Assembly (NCBI GenBank): GCA_902575065.1
Contig: CACGPU010000010.1
Coordinates: 1-49,953, forward strand
From: an uncultured Alphaproteobacteria bacterium
GTDB taxonomy: Bacteria; Pseudomonadota; Alphaproteobacteria; HIMB59
Reading direction: 5' to 3'
DNA: 49,953 bases
Made by a program: the position numbers and the translations under genes
Shown: one piece after another, positions 1 to 49,953 of the stretch
Layout: every line of letters starts with the position of its first letter
How positions within the stretch are numbered: position 1 is the stretch's first letter
Notes under the pieces: generated by a model
Databases searched by the model: none
What the model was told of the DNA's origin: nothing
The model's input: only the letters and a program-made list of their open reading frames with translations

Positions 1-1
1 G

Positions 2-1078
2 CCTTTGGGAATTTGTGCTGGTATTACACCATTTAATTTCCCAGCTATGGTTCCAATGTGGATGTTTCCATTATCTATAGCATGTGGAAATGCCTTTATG
101 CTAAAACCTTCTGAGAAAGTTCCTCAATGCTCCTTAAAACTTGCAGAATTAATGAGTGAAGCTGGTCTACCTGATAACGTCCTCACGGTCGTAAATGGCG
201 ATAAAAATATTGTAGATCTAATACTTCAGTGTGAAGATATATCTTCAGTAAGTTTTGTTGGCTCAACACCTGTTGCTAAGTACATTTACACTGAGTGCTC
301 AAAAACAAATAAAAGAGTTCAAGCTCTTGGTGGTGCTAAAAACCATATGCTTATAATGGAAGACGCGAATTTAGAGGATGCAGTAAATGGACTAATTGGA
401 GCAGCTTTTGGATCTGCTGGTGAACGTTGTATGGCAACATCAGTTGCTATGCCTGTTGGAAATATTCAAAAACCATTTATGGATTTGCTAAAGGAGAAGG
501 CAAGTAAAATCAAAGTTGGGGAGTCTTTAGACCCACAAAGTGAAATGGGACCTCTCATCACAAAGGAACACAAACAAAAAGTTCTATCATATATTGAAAA
601 AGGTGTTCAAGAGGGTGCAAAATTAGAGTTAGATGGAAGAGGAATTAGTCTTCAAGGTTATGAAAATGGTAATTTTGTTGGTCCTACAATATTTAATAAT
701 GTTACTGATGGTATGACTATATACAAAGAAGAGATTTTTGGCCCTGTTTTATCTGTCCTTAATATGAATAATTTTGAAGAGGCTATAAAACTGATTAATA
801 AACATCAGTTTGGCAATGGCACTTCTATTTATACATCAAGTGGATCATTAGCAAGAAATTTTATGAAAAATGTCCAAATAGGAATGGTTGGGATAAATAT
901 TCCTATTCCAGTTCCAATGTCTTTTTATACTTTTGGTGGCTGGAAAGGTTCAATATTTGGTGGTCATGGAATGCATGGAGAAGAAGGGATTAATTTTTAT
1001 ACAAAACGTAAGACAATAACATCGAGATGGCCAGATGATGTCGCAGGGGCTTCACTCAACATGCCAACTATGAAATAA
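2..1078 (+). CDS. mmsA: CoA-acylating methylmalonate-semialdehyde dehydrogenase, 5'-truncated by window edge
   Basis: Oxidises methylmalonate (and malonate) semialdehyde to propionyl-CoA (acetyl-CoA) with NAD+ and CoA, in valine, thymine or inositol breakdown. The frame is open to the window edge, so the start lies upstream; the TTG at position 5 is internal, because the sequence there already matches the family's GICAGITPFNFP segment. The visible 357 residues cover the second part of the NAD-binding domain and the whole catalytic domain. The nucleophilic cysteine sits in the FGSAGERCMA motif (codon at 428-430), and the EEIFGPVL motif that follows is typical of aldehyde dehydrogenases. The next gene starts 6 bases after its stop. 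Family assignment is firm; substrate preference within the family is inferred. Confidence 0.93.
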   Translation, partial: PLGICAGITPFNFPAMVPMWMFPLSIACGNAFMLKPSEKVPQCSLKLAELMSEAGLPDNVLTVVNGDKNIVDLILQCEDISSVSFVGSTPVAKYIYTECSKTNKRVQALGGAKNHMLIMEDANLEDAVNGLIGAAFGSAGERCMATSVAMPVGNIQKPFMDLLKEKASKIKVGESLDPQSEMGPLITKEHKQKVLSYIEKGVQEGAKLELDGRGISLQGYENGNFVGPTIFNNVTDGMTIYKEEIFGPVLSVLNMNNFEEAIKLINKHQFGNGTSIYTSSGSLARNFMKNVQIGMVGINIPIPVPMSFYTFGGWKGSIFGGHGMHGEEGINFYTKRKTITSRWPDDVAGASLNMPTMK

Positions 1079-1084
1079 TGAACT

Positions 1085-1366
1085 ATGGACAAATTTAAAG
1101 ACAGACAAAAAGCCTTTGAAGCAGAGCAAAGCCAAAAAGAGCAAACAGAATTTGAAAAAAGAAATTCAAGAAACAAAATCTTTGCTCAATACATTTTAGA
1201 TGATATTGGACAATCCGATAATTCAGAATTACTGAGAGAAATAATATTATCTGATCTTGAGGAACCGGGAGATGAAGACATAATACGTAAAGCCTTAGAT
1301 GTATTAGCTCAAAATAATGGTAGTCTGACTAGAGAAGACCTAGTAAAAAAACTCTCAGAAATATAA
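1085..1366 (+). CDS. DUF1476 family protein, ATP synthase inhibitor zeta-type
   Basis: A 93-residue charged, helical protein. The N-terminal segment MDKFKDRQKAFEAEQ and the GDEDIIRKALD stretch in the second half match the alphaproteobacterial DUF1476 family, whose Paracoccus denitrificans member (zeta subunit) binds F1 and inhibits ATP hydrolysis. The N-terminal 15-20 residues are the inhibitory region in Paracoccus; some other alphaproteobacterial homologues inhibit weakly. No membrane segment or signal peptide is present. It follows mmsA by 6 bases without a clear Shine-Dalgarno, suggesting translational coupling, although the two functions are not obviously linked. Its stop is one base from the converging stop of the glyoxalase gene. 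Family is well supported; inhibitory activity in this organism is inferred. Confidence 0.85.
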   Translation: MDKFKDRQKAFEAEQSQKEQTEFEKRNSRNKIFAQYILDDIGQSDNSELLREIILSDLEEPGDEDIIRKALDVLAQNNGSLTREDLVKKLSEI

Positions 1367-1367
1367 T

Positions 1368-1808
1368 CTACCAAGACCCATTATTTTGCATACTGGCCCA
1401 AGGCTCTTTTATTTCAAGGCTCTCACCTTTTTGAAGTAACTCTATTGATATGCCGTCTGGTGATTTTATGAATGCCATATATCCATCTCTAGGAGGCCTG
1501 TTTATAACAACATCCTTTTTAATCAGATTTTCACAAACTTGATAAATATTATCTACTCTAAAAGCTAGATGACCAAAATTTCTGCCACCTTTGTATTCTT
1601 CTTTGTCCCAATTGTAAGTTAATTCTAAAAGAGGTTTCTTTTTACTATCAGCAGTGTCTTTATCATCAGGAGCACAAAGAAAAATTAGAGTAAATCGGCC
1701 CTTTTCATTCTCTTTTCTCGAGTATTCAATTAGTCCTAATTTATTACAATAAAAGTCAAGTGATTGCTCAATATCACTTACTCGAACCATTGTGTGCAAA
1801 TATTCCAT
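1368..1808 (-). CDS. gloA: Lactoylglutathione lyase (glyoxalase I)
   Basis: A 146-residue single-chain vicinal-oxygen-chelate protein that isomerises the methylglyoxal-glutathione hemithioacetal to S-lactoylglutathione in the cytoplasm. Expected metal ligands are visible at H5, E62, H80 and E123, in the contexts EYLHTMVRV, LLELTYNW, NFGHLAFRV and GISIELLQ, paralleling H5/E56/H74/E122 of E. coli GloA. Length is close to the family norm, with a C-terminal extension of about 15 residues ending in GSW. It lies downstream of a drug/metabolite permease on the same strand, 42 bases from that gene's stop, and converges on the DUF1476 gene with one base between stops. Confidence 0.9.
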   Translation of the reverse strand: MEYLHTMVRVSDIEQSLDFYCNKLGLIEYSRKENEKGRFTLIFLCAPDDKDTADSKKKPLLELTYNWDKEEYKGGRNFGHLAFRVDNIYQVCENLIKKDVVINRPPRDGYMAFIKSPDGISIELLQKGESLEIKEPWASMQNNGSW

Positions 1809-1850
1809 TAAGATTAAATATCAAAAAATTTTAAATCTGTCTAAAAATTT

Positions 1851-2723
1851 CTAAAATTGCTTATTGCTTCCAAGGACTATTTTTTTTCGAAGGACAGTTT
1901 CACGATAAAAAATATATCCGACTGAAAGTAAAATTAATGGACCTCCTAGTAGCACCTCTTTCGAGAGAAACTCACCAAAAAAAATATAACCGATGACAAA
2001 TGCCCAAACAACAGAAGTGAAGTCTAAAGGAGCAAGAACAGAGGCTTCTGCTAATTGAAAAGATTTTGTAAGACAAAATTGAGCAGTAAACCCTAAAAAA
2101 CCCGAAGCAATTAGAAAAACTAAGTCTAAATTATTTGGCCATATCCAATCATCACTATAGAAAAATAAACTTGAAACTGTTCCAAATAAAGTAAAGGCCC
2201 ATACCGTTAAAATATTATTATTAGTTATTAATATTTTTTTTAGAATTATCACTGCCATTGACAAAAATATACTAGCTAAAAGTGGTAAAACAGAATAGTT
2301 GTTTAATAAATTCACGTCCGGTTTCAAAATAATTACTACTCCTATAAAACCAATAATAATTGCAATTACCCTCCTATATCCAATTTTTTCACCCAGAAAA
2401 AAAATTGATAATATAGATATAAAAAAAACAGATGAAAAACTGATTGTTTGCATTTCGATCAGCGGAACATATCTAAGAGATATGAAGAAAAGACTCATTG
2501 CTGAAATTCCTACTAAACCTCTAAAAAAATGAAGTTTATAATTGTTAATAGAGGATATTTTTAGATTAAAATAATAAATGACAACTATCAATGGAATAAG
2601 AGCAAATAGATTTCTGAAAAAAACTACCTCAAATAATGGTAAGTTGTCGCCTGTTGCTTTTATACATACACTCATTAAAACAAAAAAAAGGACGGACAAA
2701 GACTTGTAGATAAATGCTGACAT
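1851..2723 (-). CDS. EamA/DMT superfamily permease, ten membrane segments
   Basis: A 290-residue, strongly hydrophobic inner-membrane protein with about ten predicted helices arranged as two EamA repeats. The first repeat begins at the N-terminus (KSLSVLFFVLMSVCIKATGD) and has the FFRNLFALIPLI segment; the second repeat ends in the FGEFLSKEVLLGGPLILLSVGYIFY segment, typical of the family's exporters. Members export metabolites, amino acids or S-adenosylmethionine; the substrate cannot be read from sequence. It is divergent from the amidotransferase gene with only 28 bases between the two ATG codons, so the promoters must overlap or lie partly inside coding sequence. Confidence 0.82.
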   Translation of the reverse strand: MSAFIYKSLSVLFFVLMSVCIKATGDNLPLFEVVFFRNLFALIPLIVVIYYFNLKISSINNYKLHFFRGLVGISAMSLFFISLRYVPLIEMQTISFSSVFFISILSIFFLGEKIGYRRVIAIIIGFIGVVIILKPDVNLLNNYSVLPLLASIFLSMAVIILKKILITNNNILTVWAFTLFGTVSSLFFYSDDWIWPNNLDLVFLIASGFLGFTAQFCLTKSFQLAEASVLAPLDFTSVVWAFVIGYIFFGEFLSKEVLLGGPLILLSVGYIFYRETVLRKKIVLGSNKQF

Positions 2724-2751
2724 GTGGTTAATCTAAATATATTAAATATGA

Positions 2752-3537
2752 ATGAATTTACTAATAGTTAATGGATATGACAAAAACGGATGGGGTAAAC
2801 TAGCTAGATATGGATTACAACCAATATGTGAGTTTTATAGAGACCAATTAAAAATAATTAATTCAAAAATAAAAACTACATTCATTTATCCTTCTATGAA
2901 CTTAGATGAAAATTATGATGAAAGTTTCATCAAATCATTTACTGGCATTGTATGGACAGGTTCAAGTCTTAATATTTATGATAATACAAGAGAAATTAAA
3001 AACCAAATTTCTCTCATGAAAAAGTTATCAAAGTTAAAGATAAATATGTTTGGTAGTTGTTGGGGTATGCAACTTTTTACTGTTGCAAATGGTGGCACAG
3101 TTAAAAAAAATCCTAAAGGTAGAGAAATTGGTATAGCCTATAATATAAGTATTAATAAATATGGTGCGCATCATCCAATGTATAAAGATAAGCCCTTGAT
3201 ATTTGATGCTTTTGCCTCTCATATTGACCATATATCCCAAAAGCCAAATAGCTCTCATGTTCTTTCAGACAATCATTACTCAATTCAGTCTCTTGTAAGC
3301 AATAAATTTTGGGGTACCCAATATCATCCTGAATTTAATTTTAAATACACAGGACAAATTTTAAATGCAAGAAAAAATATTTTACTCAAAGAAAAACTAT
3401 TTAGTAAAAATCAAATACAAAGCTTAATTAAAGACTTTAAAAGACCTAATATTAAGAGCTATAGTCAATCTTTGTTAAAAGATACGTTAAGACACAAAGA
3501 ATTAAAAAATTGGCTAAGTTATTTAAGAAAAAATTAA
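2752..3537 (+). CDS. Class-I glutamine amidotransferase-like protein
   Basis: A 261-residue stand-alone GATase1 domain. The nucleophile elbow GSCWGMQL gives C103 and the QYHPEF motif gives H192 and E194, so the hydrolytic triad is intact; there is no synthetase domain. It resembles GMP-synthase-like amidotransferases that hydrolyse gamma-glutamyl compounds or supply ammonia to a partner, but no partner synthetase is adjacent. The last 60 residues are basic and outside the core domain. Its TAA overlaps the TAA of the converging LOG-family gene within one TTAA tetranucleotide. Fold and active site are clear; the substrate is unknown. Confidence 0.8.
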   Translation: MNLLIVNGYDKNGWGKLARYGLQPICEFYRDQLKIINSKIKTTFIYPSMNLDENYDESFIKSFTGIVWTGSSLNIYDNTREIKNQISLMKKLSKLKINMFGSCWGMQLFTVANGGTVKKNPKGREIGIAYNISINKYGAHHPMYKDKPLIFDAFASHIDHISQKPNSSHVLSDNHYSIQSLVSNKFWGTQYHPEFNFKYTGQILNARKNILLKEKLFSKNQIQSLIKDFKRPNIKSYSQSLLKDTLRHKELKNWLSYLRKN

Positions 3538-4085
3538 TATAATTCTTTAAATTCTTTTAGATTATTACAAACTGAAAATAAATCTTTAAAGTTCTTATAA
3601 GCAAATTTGGAGTTCATTACTTTCTTATATTGATTAATTATATCAGACCAATAATTATTATAATTAAACAAAATACATTTTTTACCTTTTATAACACCCA
3701 ATTGAAGAGCGCTGATTACTAAACTAATTTCTTCTATTGTGCCCCCGCCTCCGGGTAAAGCGATAAAACTATCTGACAGTTGTAGAAACTTTTTTTTTCT
3801 TTGCTCCATTGTTTTTGTAACATGAATTTTGTTAATTTTTGTGTGAATTTTCTCACGCTTATCTAGAAAAGATGGGATTATACCAGTTACATGGGCGTTA
3901 TATTTTAATGCAGTCTTAGCTACAACACCCATTAATCCATTTTCTCCCCCTCCATAAACAATGTCATAATCATTTTGTGCTAGATATTTTGTAACTGTTA
4001 TAGCTAAATCTTTAAAATTTTTGTTTGATCCAAACATAGATCCACAAAATACAGCAACTTTATGTTTAGAATTTTTTAATTTCAT
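3534..4085 (-). CDS. LOG-family protein (putative nucleoside 5'-monophosphate phosphoribohydrolase)
   Basis: A 183-residue Rossmann-fold protein of the TIGR00730/LOG family. The signature PGGGGTIEE is at 111-119, with the preceding MEQRK at 93-97; these form the active site that cleaves the base-ribose bond of cytokinin ribotides or ordinary nucleoside monophosphates. The N-terminal VAVFCGSMFGSN and YGGGENGLMGVVA segments are also diagnostic. Bacterial members, often annotated as lysine decarboxylases in error, probably act in nucleotide salvage. It is divergent from the chorismate mutase gene with about 31 bases between starts. Confidence 0.83.
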   Translation of the reverse strand: MKLKNSKHKVAVFCGSMFGSNKNFKDLAITVTKYLAQNDYDIVYGGGENGLMGVVAKTALKYNAHVTGIIPSFLDKREKIHTKINKIHVTKTMEQRKKKFLQLSDSFIALPGGGGTIEEISLVISALQLGVIKGKKCILFNYNNYWSDIINQYKKVMNSKFAYKNFKDLFSVCNNLKEFKELY

Positions 4086-4116
4086 ATAAATTTACTGTAC
4101 AGCAATATTGAAAAAA

Positions 4117-4407
4117 ATGACTAAAAAAAATAACATTGAAGAGCTTAAAAAAGTAAGAAAGAAAATAGATAATATTGATAACAAGATTATTGAGCTGATT
4201 GGTGATAGATTTAAAGAAATACACAAAGTCACTAAATTAAAGGAAAATAGAGAAGAAATAATTGATCACGAAAGAATTACTCATATTTTAAAGTCTGTTC
4301 AATCAAAAGCAAAAAAAAATAAAATTGACGCTGAAATAATTGTTAGAATTTGGCAAATTTTTATCCAAGAAGCTATTAAACTAGAGTCTGCAAAAATAAA
4401 AAAATAA
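4117..4407 (+). CDS. Chorismate mutase, AroQ type
   Basis: A small all-helical protein of 96 residues converting chorismate to prephenate. The arrangement LKKVRKKIDNIDNKIIELIGDR, followed by a basic helix and then IIDHERITHIL and RIWQIFIQEAI, matches the AroQ domain of E. coli P-protein. R14, R31, K40 and R53 align with active-site R11, R28, K39 and R51 of that enzyme. I chose the ATG at 4117; a TTG at 4108 adds only MKK and has no better ribosome site. It stands alone, so a separate prephenate dehydratase or dehydrogenase must exist elsewhere. Its stop abuts the converging stop of the last antiporter gene with no intervening base. Confidence 0.82.
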   Translation: MTKKNNIEELKKVRKKIDNIDNKIIELIGDRFKEIHKVTKLKENREEIIDHERITHILKSVQSKAKKNKIDAEIIVRIWQIFIQEAIKLESAKIKK

Positions 4408-6090
4408 TCATACCAAAACGATAACTAGCATTATAAATAAAATTGATATTAGAATTGTGCCTGCAAAACTAGGTGTTGTAACTTTTATGTAGGATAAATT
4501 ACTAAATTTATAAGATTTACTTAATACTTGTTTAAAAGATAAACCTAAATTTTTATATAAACTTTCTGTTAATATACCTATTTTTTTAAATAAGGGTTTA
4601 CCAATACCAGGTAACATTTTTCTGTAAAACCAATCAGAATTTAAAACAGTTGATCTAATCTCGGAGGGATAAAGTTTAAATTTTACTAAAAATAAAAATG
4701 CAATAATTGCAAAAACTAAAAGTTGTAGCTGACTTATTACATGGTCTAAAGTATAAGGCTGATAGTCTACTGTGTATGGAAGTATTTGATACAAATATTT
4801 TGGGAATACACCTATAGCAATGCATAAAAAAGCAGCGATACCCATTGCAATGAGCATATTAATTGGAGCCTCTTTAACTTTATTTTTCCTCTCGTGTGCA
4901 AAAAAAGCAAAGTAAGGAATCTTTATCCCTGAGTGCTCCAAAACACCTGCGGAAGCAAAGAATAAAATAAAGTAAATTAAAACCATTCCCATACCTCCAA
5001 GCGAGGACATTATCAAAGATTTAGCGACAAATCCGCTGAACAACGGAAATGCAGAAATAGACATGGCCCCTATTATGCAAAATATTGTTGTGAATGGCAT
5101 GTATTTGTAAAGGCCACCTAATTCAGAAGCTTTTGTTGTTCCAGCTCTGTGTAAAACAGCACCCATACTCATAAACAAAAGAGCTTTATAAATTATATGA
5201 ACGAACGCATGCGCTACCGTTCCATTAAGAGAAAGTTCTGTCCCAATACCAATACCAACAACCATAAAGCCTAATTGGTTATTAAGACTAAATGACAAAA
5301 CTCTTCTTAAATCATTTTCTATGACTGCAAAAAATACAGGAAAAGCTGTCATTATTGCACCTATCCAAATCAGTGAGTCAGTGCCTGGAAAAGTTCTAGC
5401 TAAAGCATAAATTGCCAATTTTGTTGTAAAAGCAGAAAGTGCCACTGTGCCAGTAACCGAAGACTCAGGGTAAGAGTCTTGTAGCCAACCATTTAAAAGA
5501 GGAAATGCAGCCTTAATTCCAAAAGCAATAAATATAAAAATTCCGAAATTTGTTTTTAAATCTAGAACAGCTAAATTATGGTTTCCTGTTTGATATAGCA
5601 TTAAACATGCGCCAATTAAAAGTAATACACCTGAAGAAACTTGAATGATCAAATATCTCATAGCTGCATCTTTTGCTGCATTTGTATTTCCAGCAAAAAC
5701 TATAAAGACTGAAGTAAGAGCTGTTGCTTCCCACCAAATAAATAAACTAAAAAAATCTCCTGCGTGGAGAGCACCAATAGCAGAGCCTGCATACGCTAGT
5801 GTCGCCATGTGCTCCATTAAATTTTTACTGTGCCAGCTAAAAATTATTACAAGTATAGCTGCAATATGAAAAATAATAGCAAATGGAAGAGTTAAACTAT
5901 CTGATTGATATAATATTAAATTTAAACCAAGTATGTCCCACTCTAAAAAAGTTCCATAACCATTAAATAAAGATAAAGCTGATAAACCCACCGATAATAA
6001 TATCGCAGGATGTCTAAAGTATTGAGGAATGGTTGGCAATAAGAATGAAGTAATTATCATTATTAAACCAGGAATAAAATTACTGATCAT
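4408..6090 (-). CDS. Mrp-type antiporter subunit D paralogue (third NuoL/M/N-like subunit)
   Basis: A 560-residue polytopic inner-membrane protein of the proton-conducting NuoL/M/N/MrpA/MrpD family. Key ion-path residues are present: E121 in FIWWEATAL, K193 in FGIKAAFPL, K224 in the helix after PESSVTGT, and K302 in HIIYKALLF. The last 150 residues form a C-terminal extension with further helices and an amphipathic stretch, longer than in the two paralogues upstream. It is the last gene of the operon and overlaps the small 77-residue gene by 11 bases. It probably supplies one of three antiporter-like channels of the complex; which ion it carries is not readable. Confidence 0.87.
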   Translation of the reverse strand: MISNFIPGLIMIITSFLLPTIPQYFRHPAILLSVGLSALSLFNGYGTFLEWDILGLNLILYQSDSLTLPFAIIFHIAAILVIIFSWHSKNLMEHMATLAYAGSAIGALHAGDFFSLFIWWEATALTSVFIVFAGNTNAAKDAAMRYLIIQVSSGVLLLIGACLMLYQTGNHNLAVLDLKTNFGIFIFIAFGIKAAFPLLNGWLQDSYPESSVTGTVALSAFTTKLAIYALARTFPGTDSLIWIGAIMTAFPVFFAVIENDLRRVLSFSLNNQLGFMVVGIGIGTELSLNGTVAHAFVHIIYKALLFMSMGAVLHRAGTTKASELGGLYKYMPFTTIFCIIGAMSISAFPLFSGFVAKSLIMSSLGGMGMVLIYFILFFASAGVLEHSGIKIPYFAFFAHERKNKVKEAPINMLIAMGIAAFLCIAIGVFPKYLYQILPYTVDYQPYTLDHVISQLQLLVFAIIAFLFLVKFKLYPSEIRSTVLNSDWFYRKMLPGIGKPLFKKIGILTESLYKNLGLSFKQVLSKSYKFSNLSYIKVTTPSFAGTILISILFIMLVIVLV

Positions 6091-6313
6091 AATAATCCTC
6101 CTTCCTCATTAAGAATTTCCTCAGCCACTTTCCTAACATGACTATAAAAACAAAACTTACAAAACCGAAAAATGCTGGGAAGCCATATATCTCGGCAAAG
6201 GAAAAGTATTCATGTCTGTGAAAAGTAAAGTCTAAAAGAATTAAAAGTGCTCCAATTATAAGTATGTACTTTGTAAAGCTTTTACCCATACTCTTTAAAT
6301 CATTTTTTTTCAT
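6080..6313 (-). CDS. Small two-helix membrane protein of the Mrp operon
   Basis: A 77-residue protein with two hydrophobic segments (about 15-29 and 43-63) separated by a short loop with FHRHEYFSFAEIYGF, and a C-terminal tail with LRKFLMRKEDYYD. The RHxxF and LMRKEDYYD elements resemble, from memory, a small uncharacterised protein found between MrpD paralogues in other alphaproteobacterial multi-D operons, which suggests a structural subunit. It starts immediately after the stop of the second D paralogue and overlaps the start of the third by 11 bases, so it is almost certainly translated with them. No known domain name can be given with confidence. Confidence 0.78.
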   Translation of the reverse strand: MKKNDLKSMGKSFTKYILIIGALLILLDFTFHRHEYFSFAEIYGFPAFFGFVSFVFIVMLGKWLRKFLMRKEDYYDQ

Positions 6314-7765
6314 TTAATTCATTATTACTCCACTAATATTATTCAAAAAATAGTTTGCATAAAAAAAGAAAACTAAACAGCCTAAACCTGTAATTAATGG
6401 TGGCCAAACAGTTAAAGGGGCTTTAATTAATTTTATCTCTTTCTTAGAGTTTTGGGTGAAGCCTATTACTACAGGCTGTAATAGATAATAAATATTTAGC
6501 AATGATGAAATACCTAAGATTATTGCAACGATTATAAATTCTCTCTCAATAGAGCCCATGATTAAATAAAATTTACTCCAAGAACCAATAAAGGGGGGAA
6601 CCCCAATGATAGATAGAGACCCTAAAGTGTAAGCAAAAAATATTAACGGTAATTTGTAACCCATACCTTTTAGGTCACTTACCTTTTTAATATGGGCAGT
6701 TACATAAATAGCACCTGCACAGAAAAATAGAGTTATCTTACCTAAAGCATGAGTTATAATATGAAAAGATGCCCCTTTTAGAGCTAAAGATGAAGCCAAA
6801 GCTGCTCCCAAAATAATATAGGAAAGTTGACTTATAGTAGAATAAGCTAATCTCGCTTTTAAGTCATCTTTTGTTATCGCTATGATACTAGAAGCCATTA
6901 TAGTGAAACATGCTAACCAGACTAACCAGTCAGAGCTTTTTGTTTGAAGTAAAAAGTCTGGACCAACAATATAAACAACGACCACGAGAAAGCTAAATAC
7001 ACCAGCTTTTACTACAGCAACGGCGTGGAGTAATGCAGAAACTGGAGTTGGCGCCACCATTGCAGCAGGCAACCAACGATGAATAGGCATAATTGCTGCT
7101 TTACCAATACCAAACACAAGCATAGCTATTAGAAAAGATAGGTACTCTGCTGGGAATTTATTCATAAGTATTCCCCCATCTTGAAAATCTAAAGTCCCTG
7201 TTTTAAGCCAAATCCAAAATATAGCTGGTAAGAAAAATATTAAAGAGGTACCCACTAAAATCGACAAATAGAGCCTTCCTGCAGATTGCGATTCAGCGTT
7301 TTGCTTATGTCCAACTAAAGGGAAAGTTGAAAAAGTTAATATTTCATAAAAAATAAATAAGACTAGAAGATTTCCAGACCAAGCTATTGCCAATGCAGCA
7401 TGGATTGCGATTGAATAAAAAATTACAAATCTTGTTTGATTTTTTTCACCAGCACCCCTCATATAACCAATAGTGTAGATAGATGCCAGTATCCATAATG
7501 AAGATGCCACTAAACTAAAAATAGATCCAAGAGCTGATACTTTAAAAGCAAAATCTACCCCATCAAAAAGTGTAAAAAAAGTTATTTGATATACCTCATT
7601 ATTTTGAATTCCATGAAAAATTTTTAAACTGATTACAAAGGTTATGAGACCTCCAATTATACCAAAAGAGTCTCTTAAGTTATTATTATATCTACAAACA
7701 TAAGAAAATAATGCTGCAAAAAGTGGGGTGATAATACCCAGTATAATTAAAAACGAATTACTCAA
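6314..7765 (-). CDS. Mrp-type antiporter subunit D paralogue (second NuoL/M/N-like subunit)
   Basis: A 483-residue NuoL/M/N-family membrane protein with roughly fourteen helices. E141 (FIFYEILTF), K222 (GIGKAAIMP), K253 (HAVAVVKAG) and K343 (HALGKITLF) are the conserved charged residues of the proton path. The PIHRWLPAAMVAPTPVSALLHAVAVVKAG region is close to the MrpA/NuoL consensus, so this protein may stand in for the N-terminal half of canonical MrpA. It overlaps the upstream mrpD gene by 4 bases (ATGA type) and abuts the 77-residue gene downstream. Role in Na+/H+ exchange is inferred from the operon. Confidence 0.87.
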   Translation of the reverse strand: MSNSFLIILGIITPLFAALFSYVCRYNNNLRDSFGIIGGLITFVISLKIFHGIQNNEVYQITFFTLFDGVDFAFKVSALGSIFSLVASSLWILASIYTIGYMRGAGEKNQTRFVIFYSIAIHAALAIAWSGNLLVLFIFYEILTFSTFPLVGHKQNAESQSAGRLYLSILVGTSLIFFLPAIFWIWLKTGTLDFQDGGILMNKFPAEYLSFLIAMLVFGIGKAAIMPIHRWLPAAMVAPTPVSALLHAVAVVKAGVFSFLVVVVYIVGPDFLLQTKSSDWLVWLACFTIMASSIIAITKDDLKARLAYSTISQLSYIILGAALASSLALKGASFHIITHALGKITLFFCAGAIYVTAHIKKVSDLKGMGYKLPLIFFAYTLGSLSIIGVPPFIGSWSKFYLIMGSIEREFIIVAIILGISSLLNIYYLLQPVVIGFTQNSKKEIKLIKAPLTVWPPLITGLGCLVFFFYANYFLNNISGVIMN

Positions 7766-9258
7766 TTTTGATAACCTGATATCAAATAGTCTGCGGACAA
7801 GTTAGAAAATTCAATTATTGGTGTTGAATATATCCCAAAAACAATGATTGAAATTGTAACTATCCATATTGGTAAATAAATATAAGCATCTTCTTTTTCA
7901 GATTTAAATTTAATTTCTGAAAACCACATCTGTTCCACTATTTTCCAGAAATATACAACAGCTAATGCGGAGCTTACAGCAACTAAAGCGATTGAAAAAT
8001 ACATCTGGTTTGTATAAAGAGCTTGAAATAAATATAATTTTGAAATGAAGCCATTTGTTAGAGGTAATCCAATTAAAGATAATCCACAAATTAATAAAGC
8101 AAATGAAGTTATGGGATATTTATAGCCAAAACCTTTTAAACTGTTTAGGGTTACTCGATCCTTATAAAGAATAGCGAAGTAACCAACAGCCATAAATAAT
8201 CCTCCTTTGATCAAAGCATGATTAAATATATGCACAAAGCCCGAAGCTACTCCACTGTGGTCTTTAAGGCTAAAAGCCAGTGTGATGTAACCAATTTGCG
8301 CAATTGAGGAAAATGCCAAAAGTTTTTTGATATCATCTTGATAGATGGCTATTACAGTCCCAATGAATATAGCGAGTAAAGATAGAGGATATAAAACAAA
8401 ATCTAAAAACAAACTTAAATAGCTTGGATAAATTATGAATACTTCGTACAAAAGTCTCACAAAAAAATAAAGAATTGTTTTTGTCGCTAAAGCAGCCAAA
8501 AGTGTTGAGACAGCTGATGGAGCATAACTATATGCAGGTGGTAACCAAATATGGACAGGAAAAATTGCAGCCTTTACCATAAGACCTATAAGCATGAATG
8601 ACATACCTGCGAAGATAGCTAACTGACCATCGGAATATTGGCCCAGTTGAATTACAAGATCATTCATGTTCAACGTACCTGTCATAGCGTAGGCAAAGCC
8701 AACCCCAATTACATAAAATGTAGCCCCGATCGCCCCGATAATTAGATAATTAAAAGCTGCGAGTAATGCTTTTCTATTTTGTCCTGCACCTAAGGCAATT
8801 AAAGAAATAGAAGCTAATGCAGATATTTCTAAAAAGACAAATAAATTGAAAATATCATTAGTTAAAATAATCCCGTTCAGGCTTCCAACTGCCAGTAACC
8901 ACAAAGAATAGGCCTTTCCAGAGTCCCTATAGTCAATTTCATTCAAGAAAATTTTTCTTGAGTAAAATGTTGATACCAAAACAAAAATTGAAAATAACAA
9001 TTGAAGTCCAATATTCACCCCATCTATTTTAAAAGAAATACCCCATGGTGGTTCCCAATTTCCAAACTCATATATAATTAAACCAGAAACAGAAATTTCT
9101 TTAAGAAGATGTAAAGATAAAAATAAATGAAACAACATAGTGATGATTGAAATTATCCAAGGCCATATTTTTGACGGCATAAATGCAATAATTGCAGAAA
9201 TAAGTAGAGGTAAAACTACTACCAATGCAGGAGCATCGTCTAAAAATATATCAAACAT
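7762..9258 (-). CDS. mrpD: Na+/H+ antiporter subunit D
   Basis: A 498-residue polytopic inner-membrane protein of the NuoN/MrpD family. Conserved charges of the ion path are E144 in FVFLEISAL, K229 in LMVKAAIFP, K260 in the following helix and K351 in NHALIKGGL. The FPVHIWLPPAYSYAPSAVSTLLAALATKT segment is the closest of the three paralogues here to standard MrpD. The gene begins immediately after the mrpC stop, the standard C-D order, and overlaps the next paralogue by 4 bases. It exchanges cytoplasmic Na+ for H+ as part of the hetero-oligomeric Mrp complex. Confidence 0.9.
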   Translation of the reverse strand: MFDIFLDDAPALVVVLPLLISAIIAFMPSKIWPWIISIITMLFHLFLSLHLLKEISVSGLIIYEFGNWEPPWGISFKIDGVNIGLQLLFSIFVLVSTFYSRKIFLNEIDYRDSGKAYSLWLLAVGSLNGIILTNDIFNLFVFLEISALASISLIALGAGQNRKALLAAFNYLIIGAIGATFYVIGVGFAYAMTGTLNMNDLVIQLGQYSDGQLAIFAGMSFMLIGLMVKAAIFPVHIWLPPAYSYAPSAVSTLLAALATKTILYFFVRLLYEVFIIYPSYLSLFLDFVLYPLSLLAIFIGTVIAIYQDDIKKLLAFSSIAQIGYITLAFSLKDHSGVASGFVHIFNHALIKGGLFMAVGYFAILYKDRVTLNSLKGFGYKYPITSFALLICGLSLIGLPLTNGFISKLYLFQALYTNQMYFSIALVAVSSALAVVYFWKIVEQMWFSEIKFKSEKEDAYIYLPIWIVTISIIVFGIYSTPIIEFSNLSADYLISGYQN

Positions 9259-9621
9259 TTATTTATCTGACTTTAGCTCCAAAGACTCTATTTCTTTTTC
9301 TTCAATTGTTTCGTAGTTCTTGTAAATTTGTAATACTAAAGCTAATCCAAGCGCTGAAGTAGCCACTCCAACGACGATAGCGGTCAGTATTAAGACGTGC
9401 GGCAATGGATTTGAATAGGCATTTGCCATTTTTGTTAATATAGGGGCGGTTCCATCTAAAACTTTTGCGAGTGATACAAAAAATACAAAAACTGCAGTTT
9501 GAAAAATTGCTAAGCCAACTACTTTTTTTAAATAGTTTTGACTTGTGATGATTATAAATAATCCTCCAACCATAAGTAAAATAAAGGCAAAATGGTTCCA
9601 AAAATAAATAAAATTACTCAT
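9259..9621 (-). CDS. mrpC: Na+/H+ antiporter subunit C (NuoK-like)
   Basis: A 120-residue protein with three hydrophobic helices, homologous to complex I subunit NuoK. The hallmark PLPHVLILTAIVVGVATSALGLAL near residue 72 onward is clear. I chose the ATG at 9621, which gives MSNFIYFW and overlaps the mrpB stop by 8 bases; a TTG at 9660 would add 13 residues not seen in MrpC proteins and would overlap mrpB by 47 bases. The acidic C-terminal tail (EEKEIESLELKSDK) is cytoplasmic. Standard B-C-D gene order is kept around it. Confidence 0.88.
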   Translation of the reverse strand: MSNFIYFWNHFAFILLMVGGLFIIITSQNYLKKVVGLAIFQTAVFVFFVSLAKVLDGTAPILTKMANAYSNPLPHVLILTAIVVGVATSALGLALVLQIYKNYETIEEKEIESLELKSDK

Positions 9622-10051
9622 TAATTTCCCCAAAGGAAGCAAAAGAGTGATACAAAGCAATCATTACAGTTGCAACTGTAATGCCTACTCCTAGCTCAAC
9701 TAATATAATACCAATATGTTGACCAGTTGATGGATCTGATGACAAAACATTGTAATCTAAATACATCCCATCAAGAAATATTGAAACTATTCCGACACCT
9801 GCATATAACAAAACACCTATGCACATTAAATATCGATTGATCATTATTGGAACTAAAGTTTCTCCTTTTGAAAGCCCAAATATCATTGAATACAAAATAA
9901 ATGCTGCCGCTACTATTACCCCAGCCTGAAATCCACCGCCTGGTCCATAGTCACCATGAAATTGAACGTAAAGCCCAAATATAATAATCGGTGCAAAAAG
10001 AATTTTGCTAACAACGCTTAAAACTGGACTAGATGAAATTTTATCTCTCAT
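9614..10051 (-). CDS. mrpB: Na+/H+ antiporter subunit B (MnhB domain)
   Basis: A 145-residue membrane protein with four hydrophobic segments. The loop FHGDYGPGGGFQAGVI is the MnhB signature (HGxxxPGGGFQ), and the second half holds GQHIGIILVELGVGITVATVMIALY, also conserved in MrpB. It overlaps the preceding MrpA-type module gene by 11 bases and the following mrpC by 8, so the three are translated as a coupled set. In the Mrp complex, subunit B sits beside the MrpA C-terminal module and is needed for assembly and transport. Confidence 0.9.
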   Translation of the reverse strand: MRDKISSSPVLSVVSKILFAPIIIFGLYVQFHGDYGPGGGFQAGVIVAAAFILYSMIFGLSKGETLVPIMINRYLMCIGVLLYAGVGIVSIFLDGMYLDYNVLSSDPSTGQHIGIILVELGVGITVATVMIALYHSFASFGEINE

Positions 10052-10610
10052 TTTTTTTATTTTTTTTAAAATTAGTTTTACGATTAAGAGTGTTGCTAGT
10101 TAATAAAGCAATGACACCTAAGCCTGCGGTAAATATTACTATTGTTTCTCCCAAGGTATCAAAACCTCTATAACTTGCTAAAATATTAGTAACAACGTTA
10201 GGTATATGAAAAAAATCTTTACTTTCTTTTAAGTACTCTGGAACTACATGAAGATGTATTGGTGCATTAGGATCTCCTAATAAAGGGAGATTGGCAATTA
10301 TGATAATCAATATAAGTGATATCGCTACTGCTAGGATAATACTTGGAAATAAATTTATTAATTTGTTTTTTTTTCCTTCTGGTAATTTCGCAGCAGCCAT
10401 AACCATTAAAATTGTTGATATACCAGAACCAACGGCTGCTTCAGTAAATGCTACATCAACCGCATCTAGATTTACATAAATAGCTGAGCATAGCAAAGTG
10501 AAAGCTCCTGTAAGAGCAACCACACTTATTAATGACGTGGTTTTAAAAATAAAAAAGGTTGTTACCAATAGAAGGGAAATTAAGAAAAAATTAATTAATA
10601 AAAAGTTCAT
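10041..10610 (-). CDS. MrpA C-terminal module as a separate protein (MbhD/DUF4040 plus MbhE domains)
   Basis: A 189-residue membrane protein made of the two small domains that form the C-terminal end of canonical MrpA. The DUF4040/MbhD part carries DAVDVAFTEAAVGSGISTIL at about 50-69 and the MbhE part carries NVVTNILASYRGFDTLGETIV at about 138-158. The NuoL-like N-terminal region of MrpA is absent; two extra D-type paralogues downstream may supply it. The C-terminus is a basic tail rich in Lys and Asn. It overlaps mrpG by 4 bases and mrpB by 11. This split arrangement recalls the archaeal Mbh/Mrp modules, where MbhD and MbhE are separate proteins. Confidence 0.85.
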   Translation of the reverse strand: MNFLLINFFLISLLLVTTFFIFKTTSLISVVALTGAFTLLCSAIYVNLDAVDVAFTEAAVGSGISTILMVMAAAKLPEGKKNKLINLFPSIILAVAISLILIIIIANLPLLGDPNAPIHLHVVPEYLKESKDFFHIPNVVTNILASYRGFDTLGETIVIFTAGLGVIALLTSNTLNRKTNFKKNKKNER

Positions 10611-10921
10611 TTTTTATTTTTTCCCTTTGGCTTATACCCAGACTCATGTGCAAATAGAGCTATTGCATGGCCTGTTACAGGGCTAGTAAATATTAAAAAT
10701 AACGGTATTAATAAAAGTTTAAGACTTAATAAACTAAAACCTGAATAAACTATTAAAGCCAAGACTATAAAACCTGATCCAAGAGTATCAATTAAACCAG
10801 CAGCATGAATTCGACTAAATACATCGGGTAACTTTATTAGGCCTAGACTTCCTGATAAAATGAAGAAGCAGCCAATAGCTAATAAGATTAAAGAAATCAA
10901 CTCAATATAATTATACGACAT
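10607..10921 (-). CDS. mrpG: Na+/H+ antiporter subunit G
   Basis: A 104-residue membrane protein with three helices. The core FFILSGSLGLIKLPDVFSRIHAAGLIDTLGSGFIVLAL at about 18-55 is the MnhG consensus (GxxRxPDxxxRxHAxxxxxTxG), with the last helix followed by SPVTGHAIALFAHESGYKP. It overlaps mrpF by 11 bases and the MrpA-type module by 4 (stop TGA within ATGA). Subunits E, F and G form the accessory end of the Mrp complex and here precede the module genes, unlike the A-to-G order in Bacillus. Confidence 0.9.
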   Translation of the reverse strand: MSYNYIELISLILLAIGCFFILSGSLGLIKLPDVFSRIHAAGLIDTLGSGFIVLALIVYSGFSLLSLKLLLIPLFLIFTSPVTGHAIALFAHESGYKPKGKNKK

Positions 10922-11180
10922 TACTTTTCTTTCTTTTTATTTTGTAATACCTCAGTATTGCAATGGTGCCTAAAAAATTCAAAAGTATATACATCAAAGA
11001 AATATCGACAAAATCAGGTCTATCGAATGCAAAACCATGAACGCTGATACCAATTGCTATAATAGTTCCAATGCTTGATATAGATAATATTCTATCAAAA
11101 GGAGTTGGTCCTTTGATTGCTCGAACTAAACATAATGCTACAGAGGCGCCCAGAACAATTAACGTTGCAAAAAAAATCAT
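10911..11180 (-). CDS. mrpF: Na+/H+ antiporter subunit F
   Basis: An 89-residue membrane protein with three helices. The MrpF signature LVRAIKGPTPFDRILSISSIGT (about 18-39) and DISLMYILLNFLGTIAILRY (about 58-77) are present, including the conserved Pro-x-x-Asp-Arg and the Asp in the third helix. Its start overlaps the mrpE stop by 4 bases, its stop overlaps mrpG by 11. In related systems MrpF is essential for antiport and for complex stability; bile-salt efflux is a minor reported role of the family. Confidence 0.9.
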   Translation of the reverse strand: MIFFATLIVLGASVALCLVRAIKGPTPFDRILSISSIGTIIAIGISVHGFAFDRPDFVDISLMYILLNFLGTIAILRYYKIKRKKSNVV

Positions 11181-11671
11181 TTATCTAAATCCGTAATTAC
11201 TTTGTTCATATCATCTGTTTGCAAGTCTTCGGAGAGCTTCTTACTTAATGCGTGAACTAGAAATGTTTTTTTATCTACTTCTATTGTTACTGTACCCGGA
11301 GTAAGAGTTATAGCGTTTGCATAGTTTGCAATACCTGTTCTATTCTTCTGAGAAGCTTTAACACTTATTAGTTGAGGAGAGTATTTACCATTCCATATTA
11401 AAGCTGTTGTCGTAATTCCAGATTTAAAAATTTCTTTAAATAACCAAATCCAATAAAATGGTAATCTAAGAATAATTTTTAAAGGAAGAGAGTCTTCCTC
11501 AAGAGCTTTAGCCCTATATGACATCCAAAAAACAAAAAGAACACTGACTAGTCCAAAAAAAAGTAAAAGCGATTTAAGGTAACCAGATAAAATAAACCAG
11601 AATACAAAAAGTATTATGAAATAAGTTATAAATGATAAGGTCTTAAGTGAATCTTTATTAAGTTTAGCCAC
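11177..11671 (-). CDS. mrpE: Na+/H+ antiporter subunit E
   Basis: A 164-residue protein with two N-terminal helices (about 13-60), a third hydrophobic stretch around PFYWIWLFKEIFKSG, and a cytoplasmic C-terminal half containing ANAITLTPGTVTIEVDKKTFLVHAL, the MnhE consensus. It is the first gene of the antiporter operon, yet starts only 9 bases after the stop of the formyltransferase-like gene, so it may be transcribed together with the catabolic cluster upstream; I see no separate promoter in the junction. Length is normal for the family. Confidence 0.89.
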   Translation of the reverse strand: MAKLNKDSLKTLSFITYFIILFVFWFILSGYLKSLLLFFGLVSVLFVFWMSYRAKALEEDSLPLKIILRLPFYWIWLFKEIFKSGITTTALIWNGKYSPQLISVKASQKNRTGIANYANAITLTPGTVTIEVDKKTFLVHALSKKLSEDLQTDDMNKVITDLDK

Positions 11672-11680
11672 TAAAAGCTA

Positions 11681-12598
11681 TTATGAGAATAAATCACCCT
11701 CTGTAAATACTGCAGTATTCATGTCTTTAACAAATAATTTACCTTGGTCTGATTTAAATCTTGATACCTCAATAAATCCACCTTTAACTGCGATTCTGAC
11801 GTTTTCAGCATTAATTGATATGATTTGACCTGGAAAATGCTCAGCACTTTGCTCATCAATAAACTTAGTGTCATAAAAGACATACTCATCACCCATGAAT
11901 TCAGCCCAAGCACCAGGCTGAGGGTTACAACCTCTAATTAAATTATAAATTTCGTTTCCAGGTTTTTTCCAATCAATTCTTGCATCACTTTTTTTACACC
12001 AAGACTCATATGTTGCTTTAGAGTCATCTTGGGGTGTCTTTGGTGCATTGCCAGACTCAATTAAATTTGCAGCTTCAACACAAGCTTCAAGACCTAATGG
12101 AAAAATCTTTTTAAAATAAACATCTCCTAGAGTATCATCAGGACCAATATCAACTTCTTTTTGAAGTAATATTTCGCCCTCATCTAGCCCATCATTTGGA
12201 TAAAAAATTGAAAGACCTGTTTTTGTGGAGCCACCAATTATAGGCCAATTTATTGAACTTGGTCCTCTATGGAGTGGAAGCAGTGAGGGGTGAAAACAAA
12301 TAGATCCATAAGTGGGAATATCTCTTGCTCCTTCAGGTACAAAAATTATTACATAAGCCATGACACATAAATCTGCACCATGAGACTTAATTTGGTCTAG
12401 TACCTCTTGGTCTTTAAAATTTGAGGGTTGGTAAACAGGCAAACTTACACTTTGAGCGTATTCTTTAACAGGATCGACTGGTTTACCCTCTTTGTCAGGC
12501 GCGCAATATACCGCTACTACTTCATGGTCTGTTTCTGTATGAAATTTTTCTAAAGCACTTTTGCCAAATGCCTGTTGCCCCATTAAAATTATTTTCAT
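11681..12598 (-). CDS. Formyltransferase-family protein related to the N-terminal hydrolase domain of 10-formyl-THF dehydrogenase
   Basis: A 305-residue cytoplasmic protein with the formyltransferase fold (about 1-190) and a C-terminal Fmt-type domain (about 200-300). Its closest recognisable relative is the N-terminal domain of eukaryotic ALDH1L1: FHPSLLPLHRG with H103 and NDGLDEGEILLQKE with D139 match H106 and D142 there, and ATYESWCKKSDARIDW continues the similarity. The Asn that precedes the His in methionyl-tRNA formyltransferases is Cys here, as it is non-Asn in ALDH1L1. It therefore probably handles 10-formyl-THF, either hydrolysing it to formate or forming it from a formyl donor. It follows the Frc-like gene by 26 bases with an AAGGAGC ribosome site. 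The exact reaction is inferred. Confidence 0.78.
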   Translation of the reverse strand: MKIILMGQQAFGKSALEKFHTETDHEVVAVYCAPDKEGKPVDPVKEYAQSVSLPVYQPSNFKDQEVLDQIKSHGADLCVMAYVIIFVPEGARDIPTYGSICFHPSLLPLHRGPSSINWPIIGGSTKTGLSIFYPNDGLDEGEILLQKEVDIGPDDTLGDVYFKKIFPLGLEACVEAANLIESGNAPKTPQDDSKATYESWCKKSDARIDWKKPGNEIYNLIRGCNPQPGAWAEFMGDEYVFYDTKFIDEQSAEHFPGQIISINAENVRIAVKGGFIEVSRFKSDQGKLFVKDMNTAVFTEGDLFS

Positions 12599-12624
12599 TA
12601 TTGCTCCTTAAATTAAAATATATC

Positions 12625-13872
12625 TTATACTGCTCCGGCCTCTCTTACAGCTTTAATTTCATCGTCACTCATCTGACAAAATTCTTTTAATATCTCATCA
12701 GTATGCTCTCCGAGAAGCGGAGATCTTTCAACTTTTGCTGGGGAGTCAGATAACTTAATTGGATTACCAACAGTCAAATATTTCCCTCTTTCAGGGTGAT
12801 CGACTTCAACTATAGTATTAGTATCTCTCAGCCCTTGATCTTCAGCTAACTCTTTTAGAGATAATATTGGACCAACTGGTATATCTAGAGGGTTACATAT
12901 ATCCATAACCTCAAATTTAGTCTTGGTCATTGTCCATGACTCAATAGTATCAAATATTTCATTTAACCTTGGTAGTCTTTTAGCAGGAGTTGAGTAATTT
13001 TCATCCTCTTTCCACTCAGGTTTACCAATAACATCACATACTTTTTCCCAAACAGCTGCCTGTGTAATAAAATATGTGTATGCATTTGGATCCTTTTCCC
13101 AACCTTTGCATTTGAGAATTCTTCCTGGCTGACCACCACCTGAGTCATTACCTGCGCGAGGAGTAGAGTCACCAAAAGGAATGTCTTCTCCAAATTGAGA
13201 GTATTCTTTTAAAGGCCCTCTTGAAAGTCTTTGTTGGTCACGAAGTTTTACTCTGCAAAGATTTAAAACTCCATCTTGCATTGCAGCAGATACTCTTTGT
13301 CCCTTTCCTGACTTTTCTCTGTGGAATAAAGCAGTAACTATACCCAATGCTAAATGCAATCCTGTTCCACTATCTCCTATTTGTGCACCAGTGACTAAAG
13401 GAACTTCTCCAAGCATACCTGTTGTTGAAGCAGATCCACCTGCGCACTGAGCAACATTCTCATAAACTTTACAATCTTCATATTTTCCTGGACCAAAGCC
13501 TTTAACAGAAGCATAAATCATTCTTGGATTTATTTCTTGAATTTTTTCCCATGAAAAGCCCATTCTATCTAAAGCACCAGGAGCAAAATTTTCTACCATC
13601 ACATCACACTCTTGAATTAACTTAGTAAATATTTTTGAACCCTCTGGTTTCTTTGGATTTAATGTTATACTTCTCTTATTTGAGTTTAGCATGGTAAAGT
13701 ACAAACTATCTGCATCAGGAACGTCTCTTAGCTGACCTCTTGTGGCATCACCAACTCCTGGTCTTTCAACTTTTACGACATCTGCACCAAACCAAGCTAG
13801 TAATTGTGTGCAAGTTGGTCCGGACTGGACGTGTGTCATGTCTAATATTTTGACACCTTTTAAAGCTTCCAT
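12625..13872 (-). CDS. frc: Formyl-CoA:oxalate CoA-transferase-like protein (CaiB/BaiF class III)
   Basis: A 415-residue class III CoA-transferase, moving CoA between formyl-CoA and a carboxylate such as oxalate via aspartyl intermediates. It follows Oxalobacter Frc closely along its length: [68 protein letters not shown] and the glycine loop [15 protein letters not shown]. The catalytic aspartate is D167 in IGDSGTGLH. One difference, from memory of the family, is Gln at position 47 where Oxalobacter has Trp48 by the active site. Start ATG has an AGGAGG site. It lies 15 bases after the ThDP enzyme gene. Similarity supports Frc well; other acceptor acids remain possible. Confidence 0.87.
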
Positions 13873-13887
13873 GTTTCCTCCTAAGGT

Positions 13888-15564
13888 TTATTTGTACATA
13901 GTCTGGTTTTTTGTACCAGGAGCAAATTCTTCTTTATCCACCCAAATATTTACGATTGCGGGTATACCTGACTTAACAGCGTCTCTGGCTCTTTGAAGTG
14001 CAGGTTGGATTTCTTTTGCTTCTCTAACAGCTTCGCCATGACCACCAAAGATTTTTGCAAACTCATCAAAGTTAACATCACCCAAGATGTTTCCAACATT
14101 TCCTTTATCTTCACCGTATTTCATAATTTGACCAAATCTGATCTGGTTTTGTGCAGAGTTATTTCCAATAACTGTTAAAACAGGGGCTTTGTGTCTGACA
14201 AAAGCCTCGAAGTCCATTCCAGTCATTGAAAAAGCGCCATCACCACAATATAAAAGAATTTCTTTTTCAGGAGCAGCTAATTTGGCTGCAAGCGCGTATG
14301 GCACCCCAACACCTAAAGTTCCAAGAGGCCCTGGGTCCATCCAAGCACCAGGCATTCTAGGTTGAACTGCTTGAGCACTTATGGTTACAACATCTCCTCC
14401 ATCACCTATGTATATAGTATCATCATTTAAAAACTGGTTGAGTTCCCAAGCTACTCTATAAGGGCTAATAGGAGATTTATCTGTTGTAAATGTAGGCATC
14501 AATTTTTCTAAAGCTGCCTCTTCCCCAGATCGAAGTTCATTAAACCAATCTGAACGATCTTTTTTTGTTCCTGCTTCAGAGATAGCCTTTAGAGTTGTTC
14601 CTATGTGTCCAACTAAACCAAGAGATATATCTCTATTTTTTCCAACAGTTCTATAGTCCATATCAATTTGAATAACAGTTGCGTTAGGATTTAATCTTTT
14701 ACCGTAACCCATTCTAAAATCAAAAGGTGTTCCAACAATTATAATACAATCTGACTTGGTAAATGCGTTTCTTCTAGTTCTGTGAAAGTGATGTGGATCT
14801 CCAGGTGGCATTGAACCTCTAGCAGCACCATTTAAATAAGCAGGTATATTCATATTTTTAACAAATCCGATTGCATCCTTTGTAGATTGGCAAGTCCAAA
14901 CCTGTTGACCTAAAAGTATGCACGGTCTCTCAGAGTTAGAAATAATATCAGCAGCTTTTTGTACATCTACAGGGTCTGCTAATGTTTTTGATGAGGCACT
15001 ATATTTTCCTGCTTCTGGTAAAACTGCTTTGCTCATTGGAATTGAAGAGTCAAGTATGTCTCTTGGAATTTCTAAAAATGATGGGCCAAAAGATCCATTT
15101 CTGGTTTCCCTAAAAGCCATTGATACCATGTCTGCACATCTCTCGGTTGACATTACAGTTGCTGCAAATTTTGTAATTGGTTGCATCATGTCTACGTGAG
15201 GTAAATCTTGTAAAGATCCCATTTTATGTTGTGTGAGTGAACTTTGTCCTCCTATTAAAAGCATTGGGATTTCAGCTCTAAAAGCATTTGCTACTCCTGT
15301 TAATGCATGTGTAGTGCCTGGTCCAGCGGTTACAACTGCACACCCAGGTTTACCTGTCATTCTTGCATAACCATCAGCTGCATGAGAGGCAACTTCTTCA
15401 TGACGTACGTCAATAATTTTAATTCCTTCGTTTAGACATCCATTGTAAATATCAATAATGTGTCCCCCACATAAAGTGTAAATAACCTCAACTCCCTCTG
15501 CTTTAAGGGCTTTAGCAACCAGCTCCCCGCCAGTTATCATTTGTTCGTTAGATCCTGTAGACAT
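13888..15564 (-). CDS. ThDP-dependent decarboxylase/lyase of the acetolactate synthase superfamily
   Basis: A 558-residue cytoplasmic enzyme with the three-domain ThDP layout. E56 in VRHEEVASHAADGYAR is the cofactor-activating glutamate, so glyoxylate carboligase (Val there) is excluded. The ThDP/Mg2+ motif runs from GDGAFS (441-446) to NN (468-469). GMGSLQD-like residues at 115-120 recall 2-hydroxyacyl-CoA lyases, but the N-terminal TLCGGHIIDIY and the DPGPLGTLGVG loop differ from canonical oxalyl-CoA decarboxylase. No regulatory subunit gene of acetolactate synthase follows; instead an Frc-like gene does, favouring a CoA-ester substrate that yields formyl-CoA. An AGAGAGG ribosome site lies 6 bases before the ATG, and an inverted repeat lies just upstream. 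Superfamily is firm, substrate open. Confidence 0.82.
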   Translation of the reverse strand: MSTGSNEQMITGGELVAKALKAEGVEVIYTLCGGHIIDIYNGCLNEGIKIIDVRHEEVASHAADGYARMTGKPGCAVVTAGPGTTHALTGVANAFRAEIPMLLIGGQSSLTQHKMGSLQDLPHVDMMQPITKFAATVMSTERCADMVSMAFRETRNGSFGPSFLEIPRDILDSSIPMSKAVLPEAGKYSASSKTLADPVDVQKAADIISNSERPCILLGQQVWTCQSTKDAIGFVKNMNIPAYLNGAARGSMPPGDPHHFHRTRRNAFTKSDCIIIVGTPFDFRMGYGKRLNPNATVIQIDMDYRTVGKNRDISLGLVGHIGTTLKAISEAGTKKDRSDWFNELRSGEEAALEKLMPTFTTDKSPISPYRVAWELNQFLNDDTIYIGDGGDVVTISAQAVQPRMPGAWMDPGPLGTLGVGVPYALAAKLAAPEKEILLYCGDGAFSMTGMDFEAFVRHKAPVLTVIGNNSAQNQIRFGQIMKYGEDKGNVGNILGDVNFDEFAKIFGGHGEAVREAKEIQPALQRARDAVKSGIPAIVNIWVDKEEFAPGTKNQTMYK

Positions 15565-15581
15565 TTTTAACCTCTCTCTGG

Positions 15582-15598
15582 TGGTATAATGTATACCA
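15582..15598. promoter_or_regulatory. Candidate GntR operator, site 1
   Basis: TGGTATAATGTATACCA is a perfect 7-bp inverted repeat around an ATG spacer. It lies 17 bases upstream of the ThDP enzyme start, in the 63-base gap before which the GntR gene ends. A second copy with one changed base per arm lies at 19514-19530. The repeat also sits inside a wider pair of arms, ACCTCTC at 15570-15576 and GAGAGGT at 15603-15609, the first of which overlaps the ribosome site. FCD-type GntR proteins bind short palindromes of TGTATACA type, so assignment to the neighbouring regulator is reasonable but inferred. Confidence 0.68.
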
Positions 15599-15616
15599 GA
15601 TTGAGAGGTCTTGCAA
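15588..15616 (-). promoter_or_regulatory. Possible promoter of the ThDP enzyme-frc genes
   Basis: On the minus strand, TTGCAA (15616-15611) is followed after 17 bases by TACATT (15593-15588), with TATACA as an alternative -10 two bases upstream. The -10 lies inside the inverted repeat, so binding there would block polymerase. Transcription would start near 15581, giving a leader of about 17 bases containing the AGAGAGG site. Weak match to consensus. Confidence 0.4.
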
Positions 15617-15627
15617 AGAAATTTGCC

Positions 15628-16287
15628 TTATGAATTAATGCTTTCTTGTATCTTATCAACTAAAGTAAGTGCGTGATTTTTAAGAAGTTTTTCTGCTTTT
15701 GATCCCTGGCCTGCGACAAGAGATCTAACAATGTCATTGTGTTCATCAATAGATTTTACAGCTCTATGTGACTCTATTACAAATTTTTTCCTCAAGTATT
15801 GTAAATGAATTAACTGTGACTCTAAAATCTCTCCCATTAATTTTACTTTAGTTAATTTCATAATTTGATTATGAAATTTAATATTATCATTTGAGTAGTT
15901 ATCAAGTTCAGACAAGACGTTCTCTTTTGAGTAATGACAATACTTATTTAAACTTTCAATCTCATCTTTAGTAGAATTAGCAATAATTAAATGAGCTGCA
16001 TAACCCTCTAGACCTGCCCACACAGTTACAATATCAATCAATTCTTTTTTTGATTTTCTGTGCACAAATACGCCTCTTCTTGGAACTGTTTTAACAATTC
16101 CCTCTTGCTCTAATTTAGCAACAGCTTCTCGAATAGGTGTCCGACTAACTCCTAGCTTTTCGGACAATTGTCTTTCATCTAGATGAAAATCACTTTGTTT
16201 TAAATATATATTAAGTGACAAAATATATTTTTTTAGTGAATCGTATACCTTACCTTTTAGGTTTACCGGTCCTATTTTTTGGATCAT
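15628..16287 (-). CDS. GntR-family transcriptional regulator, FCD subfamily
   Basis: A 219-residue DNA-binding regulator. The winged helix-turn-helix spans about 11-76 and has LSEKLGVSRTPIREAVAKLEQEGIV followed by the wing RRGVFVHR. The all-helical FCD domain (about 85-210) carries likely metal/ligand residues D134, H139, H183 and H205 in NDNIKFHNQ, IDEHNDIV and LLKNHAL. Such regulators bind small carboxylates and usually repress adjacent catabolic operons. The gene starts immediately after the tctA stop, so it is cotranscribed with the transporter, and it is followed by the operator-bearing gap before the ThDP gene. Its position between uptake and catabolic genes suggests it controls both. 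Confidence 0.9.
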   Translation of the reverse strand: MIQKIGPVNLKGKVYDSLKKYILSLNIYLKQSDFHLDERQLSEKLGVSRTPIREAVAKLEQEGIVKTVPRRGVFVHRKSKKELIDIVTVWAGLEGYAAHLIIANSTKDEIESLNKYCHYSKENVLSELDNYSNDNIKFHNQIMKLTKVKLMGEILESQLIHLQYLRKKFVIESHRAVKSIDEHNDIVRSLVAGQGSKAEKLLKNHALTLVDKIQESINS

Positions 16288-17811
16288 TTATGTAGTCTGT
16301 GCTTTTTTAAAATATTTTCTGTAAAGAGGGCCAAATGCTGGCATAATTAAAAGTACAATTGCAATATACATTATGATTGCAGCAATAGGTTTTTCTGCCA
16401 TATCAAAAAATATTCCCATACTACCATCAGATAAAATTAGAGACTGTCTTAAAGCTTTTTCAGCCAATGGGCCAAGAACAATAGATAAAACAGCTGGTGC
16501 CACAGGGTAATCTAATTTTCTCAAAATGTATCCAGCAAAACCGAATAGCAACATTAACCATACGTCGTGAAGGCTTTGTGTAGGTGCATAACCGCCTGTT
16601 ACACAAAGAACGAAAATTACAGGGGCCAAGATGGCAAATGGTATCCTTAATACCATTAAAAAAGCTGGAATTAACGCAATATTTAAAACTAGTGTAAAGA
16701 AGTTAGCAATGTAAAGACTACCAATTAAGCCCCAAACAAACTCTGGTTCTTGAGTAAATAAAAGAGGACCTGGTGTAAGTCCCCATAGAATCATGCCACC
16801 AAGTAAAATAGCAGTTGTAGGTGATCCTGGAATACCTAATGTTAACATTGGGAGCATACTTCCAGTGCTAGCAGAATTATTTGCACATTCCGGAGCAACA
16901 ACTCCAGCAGGAACACCTGAACCAAATTCTTTTGAATTTTTTGATAATTGTTTTGTAATTCCATATGACATAAGTGATGCCGGTGTGGCACCTGCCGCAG
17001 GGAGAATTCCCACAAAGAAACCTAGAAAAGAACCAATGTTCATTGCCATTATAGTTTTTTTAAGAGCGCCAAATGCTCTTCCAACTTCCTTCATGTTGAC
17101 TGATAATTTTGACATTTGAACTTTACCTTTTGTTTCTTCAAGGGTCCAAAGCATCTCTCCAATTCCATAAATTCCGATAGCAAGTACAAGGAAATTAATT
17201 CCATGAAGAAATCCAGGGATATTAAAGAAAATTAATCTTGGTTTTCCTGTAATTAGATCTAAGCCTATAGTTGATAAAGCTAATCCAATTAATATAGAAA
17301 AAATAGTTTTTGGAACGTCATCTCCTCCTAAGCCTACAAATGTTGCAAAGGCCATTACCATTAATGCAAAGGTTTCAGGAGCATTAAATCTTAGTGCTAC
17401 CTCAGCCAAGGGTGGTGCAAATAAAGTAAATAAAATAACAGATACAGTTCCACCAACGAAGGAACCTACTGCTGCTGCAGTTAAAGCTGTCATAGCTTCT
17501 CCCTTAACAGCTAAGGGTCTTCCATCAAAAACTGTAGCTACTGCAGTAGAAGCTCCAGGTATACCTAGCATGACGGAACTTATGGCACCTCCATACATAG
17601 CGCCGTAATAGACAGCTGCTAAAAATATTATTGCTGCAGTGGGTGGTATAATAAATGTAATTGGAATAAGTATTGCAACACCATTAACTGAACCAAGACC
17701 AGGCATTGCACCCACAAATAACCCAATTAGACAGCCAAATATTAAAAGACCAAGGTTTAAGGGTTCAAAGGATACAAAAATTCCCTCTAGAAGAAGTATA
17801 AATACATCCAT
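16288..17811 (-). CDS. tctA: Tripartite tricarboxylate transporter, large membrane subunit TctA
   Basis: A 507-residue inner-membrane protein with about twelve helices. The duplicated family motif is present: GAMPGLGSVNGVAILIP with YYGAMYGGAISSVMLGIPGA near the N-terminus, and GILPAAGATPASL with LTLGIPGSPTTAILLGGM in the second half. It forms the ion-coupled channel of a TTT uptake system, receiving substrate from TctC. It lies 28 bases after tctB and abuts gntR. Substrates of TTT systems include citrate, tartrate, terephthalate and other carboxylates; here the downstream Frc-like gene makes a short dicarboxylate or hydroxy acid plausible. Confidence 0.93.
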   Translation of the reverse strand: MDVFILLLEGIFVSFEPLNLGLLIFGCLIGLFVGAMPGLGSVNGVAILIPITFIIPPTAAIIFLAAVYYGAMYGGAISSVMLGIPGASTAVATVFDGRPLAVKGEAMTALTAAAVGSFVGGTVSVILFTLFAPPLAEVALRFNAPETFALMVMAFATFVGLGGDDVPKTIFSILIGLALSTIGLDLITGKPRLIFFNIPGFLHGINFLVLAIGIYGIGEMLWTLEETKGKVQMSKLSVNMKEVGRAFGALKKTIMAMNIGSFLGFFVGILPAAGATPASLMSYGITKQLSKNSKEFGSGVPAGVVAPECANNSASTGSMLPMLTLGIPGSPTTAILLGGMILWGLTPGPLLFTQEPEFVWGLIGSLYIANFFTLVLNIALIPAFLMVLRIPFAILAPVIFVLCVTGGYAPTQSLHDVWLMLLFGFAGYILRKLDYPVAPAVLSIVLGPLAEKALRQSLILSDGSMGIFFDMAEKPIAAIIMYIAIVLLIMPAFGPLYRKYFKKAQTT

Positions 17812-17839
17812 CTTTTATGTCTTTACTTAACCAATCTCA

Positions 17840-18364
17840 TTATGAATACATAAAATCGTATACTGGATAAAATAAGGGCTCTGAAATACCTTGAGGTAAA
17901 GGTATTTTTAAAAGCCATTCAAAAAATAAAAAGGTTAAAACTGGTGTGATTAAAGAGAATACAGATATAAATAGGATACTTTTAGAACTAAAATATCTAA
18001 GATAAAAAGCTAAAAAAAAGATGAGTGAAAAGTAAATTCCCAAATAGCCTATTGCTAAAACTAAAATAACTAATGAAATAATTGTTACTGCAATATATTT
18101 GAATGCTTCAGCCTCAATAAAAGGTGAGTCATCTTTAGATTGTGGTGACCTTTTTAGAACGAATTTAATTATGGTAAGGACAGTACAAATAAGCATGCCA
18201 AGAGAAAGGTAAAAAGGAAGAAATCCCGCACCCATGTTTTCTTCTGCGTTCCATGTAATTCTATTCTCAGCACTTTTAATCATCAGAGCGATTGAGCATA
18301 ACGCTAAAATAACGGCCACTGCAATTTCTGCTCTTTTGACAGTTATTTTGTTTGTTATGCTCAT
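17840..18364 (-). CDS. tctB: Tripartite tricarboxylate transporter, small membrane subunit TctB
   Basis: A 174-residue inner-membrane protein with four hydrophobic segments, starting RAEIAVAVILALCSIALMIK, with the family's ENMGAGFLPFYLSLGMLICTVLTII segment at about 40-64 and a C-terminal helix ending WLLKIPLPQGI. TctB proteins are poorly conserved, and it is recognised by this topology, by the GAGFLPFYL motif and by its position between tctC and tctA. It starts 19 bases after the tctC stop. It is required with TctA for transport. Confidence 0.88.
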   Translation of the reverse strand: MSITNKITVKRAEIAVAVILALCSIALMIKSAENRITWNAEENMGAGFLPFYLSLGMLICTVLTIIKFVLKRSPQSKDDSPFIEAEAFKYIAVTIISLVILVLAIGYLGIYFSLIFFLAFYLRYFSSKSILFISVFSLITPVLTFLFFEWLLKIPLPQGISEPLFYPVYDFMYS

Positions 18365-18383
18365 ATCACTCTTAATTTAAATA

Positions 18384-19361
18384 TTAGTTAAAGTTTTTAA
18401 TGATCTCACCGTGCTTAGCATATTCGATTGCTAAGAAATCTTTAAGACCAAAACCCTCTAACCAGCTCATTAACTTTCCATCGTCGATGTTGAAAGTTTG
18501 GAACTCGTTATCATGATAAACAGTGTGAAGAAGTCCTGTGTAGTACTTCTCTACCTCTGCATCAATACCAGCTGGAGCCATAAATGCTCTCATCATATAG
18601 TATTCAAGATCAGGATAACCTAATTCATATGAAGATGGTACATCTGGGAATGCAGGATTTCTCTCAGGAGTCATCATAACTAATGCTTTTGAGTCACCTG
18701 ATTGATAGAATCCCATCTGCTCAGAAGGGTTGTTTAATGTGAAATCTGACTCGCCGCCAACTAGACCTTTTGCAACAGCACCACCGCCGTCATATGGTAC
18801 GTACTTTGCATCAAATCCAAACTGACCTCTCATCATACCAAGAAGTAATTCGTCTTCTGACATACTTCCTGTACCACCCATTACTAGACCATTGCCTTTA
18901 GCAAGTGCGATGAAGTCATCAAATGTTTCTACACCTTGAGTATTTTTACCTTCAGTTGCAATCCACACTAAGAATGTATCTGTAATAAGTCTTGCTAATG
19001 GTGTGAAGTCATTAAAGAAGTCAATTCCTAACTCAGGCTGGTTAACAGGTGTAGTTAGAACATTGTTAAGAGTAATGATAAGTGTGTGCTCATCACCAGC
19101 TTTTTTCTTAACATAAGTCATAGCTTCACCACCAGAACCACCTTTTTTATTAATTGGAATCACTGGCTTAGATGCGTAATCGTTTTTCTCGATAACACCT
19201 TGAACTAATCTAGCAATTTCGTCAGCTCCACCACCTTGACCAGCTGGGATAATAAGCTCAATAGGCTTCTTCGGACTAAAAGGCTTCGCAGAAGACACTG
19301 AACTAACAGCGACAAGTGAAAGTGAAACAATAACTAATGCTAATTTTTTGATTATTGACAT
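18384..19361 (-). CDS. tctC: Tripartite tricarboxylate transporter, periplasmic binding protein TctC
   Basis: A 325-residue Bug-family solute receptor. Residues 1-25 form a Sec signal peptide with probable cleavage after VSSVSSA. The mature protein begins PFSPKKPIELIIPAGQGGGADEIAR, the canonical ligand-binding entry, and has DFTPLARL, YVPYDGGGAVAKGLVGG and the C-terminal lobe expected. Codons look more G/C-rich than in neighbouring genes, as is common for highly expressed receptors. A strong AGGAGGA ribosome site (19374-19368) lies 6 bases before the ATG. It is first in its operon, with a leader of up to 150 bases that begins at the second inverted repeat. Ligand cannot be read from sequence. 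Confidence 0.94.
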   Translation of the reverse strand: MSIIKKLALVIVSLSLVAVSSVSSAKPFSPKKPIELIIPAGQGGGADEIARLVQGVIEKNDYASKPVIPINKKGGSGGEAMTYVKKKAGDEHTLIITLNNVLTTPVNQPELGIDFFNDFTPLARLITDTFLVWIATEGKNTQGVETFDDFIALAKGNGLVMGGTGSMSEDELLLGMMRGQFGFDAKYVPYDGGGAVAKGLVGGESDFTLNNPSEQMGFYQSGDSKALVMMTPERNPAFPDVPSSYELGYPDLEYYMMRAFMAPAGIDAEVEKYYTGLLHTVYHDNEFQTFNIDDGKLMSWLEGFGLKDFLAIEYAKHGEIIKNFN

Positions 19362-19405
19362 ATTGTTTCCTCCTATAGGTTAAGCAGTACAATAAACTAT
19401 TTAAG

Positions 19406-19426
19406 AGAATATTAAAAATATATTCT
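19406..19426. repeat. AT-rich hairpin in the tctC leader
   Basis: Arms AGAATAT (19406-19412) and ATATTCT (19420-19426) are perfect complements around a 7-base A/T loop. It lies between the tctC start and the operator, in the likely 5' untranslated region. The stem is AT-only apart from one pair, so stability is low; it may affect mRNA lifetime. No recognised riboswitch fold is visible in 19362-19513. Confidence 0.3.
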
Positions 19427-19513
19427 TAATTTAGGATTTAGTTTAAAATTAGAAAAAAACCTTGTTTTAGCATTGATTTTCCTAACTTTTACAACAGTGA
19501 TTGTGTTATTTAA

Positions 19514-19530
19514 TTGTATAATGTATACAA
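19514..19530. promoter_or_regulatory. Candidate GntR operator, site 2, in the tctC/quinone reductase divergent region
   Basis: TTGTATAATGTATACAA is a perfect 7-bp inverted repeat with the same ATG spacer as the site at 15582-15598; 15 of 17 bases agree, and the two differences are symmetric (G to T on one arm, C to A on the other). It contains TATAAT in the plus direction and TATACA/TTATAC elements in the minus direction, so it can overlap -10 elements of both divergent genes. Its right half is the palindrome TGTATACA typical of FCD-GntR operators. Control of tctCBA-gntR, and perhaps of the quinone reductase-sucCD genes, is inferred. Confidence 0.68.
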
Positions 19531-19549
19531 AATACCACAGGCAGTTAAA

Positions 19550-20524
19550 TTGAAGTTTATAAATTATAAAGATGGAAGTTTGTTTCTAGATGAAAAAGAG
19601 ATCGCTGACCCTCTTGATGAACAAATCCAAATTGAAATTCATTTCGCTGGAATAAATAGAGCAGATATTCTCCAAAAAAACGGACATTATCCACCACCCT
19701 CAGGTGAGAGTGAAATTATTGGATTAGAGTGTTCCGGAATAGTTACCAAATTAGGAAAGTCAGCAAAAAACTTTAGTTTAGGAGACCAAGTTTGTGCAAT
19801 TCTTGGAGGTGGTGGATATGCGGAGTACGTAAATGTTAATGAAAAACAAGTAATGCCATTACCAAAAAATTTAAATTTACATGAAGCTGGCTGCTTACCA
19901 GAAACTACACTCACTGTTTTTGAGAATATTTTCAATGTATCTAAATTTCAAAGAGATGAGGCGATTTTGATACATGGTGGAAGTAGTGGTATCGGCACAA
20001 CTGCTATTTCAATTCTTAAAAATTATACAAAAAATATTTTTGTAACAGCTGGTACGAGTGGAAAATGTAAGAGTTGTATCGAATTAGGAGCCACTGATGC
20101 TATTAACTACAAAGATAGAGATTTTGAAGAATATTTTAATCAGAAAAAATTAAAGGTTGATGTAATATTAGATATGGTTGGAGGAGATTACTTAAAAAAA
20201 AATTTGAAAATATTAAACTTTAAAGGAAGACTTACTTATATTGCTGCTCTCGGTGGGATTAAAGCAGAAACTAATCTTTTACATATAATGAATAAACAAT
20301 TAAAAATATCTGGATCAACATTAAGATCAAGATCTCCATATGAAAAGGGAAATATTGTTGATCAGGTTGTCAAAGAAATATGGCCTTTGATAGAGAATGA
20401 TAAATATAAACCAACAATTTTTGAAACTTTTAATATGAGTGAAGTAAATAAAGCACATGAGGTTATGGAAAAATCTGACCATATAGGAAAAATAGTTTTA
20501 AGTATAAAAGGAGAAAAAAAATGA
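19550..20524 (+). CDS. Zinc-free NAD(P)H quinone oxidoreductase, PIG3/QOR type
   Basis: A medium-chain dehydrogenase of 324 residues with this start. [18 protein letters not shown] is the PIG3-type substrate-side motif, [13 protein letters not shown] is the NADPH-binding turn, and [13 protein letters not shown] is a further PIG3 hallmark; the zinc-binding cysteines of alcohol dehydrogenases are missing. I chose the TTG at 19550 because an AGG ribosome site precedes it by 8 bases and because the longer frame from the TTG at 19514 would start inside the inverted repeat; neither start is an ATG. Its stop overlaps the sucC start by 4 bases. Probably a detoxifying one-electron quinone reductase. 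Confidence 0.82.
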
Positions 20525-21708
20525 ATCTACACGAATACCAAGCGAAAATATTATTAAAAAATAATAACGTTAGAGTTTTAAATGGCTACCCAGTATTAGA
20601 TGATAGCGATATAGAAACTGCTGTAGACTCTATCCAGACACCAGTTATGGTTGTGAAGTCTCAAATTCATGCAGGTGGAAGAGGCGCGGGAAAATTTACA
20701 GATAGTGGTGATGACAAAGGCGGTGTGAGAGTTTGCTTCTCAAAAGATGAAGCCAAAGACAATGCAAAAAAAATGTTTGGAAAAACTTTAGTTACAAAAC
20801 AAACTGGTCCAAGTGGAAAACAGGTAAATAGACTTTATATTGAGGAAGGGTGCGATATCAAAAAAGAATACTATCTAAGTATGCTCGTGGATAGAGCGAC
20901 ATCTTCAATTTCAATTATAGCATCTACTGAGGGTGGCATGGAAATTGAGGAAGTAGCAGAAAAGCAACCTGAAAAAATTATTACTGTTAATGTCCCTGGG
21001 GACAGTGCTATTGACCAAAATAGTTTAAATAAATTAACTGAGGGTTTAAAGATAGATCAAAACCTATCAAATGATTTTTGTGATCAAATTCAAAAAATTT
21101 ACAATAGCTTTTTATCCTCAGATGCCTCTTTAGTAGAAGTTAATCCTTTTGTATTGACTGGTGAGGGTAATTTTTTGGCTTTAGATGCAAAGGTATCGAT
21201 AGATGATAATGCGCTTTATAAACATAAAGATGTAGCTTCAATGAGAGATGAAACTGAAGAGGATCCTGCAGAGATTGAGGCTTCAAAACATGAGCTTAAC
21301 TACGTCAAATTAGATGGTCAAATTGGATGCATGGTAAATGGAGCTGGTCTCGCAATGGGGACAATGGATATAATTAAATTACATGGTGGTAGTCCTGCAA
21401 ATTTTTTAGATGTAGGAGGAGGAGCTACAAAAGAGAGAGTAGCAAAAGCCTTTTCTATAATTCTGCAAGATCCAAATGTAAAAGCTATTTTGGTAAATAT
21501 TTTTGGAGGTATTATGAAATGTGACATTATCGCTGAGGGTGTGGTAGCTGCAGCTAAAGAGCTGTCTATTCAAGTTCCATTGGTAGTTAGACTAGAAGGA
21601 ACCAATGTTGACTTAGGCAAAGAAATTTTAAATAAATCTGGGCTCTCAATTATTTCGGCAGATAATTTAGAGGATGCAGCTCAAAAGGCAGTTAAGGCTT
21701 TAAACTAA
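20521..21708 (+). CDS. sucC: Succinate-CoA ligase, beta subunit
   Basis: A 395-residue subunit with an N-terminal ATP-grasp domain ([27 protein letters not shown] at about 46-59) and a C-terminal CoA-ligase domain ([50 protein letters not shown]). With SucD it makes succinate and nucleotide triphosphate from succinyl-CoA in the TCA cycle, reversibly. Malate-CoA ligase subunits are close relatives, but no serine-cycle partners such as malyl-CoA lyase are nearby. The start overlaps the quinone reductase stop by 4 bases, giving an unusual operon away from mdh and sucAB. Confidence 0.92.
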
Positions 21709-21718
21709 AGGAGAAATT

Positions 21719-22591
21719 ATGTCAGTATTAATTAATAAAAACACAAAAGTTATTTGCCAGGGTTTTACTGGTTCTCAAGGTACATTTCACTCAGAACAAG
21801 CTATAAAATATGGAACTCAAATGGTTGGTGGAGTGACACCAAAGAAAGGTGGTCAAGAGCATTTAGGACTTCCTGTGTTTAATAGTGTTAAAGAGGCAAA
21901 AGACAATACAGATGCAAATGCAACTGTAATATACGTTCCACCTCCTTTTGCAGCTGGTGCTATAATTGAAGCGATTGATGCAGATATGGAACTTATTGTT
22001 TGTATAACTGAAGGAGTTCCGGTTCTTGATATGATGCAAGTAAAAAGAAAATTGGAAAAATCAAAATCGCGTTTAATTGGACCCAACTGCCCCGGAATAA
22101 TTACACCTGACGAATGTAAAATAGGCATAATGCCAGGTCATATTCACCAAAAAGGAAAAATAGGAGTTGTTAGTAGATCTGGGACACTGACATATGAAGC
22201 AGTAGCACAAACTTCTGCTGTAGGTCTGGGTCAATCGACTTGTATTGGTATTGGGGGGGATCCTATTAACGGAACAAACTTTATAGATTGCCTTGATCTT
22301 TTTTTAAAAGATCCCGAAACTGAAGGTATCATAATGATCGGAGAGATTGGAGGAACTGCTGAAGAAGAAGCTGCGGAATTTATTAAAAAATCTGAAATTA
22401 AAAAACCAGTTGCCTCTTTTATAGCTGGTGCTAGTGCTCCTGCTGGAAAAAGAATGGGTCATGCAGGTGCTATTATTTCTGGTGGAAAAGGCACTGCAGA
22501 GTCAAAGTTTAGTGCTTTAGAAGAAGCAGGAGTTCATATATCCAAATCACCAGCTAAGCTAGGTGAGACAATCAAAGAAGCTTTAAACTAA
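21719..22591 (+). CDS. sucD: Succinate-CoA ligase, alpha subunit
   Basis: A 290-residue subunit carrying the CoA-binding Rossmann domain ([17 protein letters not shown] at 13-29) and the phosphohistidine domain. H248 in [10 protein letters not shown] is the phosphorylated histidine and E209 in [13 protein letters not shown] supports it; [10 protein letters not shown] and [12 protein letters not shown] are conserved. A GGAG site precedes the ATG, 10 bases after sucC. Its TAA shares bases with the TAG of the converging ketopantoate-reductase-like gene in the tetranucleotide CTAA. Confidence 0.94.
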
Positions 22592-23565
22592 TATAATTTA
22601 GCTTCTTTAGCTCTAAGTTTGGTTAAAGCAAGAACTGTATCAATTGTAGGTGTTGGAACATTTGTAATTTTTCCAAGCTCTTGAACAGAGGTGATTAAAG
22701 CATCAATCTCCATGGGTCTATCGCGTTCTAAATCTTGGAGCATAGATGTTTTATGTTCGCCAACTGCTTTAGCTGCATCAATTCTTCTCTCAACATCGAA
22801 AGGTTTGTCTATTCCTAAATTTTGAGAAATTGCATGAGCTTCATTCATCATATTTTTTATGACGGCTCTGACTTCATCGTTGCTACAAATTTTGACAAGT
22901 GTAGATGTTGTAAGTGCGCTAATAGGATTAAGAGAAAGATTACCAAAAAGTTTTAACCAGATATCACCTTTTATATTAGGTCTAACGGGTGCTTGAAAAC
23001 CAGCTTTCTCTAAAGTCTCTGAAAGATTTTTAATTCTATCTGTTTCCTCTCCATTTATTTCTCCTAGTTGAAACTTATCTCCCTCTAAGTGCTGAATAAC
23101 GCCTGGTTTGATAACTTCTGATGCGGGATTAACTATACAGCCGATGATTTTTTCAGGGCCAATTCGATCCCATTGACTTCCATCTGGATCAACTGAAGTA
23201 ACTTTTTTATCTTTGAAATCAGGATTAGTGTGATTGTAGAAATACCACCATGGGATACCATTCACACCCCAAACAAATGAAGTATCATCTTTCATAAGAA
23301 CTTCAAATGCATCAAGACAACCAGGAACTGAATGAGCTTTTAGAGTAACAAAAATATAGTCTTGCTTTCCAGCTTTTTCCGCTGTGTCTACACACTTTGG
23401 ATATACAACTAGTTCTTTGCCATCTTTTCTTAATCTCAGTCCATCTTGCTTAATAGCCTGATAATGAGGCCCTCTAGCAATTAAAGTTACATCTGCACCT
23501 ATCTCAGTGAGTTTTGCTCCCAGATAACCACCAATAGCTCCTGCACCGTAAATACAAATTTTCAT
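22588..23565 (-). CDS. 2-dehydropantoate 2-reductase-like oxidoreductase
   Basis: A 325-residue NADPH-dependent ketoacid reductase of the ApbA/PanE family. The nucleotide motif [13 protein letters not shown] is at 7-19, the catalytic lysine and asparagine are K205 and N209 in WLKLFGNLS, and E286 in PMEIDAL matches the catalytic glutamate region of E. coli PanE. The protein could make pantoate for CoA synthesis. However, it begins directly after the stop of a glyoxylate aminotransferase gene, and paralogues of this family reduce other 2-keto acids, so a role with that enzyme is possible. Family certain, substrate not. Confidence 0.82.
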
Positions 23566-24726
23566 TTAAGCCTTTAAATGTTTGATGGCAGCAGCAACAC
23601 CACTTCCAAGTTCAAATTTTATTCCCACATCATACATGGCTAATTCTGCAGTAGAGATTGCACCTAAAATCATGGTGCTATTTAAATCTCCAAGGTGGCC
23701 TATTCTAAACAACTTTCCAGCTACTTTATTAAGCCCTCCTCCAAACGAGGTGTTATACTTGTTGTATGCTGTTTTAACAACATCAGTAGAGTCAATTCCC
23801 TCAGGTACCATTATTGCTGTAACAGTATTTGAATAAAGTGAGGGATCATTTGCACAAAGTTTAAGACCCCATGCACTAGATGCTTTTTGAACAGCTTGTG
23901 CTAAAAATTTATGACGTGCATAAATATTATCAATTCCCTCTTCCATCATCATATTAAGCGCCTCTCTAAGTCCTCTTAATAGTGGCATTGGATTAGTATA
24001 AGGCCAATAGCCTGTTTCATTTATTTTAAGCATATCATGATAATCATAGTAAGCTCTGGGTAAGTTAGATGTTTTTGCAATTTCTAAAGCCTTTTGGCTT
24101 ACACAAGATATAGCTAAACCAGCAGGTAACATAAATCCTTTTTGAGAGCCTGAAACTGCAACATCAACCCCCCATGCATCCATTTCAAATTTGATTGAAC
24201 CTATTGAGCTTACGCCATCAACAAATAGTAGGGCAGGATGATTAAGATTATTTAAAAGGTCTCTTGTTGCTTTAACATCATTTGTAACCCCTGTGGAGGT
24301 TTCATTATGAGTTACAAGAACTGCTTTAATTTTATGATCTTTGTCTTCTGATAATATTTTTTCAAATTCGTCATGAGGCGTCCCCGAACCCCACTCTAAA
24401 TCAACTTCCTCAACATCAATATGTAGTTTCTTACACATTTCTATCCAAAGGTGTGAAAAATGTCCAAATCTAGCTGATAAAACTTTATCTCCCTTACTTA
24501 ATAAATTTGTAAGTGCTGCTTCCCATCCACTTGAACCTGTGCCAGGGAATATAATTGGTTGTGCAGATGTTGTCTCAAAAACTTTTTTTAAATCGTTTAT
24601 TAGTGGGTGCCAAAATTTATCCATACCGGGTGCACGATGGTCCTCATTTGAAATATCCATCGCCTGTCTTACCCTATCTGGCATGTTTGTAGGTCCTGGT
24701 ACGAAAAGTGAAATTTTACCTGGCAT
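23566..24726 (-). CDS. Class-V aminotransferase, serine/alanine-glyoxylate type
   Basis: A 386-residue PLP enzyme. The Schiff-base lysine is K196 in VSGSQKGFMLP, with D170 in LFVDGVSSIGS contacting the pyridine nitrogen; LFVPGPTNMPDRV at the N-terminus and IFPGTGSSGWEAAL at 59-72 are typical of serine-glyoxylate and alanine-glyoxylate aminotransferases. It would convert glyoxylate to glycine using serine, alanine or possibly aspartate. Aspartate-glyoxylate aminotransferase of the beta-hydroxyaspartate cycle is in the same family, but none of the other cycle genes is adjacent. It is cotranscribed with the reductase gene downstream. Substrate pair inferred. Confidence 0.86.
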   Translation of the reverse strand: MPGKISLFVPGPTNMPDRVRQAMDISNEDHRAPGMDKFWHPLINDLKKVFETTSAQPIIFPGTGSSGWEAALTNLLSKGDKVLSARFGHFSHLWIEMCKKLHIDVEEVDLEWGSGTPHDEFEKILSEDKDHKIKAVLVTHNETSTGVTNDVKATRDLLNNLNHPALLFVDGVSSIGSIKFEMDAWGVDVAVSGSQKGFMLPAGLAISCVSQKALEIAKTSNLPRAYYDYHDMLKINETGYWPYTNPMPLLRGLREALNMMMEEGIDNIYARHKFLAQAVQKASSAWGLKLCANDPSLYSNTVTAIMVPEGIDSTDVVKTAYNKYNTSFGGGLNKVAGKLFRIGHLGDLNSTMILGAISTAELAMYDVGIKFELGSGVAAAIKHLKA

Positions 24727-24782
24727 AATTTATTCTATATCCTTTCTATACAAATAATGACCTTATGGATTGCTTTAATAAA

Positions 24783-24811
24783 ATATTTATTAAAATTTCA
24801 CAAAGTGAAAT
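24783..24811 (-). terminator. Possible weak terminator after tRNA-Glu
   Basis: ATTTCAC (24795-24801) and GTGAAAT (24805-24811) form a 7-bp stem with a 3-base loop. On the minus strand, downstream of the tRNA, it is followed by a T/A-rich tract (TTTTAATAAATATTTT). The stem has two G-C pairs only, so strength is doubtful. It separates the tRNA from the aminotransferase gene in an otherwise featureless 100-base gap. Confidence 0.4.
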
Positions 24812-24827
24812 AAAAAAGTCAATATTT

Positions 24828-24902
24828 TGGCATCTCCTACGGGAATCGAACCCGTGTCTTCACCGTGAAAGGGTGATGTCCTAACCGCTAGACGAAGGAG
24901 AC
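24828..24902 (-). tRNA. tRNA-Glu (anticodon UUC)
   Basis: A 75-base cloverleaf on the minus strand. The acceptor stem GTCTCCT pairs with AGGAGAT, the discriminator is G and the CCA end is encoded (24830-24828). The D arm is CGTCTAGCGGTTAGGAC, the anticodon loop CTTTCAC gives UUC, and the T arm contains GGGTTCGATTCCC. It lies between recJ and the aminotransferase gene. Confidence 0.96.
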
Positions 24903-24949
24903 ATCGGTGTTTAAAACAAACAAAATAGCTAGATTTACTAAAAAATCAA

Positions 24950-26668
24950 TCAATGAATATCTTCAAGATGAATTATAGTTTTTTCACTATAAGTATCTTT
25001 TTTTACCTTAAAATAGCAATTAAACTCAGGTTTGTTTGATAAATAATTTTTTAATTCTTTCGATGATATATCGAAGAACATGCCTTCACATGAAAAGCCA
25101 AGATTATCAGATACTTTTAATTTTGCATGCTTATCTTTAAAAATTTGTAATATTTCAATTTTAGCATTTTCAATTTTAAATATTGGCTCAGCATTTTGTT
25201 GGCCAAAGGGACTTAAAGACTCAAGGTCGCTTAAAAGATTATTATTGATCACATTAACATCAATTAAAGAGTCATATGACTTTTCATTTAAAATTTCCAA
25301 GTTATTTGTCTCTTCAATTAAAAAGTTTTTAAAGTCATCAACATTTTCTTTTTTTAAAGTAAAACCACAAGCTTTATGGTGACCACCACCTTTTATCAAA
25401 ATACCTTTTTCCGTAGCTTGCATCATCAATAATCCAATATTTTTTTCACCCTGCGATCTACCTGATCCAACAACCAAATCGTTTGATTGAGTCATTACAA
25501 ATGATGGACGATTATTAATACGCATTAATCTTCCAGCTATAATTCCTACAACGCCAATATGCCATTTTTCATCATAGAAAAAATTTATATTTAAATTGTT
25601 ATTGATGTTAATATCTATTTCTTTAACTATTTTCGATTGAATTTTTTGTCTGTTTTGATTGTGTAGCTCAATAATTTGTGCAAACTGAACAGCTTGGTGT
25701 ATATTTTCTGAAGATAAAAGATTATAAGCGAGTAAAGACTCTCCCATTCTTCCTCCAGCATTAATTCTAGGGCCTATAATATATCCGAGATGGTACTCTG
25801 ATATTTTTTGTTTTATCTTCAAAAGATTAATAAGAGTTTGTAAGCCTTTATTACTGTTATCAGAATTAATTATTCTCAGTCCTTGTTTTACAAGTGTTCG
25901 ATTTATATTGTTTAAAGGAACTAAATCACAAATAGTAGCAAGAGAAACAAGATCTAAATATTGTAATACGTCTTTTTTTTCAAATATTTCCTCATTGTTT
26001 AAAAAAACGATAACTAAAAATGATAGAGCTGTTGCACATAAATCATCAAGATTAGATTTATCCTCCGGTGTTTTAGGATTTATAACAATCGATTCATTAA
26101 AATAATGATCACATTCATGATGATCAATTACAAGAAGTTCTGCACCTTGGCTGTTAATATACTTCTGTTCATCAAAATTATTGCTACCACAATCTAAAAC
26201 CAAAATGTTCGAGCTAAATTCTAGTAATTTATTACAGGCGGGTGTGCTTAATCCATACCCTTCATTTAATCTATTTGGAATATAAACAAAAACCTCAATT
26301 TCAAATTGAGTTAGATATTTTTTGAAAATTGATGCAGCACAGGCTCCATCTACATCATAATCTGAGAATATAGAAATTTTTTTATCATTTTTTATTTTTT
26401 TAAAAAATGAAGTTATTTTTTTTAAATTATTTAATTTTAAAATTTCATTAAAAGATATGTTATCTTTTAATTTTGAAATTAAAAAATTTGGTATTTTACT
26501 AATTTTACGATTTATTAATAATTTTGAAAGATTAATAGATATATTATTCTTTTGAGCTACTTCAAAAACTAATTCATCATTTAAATCTGAATTTAATGGT
26601 CTCCAAATAGTACCGTTAAAACTCTTATCAGTAGTCAAGTTGTTTGATGTCAAAGTTGTGTTTTCCAT
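24950..26668 (-). CDS. recJ: Single-stranded-DNA-specific exonuclease RecJ
   Basis: A 572-residue DHH-family 5'-3' exonuclease used in recombination and mismatch repair. The first acidic motif is SDYDVDGACAAS, the DHH motif itself is LVIDHHECD, followed by INPKTPEDKSNLDDLCATAL, and the DHHA1 domain has GPRINAGGRMGESLLAYNLL and GSGRSQGEKNIGLLM with GGGHHKACGFTL. I chose the ATG at 26668 over the TTG just before it. Either start overlaps the 3' end of glpX by more than 40 bases. Length is normal. It is the last gene of a hom-glpX-recJ run. Confidence 0.92.
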   Translation of the reverse strand: MENTTLTSNNLTTDKSFNGTIWRPLNSDLNDELVFEVAQKNNISINLSKLLINRKISKIPNFLISKLKDNISFNEILKLNNLKKITSFFKKIKNDKKISIFSDYDVDGACAASIFKKYLTQFEIEVFVYIPNRLNEGYGLSTPACNKLLEFSSNILVLDCGSNNFDEQKYINSQGAELLVIDHHECDHYFNESIVINPKTPEDKSNLDDLCATALSFLVIVFLNNEEIFEKKDVLQYLDLVSLATICDLVPLNNINRTLVKQGLRIINSDNSNKGLQTLINLLKIKQKISEYHLGYIIGPRINAGGRMGESLLAYNLLSSENIHQAVQFAQIIELHNQNRQKIQSKIVKEIDININNNLNINFFYDEKWHIGVVGIIAGRLMRINNRPSFVMTQSNDLVVGSGRSQGEKNIGLLMMQATEKGILIKGGGHHKACGFTLKKENVDDFKNFLIEETNNLEILNEKSYDSLIDVNVINNNLLSDLESLSPFGQQNAEPIFKIENAKIEILQIFKDKHAKLKVSDNLGFSCEGMFFDISSKELKNYLSNKPEFNCYFKVKKDTYSEKTIIHLEDIH

Positions 26669-27581
26669 CAATCTCTCTAATAGTTCCTGTTTTTGAACGC
26701 ATCACAATAGAGTGTGTCGTAGCAAAATTCTTGTTTATGTTAATTCCACGAAGCATTGTACCATCAGTTACACCTGTAGCTGAAAACATAACATCTCCTT
26801 TAGCTAAATCGTTGAGCTTATAAATCTTATCTAAATTTGTTATGCCTGTTTTTTTCGCTCTATCAGTCTCTTGGTCATTATAAAAAATAAGCTGCCCCTC
26901 TAAATATCCTCCAACACATTGTAAAGCGGCAGCGGCTAGCACACCCTCTGGAGCGCCACCTATACCGTAATACATATCAATGTTACTACTATCTATGACA
27001 GAGGAAATGACAGCACTGACATCTCCATCACCAATAATTTTTATTCTAGCACCTGCAGATCTTATTATTTCAATATCTTCTTGGTGTCTTTCTCGATCTA
27101 AAACACATATTACTAAATCCTCAGTATTAATTTTTTTATATTCTGCAAGTGCTTTTATATTTGATCTAAGATCTTGGCTGAGAGATACAACATTTTCATT
27201 TTCAACCTTTGCTGAAATTTTTCTCATATAAACATCTGGTGCATTTAAAAAACCACCCTCTTGAGCCAACGCAATAACAGCCATAGCGTTCTCTCCGCCT
27301 TTTGCAGTTATTGTAGTGCCCTCTAAAGGATCAAGGGCTATATCCACATTAGGGCCACCCTGACCAACTTTCTCACCTATATAGAGCATGGGTGCTTCAT
27401 CTCTCTCACCCTCACCTATAACTACTGTCCCAGATATTGTAAGAGAATTTAGGCATTTTCTCATTGCGTCAACTGCAGCCTGATCAGCTGCCTTTTCATT
27501 TCCTCTTCCAATATGTTTAGAAGCAGCTAATGCTGCGAATTCAGAAACTCGAACTAACTCAATAGCAAGATTTCTATCCAA
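26628..27581 (-). CDS. glpX: Class II fructose-1,6-bisphosphatase
   Basis: A 317-residue Li+-sensitive-fold phosphatase for gluconeogenesis. Metal and phosphate sites are visible in IGEGERDEAPMLYIGE (55-70) and LDPLEGTT (83-90), with YGIGGAPEGVLAAAALQ in the second half. It is the GlpX type rather than class I Fbp, as usual in SAR11-like genomes. It starts 8 bases inside the end of hom and its own last 41 coding bases overlap recJ, so the hom-glpX-recJ trio is tightly coupled. Confidence 0.92.
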   Translation of the reverse strand: MDRNLAIELVRVSEFAALAASKHIGRGNEKAADQAAVDAMRKCLNSLTISGTVVIGEGERDEAPMLYIGEKVGQGGPNVDIALDPLEGTTITAKGGENAMAVIALAQEGGFLNAPDVYMRKISAKVENENVVSLSQDLRSNIKALAEYKKINTEDLVICVLDRERHQEDIEIIRSAGARIKIIGDGDVSAVISSVIDSSNIDMYYGIGGAPEGVLAAAALQCVGGYLEGQLIFYNDQETDRAKKTGITNLDKIYKLNDLAKGDVMFSATGVTDGTMLRGININKNFATTHSIVMRSKTGTIREIDGKHNFDIKQLDY

Positions 27582-28860
27582 TATTTTCCTCTATCCTGAT
27601 AACTGATATCTCGTTTTTAATAAAACTTGTCTTCTTTAAATTATTTACAACTTGAGTGATATTTTTTATACCAACAGGATCAGATATAATAATTATAGGA
27701 ACAACTTTTTCATTATTAGTATTCAATTGAATTATAGATTTTATAGAAATTGATTTTTGAGAAAATAATTGGGCAATCGATTTAAGAACACCAACTTTAT
27801 TGAGCACAGACATTCTTAAGTAATATGGTCTAATTCTTTGAGATTGATTGACAAACTTTGCATTCAACATTTGTGAGTATTTTTTTATAAAAATACCTTT
27901 AATAGAAGAATAATTAATAAATCTCTTTATATCTGAGATAATAGAAGTAGCTGTCGGGTAACCTCCAGCTCCTTTGCCAACTAAGCTAGTTTTTAAAAAA
28001 TTCTCACCTTCTAAAGTAATAACGTTTTCTTCAAAATTAGTTTTTGCAATCAAACTTGAATCTGGCACAAAACATGGTGCTACAGATGAAAAAAACTTAT
28101 CTTTATATCTCTCTGTTAAAGAGACAAGTTTTAATTTATAACCAAGGTTAAGACCTTGTTCTAAATCTATTAGCTTAATATTTTCAATTCCATCATAGTG
28201 CATATCAGAAAATTTAAACTTTTTTCCAAAAGAAATATTTGAGAGTAAAACAAGTTTGTGCATAGCATCTTTTCCAGATAAATCAGCACTAGAGTCTTGT
28301 TCAGCAAATCCATTTTTAATAGCTTGTTCTAATGTTTCTTTGAAACTGATCTTATTTTCATACATTTTTGAAATAATATAGTTAGTTGTGCCATTAAAAA
28401 TTCCATAAATTGAATTAACCTTTGAGGGGTGAATACTATTCTCTATTGTTCTTATTACTGGCACAGCACCCAATACAGCAGCCTCAAAACCTAAAAATAA
28501 ATTCGACTTATCAAAGCCCTCAAAAAACAAACTAGACTTTTCTGCTAATTGAGCCTTATTAGCAGTAATAAGAGATATTTTATTTTTTAAACAAAATTTA
28601 TATAGATCATTTATGTACTTTCCTGTACCTCCAATAGTTTCAATGATTAAATCAGGTTTAAATTGGATTAAGCTCTTATAATCGCCAACCCATTTGTATT
28701 TACTAATATTGATTATTCTTTTCTTTTTCTTATTTTTTGCACCAATAGCAACTATTTCAAATTTAGTATCATCTAAAATATATGAATTTTTTTCTAATAG
28801 CTTTACAACATGAGAGCCTACGACTCCTAAACCTAAAACTGCTATTTTAATCTTGTTCAT
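27574..28860 (-). CDS. hom: Homoserine dehydrogenase
   Basis: A 428-residue monofunctional enzyme reducing aspartate semialdehyde to homoserine for threonine and methionine. The NAD(P) motif GLGVVGSHVVKLL is at 10-22; the substrate domain has TANKAQLAEK, YGIFNGTTNYIISKM, ADLSGKDAMHKLVLLS and GKGAGGYPTATSI; a C-terminal ACT domain (about 345-425) starts YYLRMSVLNKVGVL and is the likely threonine feedback site. The GHGNATT-type context of the family is kept. It is preceded by a small overlapping membrane ORF and followed by glpX. Confidence 0.93.
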   Translation of the reverse strand: MNKIKIAVLGLGVVGSHVVKLLEKNSYILDDTKFEIVAIGAKNKKKKRIINISKYKWVGDYKSLIQFKPDLIIETIGGTGKYINDLYKFCLKNKISLITANKAQLAEKSSLFFEGFDKSNLFLGFEAAVLGAVPVIRTIENSIHPSKVNSIYGIFNGTTNYIISKMYENKISFKETLEQAIKNGFAEQDSSADLSGKDAMHKLVLLSNISFGKKFKFSDMHYDGIENIKLIDLEQGLNLGYKLKLVSLTERYKDKFFSSVAPCFVPDSSLIAKTNFEENVITLEGENFLKTSLVGKGAGGYPTATSIISDIKRFINYSSIKGIFIKKYSQMLNAKFVNQSQRIRPYYLRMSVLNKVGVLKSIAQLFSQKSISIKSIIQLNTNNEKVVPIIIISDPVGIKNITQVVNNLKKTSFIKNEISVIRIEENIG

Positions 28861-29068
28861 TTTGAGATTTTAAAATTTGTTCTTTTCTAATATTACTCTT
28901 TTCGTTAAATTCCTCTAATTCTTTTTTCTTTTCCATCAAATTTTTATCAAAATTTTGGAATGATCTTTCGCAAGAAATAGTAATTATTAATAGTGAAATG
29001 ACAGAAAAAATAAATAAAAAATTATCTTTTAGAGAACTGAAAACTTCGTCTAGCTTTTTGCCTACCAT
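28847..29068 (-). CDS. Small predicted membrane protein between rpsI and hom, unrecognised
   Basis: A 73-residue frame filling the otherwise empty 161 bases between rpsI and hom. It has one strong hydrophobic helix (about 16-33, [18 protein letters not shown]) followed by a charged, probably coiled-coil tail ([23 protein letters not shown]). The only usable start is the ATG at 29068, 47 bases inside the end of rpsI; its stop lies 14 bases inside hom. The shape recalls small divisome or envelope proteins, but I do not recognise a family. Overlap at both ends is consistent with the packing seen elsewhere here, yet chance openness in AT-rich DNA cannot be excluded. Confidence 0.42.
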
Positions 29069-29411
29069 ACTTTTTTCGTTCTACTGTTCTAGAGTCTCTT
29101 GTTAAAAACCCATTTTTCTTTAAAACATCTTTGGTGTTTGGATCTATTTTTGTTAAAGCTCTGCTAAGTCCATGTTTAATAGCTCCAGCTTGACCAGATA
29201 AACCTCCGCCTAATACTGTAATTCTAAGATCCACAGAATCTGATTTTTTTGCAACCTCTAATGGTTGGTTAATTATCATTCTTAATGCTTTATCAGGAAA
29301 ATAATCATCAATATTTTTTTTATTAATTGTTATATTTCCTGTTCCATTAGAAACCCAAACTCTTGCAATAGACTCTTTACGTCTTCCAGTACTATAGACT
29401 TGATCAGACAT
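29022..29411 (-). CDS. rpsI: 30S ribosomal protein S9
   Basis: A 129-residue ribosomal protein. [15 protein letters not shown] near the N-terminus, [19 protein letters not shown] in the middle and the basic C-terminal tail [17 protein letters not shown], which reaches the P-site tRNA, are all conserved. It overlaps the end of rplM by 8 bases, the standard L13-S9 operon. Confidence 0.97.
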
Positions 29412-29871
29412 TTACTTCGTTCTTCCTATTAATAGACTTAAAATCTAAGTTTTTTGGATTTTGAGACTCATGTGGATGATTGGCATCTCTATAAAGTTTT
29501 ATATTATTTTTCATAAGGTCTCTAAATAAAGGAGAGTTTGGAAGCATTCCTTTTATTGCTTTTTTAATAATATCATCAGATTTATTATTTTCTTTTAGTT
29601 TGTCAGGTGTAGTTTCTTTAATTCCACCAGGGTGACCAGTGTGTTTGTAATATTTTTTGTCAGTGTTTTTATTACCTGAAAATTTTACTTTATCTGTGTT
29701 GATAATAATTACACCATCCCCGACTGGTAAATTAGGGGAATATTGTGGTTTGTTTTTACCTTTAAGAATTAAACTTACCCTTGAAGCAAGCCTGCCTACA
29801 GAGATATCTGTGGCATCTAGTAAATGCCATGCTTTTTGAAATTCAGATTTTTTTAAAGTAGTAGTTTTCAC
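29404..29871 (-). CDS. rplM: 50S ribosomal protein L13
   Basis: A 155-residue ribosomal protein, recognised by [25 protein letters not shown] at about 15-39, [24 protein letters not shown] and KGMLPNSPL. The start is GTG at 29871 with no evident Shine-Dalgarno. The C-terminal tail of about 12 residues ([10 protein letters not shown]) extends past the usual PQ-rich end. It leads the rplM-rpsI operon and has a likely promoter about 40 bases upstream. Confidence 0.96.
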
Positions 29872-29910
29872 GATAGAGGGAATATAAGTAAAATCATTAA
29901 AAAAGCAAGG

Positions 29911-29916
29911 ATTATA
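29911..29916 (-). promoter_or_regulatory. Likely -10 element of the rplM-rpsI promoter
   Basis: A perfect TATAAT on the minus strand, within CTATAATCC, 40 bases upstream of the rplM start in the 106-base gap between rplM and tRNA-Pro. A -35 at 17-18 bases (CAATTA/TCAATT) matches poorly, which is common for SAR11-like promoters. Transcription would start near 29905. Confidence 0.45.
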
Positions 29917-29977
29917 GATAAAATTTTCCTCATTAATTGATAATAAACTTAATTTTTAAACATTATTCTCATTTTTT

Positions 29978-30054
29978 TGGTCGGGGGTACTGGACTTGAA
30001 CCAGCGACCTCACGCCCCCCAGACGCGCACTCTACCAGACTGAGCTAACCCCCG
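29978..30054 (-). tRNA. tRNA-Pro (anticodon GGG)
   Basis: A 77-base cloverleaf on the minus strand. Acceptor stem CGGGGGT pairs with ACCCCCG, discriminator A, encoded CCA at 29980-29978. The D arm is TAGCTCAGTCTGGTAGAG, the anticodon loop CTGGGGG gives GGG, and the T arm contains CTGGTTCAAGTCCAG. Its 5' end is one base from the stop of the MerR-type gene upstream, so it may be processed from that transcript. Confidence 0.95.
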
Positions 30055-30055
30055 A

Positions 30056-30364
30056 TTATCTTGACTTTTTTAATAGTCCCAATAAATCCTTTAAGTCTGA
30101 GAGGATATTATCATCTAGCGATTTCATTTTAAGCTTTGATTTTGATAAATAATCGTTGACACCATCAAGTGTCAATTTTTGAACATCAAGTAAGTATTTT
30201 ATTTTTTTTAGAAGAAGCAAATTTTCATAATCATATAATCTATGTCCAGATTGAGTTCTGATAACTTTAAGTTTTTTAATTCTACTCTCCCAAAATCTAA
30301 TTGTATGTTTCTGCTCTCCCACTAAATGAGATACGTCATCAATATTATAAAAATTTTTGTTCAT
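30056..30364 (-). CDS. MerR-family DNA-binding protein
   Basis: A 102-residue protein with an N-terminal MerR helix-turn-helix: FYNIDDVSHLVGEQKHTIRFWES, then the wing RTQSGHRLYDYENLLLLKKIKYLL, then a short helix for dimerisation. No effector domain or metal-binding cysteines are present. MerR proteins of this size next to ihfA are standard in alphaproteobacteria, where their target is not established. It overlaps ihfA by 4 bases and ends one base before tRNA-Pro. Confidence 0.87.
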   Translation of the reverse strand: MNKNFYNIDDVSHLVGEQKHTIRFWESRIKKLKVIRTQSGHRLYDYENLLLLKKIKYLLDVQKLTLDGVNDYLSKSKLKMKSLDDNILSDLKDLLGLLKKSR

Positions 30365-30636
30365 AAGACTAATTTATTTGATTTTTTAAAACTTATAACT
30401 TTTCTAGATTTTATTAAATACTCCTCTTTAGTTTTTGGATTTCTACCTATTCTCTCATTTTTTTTTTTTATTTTAAATGAACCAATATTACTTATTGATA
30501 AATCAGAAATAATCATTTCATTGCTCCAAATTTCAAGAATTTTATCAATTTTTTTGTAAACAGTGGAGTATGCTATACCAAATTCAATAGATATTTGTTT
30601 AGCAATACTCTCTCTGGTTGCTTTATCTTGAGACAT
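30361..30636 (-). CDS. ihfA: HU/IHF-family DNA-bending protein, probably IHF alpha
   Basis: A 91-residue histone-like protein. The dimer helices run over residues 1-45, ISNIGSFKIKKKNER starts the beta arm, and GRNPKTKEEYLIKSRKVISFKKSNKL is the IHF-type arm tip and C-terminus. I chose the ATG at 30636 (MSQDKATRESIAK), overlapping plsX by 14 bases; a start at 30651 would add MRLRK that the family lacks. Position between plsX and the MerR gene is the alphaproteobacterial ihfA locus. The sequence is divergent, so HU identity cannot be wholly excluded. Confidence 0.84.
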   Translation of the reverse strand: MSQDKATRESIAKQISIEFGIAYSTVYKKIDKILEIWSNEMIISDLSISNIGSFKIKKKNERIGRNPKTKEEYLIKSRKVISFKKSNKLVL

Positions 30637-31627
30637 TTTTCTTAATCTCATTTAATAAATCATTGTCAATACATTTTATACCAAACTCTATAGCATTCGC
30701 GAATGCATGTGAGTCAGCATTACCGTGACTTTTAATTACAATACCATTTACACCTATAAATATACCACCATTGTAATTTCTAGGATCAATTAAATTTTTA
30801 AAGTCTTTGAAATTTTTTTTTAAAAGAAAAGATAGTATTTTTGAGAAAGAGGTGGAGGTTAGACTTTTTTTTAGAGAGTCGGTTATGAATTTAGATACAC
30901 CCTCAGCCGTTTTCAACGCAATATTTCCAGAAAATCCATCTGTGACAATAACATGATTATGTGTTGAGGTAATTTCATCAGCTTCTACAAATCCTTGATA
31001 ATTTATTCTTTCATCACTCTTCATTAATTCATGTGTCTCTTGAATCAAATTATTGCCTTTGAGCTCTTCTGATCCAATATTTAAAAGTGCCACTTTGGTA
31101 TCAATTTGTGGATAGAGAACTTTGTAATAGGTACTACCCATAACAGCAAAATCTAAAAGATTTTCTGAGTTGCACTCAGCATTTGCTCCCAAATCTAAAA
31201 AACATACAGGATGTTTATCTGACGGAAAAAGTGAGGCAATTGCAGGTCTAGTAATATTTTCAATGGTTCTAAGATAGACAGTTGAGTAAGCCATCATTGC
31301 ACCAGTGTTTCCTGCTGAAATAGTTATTTGATTTTTGTTTTCTTTTAAATTTAAAATAGCATTTGACATAGAACTATTTCGATTGTCCTTTTTTAAAGCG
31401 TCACTTGGTTTCATTTCTGGAGTAATAAAATTTTTAGATTGTATCCATTCAGAGTCAGCAAATAAATTTGAAAATGATGCTTTAAATTTCTCGTAAATAT
31501 GTCTATCGGAATGTAAATTGAATTTAATAGAAGGTTCTTTTGTTCGGGCTATTAATGCACCCTCTAAAACTGATTGTGGAGCAAAGTCTCCACCATGTAG
31601 GTCAAGGTTTATTATATATTTTCTCAT
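30623..31627 (-). CDS. plsX: Phosphate acyltransferase PlsX
   Basis: A 334-residue enzyme making acyl-phosphate from acyl-ACP for the PlsY route to phosphatidic acid. INLDLHGGDFAPQSVLEGAL at the N-terminus (usual D-x-x-GGD-x-x-P), ISAGNTGAMMAYSTVYLRTI, FLDLGANAEC and VTDGFSGNIALKTAEGVSKF are conserved. It is membrane-peripheral with no helices spanning. fabH, which normally lies between plsX and ihfA, is missing here. The gene is divergent from bamE with 49 bases between starts. Confidence 0.93.
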   Translation of the reverse strand: MRKYIINLDLHGGDFAPQSVLEGALIARTKEPSIKFNLHSDRHIYEKFKASFSNLFADSEWIQSKNFITPEMKPSDALKKDNRNSSMSNAILNLKENKNQITISAGNTGAMMAYSTVYLRTIENITRPAIASLFPSDKHPVCFLDLGANAECNSENLLDFAVMGSTYYKVLYPQIDTKVALLNIGSEELKGNNLIQETHELMKSDERINYQGFVEADEITSTHNHVIVTDGFSGNIALKTAEGVSKFITDSLKKSLTSTSFSKILSFLLKKNFKDFKNLIDPRNYNGGIFIGVNGIVIKSHGNADSHAFANAIEFGIKCIDNDLLNEIKKNVSR

Positions 31628-31676
31628 AAATGTTTATTATTGCTTTAAGGAAACTTATACCTTATTTGTTTTTATT

Positions 31677-32009
31677 GTGAATATTTTAAAAATACCTTTA
31701 ATTTTCGTGGCCTTATTTAGCTCAATAATTTTATCTTCTTGCTCTAAAGAGGTATATTTTTCTGGTATTTCAGAAAACAGTCTGAATGAAATTAAAGAAA
31801 ATTATCAAAATATTAATTACTCAAAAGAAGATGTGGTAGCAATTATTGGACCTCCATTAATAAAAGAAAACTCAGATAATTTGTGGATTTATAGAACGGA
31901 TAAAAAAACAGGAATTGCTGCTTTTAAACAAACTGTCTACAACAAGACCTTAAAATTTAAATTTGAAAATAATATTTTAAGGTCCGTTGAAGAAATCAAC
32001 TTAAATTAA
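31677..32009 (+). CDS. bamE: BamE-type outer-membrane lipoprotein
   Basis: A 110-residue lipoprotein of the BAM outer-membrane assembly complex. With the GTG start at 31677 the protein begins with a short signal peptide and a lipobox L19-S20-S21-C22 ([14 protein letters not shown]), so C22 would be lipidated. The mature part has the SmpA/OmlA fold: a helix ([26 protein letters not shown]) and strands with NLWIYRT and [11 protein letters not shown]. Longer starts upstream overlap plsX and would bury the signal peptide. The only plus-strand gene in the second half of the window; its stop shares a TTAA with hppA. Confidence 0.82.
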
Positions 32010-34129
32010 ATAATATTTAAGTGCACAACTATTGATAGTAAGAGGATAGATACTATATTTGTGATTTTAATCATTGGGTTAACAGCTGGTCCAGCTGTAT
32101 CCTTATAAGGATCGCCAACAGTATCTCCAGTAACTGATGCTTTATGAGTTTCACTGCCTTTTCCTCCTAAGTTACCATCTTCTATATATTTTTTTGCATT
32201 ATCCCATGCACCGCCACCTGCTGTCATCGAGATAGCTACAAAGAAACCAGTGATTATAACTCCTATTAAAAGAGCTCCAAGAGCTTGAAAGGCAGTATTG
32301 ACACTACCTGTAAGAGAATAAACGCCAAAGAAAATAATAACTGGTGAAAGTACAGGCAATAAAGATGGAATGATCATCTCTTTTATGGCTGCTTTTGTAA
32401 GTATATCAACACACTTTCCGTAGTCAGGCTTTTCTTTTCCAGACATTATGCCTTTTTTTTCTTTAAACTGTTGTCTCACCTCTAAAACAACTGAACCAGC
32501 TGCTCTTCCTACTGCGGTCATGCTTAAAGCACTAAATAAGAAAGGTAGTAATCCACCTAGTAATAATCCAATTATGACGTAAGGTTCTGATAAATCAAAA
32601 GATACATTGAAAGCATTGTTGCCAGTTTCTTGACTAAAGAATTTTAGGTCTTCAGTGTAAGCAGCAAATAAAACTAATGCACCCAATCCAGCCGATCCAA
32701 TAGCGTAGCCTTTAGTAACAGCTTTAGTAGTATTTCCAACAGCATCTAAGGCATCTGTTCTCTCTCTAACTCTCTTATTCAAACCTGACATTTCAGCAAT
32801 ACCGCCTGCATTATCTGTAACTGGTCCATATGCATCTAAAGCGACCACCATTCCAGCAAGAGCTAACATTGATGTGACTGCGATAGCTATACCAAATAGT
32901 CCTGCAGTTGAAAAAGTGAGGCCTATTCCTGCACATATAATCAAGACAGGTATAGCTGTTGACTCCATGCCCATAGCTAGGCCCTGAATAATATTAGTCG
33001 CATGACCAGTTTGAGAGGCTTCTGCAACACTTTTTACAGGTCTATATTCAGTGCTAGTATAATATTCAGTGATAAAAACAAGTGCCAAAGTAATCACTAA
33101 TCCGTAAACCGCGCAAAGAAATAAATCCATTCCGTTGTACCATTTATTTCCCAATTGGAAAAATTGGTCAAAGCCAATTGAATATTGAGTTATAAGTGCG
33201 AATAAAATTACAGAAATAAATAATGTCATGAAAAATCCTTTGTACAATGCTCCCATAATTGAAGATTTAGGAGTGGAGATTGATACAAACTTTGAACCAA
33301 TAATTGATGCTAATATACTAGACCCTGCGATTAATAACGGATAAATGGTTAGTTCGCTTACAGCTCCTTGAAAGATAATAGCTAGAACCATTGTTGCAAC
33401 AATTGAAACAACATAAGTTTCGAATAAGTCTGCTGCCATACCTGCACAGTCTCCAACGTTATCTCCAACATTATCTGCTATCACAGCTGGGTTTCTTGGG
33501 TCATCCTCAGGAATATTTTTTTCTACTTTTCCTACCAGATCAGCTCCAACGTCTGCACCTTTTGTAAAAATTCCCCCGCCCAGTCTTGCAAATATGGAAA
33601 TTAATGAAGATCCAAAACCAAGAGCTACTAGCGGTTCTATAAGCTCTCTTCCTGTTCTTTCAAATCCAAAATATAGTATCATAAAATACCCTGCTATACC
33701 TGCTAAAGCCAAACCAACGACCAACAATCCTGTGACTGCTCCGGCGTTGAAAGCAACATAAAGACCTTTTTTTAAAGAGGAACTTGCAGCTTGAGCTGTT
33801 ATAACATTTGCTCTTACTGAGACGTTCATACCGATATAACCAGCAAGGCCTGATAAAACTGCACCAATCAGAAAACCTACGGGAACATCATAGATGTGTT
33901 TAAATGGTATTAAAAAGAATGCAAAGAATATTACAATACCAACAATTGCTATGGTTGTGTACTGACGGTTAAGGTAAGCTTTGGCTCCTTCTTGAATAGC
34001 ACTAGAAATTGTTACCATTCTTTTAGTGCCTTTAGGTAAACTTAATATTTTATTAGTTGTGAATATTCCGAAAGCAATAGCCGCTATTGCAGCAAATATT
34101 ACTATTTGCAAGAACTGTATTTGAGACAT
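32006..34129 (-). CDS. hppA: Membrane pyrophosphatase, K+-independent H+-pumping type
   Basis: A 707-residue, roughly sixteen-helix pump that couples pyrophosphate hydrolysis to ion export. The substrate site is visible in [20 protein letters not shown] (184-203) and [21 protein letters not shown] (219-239), repeated in character near the C-terminus ([27 protein letters not shown]). K469 in GNTTKA marks the K+-independent class; K+-dependent enzymes have Ala there, and the K+-independent ones are proton pumps. It salvages energy from biosynthetic pyrophosphate, fitting a low-energy marine life. No potassium requirement or Na+ pumping is expected. Confidence 0.95.
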
Positions 34130-34160
34130 GGTAAGTTGTTAATCTATTTTAATTTTATTT

Positions 34161-34547
34161 TCAAGGTGCTTTTTTAGAGGCATCATCTAACAAATAATTG
34201 AAGTATTTTACCTCTTCTTGGGTAAGAAATTCCTTGGAAAGCTTGATATATTCGCTCATTAATATCTTTTTTTTCTTTTTATTTAAGAGATACTCAGAGC
34301 AAAAGGCGTAAAGAAGGAAAACAGTTATTTTATTAGTTTTTTCAATAATTTTAGAATCTATTAATCCTTTGATTTTTTCTAAATTAGAATTAAAACTTTC
34401 ATTTAAAGAAAATAGTTTTTTTTTGTTGAAAGGTCTTTTCTTAATGTTTTGTTTTATAAATTCATCTAACTCAAAGTCAGTTGAATAGTTTCTTTGAAAT
34501 ATAAACTGAAAGAAAAATAATCTCGTATTTTTATTTAAATTAAGCAT
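34161..34547 (-). CDS. nusB: Transcription antitermination protein NusB
   Basis: A 128-residue all-helical protein, divergent but with the family features FFFQFIFQRNY at the N-terminus (usual LQALYQ) and the last helices EYIKLSKEFLTQEEVKYFNYLLDDASKK. It pairs with S10 in rRNA antitermination. Position directly after ribH (13-base overlap) is the conserved ribH-nusB arrangement and adds most of the confidence, because sequence identity appears low. Confidence 0.78.
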   Translation of the reverse strand: MLNLNKNTRLFFFQFIFQRNYSTDFELDEFIKQNIKKRPFNKKKLFSLNESFNSNLEKIKGLIDSKIIEKTNKITVFLLYAFCSEYLLNKKKKKILMSEYIKLSKEFLTQEEVKYFNYLLDDASKKAP

Positions 34548-34951
34548 TTAATCATTTTGACCATAGCATTAGCAGCTTCAATTCCTTTATTTTTTGATTT
34601 AGATCTTTTTATTGCTTGAGACTTGCTATAGGCATTTATTATGCCATTTGATATAAGGGTATTTTTATTTTGATTTACGATATCTAAAAGTGCTTTTCCA
34701 ACAGAGTCAGATATAACTTCAAAATGGTATGTTTCACCCTTTATTACACAACCTAGGGCGATAAATAAATTGTAATTATTTGGTTTAATTTTCCATTTTA
34801 TCATTTGAGGAATCTCATAAACACCAGGAACAGTTAAAATTTCAAATTTAAGTTTACTCTGTTCTAAAATCTCAGTACAGGATTGTGTTAAAGGATCAGT
34901 TATTTCATTGTAATAATTAGCAACTACTATTTTTATTTTTAATTTATTCAT
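34535..34951 (-). CDS. ribH: 6,7-dimethyl-8-ribityllumazine synthase
   Basis: A 138-residue enzyme condensing the ribityl-pyrimidine with dihydroxybutanone phosphate. IVVANYYNEITDPLTQSC at 9-26, VPGVYEIPQMI at about 40-50 and ALGCVIKGETYHFEVISDS at about 65-83 (His in ETYHFE region is catalytic) are conserved. It overlaps the ribBX stop by 4 bases and nusB by 13. Short at the C-terminus compared with 150-160 residues usually. Confidence 0.93.
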   Translation of the reverse strand: MNKLKIKIVVANYYNEITDPLTQSCTEILEQSKLKFEILTVPGVYEIPQMIKWKIKPNNYNLFIALGCVIKGETYHFEVISDSVGKALLDIVNQNKNTLISNGIINAYSKSQAIKRSKSKNKGIEAANAMVKMIKCLI

Positions 34952-36021
34952 AGACTCTCTATTTTATTTACTCTTAATCCATAAATACCAAGGTCTAAAT
35001 CCTCACCCAGAGAATTAGACAATACAGAAATATTATTTATAGAGAAATTTTTAAGAATTTGGGCTCCAAGACCATAATATTTTACCTTTTCATCATTTGA
35101 TAACTTTCCTAGATCGCCTAATATAGGATTATTAATTAAAACTATAATTCCAGATCCATGAGATTTTATTTTTTCAATTGAAGCATGTAAGTCTTTTGTT
35201 TTAGGATTATTAAAATTCATAATTATGTCATCGAAACCTTGAACAGGGTGAACTCTTGTCATTACGCTATCTTGTTTGGATAAATCTCCTAAGTGTAATG
35301 TTGCATGATGTAATCCATCAATAGTGTTCTCAAAAACATTAAATTCAAAAATATCTGAATAAATATTTTTAATCCGGTGTTGCTTTTCAGGAATTTTTTT
35401 TATGAGTAAATCGTTTTTAATTCTATATGCGATAAGATCTTGAATTGTCCCTATATTAATAGAGTGTTTTTTTGCGTAGGGTATCAAGTCTGGAACCCTA
35501 GCCATGGTACCGTCATCATTCATAATTTCACAAATTACTGCAGAGTCATTTAATCCTGCTAATCTTGAAATATCCACTGCCGCCTCCGTATGCCCTGCTC
35601 TGGTTAAAACTCCACCATCCCAGGCAATTAATGGAAATACATGACCGGGGCTAACAATATCACCCGATTTAAAATTTGGATTTATAGCAGCTTTTACTGT
35701 TTCTGCTCTATCAAATGCAGAAATACCTGTGGTTATATTGGTGCTTGACTCTATTGATACAGTAAATGCAGTGGTCTTTTTTTTCCAATTATCAGGATTC
35801 ATTAATGGAAGCTTTAACTCTTTTGCTCTCGTCTCAGAGATAGATAAACAAATTAAACCTCTTCCATAAGTCGCCATAAAATTTATGTGTTCCGGCTTAC
35901 AAAGAGATGCAGGTATAATTAAATCACCCTCATTCTCTCTATCCTCGCTATCAACTAGAATATACATTTTACCATTACGAGCATCACTAATTATATTTTC
36001 AATATTTGTAAAATCTGACAT
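34948..36021 (-). CDS. ribB: RibBX: 3,4-dihydroxy-2-butanone-4-phosphate synthase with degenerate GTP cyclohydrolase II-like domain
   Basis: A 357-residue two-part protein. Residues 1-205 are an intact DHBP synthase: DSEDRENEGDLIIPA, MATYGRGLICLS, GHVFPLIAWDGGVLTRAGHTEAAVDIS with the catalytic acidic and histidine residues. Residues 206-357 align in outline with GTP cyclohydrolase II but lack the zinc motif GSxRCDCGxQL; there are no cysteines in that part at all. This matches the RibBX variant reported for proteobacteria, in which the X domain is not a cyclohydrolase. A separate RibA must exist elsewhere. It sits between ribE and ribH. Confidence 0.9.
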   Translation of the reverse strand: MSDFTNIENIISDARNGKMYILVDSEDRENEGDLIIPASLCKPEHINFMATYGRGLICLSISETRAKELKLPLMNPDNWKKKTTAFTVSIESSTNITTGISAFDRAETVKAAINPNFKSGDIVSPGHVFPLIAWDGGVLTRAGHTEAAVDISRLAGLNDSAVICEIMNDDGTMARVPDLIPYAKKHSINIGTIQDLIAYRIKNDLLIKKIPEKQHRIKNIYSDIFEFNVFENTIDGLHHATLHLGDLSKQDSVMTRVHPVQGFDDIIMNFNNPKTKDLHASIEKIKSHGSGIIVLINNPILGDLGKLSNDEKVKYYGLGAQILKNFSINNISVLSNSLGEDLDLGIYGLRVNKIESL

Positions 36022-36033
36022 TAATTTAATAAC

Positions 36034-36612
36034 CTATGATTTTGAGGAGTGAGCGTATCTTGCTAGCATATCGACTTCAAGATTTAAAATTTCATTTTTC
36101 TTATATGTATGAATATCGGTATATTTGTACGTATGAGGTACAATCATACAATGACATTTATTTGACTTAACTTCATTTATAGTAAGTGAAATACCATTTA
36201 GAGAAATAGAACCTTTTTTTACAATAAATTTTTTAAGATTTTTTGGGAACTTAAAAGATAAAAACCAACTACTTCCAACTTTATATAATTCTTCAACAGA
36301 ACAAGTGGTATCTATGTGACCAAAAACAAAATGACCAGAGATCTCATCACCAACTTTTAGAGATTTTTCTAAGTTTATTTTTTTTCCAACTTTCCAATAT
36401 TTAGCATTTGTTTTATTCATAGTTTCATATGAAATATCAGCTTTAAAGGTATTTTTATTTTTTGATGTGACTGTTAAACAAATACCAGAGCAACATATTG
36501 AAGAACCTAACTTATATCCATTTAAAGAGGAATGAATTTCAACTACTAAAGATTTCTCTTCTCTGGATAGTTTTTTAATTTTACCTTGAGATTGAATTAT
36601 TCCACTAAACAT
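36034..36612 (-). CDS. ribE: Riboflavin synthase, alpha type
   Basis: A 192-residue enzyme with two lumazine-binding repeats. MFSGIIQSQGKI and CSGICLTVTSKNKNTFKADISYETM form the first repeat, GHFVFGHIDTTCSVEEL and KKGSISLNGISLTINEVKSNKCHCMIVPHTY the second. It dismutates two ribityllumazines to riboflavin. It starts within the last base of the ribD stop (TAATG-type) and lies 12 bases before ribBX. Confidence 0.94.
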   Translation of the reverse strand: MFSGIIQSQGKIKKLSREEKSLVVEIHSSLNGYKLGSSICCSGICLTVTSKNKNTFKADISYETMNKTNAKYWKVGKKINLEKSLKVGDEISGHFVFGHIDTTCSVEELYKVGSSWFLSFKFPKNLKKFIVKKGSISLNGISLTINEVKSNKCHCMIVPHTYKYTDIHTYKKNEILNLEVDMLARYAHSSKS

Positions 36613-37601
36613 TAATTTACGAATTTATAAATTGTATCTTGTCCATATTGATAAGAGGATTTTAATTTAAAATTATTTTTTAATGATTTCATTGATAAAA
36701 AGTATTTTTTACTAGAATTTTTTATAATCATATTTGATTGGCAGACTATAATCTCATCAAACAAATTACAATTAAGAAAATATTTAAAAGTGCTAATTCC
36801 GCCTTCGATTAGAATAGATTGAACTTGTAAATTTCTAAATAAAGAAAAATCCTCATTTAATAATTTTTTGTAATCAACATTAAGTGACAAGTAATTTTTA
36901 ATTGTATTTTTTTTATTTGAGAAAATGATTTTTTGTATGTTTTTTTCAACCCCCTGTAATCTACAAGTTAATTTTGGTTTATCATCCAACAATGTGTTCA
37001 TGCCGACAGCTATAGCATCGTGTGATAATCTCATTCGATGCATAAAATATTGAGTTGGTTCAGAGGTAATATTCTTAATTGTTGGGCTGTTACTAAAACC
37101 GTTTTTGGAGATAGCGATTTTGAGAGTAATAAAAGGCCTATTTAATGTTTGGTGAGTATAAAAATATTTATTAATTTTTTGAAATTTATCTAAAGATTTT
37201 GATGAATGAATTACTTTGATATTTTGCTGCTTTAAAAATTTGATCCCCTTTCCTTTAATATTTGGGTTTGGATCTAATGAACTTATAAAAACTTTTTTTA
37301 TTCCAGCATTGGCTATTGCTTTTGCGCAACAGCTATTATTTTTAAAACAAGGTTCTAAACTGATATACATAACGGTTTTATTATTTATTTTATTTTGAGG
37401 TAATTTATTTAAGGCGTTAATTTCTGCATGAGGTCTGCCATTTTTTGATGTTAAACCATAACTTAGAACAATTCCTTTTTGAGACTTAGAGTAGTCAACA
37501 ATCAGACATGCTACTGAAGGGTTTTTCCCAGTTAATCCAATATTTTTTATTGATAAATTATTTACACTTTGTAAATAATTTTGATGAATTGCACTTAACA
37601 A
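36612..37601 (-). CDS. ribD: Bifunctional deaminase/reductase RibD, divergent
   Basis: A 329-residue protein with an N-terminal cytidine-deaminase-like zinc domain (about 1-140) and a C-terminal DHFR-like reductase (about 145-329, FITLKIAISKNG, DAIAVGMNTLLDDKPKLTCR, SILIEGGISTF). It acts twice in riboflavin synthesis. The zinc site has H58 and E60 in GRPHAEINAL, but the cysteine loop reads EPCFKNNSCC (C85, C91/C92), about three residues shorter than the usual PCSHxGRTPPC, without the His-x-Gly-Arg-Thr-Pro-Pro element. The protein is also shorter than the typical 360-380 residues. It lies 3 bases after nrdR. Confidence 0.87.
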   Translation of the reverse strand: MLSAIHQNYLQSVNNLSIKNIGLTGKNPSVACLIVDYSKSQKGIVLSYGLTSKNGRPHAEINALNKLPQNKINNKTVMYISLEPCFKNNSCCAKAIANAGIKKVFISSLDPNPNIKGKGIKFLKQQNIKVIHSSKSLDKFQKINKYFYTHQTLNRPFITLKIAISKNGFSNSPTIKNITSEPTQYFMHRMRLSHDAIAVGMNTLLDDKPKLTCRLQGVEKNIQKIIFSNKKNTIKNYLSLNVDYKKLLNEDFSLFRNLQVQSILIEGGISTFKYFLNCNLFDEIIVCQSNMIIKNSSKKYFLSMKSLKNNFKLKSSYQYGQDTIYKFVN

Positions 37602-37604
37602 ATC

Positions 37605-38060
37605 TTATTTTTTATCTATTTTTTCTAAGAATTGCTCAAAATCTTTAGTTTCTCTAAAATCTCTATAAACAGAAGCAAATCTCACATAGCCAACTTTATC
37701 TAATGAATATAAACCTTGCATAACCATTTCGCCAATTGTGTTAGTGCTGACTTCATTTTCACCCATACCTTCAAGGTCTCTGACTATCTTTGAAATTAAT
37801 TTTTCTTTTGTATCAATATCTACAGGTCTTTTTCTTAATGCCAATTCAACAGATTTGGCAATTTTATCTCTATCAAATATGGATTTTTCACCATTTTTTT
37901 TTACTACTAAAAATTCTCTAAATTGTACTCTTTCAAATGTAGTGAACCTCTCTTTTCTCTCACATCCACAAAGACGTCTTCTTCTAATAACACCACCGTC
38001 TTCTGTAGGTCTAGAGTCTAAGACAGATGTTTCCTTCTCCTTACAAAAGGGACACTTCAT
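37605..38060 (-). CDS. nrdR: Transcriptional repressor NrdR with altered zinc ribbon
   Basis: A 151-residue regulator of ribonucleotide reductase genes. The zinc ribbon (1-45) begins MKCPFC (C3, C6) and has [15 protein letters not shown], but the second knuckle reads [15 protein letters not shown]31 and C33, instead of the usual Cys-x-x-Cys, with one residue inserted before RFTTFE. The ATP-cone (about 50-140) is normal, starting [22 protein letters not shown]. It binds NrdR boxes depending on ATP/dATP load. The glyA-nrdR-ribD order is typical for alphaproteobacteria; 2 bases separate it from glyA. Confidence 0.92.
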
Positions 38061-38062
38061 CT

Positions 38063-39340
38063 TTATTTATAGATTGGAAAATTAGAGCAGAGCTCAGTAA
38101 CATCTTTGAAAATAGAGCTTTCGGTCATCGAGATATCTGCGTTAGATGAAGATAGAGCATTTATGATTGTTGAGATTTTTTCACCAATAAATTTAAACTC
38201 TTCCTCTTTGAAACCCCTTGTAGTAGCGGCTGGTGATCCTAATCTTATACCTGAGGTAATTGTTGGAGGGTTTGGATCATTTGCAACACCATTTTTATTA
38301 CAAGTCATTCCAGCTCTCTCTAAGCTCTCTTCTGCGTCTTTGCCCGTTACATTCTTTGATCTTAAATCTACTAAAACCATATGAGAGTCTGTTCCACCGG
38401 TGACAATATCTATTCCGTTTGACATGAGTACTTCTCCAAGAATTGATGCATTCTTTTTTACTTGTTGAATATATGTTTTAAACTCTGGTTGAAGGGCTTC
38501 ACCAAAAGCAACAGCTTTAGCAGCGATCACATGCATAAGTGGTCCACCTTGCAAACCAGGAAAAACAGAACTATTAAATTTCTTTCCAAGGTCTAAATCA
38601 TTTGAAAGTATCATACCCCCTCTTGGACCTCTAATAGTCTTATGAGTTGTAGATGTAACCACATGTGCGTGAGGCAATGGATCCGGGTATTCTTTGGCAG
38701 CAACTAAACCTGAATAGTGTGCCATATCGACTAGTAAATAAGCCTCGATCTTATCTGCTATCTCTCTAAATTTTTTAAAATCGATATTTCTTGGATAAGC
38801 TGAACCACCAGCAATAATCAAGGTCGGTTTATGTTCAATAGCTAATCTTTCAACTTCGTCATAATCTATTAAAGAAGTTTCTGGGTTTATGCCATACTGA
38901 ACAGCGTTAAAATATTTTCCAGATTGATTTGGTCTCGAACCATGTGTTAAGTGGCCACCAGCATCTAAAGACATTCCTAAAATAGTGTCACCTGGTTTAA
39001 TGAGTGCTAAAAATACAGCTTGATTAGCTTGTGCGCCTGAGTGAGGTTGAACATTAGCATAACTGCATCCATACAATTGTTTCAAACGGTCAATTGCTAA
39101 ATTTTCAGCTATATCTACGAATTCACAACCACCATAGTATCTTTTAGCACTATAACCCTCAGCATATTTATTAGTCATAATGGAGCCTTGTGCTTCAAGC
39201 ACAGCTTTTGAGACGATATTTTCAGAAGCAATTAATTCGATTTGGTTCTGTTGCCTTGAAAGTTCTTTTGAAATACTTTGATATAAATCTTTATCTGCAT
39301 GTTCTAGATTACTAGAAAAAAAATTCTCACTAAGTGTCAT
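38063..39340 (-). CDS. glyA: Serine hydroxymethyltransferase
   Basis: A 425-residue PLP enzyme interconverting serine + THF with glycine + methylene-THF, the main source of C1 units. The PLP lysine is K234 in [43 protein letters not shown] and [16 protein letters not shown] are conserved. Length is normal. It overlaps the end of rpiB by 4 bases and precedes nrdR. Relevant to the glyoxylate aminotransferase and formyl-folate genes elsewhere in the window. Confidence 0.96.
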
Positions 39341-39777
39341 AGTTGCGATATTCTCCTTAAATGTCTCCCTTTGTCAAATTCTGTTTTAAAATAGGCGTTG
39401 AGCATAGCAAAAATATTTTTTTTTACAAAAGGTCTTCCTTTTAAACATATAACATTGCTATTGTTGTGTTTTCTGGTCATTTTTGCTGTTTGTGCGTTAT
39501 GACAAAGCGATGCCCTTATGTGCTTATGTCTATTAGCACTAATACTTACTCCTATTCCCGATCCACAGATCAAGATACCCATGCTGTATTTATTGATATT
39601 TTTACATAATTTTTTTGCAAATTTTGGATAATCTACAGATTTATCTGTATTAGTGCCTAAATCGAAGAAATTAAATTTTTTTTTGGCCAAATATTCCTCA
39701 ATAATAAAGGATTTTAATCTAAAACCTGCATGATCAGAGGCTATATAAATAGTTTTATATTTTCCTGGTAATTTCAT
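39337..39777 (-). CDS. rpiB: Ribose 5-phosphate isomerase B
   Basis: A 146-residue LacA/RpiB-family isomerase of the pentose phosphate pathway. [14 protein letters not shown] at 12-25, [58 protein letters not shown] carry the base-catalytic Cys (CGSGIG) and phosphate-binding residues. It overlaps recO by 23 bases and glyA by 4. Confidence 0.92.
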
Positions 39778-40387
39778 CTCTAGAAAAAGGTAAATTAATA
39801 TTCAAATTAATCAATACTCTGTTAACTATTCTGCTCATAAAATCAAAAAAAACCAACTGATGATCTTTATTATCTTTCAAATGTTCATAAATAAGCTCAT
39901 AAGTTTTCAAATTACTTTTTTCATGGAAATTGAAAATTTTTTTTAAAACACTCTCATTTAAATCAGGTTGATAACCTGAGGCTTTTAAAATTTCAAGCTC
40001 TAGTAATAATAGCTCTGGTAGGTAATTAGATCTTTCATTCAATTTAGAAATCAATAACAAATAATAACTTACAACGTTAGAATTTTGGTCGGTTAAAAAT
40101 AATAATTTATTTATTAAAAAACAAAAATAATCAATTGTCTTCAACTCATATTTTGAAAACAAAAACCATTTAAATTTATTTATAGATGTTGAGGAAAGGC
40201 AAACATTATTATTGTCAAATTCAATATTATTAAGTGACCCTTTAACATATGTAGAATTTTTTTTTTTTGATTTTCCTCCAAAAACTACTAGAGATTTTTG
40301 TCCATACTCAGAAGAGTAAATTGAAATACTTAAATGATTTTCTTTAAAATTTTCTACTTTCGTTATTATGGCCTCAGTTTTGTACAA
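39755..40387 (-). CDS. recO: DNA repair protein RecO, short form
   Basis: A 210-residue RecF-pathway mediator, recognised by the N-terminal OB fold (YKTEAIITKVENFKENHLSISIYSSEYGQKSLVVFGGKSKK) and a helical C-terminal part containing LELLLLELEILKASGYQPDL. It is shorter than the usual 230-250 residues and has no zinc cysteines. The start is TTG at 40387, four bases after the rnc stop. Position between rnc and rpiB fits the alphaproteobacterial lepB-rnc-(era)-recO order, although era is absent. Confidence 0.83.
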   Translation of the reverse strand: MYKTEAIITKVENFKENHLSISIYSSEYGQKSLVVFGGKSKKKNSTYVKGSLNNIEFDNNNVCLSSTSINKFKWFLFSKYELKTIDYFCFLINKLLFLTDQNSNVVSYYLLLISKLNERSNYLPELLLLELEILKASGYQPDLNESVLKKIFNFHEKSNLKTYELIYEHLKDNKDHQLVFFDFMSRIVNRVLINLNINLPFSRDEITRKI

Positions 40388-40391
40388 TAGA

Positions 40392-41045
40392 TTATTTACT
40401 AAATTTATTGATGATCTTAATCATTTTTTTTGCTGCTAAAATTTCGGCTTTTTGTTTTGAAACTCCCTCTGCTTCTACTTCATTATCCTTAATTTTCAAT
40501 GATACTAAAAATTTAGGTTTATGTTTCGTACCAGCTTCCTCAATTAATTTGTAAAGAGGAATTGTCTTATATTTTTTTTGACAATATTCTTGTATAAATG
40601 TTTTAGGATCTTTTTGTGGAAGTATGTCTAATTCATTTTGCCATAATTCCATTATTAATTTTTTTGAAAAAATTAAGCCTTTTCTTGTATAAACAAATCC
40701 GATGAGAGACTCTAATGCATCAGCGTATATAGAATTTTTACTTGAGTTGGGATCAAGTTGATGTTTAAAAATATCACCTAAATTATTTTTTCTGAATATT
40801 TTGGCTAAGGTGTTTGTATTAACAAGATGAATAAACCTTCTTGAGATCTCATCTAAAGTATTGTGTGAAAAGGTGGTTATCAAATATTCTGAAATTACTA
40901 AACCCAAAACTCTATCTCCTAGAAATTCATATTTTTGAAAGGGTTTATCGGTATTTTTTTTTGATTTTTCAAAACTATCGTGTTCTATGCTTTTATTAAA
41001 ACCCTCAAGGCTTTTTATTGTTTTGAAAATTTGTGTCTTATTCAA
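40392..41045 (-). CDS. rnc: Ribonuclease III
   Basis: A 217-residue double-strand RNA endonuclease. The signature YEFLGDRVLGLVISEYL is at 39-55 with catalytic E41/D44 type residues, and YADALESLIGFVY supplies the second acidic site. The C-terminal dsRNA-binding domain (about 145-215) has DPKTFIQEYCQKKY and EAEGVSKQKAEILAAKKMI. It processes rRNA precursors. It lies 5 bases after lepB. Confidence 0.94.
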   Translation of the reverse strand: MNKTQIFKTIKSLEGFNKSIEHDSFEKSKKNTDKPFQKYEFLGDRVLGLVISEYLITTFSHNTLDEISRRFIHLVNTNTLAKIFRKNNLGDIFKHQLDPNSSKNSIYADALESLIGFVYTRKGLIFSKKLIMELWQNELDILPQKDPKTFIQEYCQKKYKTIPLYKLIEEAGTKHKPKFLVSLKIKDNEVEAEGVSKQKAEILAAKKMIKIINKFSK

Positions 41046-41050
41046 AATAT

Positions 41051-41782
41051 TTATTTGATAATGCTAAAGAGCCTATCATATCTAATATGAAGGGGTAAAT
41101 TCCAAAATTTTGATAGAGAGAAATCTGTATCAACTGAGAACCAAATAAACCAAACTTTGCCAACTATATTAACTTTTGGCACAAATCCAACTCCACTTAA
41201 AATCCTACTATCCGATGAGTTATCTCTGTTATCACCCATGAAAAAGAATTTATCTTTTGGTATTTCGTACTCAGGAGTGTAATCAAGTGGTCCATCATTC
41301 GTGATATTTAATATCCTATATTCATTTTCAATTAACTGCTGAATTTCCTTACCGTATTGATCATCATAAAAAAATCCATCTTCTATCTGATTTAGCACTT
41401 CAAAATCAGTTGAATTTTCGGTCTTTAGATAGATTTTGCCATTTACAACTTTTATTGTTTCTCCTGGTAGCCCAACCAATCTTTTCACATAATTGATATT
41501 TTCTTGTCCTGGGAGTTTAAAAACAATTATATCGCCTCTCTCAGGGTTACTTTCAAAGATTTTTCCTTTGAACGGAGGAAGTCCAAAAGGAAATGAGTAT
41601 CTTGAGTATCCATAATCCCACTTAGAAACAAATAGAAAGTCCCCAACCAATAAGTTGGGCTTCATTGATCCAGAAGGAATTTTAAATGGCTCGATAGCAA
41701 AAGTTCTAATTACCCCTGCAATGATTAAAGCCCAAAAAAGCGCTTTAAAATTATTAACTAAAGATGATTTAACTTTGCTCAA
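41051..41782 (-). CDS. lepB: Signal peptidase I
   Basis: A 243-residue membrane protease that removes Sec signal peptides. One N-terminal helix (about 12-30) precedes the catalytic S39 in IPSGSMKPNLLVGDF and K100 in NYVKRLVGLPGETI; FMGDNRDNSSDSR is box E. The single membrane helix is typical of alphaproteobacteria. Overlaps acpS by 14 bases. Confidence 0.95.
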   Translation of the reverse strand: MSKVKSSLVNNFKALFWALIIAGVIRTFAIEPFKIPSGSMKPNLLVGDFLFVSKWDYGYSRYSFPFGLPPFKGKIFESNPERGDIIVFKLPGQENINYVKRLVGLPGETIKVVNGKIYLKTENSTDFEVLNQIEDGFFYDDQYGKEIQQLIENEYRILNITNDGPLDYTPEYEIPKDKFFFMGDNRDNSSDSRILSGVGFVPKVNIVGKVWFIWFSVDTDFSLSKFWNLPLHIRYDRLFSIIK

Positions 41783-42137
41783 TAATTACCGACGCAATCG
41801 AATATAATTTTGTGTCTGTTAGGCTAACATGAATAACATATTTCCCAAAAGTATCATTTAAATAACTTTCAAGTTTATTTATAAGAGAAATGACTGGTTT
41901 TCCTAATTCATTACGACTAACCACAATATTATTTGGGTAACAAGGAGATCTAAAACCCATACCTATACTTTTGGAAAAAGCCTCTTTTATTGCAAAATTA
42001 TTTGCTAATAAGTTTTTATTAATTGATTTGAATTGATCATTCAAAAAGTATTTGGATATAAAATTTTTCTTATATTTAGCATAGATATTATTTACTCTAT
42101 CTATCTCAACTAAATCTATACCATGACCAATTATCAT
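41769..42137 (-). CDS. acpS: Holo-[acyl-carrier-protein] synthase
   Basis: A 122-residue phosphopantetheinyl transferase. IGHGIDLVEIDRVNNI at 3-18 has the Mg2+-binding Asp and NNFAIKEAFSKSIGMGF at about 66-82 the second acidic site; VSLTDTKLYSIASVIIE ends the fold. It activates acyl carrier protein. Four-base overlap with pdxJ upstream and 14-base overlap with lepB downstream. Confidence 0.92.
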   Translation of the reverse strand: MIIGHGIDLVEIDRVNNIYAKYKKNFISKYFLNDQFKSINKNLLANNFAIKEAFSKSIGMGFRSPCYPNNIVVSRNELGKPVISLINKLESYLNDTFGKYVIHVSLTDTKLYSIASVIIEQS

Positions 42138-42841
42138 TTTTTTATTAAATTTCTAAAAATATTTATAGTCTTGGTTAGTGAAATAAATATTGCTTCAGAT
42201 ATTATAAAATGACCAATGTGAACAGTATCAACATATTTTCTTTTTTTTATAAACTTAATATTTTTAAAATTTAAACCATGCCCTACATTTACAATTAATT
42301 TTTTTGAGTAAGCATACTCAATCATTTCATTTATTTGATTTATTGTGGATTTTCTAATAATTTTTTTATCTAAATTACCTGTGTGTAGTTCTACTGTATC
42401 AAAACCTAAATTTTTAGCTAAATTAATCATTTTTTTTGTTGGGTTTATAAAGGCACTTAATTGTATATTTTTTTTTCCAGATATTTTTAATAATTTTTTT
42501 AATTTTGCTTGTGATATTTTGTTTAAATTAAGACCACCCTCTGTTGTAATTTCATTTCTTTTTTCGGGAACAATACAAATAAATTCTGGATTTATCTTGC
42601 TTGCTATTTTTATCATCTCTTCCGTAAGCGCCATTTCAAGATTAATAGGAATTTTAGAATATTTTTTTAATTCAAAGAGATCTTTATCTTTTATGTGCCT
42701 CCTATCCTCTCTTAAATGAACAGTTAGTGTATCAATTTTTGCTTCTTGACAAACTTTCAATGCTCTAATTAAATTTGGATTATCCTGACCCCTAGCATTA
42801 CGAAGAGTCGCTATATGATCTATATTAACGCCTAGTTTCAT
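42134..42841 (-). CDS. pdxJ: Pyridoxine 5'-phosphate synthase
   Basis: A 235-residue TIM-barrel enzyme closing the pyridoxine ring from 1-deoxyxylulose 5-phosphate and 3-amino-1-hydroxyacetone phosphate. LGVNIDHIATLRNARG at 2-17, TVHLREDRRHIKDKD, EMALTEEMI, VPEKRNEITTEGGLNL, TVELHTG and VNVGHGLNFKNI are all conserved, including the catalytic His and Glu. The pdxJ-acpS-lepB order is widespread in proteobacteria. It shares one base with the rsh stop. Confidence 0.95.
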   Translation of the reverse strand: MKLGVNIDHIATLRNARGQDNPNLIRALKVCQEAKIDTLTVHLREDRRHIKDKDLFELKKYSKIPINLEMALTEEMIKIASKINPEFICIVPEKRNEITTEGGLNLNKISQAKLKKLLKISGKKNIQLSAFINPTKKMINLAKNLGFDTVELHTGNLDKKIIRKSTINQINEMIEYAYSKKLIVNVGHGLNFKNIKFIKKRKYVDTVHIGHFIISEAIFISLTKTINIFRNLIKK

Positions 42842-44982
42842 TAATAATTAATTGATTGTCTTTTAACTTTATCAACTTGGCTTAAAGTTTTCATTTCGGC
42901 AAGAACAAATTTTAGTTTATCTGAACTTTCAATACTTATATCTATAATAAATGTGTAAACTTTTTTAGTTCTATTAGCGATACGAATATTTTCGATATTA
43001 ATTTCATGCTTATCAAAGATTGATGTAATACTAAATAGAGCTCCAGGTTGGTTTTTAATAACTATCTCTATCCTTGAGTTAAATTCAGATTGGCTTTCTC
43101 CTTCCCCCCATTCAGATTTATAAAAATTATCTTTATGATAATAACCTAAACTGTCACAAATTGTATTGTGTACTACTAGACCTCGACCATATGACATTAT
43201 TGAGATAATGCTATCGCCCTTAATAGGAGAACAACAAGTTGCATAATTAATAGCAATACCATTTTCATATTTTAATACATCTACTCTTTCTTCATCATCA
43301 TTAGATTGAAAAATTTTTTTTACAATATTATCTTCCATTTCCTTAAATAATTTATCTAGTTCAGCTCTAGATAAAAAACCTCTTCCAACATTTTCAAAAA
43401 GTTTATTTTTAAATTTAAAATCAGTTTTAGTTAAAATTTTGTTAAAAGTATTTTCATCGGCAGCAATGTTTTTAGACTTTGCGATATAGTTTAAAATATC
43501 TTTACCTAGTATTTCAAACTCTCTTCTTCTTTTTGACCTAAAAAAATACCTTATTTTTTCTTTTACTTTTTCTTTTTTTACAAATCTAATCCATAAAGGT
43601 GAAATTGTTGTGCTTTCATCAAGAATGATTTCAACTTGATCTCCATTATTTAGTTTTGTACTTAAAGGTGACTCTTGTCCATTAACTATTGCTCCAGCGC
43701 ACCTATCACCAATATCTGTATGAATAGTATACGCATAGTCAACTGGAGTGGAGTCAAGTGGAAGTGTAAATAATTCTCCTTTAGGTGAAAAAACATAAAT
43801 TTGTTCATCAAAAAATTGTTGTGAGGTTTTGTTAAGGATGAGATGTTGTTCATCTTTTTCCTCAACATAATTTACTGCATCTCTTAACCAAGCATAGACA
43901 CCCTCGCTTTGACTATCTTTATTTAAATATTTATATCTCCAATGTGCAGCAATACCATTTTCCGCTATCATATGCATAGCTCTTGATCTTATTTGTACTT
44001 CAAATATTTTTTTTTGAAAAATAAGATCAGAATGTATCGATCTATATCCATTGGGTTTCGGACTAGATATATAATCTTTTGTTCTTCCAACTTTAGCGGA
44101 AAAATTTCGGTGAATAATACCCAGAACCCTATAACAATCTCTTGTTGATTTAGTAATAATCCTGACAGCAGCTATATCAGATATAGAATTTAAATCTGTA
44201 TTTTTCTTATTTATTTTTTTCCAAATAGAGTAAGGATTTTTTTTTCGGTAATGAATTTCAGCATCAATATCAGATTTGGAAAGTTGCTCCCTCATTAAAT
44301 TTTCAAGATCAATAAATGAACTTTCCAAGTTTTTGAAGGTATTATCTATTTTGTCATTGATTCTGTTAAATATATCTGGGTGTAAATTTTTAAAAGATAT
44401 ATTTTCTAAAATTGATTTCCAATTCTCAAATCCTAATCTTTGAGCAAGTGGGGCATAAATTAATAAAGTTTCATTGCTCACTCTTTTTCTTTTTTCAACA
44501 TCTTTAAAATAATGAATAGTTTTAATATTATGAAGCCTGTCGGCTAATTTTATAATTAACACTCTTATATCTTTAGCAGTAGAAATTAATAATTTTCTGA
44601 AATTTTCAGCCTCTTTTTCTGATCTTGTTGTTTTTTTTTCTTCCAAAAAATCTATTTTAGTCAAACCATCAACGAGGCCAAAAATTGCATCACCAAAATT
44701 TTTTTTTAATTCATCTTTTGAAAATTCAGTATCTTCAATGACATCGTGTAGTAAACCAGTAATTACAGTTTCAGTGTCTAATTTTAATTCAATTAGTGAT
44801 TTACATACTTCATATGGATGAATTATGTATGGATCTCCAGATGCACGAAATTGATCTTTATGAGAATTTTCTGCAACCTCAATAGCTTTTACAAATAGAT
44901 CCTCTCTAAAATTTTTGTCATATGATTCTAATGCGGATTTAAACTCGCTGTAACTCTTGTTGAAGTAGCTGGTTTGAAACAT
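42841..44982 (-). CDS. rsh: Bifunctional (p)ppGpp synthetase/hydrolase (Rsh)
   Basis: A 713-residue stringent-response enzyme. The HD hydrolase (about 30-185) has H41, H55 and HD at 79-80 (LLHDVIEDT). The synthetase (about 235-350) has RTKD at 300-303, the RXKD motif of bifunctional enzymes, then YISSPKPNGYRSIHS and EVQIRS. A TGS domain follows (about 385-450, VFSPKGELFTLPLDSTPVDYAY) and a C-terminal ACT domain (about 640-713, IVIKNQPGALFSITSIFDKH). Both catalytic sites look intact. It lies 29 bases after rpoZ, the same association as spoT-rpoZ. Confidence 0.95.
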   Translation of the reverse strand: MFQTSYFNKSYSEFKSALESYDKNFREDLFVKAIEVAENSHKDQFRASGDPYIIHPYEVCKSLIELKLDTETVITGLLHDVIEDTEFSKDELKKNFGDAIFGLVDGLTKIDFLEEKKTTRSEKEAENFRKLLISTAKDIRVLIIKLADRLHNIKTIHYFKDVEKRKRVSNETLLIYAPLAQRLGFENWKSILENISFKNLHPDIFNRINDKIDNTFKNLESSFIDLENLMREQLSKSDIDAEIHYRKKNPYSIWKKINKKNTDLNSISDIAAVRIITKSTRDCYRVLGIIHRNFSAKVGRTKDYISSPKPNGYRSIHSDLIFQKKIFEVQIRSRAMHMIAENGIAAHWRYKYLNKDSQSEGVYAWLRDAVNYVEEKDEQHLILNKTSQQFFDEQIYVFSPKGELFTLPLDSTPVDYAYTIHTDIGDRCAGAIVNGQESPLSTKLNNGDQVEIILDESTTISPLWIRFVKKEKVKEKIRYFFRSKRRREFEILGKDILNYIAKSKNIAADENTFNKILTKTDFKFKNKLFENVGRGFLSRAELDKLFKEMEDNIVKKIFQSNDDEERVDVLKYENGIAINYATCCSPIKGDSIISIMSYGRGLVVHNTICDSLGYYHKDNFYKSEWGEGESQSEFNSRIEIVIKNQPGALFSITSIFDKHEINIENIRIANRTKKVYTFIIDISIESSDKLKFVLAEMKTLSQVDKVKRQSINY

Positions 44983-45011
44983 CAGCTAAAATAATAAACT
45001 AAATATAACTT

Positions 45012-45278
45012 TTAATCTTCAAGAAGATGATCTTCGTTTTCTTCTTCTTTCTCTTGAACTAATTGATAACTCTTAATAATGTCTTCTTTGACATCTCCGA
45101 CACTAATTTTTTCATCAGCAATTTCTCTAAGAGCTATGACCGTGCTTTTATCATTATCTAGCGGAACCTGGGCTTCATTACCTGCGTTAAGAACCTTTGC
45201 TCTGTGAGATGCCAGTAAAACTAAATCAAAAAGGCTATCAACGTTTTTAGTACAATCTTCTACCGTAACTCTTGCCAT
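45012..45278 (-). CDS. rpoZ: RNA polymerase omega subunit
   Basis: An 88-residue subunit that binds the beta' C-terminus and helps assemble polymerase. [30 protein letters not shown] is the conserved N-terminus with the MARVTVEDC start, so the ATG at 45278 is secure. [12 protein letters not shown] completes the fold; the C-terminus is a Glu-rich tail. A promoter lies directly against the start codon, and rsh follows by 29 bases. Confidence 0.95.
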
Positions 45279-45284
45279 GTGAGG

Positions 45285-45313
45285 TTTATATGAAAAAGTA
45301 AGTAAAATTACAA
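45285..45313 (-). promoter_or_regulatory. Probable rpoZ promoter, placing +1 at the start codon
   Basis: On the minus strand, TTGTAA (45313-45308) and TATAAA (45290-45285) are separated by exactly 17 bases. The -10 is followed by CCTCAC and then the ATG, so transcription about 7 bases downstream would begin at the A of the start codon. No Shine-Dalgarno precedes the ATG, consistent with a leaderless mRNA. It lies in the 43-base gap between smpB and rpoZ. Confidence 0.55.
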
Positions 45314-45321
45314 GAAAATTA

Positions 45322-45759
45322 TTATTTTTTTAAAATTCTTTGTCTTTTACGATCCCACTCTCTTTGCTTAATTGTCTCCCTTTTATCAAATTTCTTTTTA
45401 CCGATGCCAACTCCAAATTTTACTTTTGCTAAACCTTTTTCATTAAAGAAAATCTCCATAGGAACTGCTGTAAAACCTTTTGTGGTCAACATTCCTAAAA
45501 TCTTCTTTATCTCTCTTTTATTAAGTAAAAGTTTTTTAACAGATCTCGTCTTCTTTTTGAGGTCAAAATTCTTAACTCTTGAAATAATTTCAAAATTATT
45601 GATGTAAATTTCACCTTTTTGTTCATTAATAAAACTTGACTGAATAGAGGCTTTTCCACTTCGAAGTGGTTTAACTTCATTACTTTCAAGCACTATTCCA
45701 GCAACATAAGTTTCTTTGATTTCATAATCAAATTTTGCTCTACGATTTTGAATAGACAA
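45322..45759 (-). CDS. smpB: SsrA-binding protein SmpB
   Basis: A 145-residue tmRNA partner in ribosome rescue. [20 protein letters not shown] at the N-terminus, [36 protein letters not shown] and the C-terminal basic tail [24 protein letters not shown] are conserved. The start is TTG, directly after the dapA stop, so it depends on coupling. The tmRNA gene itself is not in the window. Confidence 0.94.
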
Positions 45760-46632
45760 TTAAATAAAATTTAAAACTTTTATTATTTTTCTTACTTGTT
45801 TTTTTGTATCAGAGCTTAATTCATACAAAGGTTCTCTTACATCAGCTTTACATTTACCCATTAAAGAGAGGGCATACTTAGCTGGTGTAGGATTAGGTTC
45901 AGCAAACAATATTTTTGACAATGGAGCTAATTTTAAATTTACTTTATCAAATTCCTTATAATTCTTTTTTTTCCAATGATAGTGGAGCATTGATGTGAGT
46001 TTAGGAGCAACATTAGCTGTAACTGATATACAGCCATGCCCACCTTGAGCTAAAAAACCAGCAATAGTTCCATCTTCACCAGACAAATAATTAAAATCTT
46101 TTTTCATAAAAGTTCTCATAATCAAAGGTCTTGACATATCATTGGAAGCGTCTTTAATACCGACAATGTTTGATACTTTATTTAGTTCCTTAAAGCTATC
46201 AAAAGACAAGTCTACAATTGATCTTCCTGGTATATTGTAAATTAGTTGTTTTAGAGGTGAAACTTTTGCAATTTTTTTAAAATGGTTAATCAAACCTAAT
46301 TGATTAGGTTTATTATAATATGGTGTAACAACTAATCCGTACTTTGCTCCTGCTTTATAGGCGTGTTTGGTAAATTCAATTGCCTCTTTAGTGGAATTAG
46401 ATCCTGTGCCGGCAATAACAGGTATTTTTTTTGAAGCAACTTTTATTGCGAACTCAACTAACTTCATATGCTCATCATGTGATAAAGTTGGGGACTCCCC
46501 TGTGGTTCCGCAAACTGTTACCCCAGATATTCCATTTTTGATTTGCCAATTTAATAGTTTTTCAAAACTATCATAATCAACATCACCGTTTGAAAAGGGA
46601 GTTATTATTGCTGGTATAGATCCTGTGAGCAT
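45760..46632 (-). CDS. dapA: 4-hydroxy-tetrahydrodipicolinate synthase
   Basis: A 290-residue TIM-barrel aldolase, first step of lysine/diaminopimelate synthesis. K160 in IVGIKDASNDM forms the Schiff base with pyruvate, Y132 in LIYNIPGR and GTTGES (42-47) complete the catalytic site; LSGEDGTIAGFLAQGGHGCISV is conserved. It is the first gene after tRNA-Ser and lies upstream of smpB-rpoZ-rsh; dapA-smpB adjacency is known in alphaproteobacteria. Confidence 0.94.
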   Translation of the reverse strand: MLTGSIPAIITPFSNGDVDYDSFEKLLNWQIKNGISGVTVCGTTGESPTLSHDEHMKLVEFAIKVASKKIPVIAGTGSNSTKEAIEFTKHAYKAGAKYGLVVTPYYNKPNQLGLINHFKKIAKVSPLKQLIYNIPGRSIVDLSFDSFKELNKVSNIVGIKDASNDMSRPLIMRTFMKKDFNYLSGEDGTIAGFLAQGGHGCISVTANVAPKLTSMLHYHWKKKNYKEFDKVNLKLAPLSKILFAEPNPTPAKYALSLMGKCKADVREPLYELSSDTKKQVRKIIKVLNFI

Positions 46633-46677
46633 TATTATTTTTTACTATTTTTATAACAAATATATATGTTTTTTTTA

Positions 46678-46769
46678 TGGCGGAGAGAGAGGGATTCGAA
46701 CCCTCGGTACAACTTGCGTCGTACGGCGGTTTAGCAAACCGCTGGTTTCAGCCACTCACCCACCTCTCC
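46678..46769 (-). tRNA. tRNA-Ser (anticodon GCU)
   Basis: A 92-base class II tRNA on the minus strand. Acceptor stem GGAGAGG pairs with TCTCTCC (one G-U), discriminator G and encoded CCA at 46680-46678. The anticodon loop TTGCTAA gives GCU for AGC/AGU codons; a long variable arm (CCGTACGACGCAAGTTGTACCG region) follows; T arm is GAGGGTTCGAATCCCTC. It sits alone between gatB and dapA. Confidence 0.95.
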
Positions 46770-46778
46770 ATAGGCTTA

Positions 46779-46784
46779 TTTATA
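46779..46784 (-). promoter_or_regulatory. Possible -10 element of tRNA-Ser
   Basis: TATAAA on the minus strand, ten bases upstream of the mature tRNA 5' end, within GGCTATAAATAAGCC. A -35 at 17 bases (TTTTTA) is poor. A tRNA preceded by a gene on the same strand may alternatively be read through. Confidence 0.33.
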
Positions 46785-46796
46785 GCCGAAATATAG

Positions 46797-46821
46797 TCGA
46801 ATAAAAAGAATTGTCATTCTT
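46797..46821 (-). terminator. Probable terminator after gatB
   Basis: AAGAAT (46806-46811) and ATTCTT (46816-46821) form a 6-bp stem with a 4-base loop; on the minus strand it is followed by TTTTTATT. It lies 26 bases after the gatB stop. AT-rich stem, so moderate strength at best. Confidence 0.45.
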
Positions 46822-46846
46822 ATTATTGATAAAAAAGTATATGCGG

Positions 46847-48283
46847 TTACTTTTTAAGTCTTTCGAGAAGGATTTTATTTATTAATTTAGGATTACCTTT
46901 ACCTTTTGTAGCTTTTAGACATTTACCGACAAAATATCCTAAAACTCTATCAGAGCCACCTTGAAATTTTAAAATGTTCTGCTCTTCTCCAACTAAAGCC
47001 TCATCAATTATTTTTTCCAATTCTCCAGAGTCAGACACTTGTTCAAGTCCTAATTCCTTAACAAGCTCAGATGGCTTACCTTCACCATTTAAAACTCTCG
47101 GTAAAATTTCTTTACCAGCTTTATTTGAAATTACATCATCAGAAATTAATCTTAAAAGATCAGTAATATCTTTTGTTTTATCATTTAGACTATTTACTTC
47201 TAAATTATTTTCTTTGATAAATGCAAATATATCTCCAACTAGCCAAGCTGCTATAAATTTTGGTTTTACAGTTGACTCAGAAATCATTTTTTCAAATAAA
47301 TTTGCGTTTTGTTTTTCAGCAATTATGATTTTAGCTATGTCTTTATCTAAATTATAATTATCTATATATTTATTTAACTTATCTTGAGGAAGCTCTCCTA
47401 CTAGGGGTTTTATTTTATCTATTTGCTCTTGGCTTAAATTTACAGGTAATAAATCGGGATCAGGAAAATAACGATAATCATGTGAGAATTCCTTACTTCT
47501 CATTGCTCTTGTTTCCCCGGTGCTAGTATCAAACAGCATGGTATTCTGTTCAATTTCTCCACCACCATCAATTATATTAATTTGTCTTTGAAATTCATAC
47601 TCAATAGCTTGTTTTATGAATTTAAATGAATTTAAATTTTTTATTTCACATCTAGTGCCAAGTTCTTGGCCCTTTTTGCGAACAGATAAATTTACATCAG
47701 CTCTTAAAGAACCTTCCTGCATATTTCCATCACACACATCTATGTACATAAGTAATTGTCTTAAAGAAGATATGTAGTTTATTACCTCATCTGCAGATGA
47801 TAAATCAGGATACGAAACTATTTCTAATAACGGTGTGCCTACTCTATTAAGGTCAATAAAGCTATATTTTGGATCAATATCATGAATACTCTTGCCAGCA
47901 TCTTGTTCTAAATGGGCTCTCTCAATTCTAATTTTTTTTTGATCATCACCACTTTCAATATTGATATAACCCTCGCTAAGAATGGGGAATTCAAATTGAC
48001 TAATTTGGTAACCTTGAGGTAAATCAGGATAGAAGTAATTTTTTCTTTCGAACACAGAATGCTTGTTAATCTTAAAATTTAATGCGTATCCTGTTTTTAT
48101 TGCCATTTCAATACAACCAAAGTTCATAACTGGAAGCATTCCAGGCATTCCTGAGTCAATAAAATTTACATTCTCATTTGGCTCAGATCCAAATTGATTT
48201 GGTGAGGAAGAAAATAATTTAGATGAAGTTTTAAGTTGGGCGTGTACTTCAAGACCTATGACCATTTCCCAATTATTACTCAT
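46847..48283 (-). CDS. gatB: Aspartyl/glutamyl-tRNA amidotransferase subunit B
   Basis: A 478-residue kinase-like subunit that binds misacylated Glu-tRNA(Gln)/Asp-tRNA(Asn). WEMVIGLEVHAQLKTSSKLFSS at 5-26, GMPGMLPVMN, KNYFYPDLPQGYQISQ, RAHLEQDAGKSIHD and NLNSFKFIKQAIEYEFQRQ belong to the catalytic cradle; the C-terminal helical and YqeY-like domains (about 295-478) end in GYFVGKCLKATKGKGNPKLINKIL. It overlaps gatA by 8 bases. Confidence 0.96.
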   Translation of the reverse strand: MSNNWEMVIGLEVHAQLKTSSKLFSSSPNQFGSEPNENVNFIDSGMPGMLPVMNFGCIEMAIKTGYALNFKINKHSVFERKNYFYPDLPQGYQISQFEFPILSEGYINIESGDDQKKIRIERAHLEQDAGKSIHDIDPKYSFIDLNRVGTPLLEIVSYPDLSSADEVINYISSLRQLLMYIDVCDGNMQEGSLRADVNLSVRKKGQELGTRCEIKNLNSFKFIKQAIEYEFQRQINIIDGGGEIEQNTMLFDTSTGETRAMRSKEFSHDYRYFPDPDLLPVNLSQEQIDKIKPLVGELPQDKLNKYIDNYNLDKDIAKIIIAEKQNANLFEKMISESTVKPKFIAAWLVGDIFAFIKENNLEVNSLNDKTKDITDLLRLISDDVISNKAGKEILPRVLNGEGKPSELVKELGLEQVSDSGELEKIIDEALVGEEQNILKFQGGSDRVLGYFVGKCLKATKGKGNPKLINKILLERLKK

Positions 48284-49718
48284 TGAAACTTAGTTCCTTT
48301 TCTGCAAGCGCTGCTAATTGTAAAAGTGATTTTTCTTCAAAATAATTTCCAATAAATTGAACTCCCAAAGGTAGACCATTTTTACTTAAACCAGATGGAA
48401 TAGATATGCCAGGAAGGCCAGCAAGACTTGTGGGAACAGTATAAATATCATTTTTATACATAGATATAGGATCAAGTTTATCACCAATTTTAAAAGCCTC
48501 ATTTGGTGTTGTGGGTGTTAGTATAAAGTCAACTTCGTTTAAAATTCTTTGAAAATCATTTTTAATCAATCTTCTAACTTTTTGAGCTTGTCTGTAGTAA
48601 GCATCGTAATAACCAGCTGACAATACATAAGCACCTATAAGGATTCTTCTGGTAACTTCATCACCAAATCCCTTTGTTCTGGAATTTAGATAAATATCAT
48701 CAAGACTTTCGCCGTCTTCTCTAACTCCGTAGCGTATTCCATCATATCTTGCTAAATTTGACGAAGCTTCAGCTGGTGCTAAAATATAATAAGTTGAAAG
48801 TGCGTGTTCAGTAGTCTTAAATTTTACATCAACAAATTCTATACCATGTTTAGAGAGTGCTTTTTTTGTATTATCAATTTGATTTAAAATGTCGTCACTG
48901 ACATCTTCAAGATAGTCAGAGGGAATTCCAATTTTAATTTTTTTTTCAAAGCTGTTGTTGATATCAACTAAATAGTCTTCTCTTTGATGATTTGAGCTGG
49001 TAGAATCATTAAAATCATGTTTGTTTATTGAATTTAAAACATAAGCTGCATCCTCTACACAGTTTGTCAAAGGTCCTGCTTGATCTAAACTTGAGGCAAA
49101 AGCTACAATTCCCCATCTTGAACATGAGCCAAACGTGGGCTTTAAACCAACTATTCCGCATAAGCTAGCTGGCTGTCTGATTGAGCCACCAGTATCTGTA
49201 CCCATTGACGCTACACATGAGCCCTCTGCCACAGCTGCTGCTGACCCCCCTGAGGAGCCGCCTGGAACTAGATTATCTTTTTGAGAATTTTTATTCTTCC
49301 AAGGATTAATTACAGGACCAAAATAACTAGTTTCATTTGAGGAGCCCATCGCAAATTCATCACAATTATTTTTGCCAATGAAAATTGAACCATCATTTAA
49401 AAGTTGCTGAGTCACAAAAGACTCATAATTAGGGATGAAATTACTCAGAATTTTAGATGATGCTGTTGTTCTTATTCCTTTAGTACAGAATAAATCTTTT
49501 ATACCTAAAGGAATACCATCTAAAGGTAAAGGATTGCCATTGTCATATCTGTTTTGAGAGTCGTTAATTGATGAAATATTATTTTCCCTGTCAATCACTA
49601 AGTTAAAGCTGTTGTTATTACAAGATTTAGCTTTTGCTAAATATTCATCATAAAGTTCACATACACTTATTTTTTTTTCAATAAGAGCTTTTTTAATTTG
49701 GCTAATTGAATTCTTCAC
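48276..49718 (-). CDS. gatA: Aspartyl/glutamyl-tRNA amidotransferase subunit A
   Basis: A 480-residue amidase that releases ammonia from glutamine for GatB. The Ser-cisSer-Lys triad is K74 (PLGIKDLF), S155 (PGGSSGGSAAAVA) and nucleophile S179 (DTGGSIRQPAS). GIVGLKPTFGSCSRWGIVAFASSLDQAGP is conserved. The start is GTG at 49718, immediately after the gatC stop, so translation is coupled. Presence of GatCAB implies indirect Gln-tRNA and/or Asn-tRNA formation. Confidence 0.96.
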   Translation of the reverse strand: MKNSISQIKKALIEKKISVCELYDEYLAKAKSCNNNSFNLVIDRENNISSINDSQNRYDNGNPLPLDGIPLGIKDLFCTKGIRTTASSKILSNFIPNYESFVTQQLLNDGSIFIGKNNCDEFAMGSSNETSYFGPVINPWKNKNSQKDNLVPGGSSGGSAAAVAEGSCVASMGTDTGGSIRQPASLCGIVGLKPTFGSCSRWGIVAFASSLDQAGPLTNCVEDAAYVLNSINKHDFNDSTSSNHQREDYLVDINNSFEKKIKIGIPSDYLEDVSDDILNQIDNTKKALSKHGIEFVDVKFKTTEHALSTYYILAPAEASSNLARYDGIRYGVREDGESLDDIYLNSRTKGFGDEVTRRILIGAYVLSAGYYDAYYRQAQKVRRLIKNDFQRILNEVDFILTPTTPNEAFKIGDKLDPISMYKNDIYTVPTSLAGLPGISIPSGLSKNGLPLGVQFIGNYFEEKSLLQLAALAEKELSFNE

Positions 49719-49953
49719 TTACTCAACTACTTTAGGCACTTTGAAAAAATTTTGTGCTCTCTCTGGAGCATTACTTAATACATCATCGACAGAATTACTT
49801 TTACTTACCTCATCATTTCTAATTGATACGGTATTTTCAGTTACATTATGCAAAGGTTCTGTTCTACTTGTGTCAACCTTTTTAAGATTATCTACCCATT
49901 TAATTATATCTTTTAAGGAATTAGAGTAAAATTCCTCTTTTTCTGAGGGTAAT
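49719..49953 (-). CDS. gatC: Aspartyl/glutamyl-tRNA amidotransferase subunit C, N-terminus beyond the window
   Basis: The minus-strand frame ending in TAA at 49719-49721 reads NAPERAQNFFKVPKVVE at its C-terminus, the conserved end of GatC (NAPxxxxxxFxVPKVVE). About 77 codons are visible and the start lies past the right edge. GatC is a small belt subunit that wraps GatA and GatB. The stop is immediately followed by the GTG of gatA, giving a gatC-gatA-gatB operon. Confidence 0.9.
   Translation of the reverse strand, partial: LPSEKEEFYSNSLKDIIKWVDNLKKVDTSRTEPLHNVTENTVSIRNDEVSKSNSVDDVLSNAPERAQNFFKVPKVVE

Follow-up and report, generated by a model that had tools for sequence, protein, structure and literature searches.

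Gene content of the locus

The window, by which we mean the whole stretch analysed, covers 49,953 nucleotides of contig CACGPU010000010.1 from an uncultured HIMB59 alphaproteobacterium. Between positions 11681 and 19361, seven consecutive open reading frames lie on the minus strand in the order tctCBA-gntR-ThDP-frc-formyltransferase, with intergenic gaps (in ascending coordinates) of 26, 15, 63, 0, 28 and 19 bp. TctC (18384–19361; PF03401), a periplasmic receptor and candidate oxalate receptor, TctB (17840–18364; PF07331), the small membrane subunit, and TctA (16288–17811; PF01970), the large one, make up a full tripartite tricarboxylate transporter (TTT). Next come a GntR/FCD regulator (15628–16287; PF00392 and PF07729), a ThDP-dependent enzyme (P0003; 13888–15564; three TPP-enzyme domains, PF02776/PF00205/PF02775), the CoA_transf_3 protein Frc, a formyl-CoA:oxalate CoA-transferase (12625–13872), and P0001 (11681–12598; Formyl_trans_N and C, PF00551 and PF02911), a formyltransferase similar to the 10-formyl-THF dehydrogenase hydrolase domain.

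Divergently, on the plus strand, lies a gene that we call NADPH:quinone-oxidoreductase-like (QOR; 19514–20524) from the reading of its frame only, together with the associated succinyl-CoA ligase subunits SucC (beta; 20521–21708; NF001913, 546.1 bits, cut-off 370) and SucD (alpha; 21719–22591; NF004230, 485.1 bits, cut-off 336). Two genes on the minus strand follow: a ketopantoate-reductase (KPR) homologue (P0008; 22588–23565), proposed to be an oxalyl-CoA reductase of the PanE2/ApbA2 type, and a BhcA-like class V aminotransferase (23566–24726), proposed to convert glyoxylate to glycine. The palindrome GTATAATGTATAC occurs as candidate GntR operator 1 between tctC and the divergent QOR-sucCD genes (19516–19528), where it is overlapped by the QOR-like gene, whose start codon is doubtful, and as candidate operator 2 between gntR and the ThDP gene (15584–15596). 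The two palindromes and the genes at 22588–24726 plausibly belong to the same system as the seven-gene cluster.

The cluster is conserved within and beyond the genus

All seven genes are present in 16 of the 17 genus loci examined, and in the 17th (L080) the cluster is cut off by the contig end. The full set recurs with its order kept in seven loci outside the genus (L051-L054, L084, L086 and L097) at 26–75% identity; in L051, other genes spanning about 5 kb lie between the ThDP gene and frc. Because the genes stay together at these distances, their association goes far beyond chance. The first-pass annotation had read the seven genes as a set and had named conservation in relatives beforehand as the check on that reading, which these loci confirm.

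The ThDP protein was matched in 42 of 52 genus genomes (E≤1e-60; three matches are partial or split), including all 10 with a completeness of 90% or more (89–99% identity); the 10 genomes with no match are 50–79% complete. Its family extends to unrelated bacteria, including soil Streptomyces. In 83 of 84 loci, the first matched gene to follow the ThDP gene on its strand is frc, the contig of the remaining locus stopping 35 bases further on; the distance to frc is at most 3 kb in 82 loci.

Frc and its proposed decarboxylase partner

Frc passes the oxalate-specific model TIGR03253 (693.9 bits, cut-off 504.2), and its best PDB match is E. coli YfdW. Q16, D167 and the GGGQPG loop (G245-G247) are invariant in 13 aligned rows and correspond, in numbering mapped by hand, to Q17, D169 and G259/G260 in section 3.2 of PMC10192776. 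In a sample of 289 genomes of the class, 24 have Frc over the cut-off; canonical oxalyl-CoA decarboxylase (OXC) is found in 10 of these and the ThDP enzyme in 13, one has neither and none has both, making the two mutually exclusive as partners of Frc. Likewise, none of the 31 genomes carrying the cluster contains a canonical OXC over the cut-off.

The most direct comparison comes from the marine Rhodobacterales plasmid pLA6_002 (locus L214), where a canonical OXC (TIGR03254, 937 bits, cut-off 739.4) sits in the ThDP slot. Its order is sucDC / GntR - canonical OXC - Frc - P0001-like - FTHFS - Usp - TctC, TctB, TctA, with identities to our cluster of 78% for Frc, 51% for the P0001-like protein, 44% for TctC, 33% for TctB and 66% for TctA. 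Paracoccus alcaliphilus has a similar arrangement, sucDC / GntR - canonical oxc - frc. A second type of importer also appears beside the family: among 27 non-actinobacterial loci, five have the oxalate transporter OxlT (611–673 bits, cut-off 335) close to the ThDP-frc pair, which it adjoins in L055, L057 and L171, whereas in L170 and L172 it is no more than 8 kb away. Since Frc meets the oxalate model, a canonical OXC occupies the same slot on pLA6_002, OXC and the ThDP enzyme exclude each other, and OxlT is a neighbour, the substrate of the cluster is most likely oxalate rather than a 2-hydroxy acid. TctC is 32–44% identical in other cluster loci, and we infer oxalate as the candidate TctCBA ligand from the TctCBA genes beside canonical OXC in L214. 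Because TTT and OxlT never co-occur in the 69 full-flank loci, pLA6_002 is the main evidence tying the TTT form to oxalate.

The ThDP enzyme departs from known families

Judged by its sequence, the ThDP enzyme is not a canonical OXC. It is about 26–27% identical to canonical OXC and scores below the OXC models (TIGR03254, 243.7 versus a cut-off of 739.4; NF006721, 254.1 versus 557) and the actinobacterial-type 2-hydroxyacyl-CoA lyase (HACL) model (NF058623, 350.6 versus 600). A biosynthetic acetolactate synthase, the assignment that the first-pass annotation had named as refuting its reading, is rejected by model (TIGR00118, 310.8 versus 538.35; PRK05858, 484.4 versus 587). A separate acetolactate-synthase-like gene, 29% identical to the ThDP protein, is located at G000:C7.

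The family forms its own clade, and at the positions of Y120, E121 and Y483 (O. formigenes numbering, from section 3.2 of PMC10192776) all 27 of its aligned rows have Leu, Gln and Asn, whereas all nine canonical OXC rows have Tyr, Glu and Tyr. E56 is present; this glutamate is found in all 47 aligned rows, GCL and HACL included, and so is not specific to OXC. The closest PDB sequence is the lyase AcHACL (7pt1-4; 264 bits), which is also the first Foldseek match and has the same Leu, Gln and Asn. In VIA-align, AcHACL ranks only 43rd, and the top 20 places by Z all go to CoA-dependent ThDP enzymes, either OXC or HACL/S. Glu493 of AcHACL, the wild-type residue according to the titles of the PDB mutant entries, is replaced in the ThDP enzyme by Ile475, invariant in alignments A1 and A4.

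We propose that the ThDP enzyme represents an isofunctional second, non-canonical OXC family. Two facts speak against a decarboxylase: the three active-site residues are absent, and the solved protein nearest to the enzyme is AcHACL. The residues at these positions are important for OXC activity. For a mycobacterial OXC, PMC7190790 describes alanine mutants at the Y120/E121/Y483-equivalent positions that retain about 10% activity; the MeOXC variant E135G, A415C, Y497F, S568G described in PMC8411744 has <0.2% activity left. As to database labels, three of eight close plasmid copies of the ThDP gene are called 'thiamine pyrophosphate-binding protein' and five carry no annotated feature.

P0001, the flanking genes and the regulator

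The best PDB match of P0001 is 4qpd, and its H103, S105 and D139 are invariant in seven rows, corresponding by hand mapping to the triad His106/Ser108/Asp142 given in PMC6802093. Methionyl-tRNA formyltransferase was rejected as an assignment (TIGR00460, 159.3 versus a cut-off of 201.5). The source genome encodes a separate formate-THF ligase, and P0001 homologues adjoin this ligase in L052-L054, L086, L097, L105 and L144 and on pLA6_002. The earlier reading of the last gene as a folate enzyme thus holds, whereas its description as joining formyl or formate to folate was imprecise, given the separate ligase and the likeness to a hydrolase domain. A possible role for P0001 is formyl exchange between folate and CoA.

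On the divergent side, QOR-like matches of 36–40% lie near a few other loci, and SucC has no second copy in 8 of the 9 genus genomes searched, G008 and G009 having two copies. P0008 scores 454.2 bits on NF005089 (cut-off 223; C. metallidurans homologue, 533), a subfamily that itself carries the name 2-dehydropantoate 2-reductase. The aminotransferase adjoins the KPR gene in all six genus loci compared and falls below the model for BhcA, aspartate-glyoxylate aminotransferase (NF045640, 573.1 versus 650). We propose PanE2-type reductase and BhcA-type aminotransferase roles by family resemblance. Among the 69 full-flank loci, the fetched flanks contain KPR in 27, FdsA and FdsB in six each, FTHFS in five and GCL in three, the families of the query proteins having been verified; Fds-type formate dehydrogenase occurs in most searched genus genomes.

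A GntR homologue, 34–44% identical, precedes the decarboxylase gene in those loci that have one there. The window holds exactly two GTATANNNTATAC matches, one per promoter, versus 0.01 expected; all 15 genus loci examined have at least two, and the palindrome is found again in distant relatives. It is missing from the pLA6_002 and P. alcaliphilus loci, a point against the proposed regulon. The GntR protein probably controls both promoters through these candidate sites.

A proposed oxalate regulon and its alternatives

We consider it likely, at a probability of roughly 80%, that the cluster is an oxalate-utilisation regulon in which the ThDP protein serves as a second, non-canonical OXC family. 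Besides the slot swap, the exclusion between the two enzymes and the OxlT neighbours, this reading draws on the constant pairing with frc, the formate and glyoxylate genes in the flanks, the shared palindromes and the CoA-dependent enzymes that head the VIA-align ranking. TctCBA would import oxalate, and Frc, on family-level evidence, would transfer CoA from formyl-CoA onto it, giving oxalyl-CoA and formate. From its context, the ThDP enzyme would then convert oxalyl-CoA to formyl-CoA and CO2; as formyl-CoA is regenerated, the loop would be catalytic in it. Formate could be oxidised by the Fds-type dehydrogenase, or formate-THF ligase could attach it to folate. Some oxalyl-CoA may be reduced to glyoxylate by the KPR homologue and aminated to glycine, a branch that would use up CoA thioester, so that the pool would need refilling. 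We propose that P0001 would do so with formyl taken from 10-formyl-THF and passed to CoA, or that it would run in reverse, and SucCD could be an alternative thioester source. GntR would act on the two promoters through its GTATANNNTATAC sites. The uptake system, regulator, CoA activation, catalytic formyl-CoA loop and folate enzyme of the first-pass annotation are all supported here. More tentatively, and at somewhat less than even odds, the family may be an independently evolved OXC without the Tyr-Glu-Tyr site, reaching from ocean plankton to Streptomyces, with the proteobacterial loop charged by a stand-alone folate-to-CoA formyltransferase (10-formyl-THF to formyl-CoA) that repays the thioester lost in glyoxylate formation.

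The first-pass annotation had tentatively raised a 2-hydroxy-acid pathway, in which the Frc-like transferase activates the acid and the ThDP enzyme, as a HACL, yields an aldehyde or ketone plus formyl-CoA. The nearness of AcHACL in sequence and fold and the common Leu, Gln and Asn agree with this, and an aldehyde dehydrogenase near the cluster in Streptomyces loci could suit an aldehyde-producing lyase. We nevertheless regard it as unlikely: the HACL model is missed, isoleucine stands at the E493 position, Frc is an oxalate equivalog, and the gene context (the canonical OXC in the syntenic slot, the OxlT neighbours and the exclusion between the two enzymes) is that of oxalate. Less probable still is an oxalate cluster whose ThDP enzyme is a carboligase, which would for example couple the one-carbon unit of oxalyl-CoA or formyl-CoA with glyoxylate or another aldehyde, formyl-CoA coming from elsewhere. 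The enzyme lacks residues whose change in MeOXC, as described in PMC8411744, favoured carboligation over formyl-CoA release, and glyoxylate-pathway genes adjoin some copies of its gene; however, it occupies the place of canonical OXC, and the cluster genomes, none of the 31 having the latter over the cut-off, offer no other known-family OXC as a formyl-CoA source for Frc.

For P0001, a plain 10-formyl-THF hydrolase acting in PurU's stead, returning formate and free folate outside the CoA chemistry, is a serious contender, if somewhat short of an even chance, and is compatible with the oxalate reading. It is favoured by the homology to the hydrolase domain and by the eight searched genus genomes at least 90% complete, where the lengths of Formyl_trans_N matches fit Fmt, PurN and P0001, leaving no PurU-sized match (G019 has an extra 53-residue fragment). 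A hydrolase would be futile beside formate-THF ligase, as in the seven loci and pLA6_002, and P0001 homologues never accompany the ADP-forming acyl-CoA ligase that follows frc elsewhere (0/69 loci, a count in which 50 actinobacterial loci are related). Finally, genome streamlining might merely hold unrelated housekeeping genes together, as the variable genes downstream of the cluster within the genus and a SucC tree position that agrees with the order's own phylogeny would allow; the gene order and palindrome common to distant loci make this highly improbable.

Relation to known systems and significance

Canonical frc-oxc operons (E. coli; Cupriavidus necator, with apbA2 nearby; Paracoccaceae pLA6_002) have the same transferase family with the decarboxylase gene adjoining frc. 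The C. necator operon described in PMC7486775 has a KPR homologue nearby, as here, and pLA6_002 carries the whole cluster including TctCBA. Unlike in these operons, the protein in our decarboxylase slot is not recognised by the OXC models and does not carry the active-site set of OXC; unlike AcHACL, its closest solved relative, this protein falls below the NF058623 cut-off, has Ile at the E493 position and sits in an oxalate gene context. P0001 is homologous to the 10-formyl-THF dehydrogenase hydrolase domain, whose H/S/D triad it shares, and to the HypX/HoxX N-terminal domain, but stands alone, without dehydrogenase or decarbonylase domain, and sits with frc. Formyl transfer from 10-formyl-THF to a pantetheine thiol is described for the former domain and proposed for the latter in PMC6802093. 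For the acetyl-CoA:oxalate CoA-transferase YfdE, a role in priming the oxalate loop in the absence of formyl-CoA is proposed in PMC3720670. Unlike YfdE systems, the source genome (85% complete) shows a single CoA_transf_3 gene, Frc itself, and loop priming may therefore come from elsewhere; the cluster would, if our reading is right, suggest a possible way for the formyl-CoA pool to stay charged where no YfdE-type transferase is found.

The first-pass annotation knew of no description of this gene set in streamlined marine bacteria, which agrees with the literature searched: 'formyl' and 'oxalate' have no occurrences in the main text of PMC10308909, and nothing naming both 'oxalate' and 'HIMB59' was found within the searchable literature. 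A survey of 1,396 OXC sequences in PMC7190790 reported that, at a 50% identity cut-off, they form a single closed similarity network and have a common active site. If our reading is right, oxalate degraders have been undercounted, the TTT family may include an oxalate importer, and a natural ThDP enzyme handling oxalyl-CoA with another active site would be useful to one-carbon chemistry. It would also extend oxalate use to a lineage of streamlined ocean bacteria; in the South Pacific Gyre, according to PMC11366302, a group related to this lineage attains as much as 6%.

A seven-gene cluster conserved within and beyond the genus

Seven consecutive open reading frames occupy the minus strand at 11681-19361, separated by gaps of 26, 15, 63, 0, 28 and 19 bp. 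Pfam and NCBIfam assign their products to TctC, TctB and TctA (the TTT transporter), a GntR/FCD regulator, a three-domain ThDP-dependent enzyme (13888-15564), a class III CoA-transferase (Frc) and a two-domain formyltransferase, bearing out the gene set described in the first-pass annotation. The genome to which the window belongs, as contig C10, spans 1.25 Mb and is 85% complete. Its genus includes one single-contig genome (1,410,127 bases), and the named relatives are labelled as uncultured Alphaproteobacteria assemblies and one Pelagibacteraceae.

The ThDP protein is matched at E<=1e-60 in 42 of 52 genus genomes, including all 10 that are >=90% complete (89-99% identity). In one genome the gene lies in two overlapping pieces (G007:C3:125665-127337), the second with one in-frame TGA, which reflects either misassembly or a disrupted gene. 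Outside the genus, matches over this threshold within the order are confined to one sister family (29-31% identity). Across a class sample of 289 genomes, 14 carry the protein at >=62% identity, three of them from the genus, and a further seven carry 34-42% relatives. All seven genes recur in unchanged order at seven non-genus loci (L051-L054, L084, L086 and L097), so that the neighbourhood is conserved in relatives as well as across the genus, a check that the first-pass annotation had named. A scan of named genomes for the ThDP enzyme returned at least 588 confirmed stretches; the best 80 include metagenome-assembled genomes labelled Gammaproteobacteria, Nitrospira, Acidobacteria, Longimicrobiales and Kiloniellaceae, and many Streptomyces, Kibdelosporangium, Kribbella, Nonomuraea and other Actinomycetes. 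The first matched gene to follow the ThDP gene in the same orientation is frc at 83 of 84 non-genus loci; at the remaining one the contig stops 35 bases on.

Gene neighbourhoods point to oxalate as the substrate

The first-pass annotation proposed a formyl-CoA loop and, should the ThDP enzyme be a 2-hydroxyacyl-CoA lyase, a 2-hydroxy acid as the substrate. Its reading of the loop was right. The 2-hydroxy acid, taken up first since an actinobacterial 2-hydroxyacyl-CoA lyase (AcHACL) is the nearest solved relative of the ThDP enzyme, was abandoned on neighbourhood evidence and is most likely wrong; the substrate is most likely oxalate. Four lines lead us to this assignment. Frc scores 693.9 bits on the oxalate-specific equivalog model TIGR03253 (cut-off 504.2), and the residues cited for its family show no variation. 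The oxalate/formate antiporter OxlT (611-673 bits, cut-off 335) adjoins ThDP-frc in two alphaproteobacterial loci (L055, ordered OxlT-GntR-ThDP-Frc-GCL-Hyi-GlxR-KPR, and L057) and in Phyllobacterium, and lies <=8 kb away in Cupriavidus metallidurans and Caballeronia; the only such gene at Streptomyces and Kribbella loci encodes a remote OFA-type transporter that stays under the OxlT cut-off. The ThDP enzyme and canonical oxalyl-CoA decarboxylase (OXC) also exclude each other: among the 24 class-sample genomes with Frc over cut-off, 10 carry canonical OXC, 13 the ThDP enzyme and none both. The one with neither over threshold (G398) possibly represents a third solution or an assembly gap. None of 31 cluster-bearing genomes has a canonical OXC over cut-off; one carries a weaker relative (533.9 bits).

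The strongest of the four lines is pLA6_002, a plasmid of a marine Paracoccaceae isolate, which reads sucDC / GntR-X-Frc-formyltransferase-FTHFS-Usp-TctC-TctB-TctA (FTHFS, formate-THF ligase). Its Frc, formyltransferase, TctC, TctB and TctA are 78%, 51%, 44%, 33% and 66% identical to those of the window, yet X is not the ThDP enzyme but canonical OXC (937 bits, cut-off 739.4). The tctCBA genes follow the enzymes on the plasmid, whereas they precede them in the window. Paracoccus alcaliphilus has a related arrangement, sucDC / GntR-canonical oxc-frc. An Ancylobacter plasmid (L216:7995-10659) carries two tandem frc genes, with neither canonical OXC nor the ThDP enzyme within the stretch examined.

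The ThDP enzyme is distinct from canonical OXC

On two OXC models the ThDP protein scores 243.7 (cut-off 739.4) and 254.1 (cut-off 557). In a 47-row tree, the 27 rows of its family fall together (100/100), and the nine canonical OXC rows are placed outside this clade, with HACL/S enzymes. Where all nine OXC rows have Tyr120, Glu121 and Tyr483, all 27 family rows have Leu, Gln and Asn. These positions matter in known enzymes: alanine substitution at each leaves ~10% activity in Mycobacterium mageritense OXC (PMC7190790), and a MeOXC variant changed at two of them and at two more sites is reported to retain <0.2% (PMC8411744). Either the family decarboxylates oxalyl-CoA through other residues, or the gene context misleads and the enzyme is a lyase. 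The protein also falls short of the HACL model, and the position of AcHACL Glu493 is occupied by Ile475. Judging from gene context, we regard a decarboxylase as the likelier of the two: the family most likely decarboxylates oxalyl-CoA with a different residue set. Acetolactate synthase, one of the outcomes that the first-pass annotation named as refuting its proposal, was rejected, the score lying below cut-off.

The family is recognizable by LQDLPHV, NNSxxNQIR and a C-terminal PGTxxQTMY. ThDP proteins at L044, L045 and L046 (neighbourhoods L062-L064), 41-42% identical to that of the window, have GNDAAWGQM instead of GNNSxxNQIR, and no matches to other cluster genes occur within the flanks examined.

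A literature search, with most subscription journals outside its reach, found no paper linking oxalate with HIMB59 and none combining oxalate, formyl-CoA transferase and 'thiamine pyrophosphate-binding protein'. The main text of PMC10308909, on the HIMB59 clade, contains 'formyl' and 'oxalate' 0 times, and sections of PMC10192776 treat marine oxalotrophy via oxc with canonical residues. Such absence of prior description does not prove novelty.

Two Kribbella genomes among the matches listed carry the ThDP enzyme, and in neither is canonical OXC over cut-off. This fits oxalate use in Kribbella, which Robertson and Meyers (2022) reportedly described.

Proposed refilling of the loop and probable fates of formate and glyoxylate

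The ketopantoate-reductase homologue (KPR) at 22588-23565 and a C. metallidurans KPR near ThDP-frc belong to the same NCBIfam subfamily (53% identity). In C. necator, ApbA2, encoded near frc-oxc, is 51% identical to M. extorquens PanE2; its deletion lengthens the doubling time on oxalate from 6.5 to 10 h, and deletion of frc-oxc prevents growth on oxalate (PMC7486775). PanE2 has been characterised as an oxalyl-CoA reductase (PMC8411744). Because of these precedents, KPR would convert oxalyl-CoA to glyoxylate, and an adjacent BhcA-like aminotransferase (573.1 bits, under the 650 cut-off) would turn glyoxylate into glycine, together forming a putative glyoxylate/glycine branch. The BhcA-like gene has no match at non-genus loci and was rejected as a member of the wider system.

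Each oxalate reduced to glyoxylate would use up one CoA thioester, so that the Frc loop would have to be refilled. In E. coli, YfdE has been proposed as the primer of the oxalate loop (PMC3720670); the window's 85% complete genome contains one class III CoA-transferase gene. The formyltransferase (11681-12598) has its closest likeness in the hydrolase domain of 10-formyl-THF dehydrogenase, whose His/Ser/Asp triad it retains, and it differs from the Fmt-sized and PurN-sized proteins found in the genus. That hydrolase domain has been described to pass formyl to a phosphopantetheine thiol, and for the related N-terminal domain of HypX transfer to CoA has been proposed, the authors stating that direct results are lacking (PMC6802093). 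FTHFS and the formyltransferase could thus make formyl-CoA from formate and ATP; the opposite direction, from formyl-CoA to folate, is possible. Of 69 loci with full flanks, 8 have a formyltransferase homologue and 55 an ADP-forming acyl-CoA ligase, and none has both. The 19 non-actinobacterial ones hold 8 and 5, respectively, with TTT accompanying 7 of the 8 homologues and OxlT 4 of the 5 ligases; this amounts to a pattern rather than proof.

FTHFS is present in all nine genus genomes searched, and a full-length FdsA relative (65-67% identity) in seven; neither G044 nor the window's own assembly yielded one. FTHFS, FdsB and FdsA also occur in cluster flanks at other loci.

A palindrome marks the cluster

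GTATANNNTATAC, a palindrome, has exactly two copies in the window (0.01 expected): one at 15584-15596, ahead of the ThDP gene, and one at 19516-19528, ahead of tctC. Each of the 15 genus loci examined has two or more sites. Among 19 distant loci, 10 contain it, with 12 sites in all (40 dinucleotide shuffles gave a mean of 0.025 and a maximum of 1): relative to the gntR start, eight are 43-96 bp upstream and two more 220 and 272 bp upstream, and the last two precede tctC by ~280-320 bp. It is absent at the pLA6_002 and P. alcaliphilus loci. We predict that GTATANNNTATAC is the operator of this GntR family. When the search was relaxed to a 15-mer with 2 mismatches, it returned 6 matches against 5.19 expected; this is close to chance, and we draw on the exact pattern alone.

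For a quinone-oxidoreductase-like gene (19514-20524), the TTG listed as its start overlaps the palindrome at 19516-19528, and similarity begins only from residues 4-11 in five of six genus loci; the true start may therefore lie further in.

Genes flanking the cluster

Mrp/Mnh-like minus-strand genes (6314-11671) start 9 bp downstream of the cluster; judged by their ORFs, they resemble an Mrp/Mnh Na+/H+ antiporter operon. Downstream ORFs are sized as in the window in G001, G044 and G046 and differ in G002, G008 and G009.

Sequence identities raised SucCD as a dedicated ligase replacing the TCA enzyme. The SucC tree does not support this, placing the window's SucC with the sister family (99/97), which has only ~30% matches to the ThDP protein; we retain the recurrent adjacency alone. 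A malate-CoA ligase was rejected as well (NF010647, 472.9 bits, under the 604 cut-off). Beyond sucDC, phosphoenolpyruvate carboxylase is found in Phyllobacterium (L171:1-2205) and on pLA6_002 (L214:1-2707).

A ferredoxin-oxidoreductase-like set (Pfam POR_N, PFOR_II, TPP_enzyme_C, Fer4_21 and Pyr_redox_2) follows the cluster at L090:14414-19543, and counterparts of its genes sit between ThDP and frc at L051:10763-15694; a possible role is the oxidation of oxalate or of a 2-oxo acid. An Nramp divalent-metal transporter comes after two actinobacterial copies of the cluster (L088:15193-16683 and L103:15167-16720; NF037982, 465-469 bits, cut-off 50), as if it took up metal released from metal oxalates.
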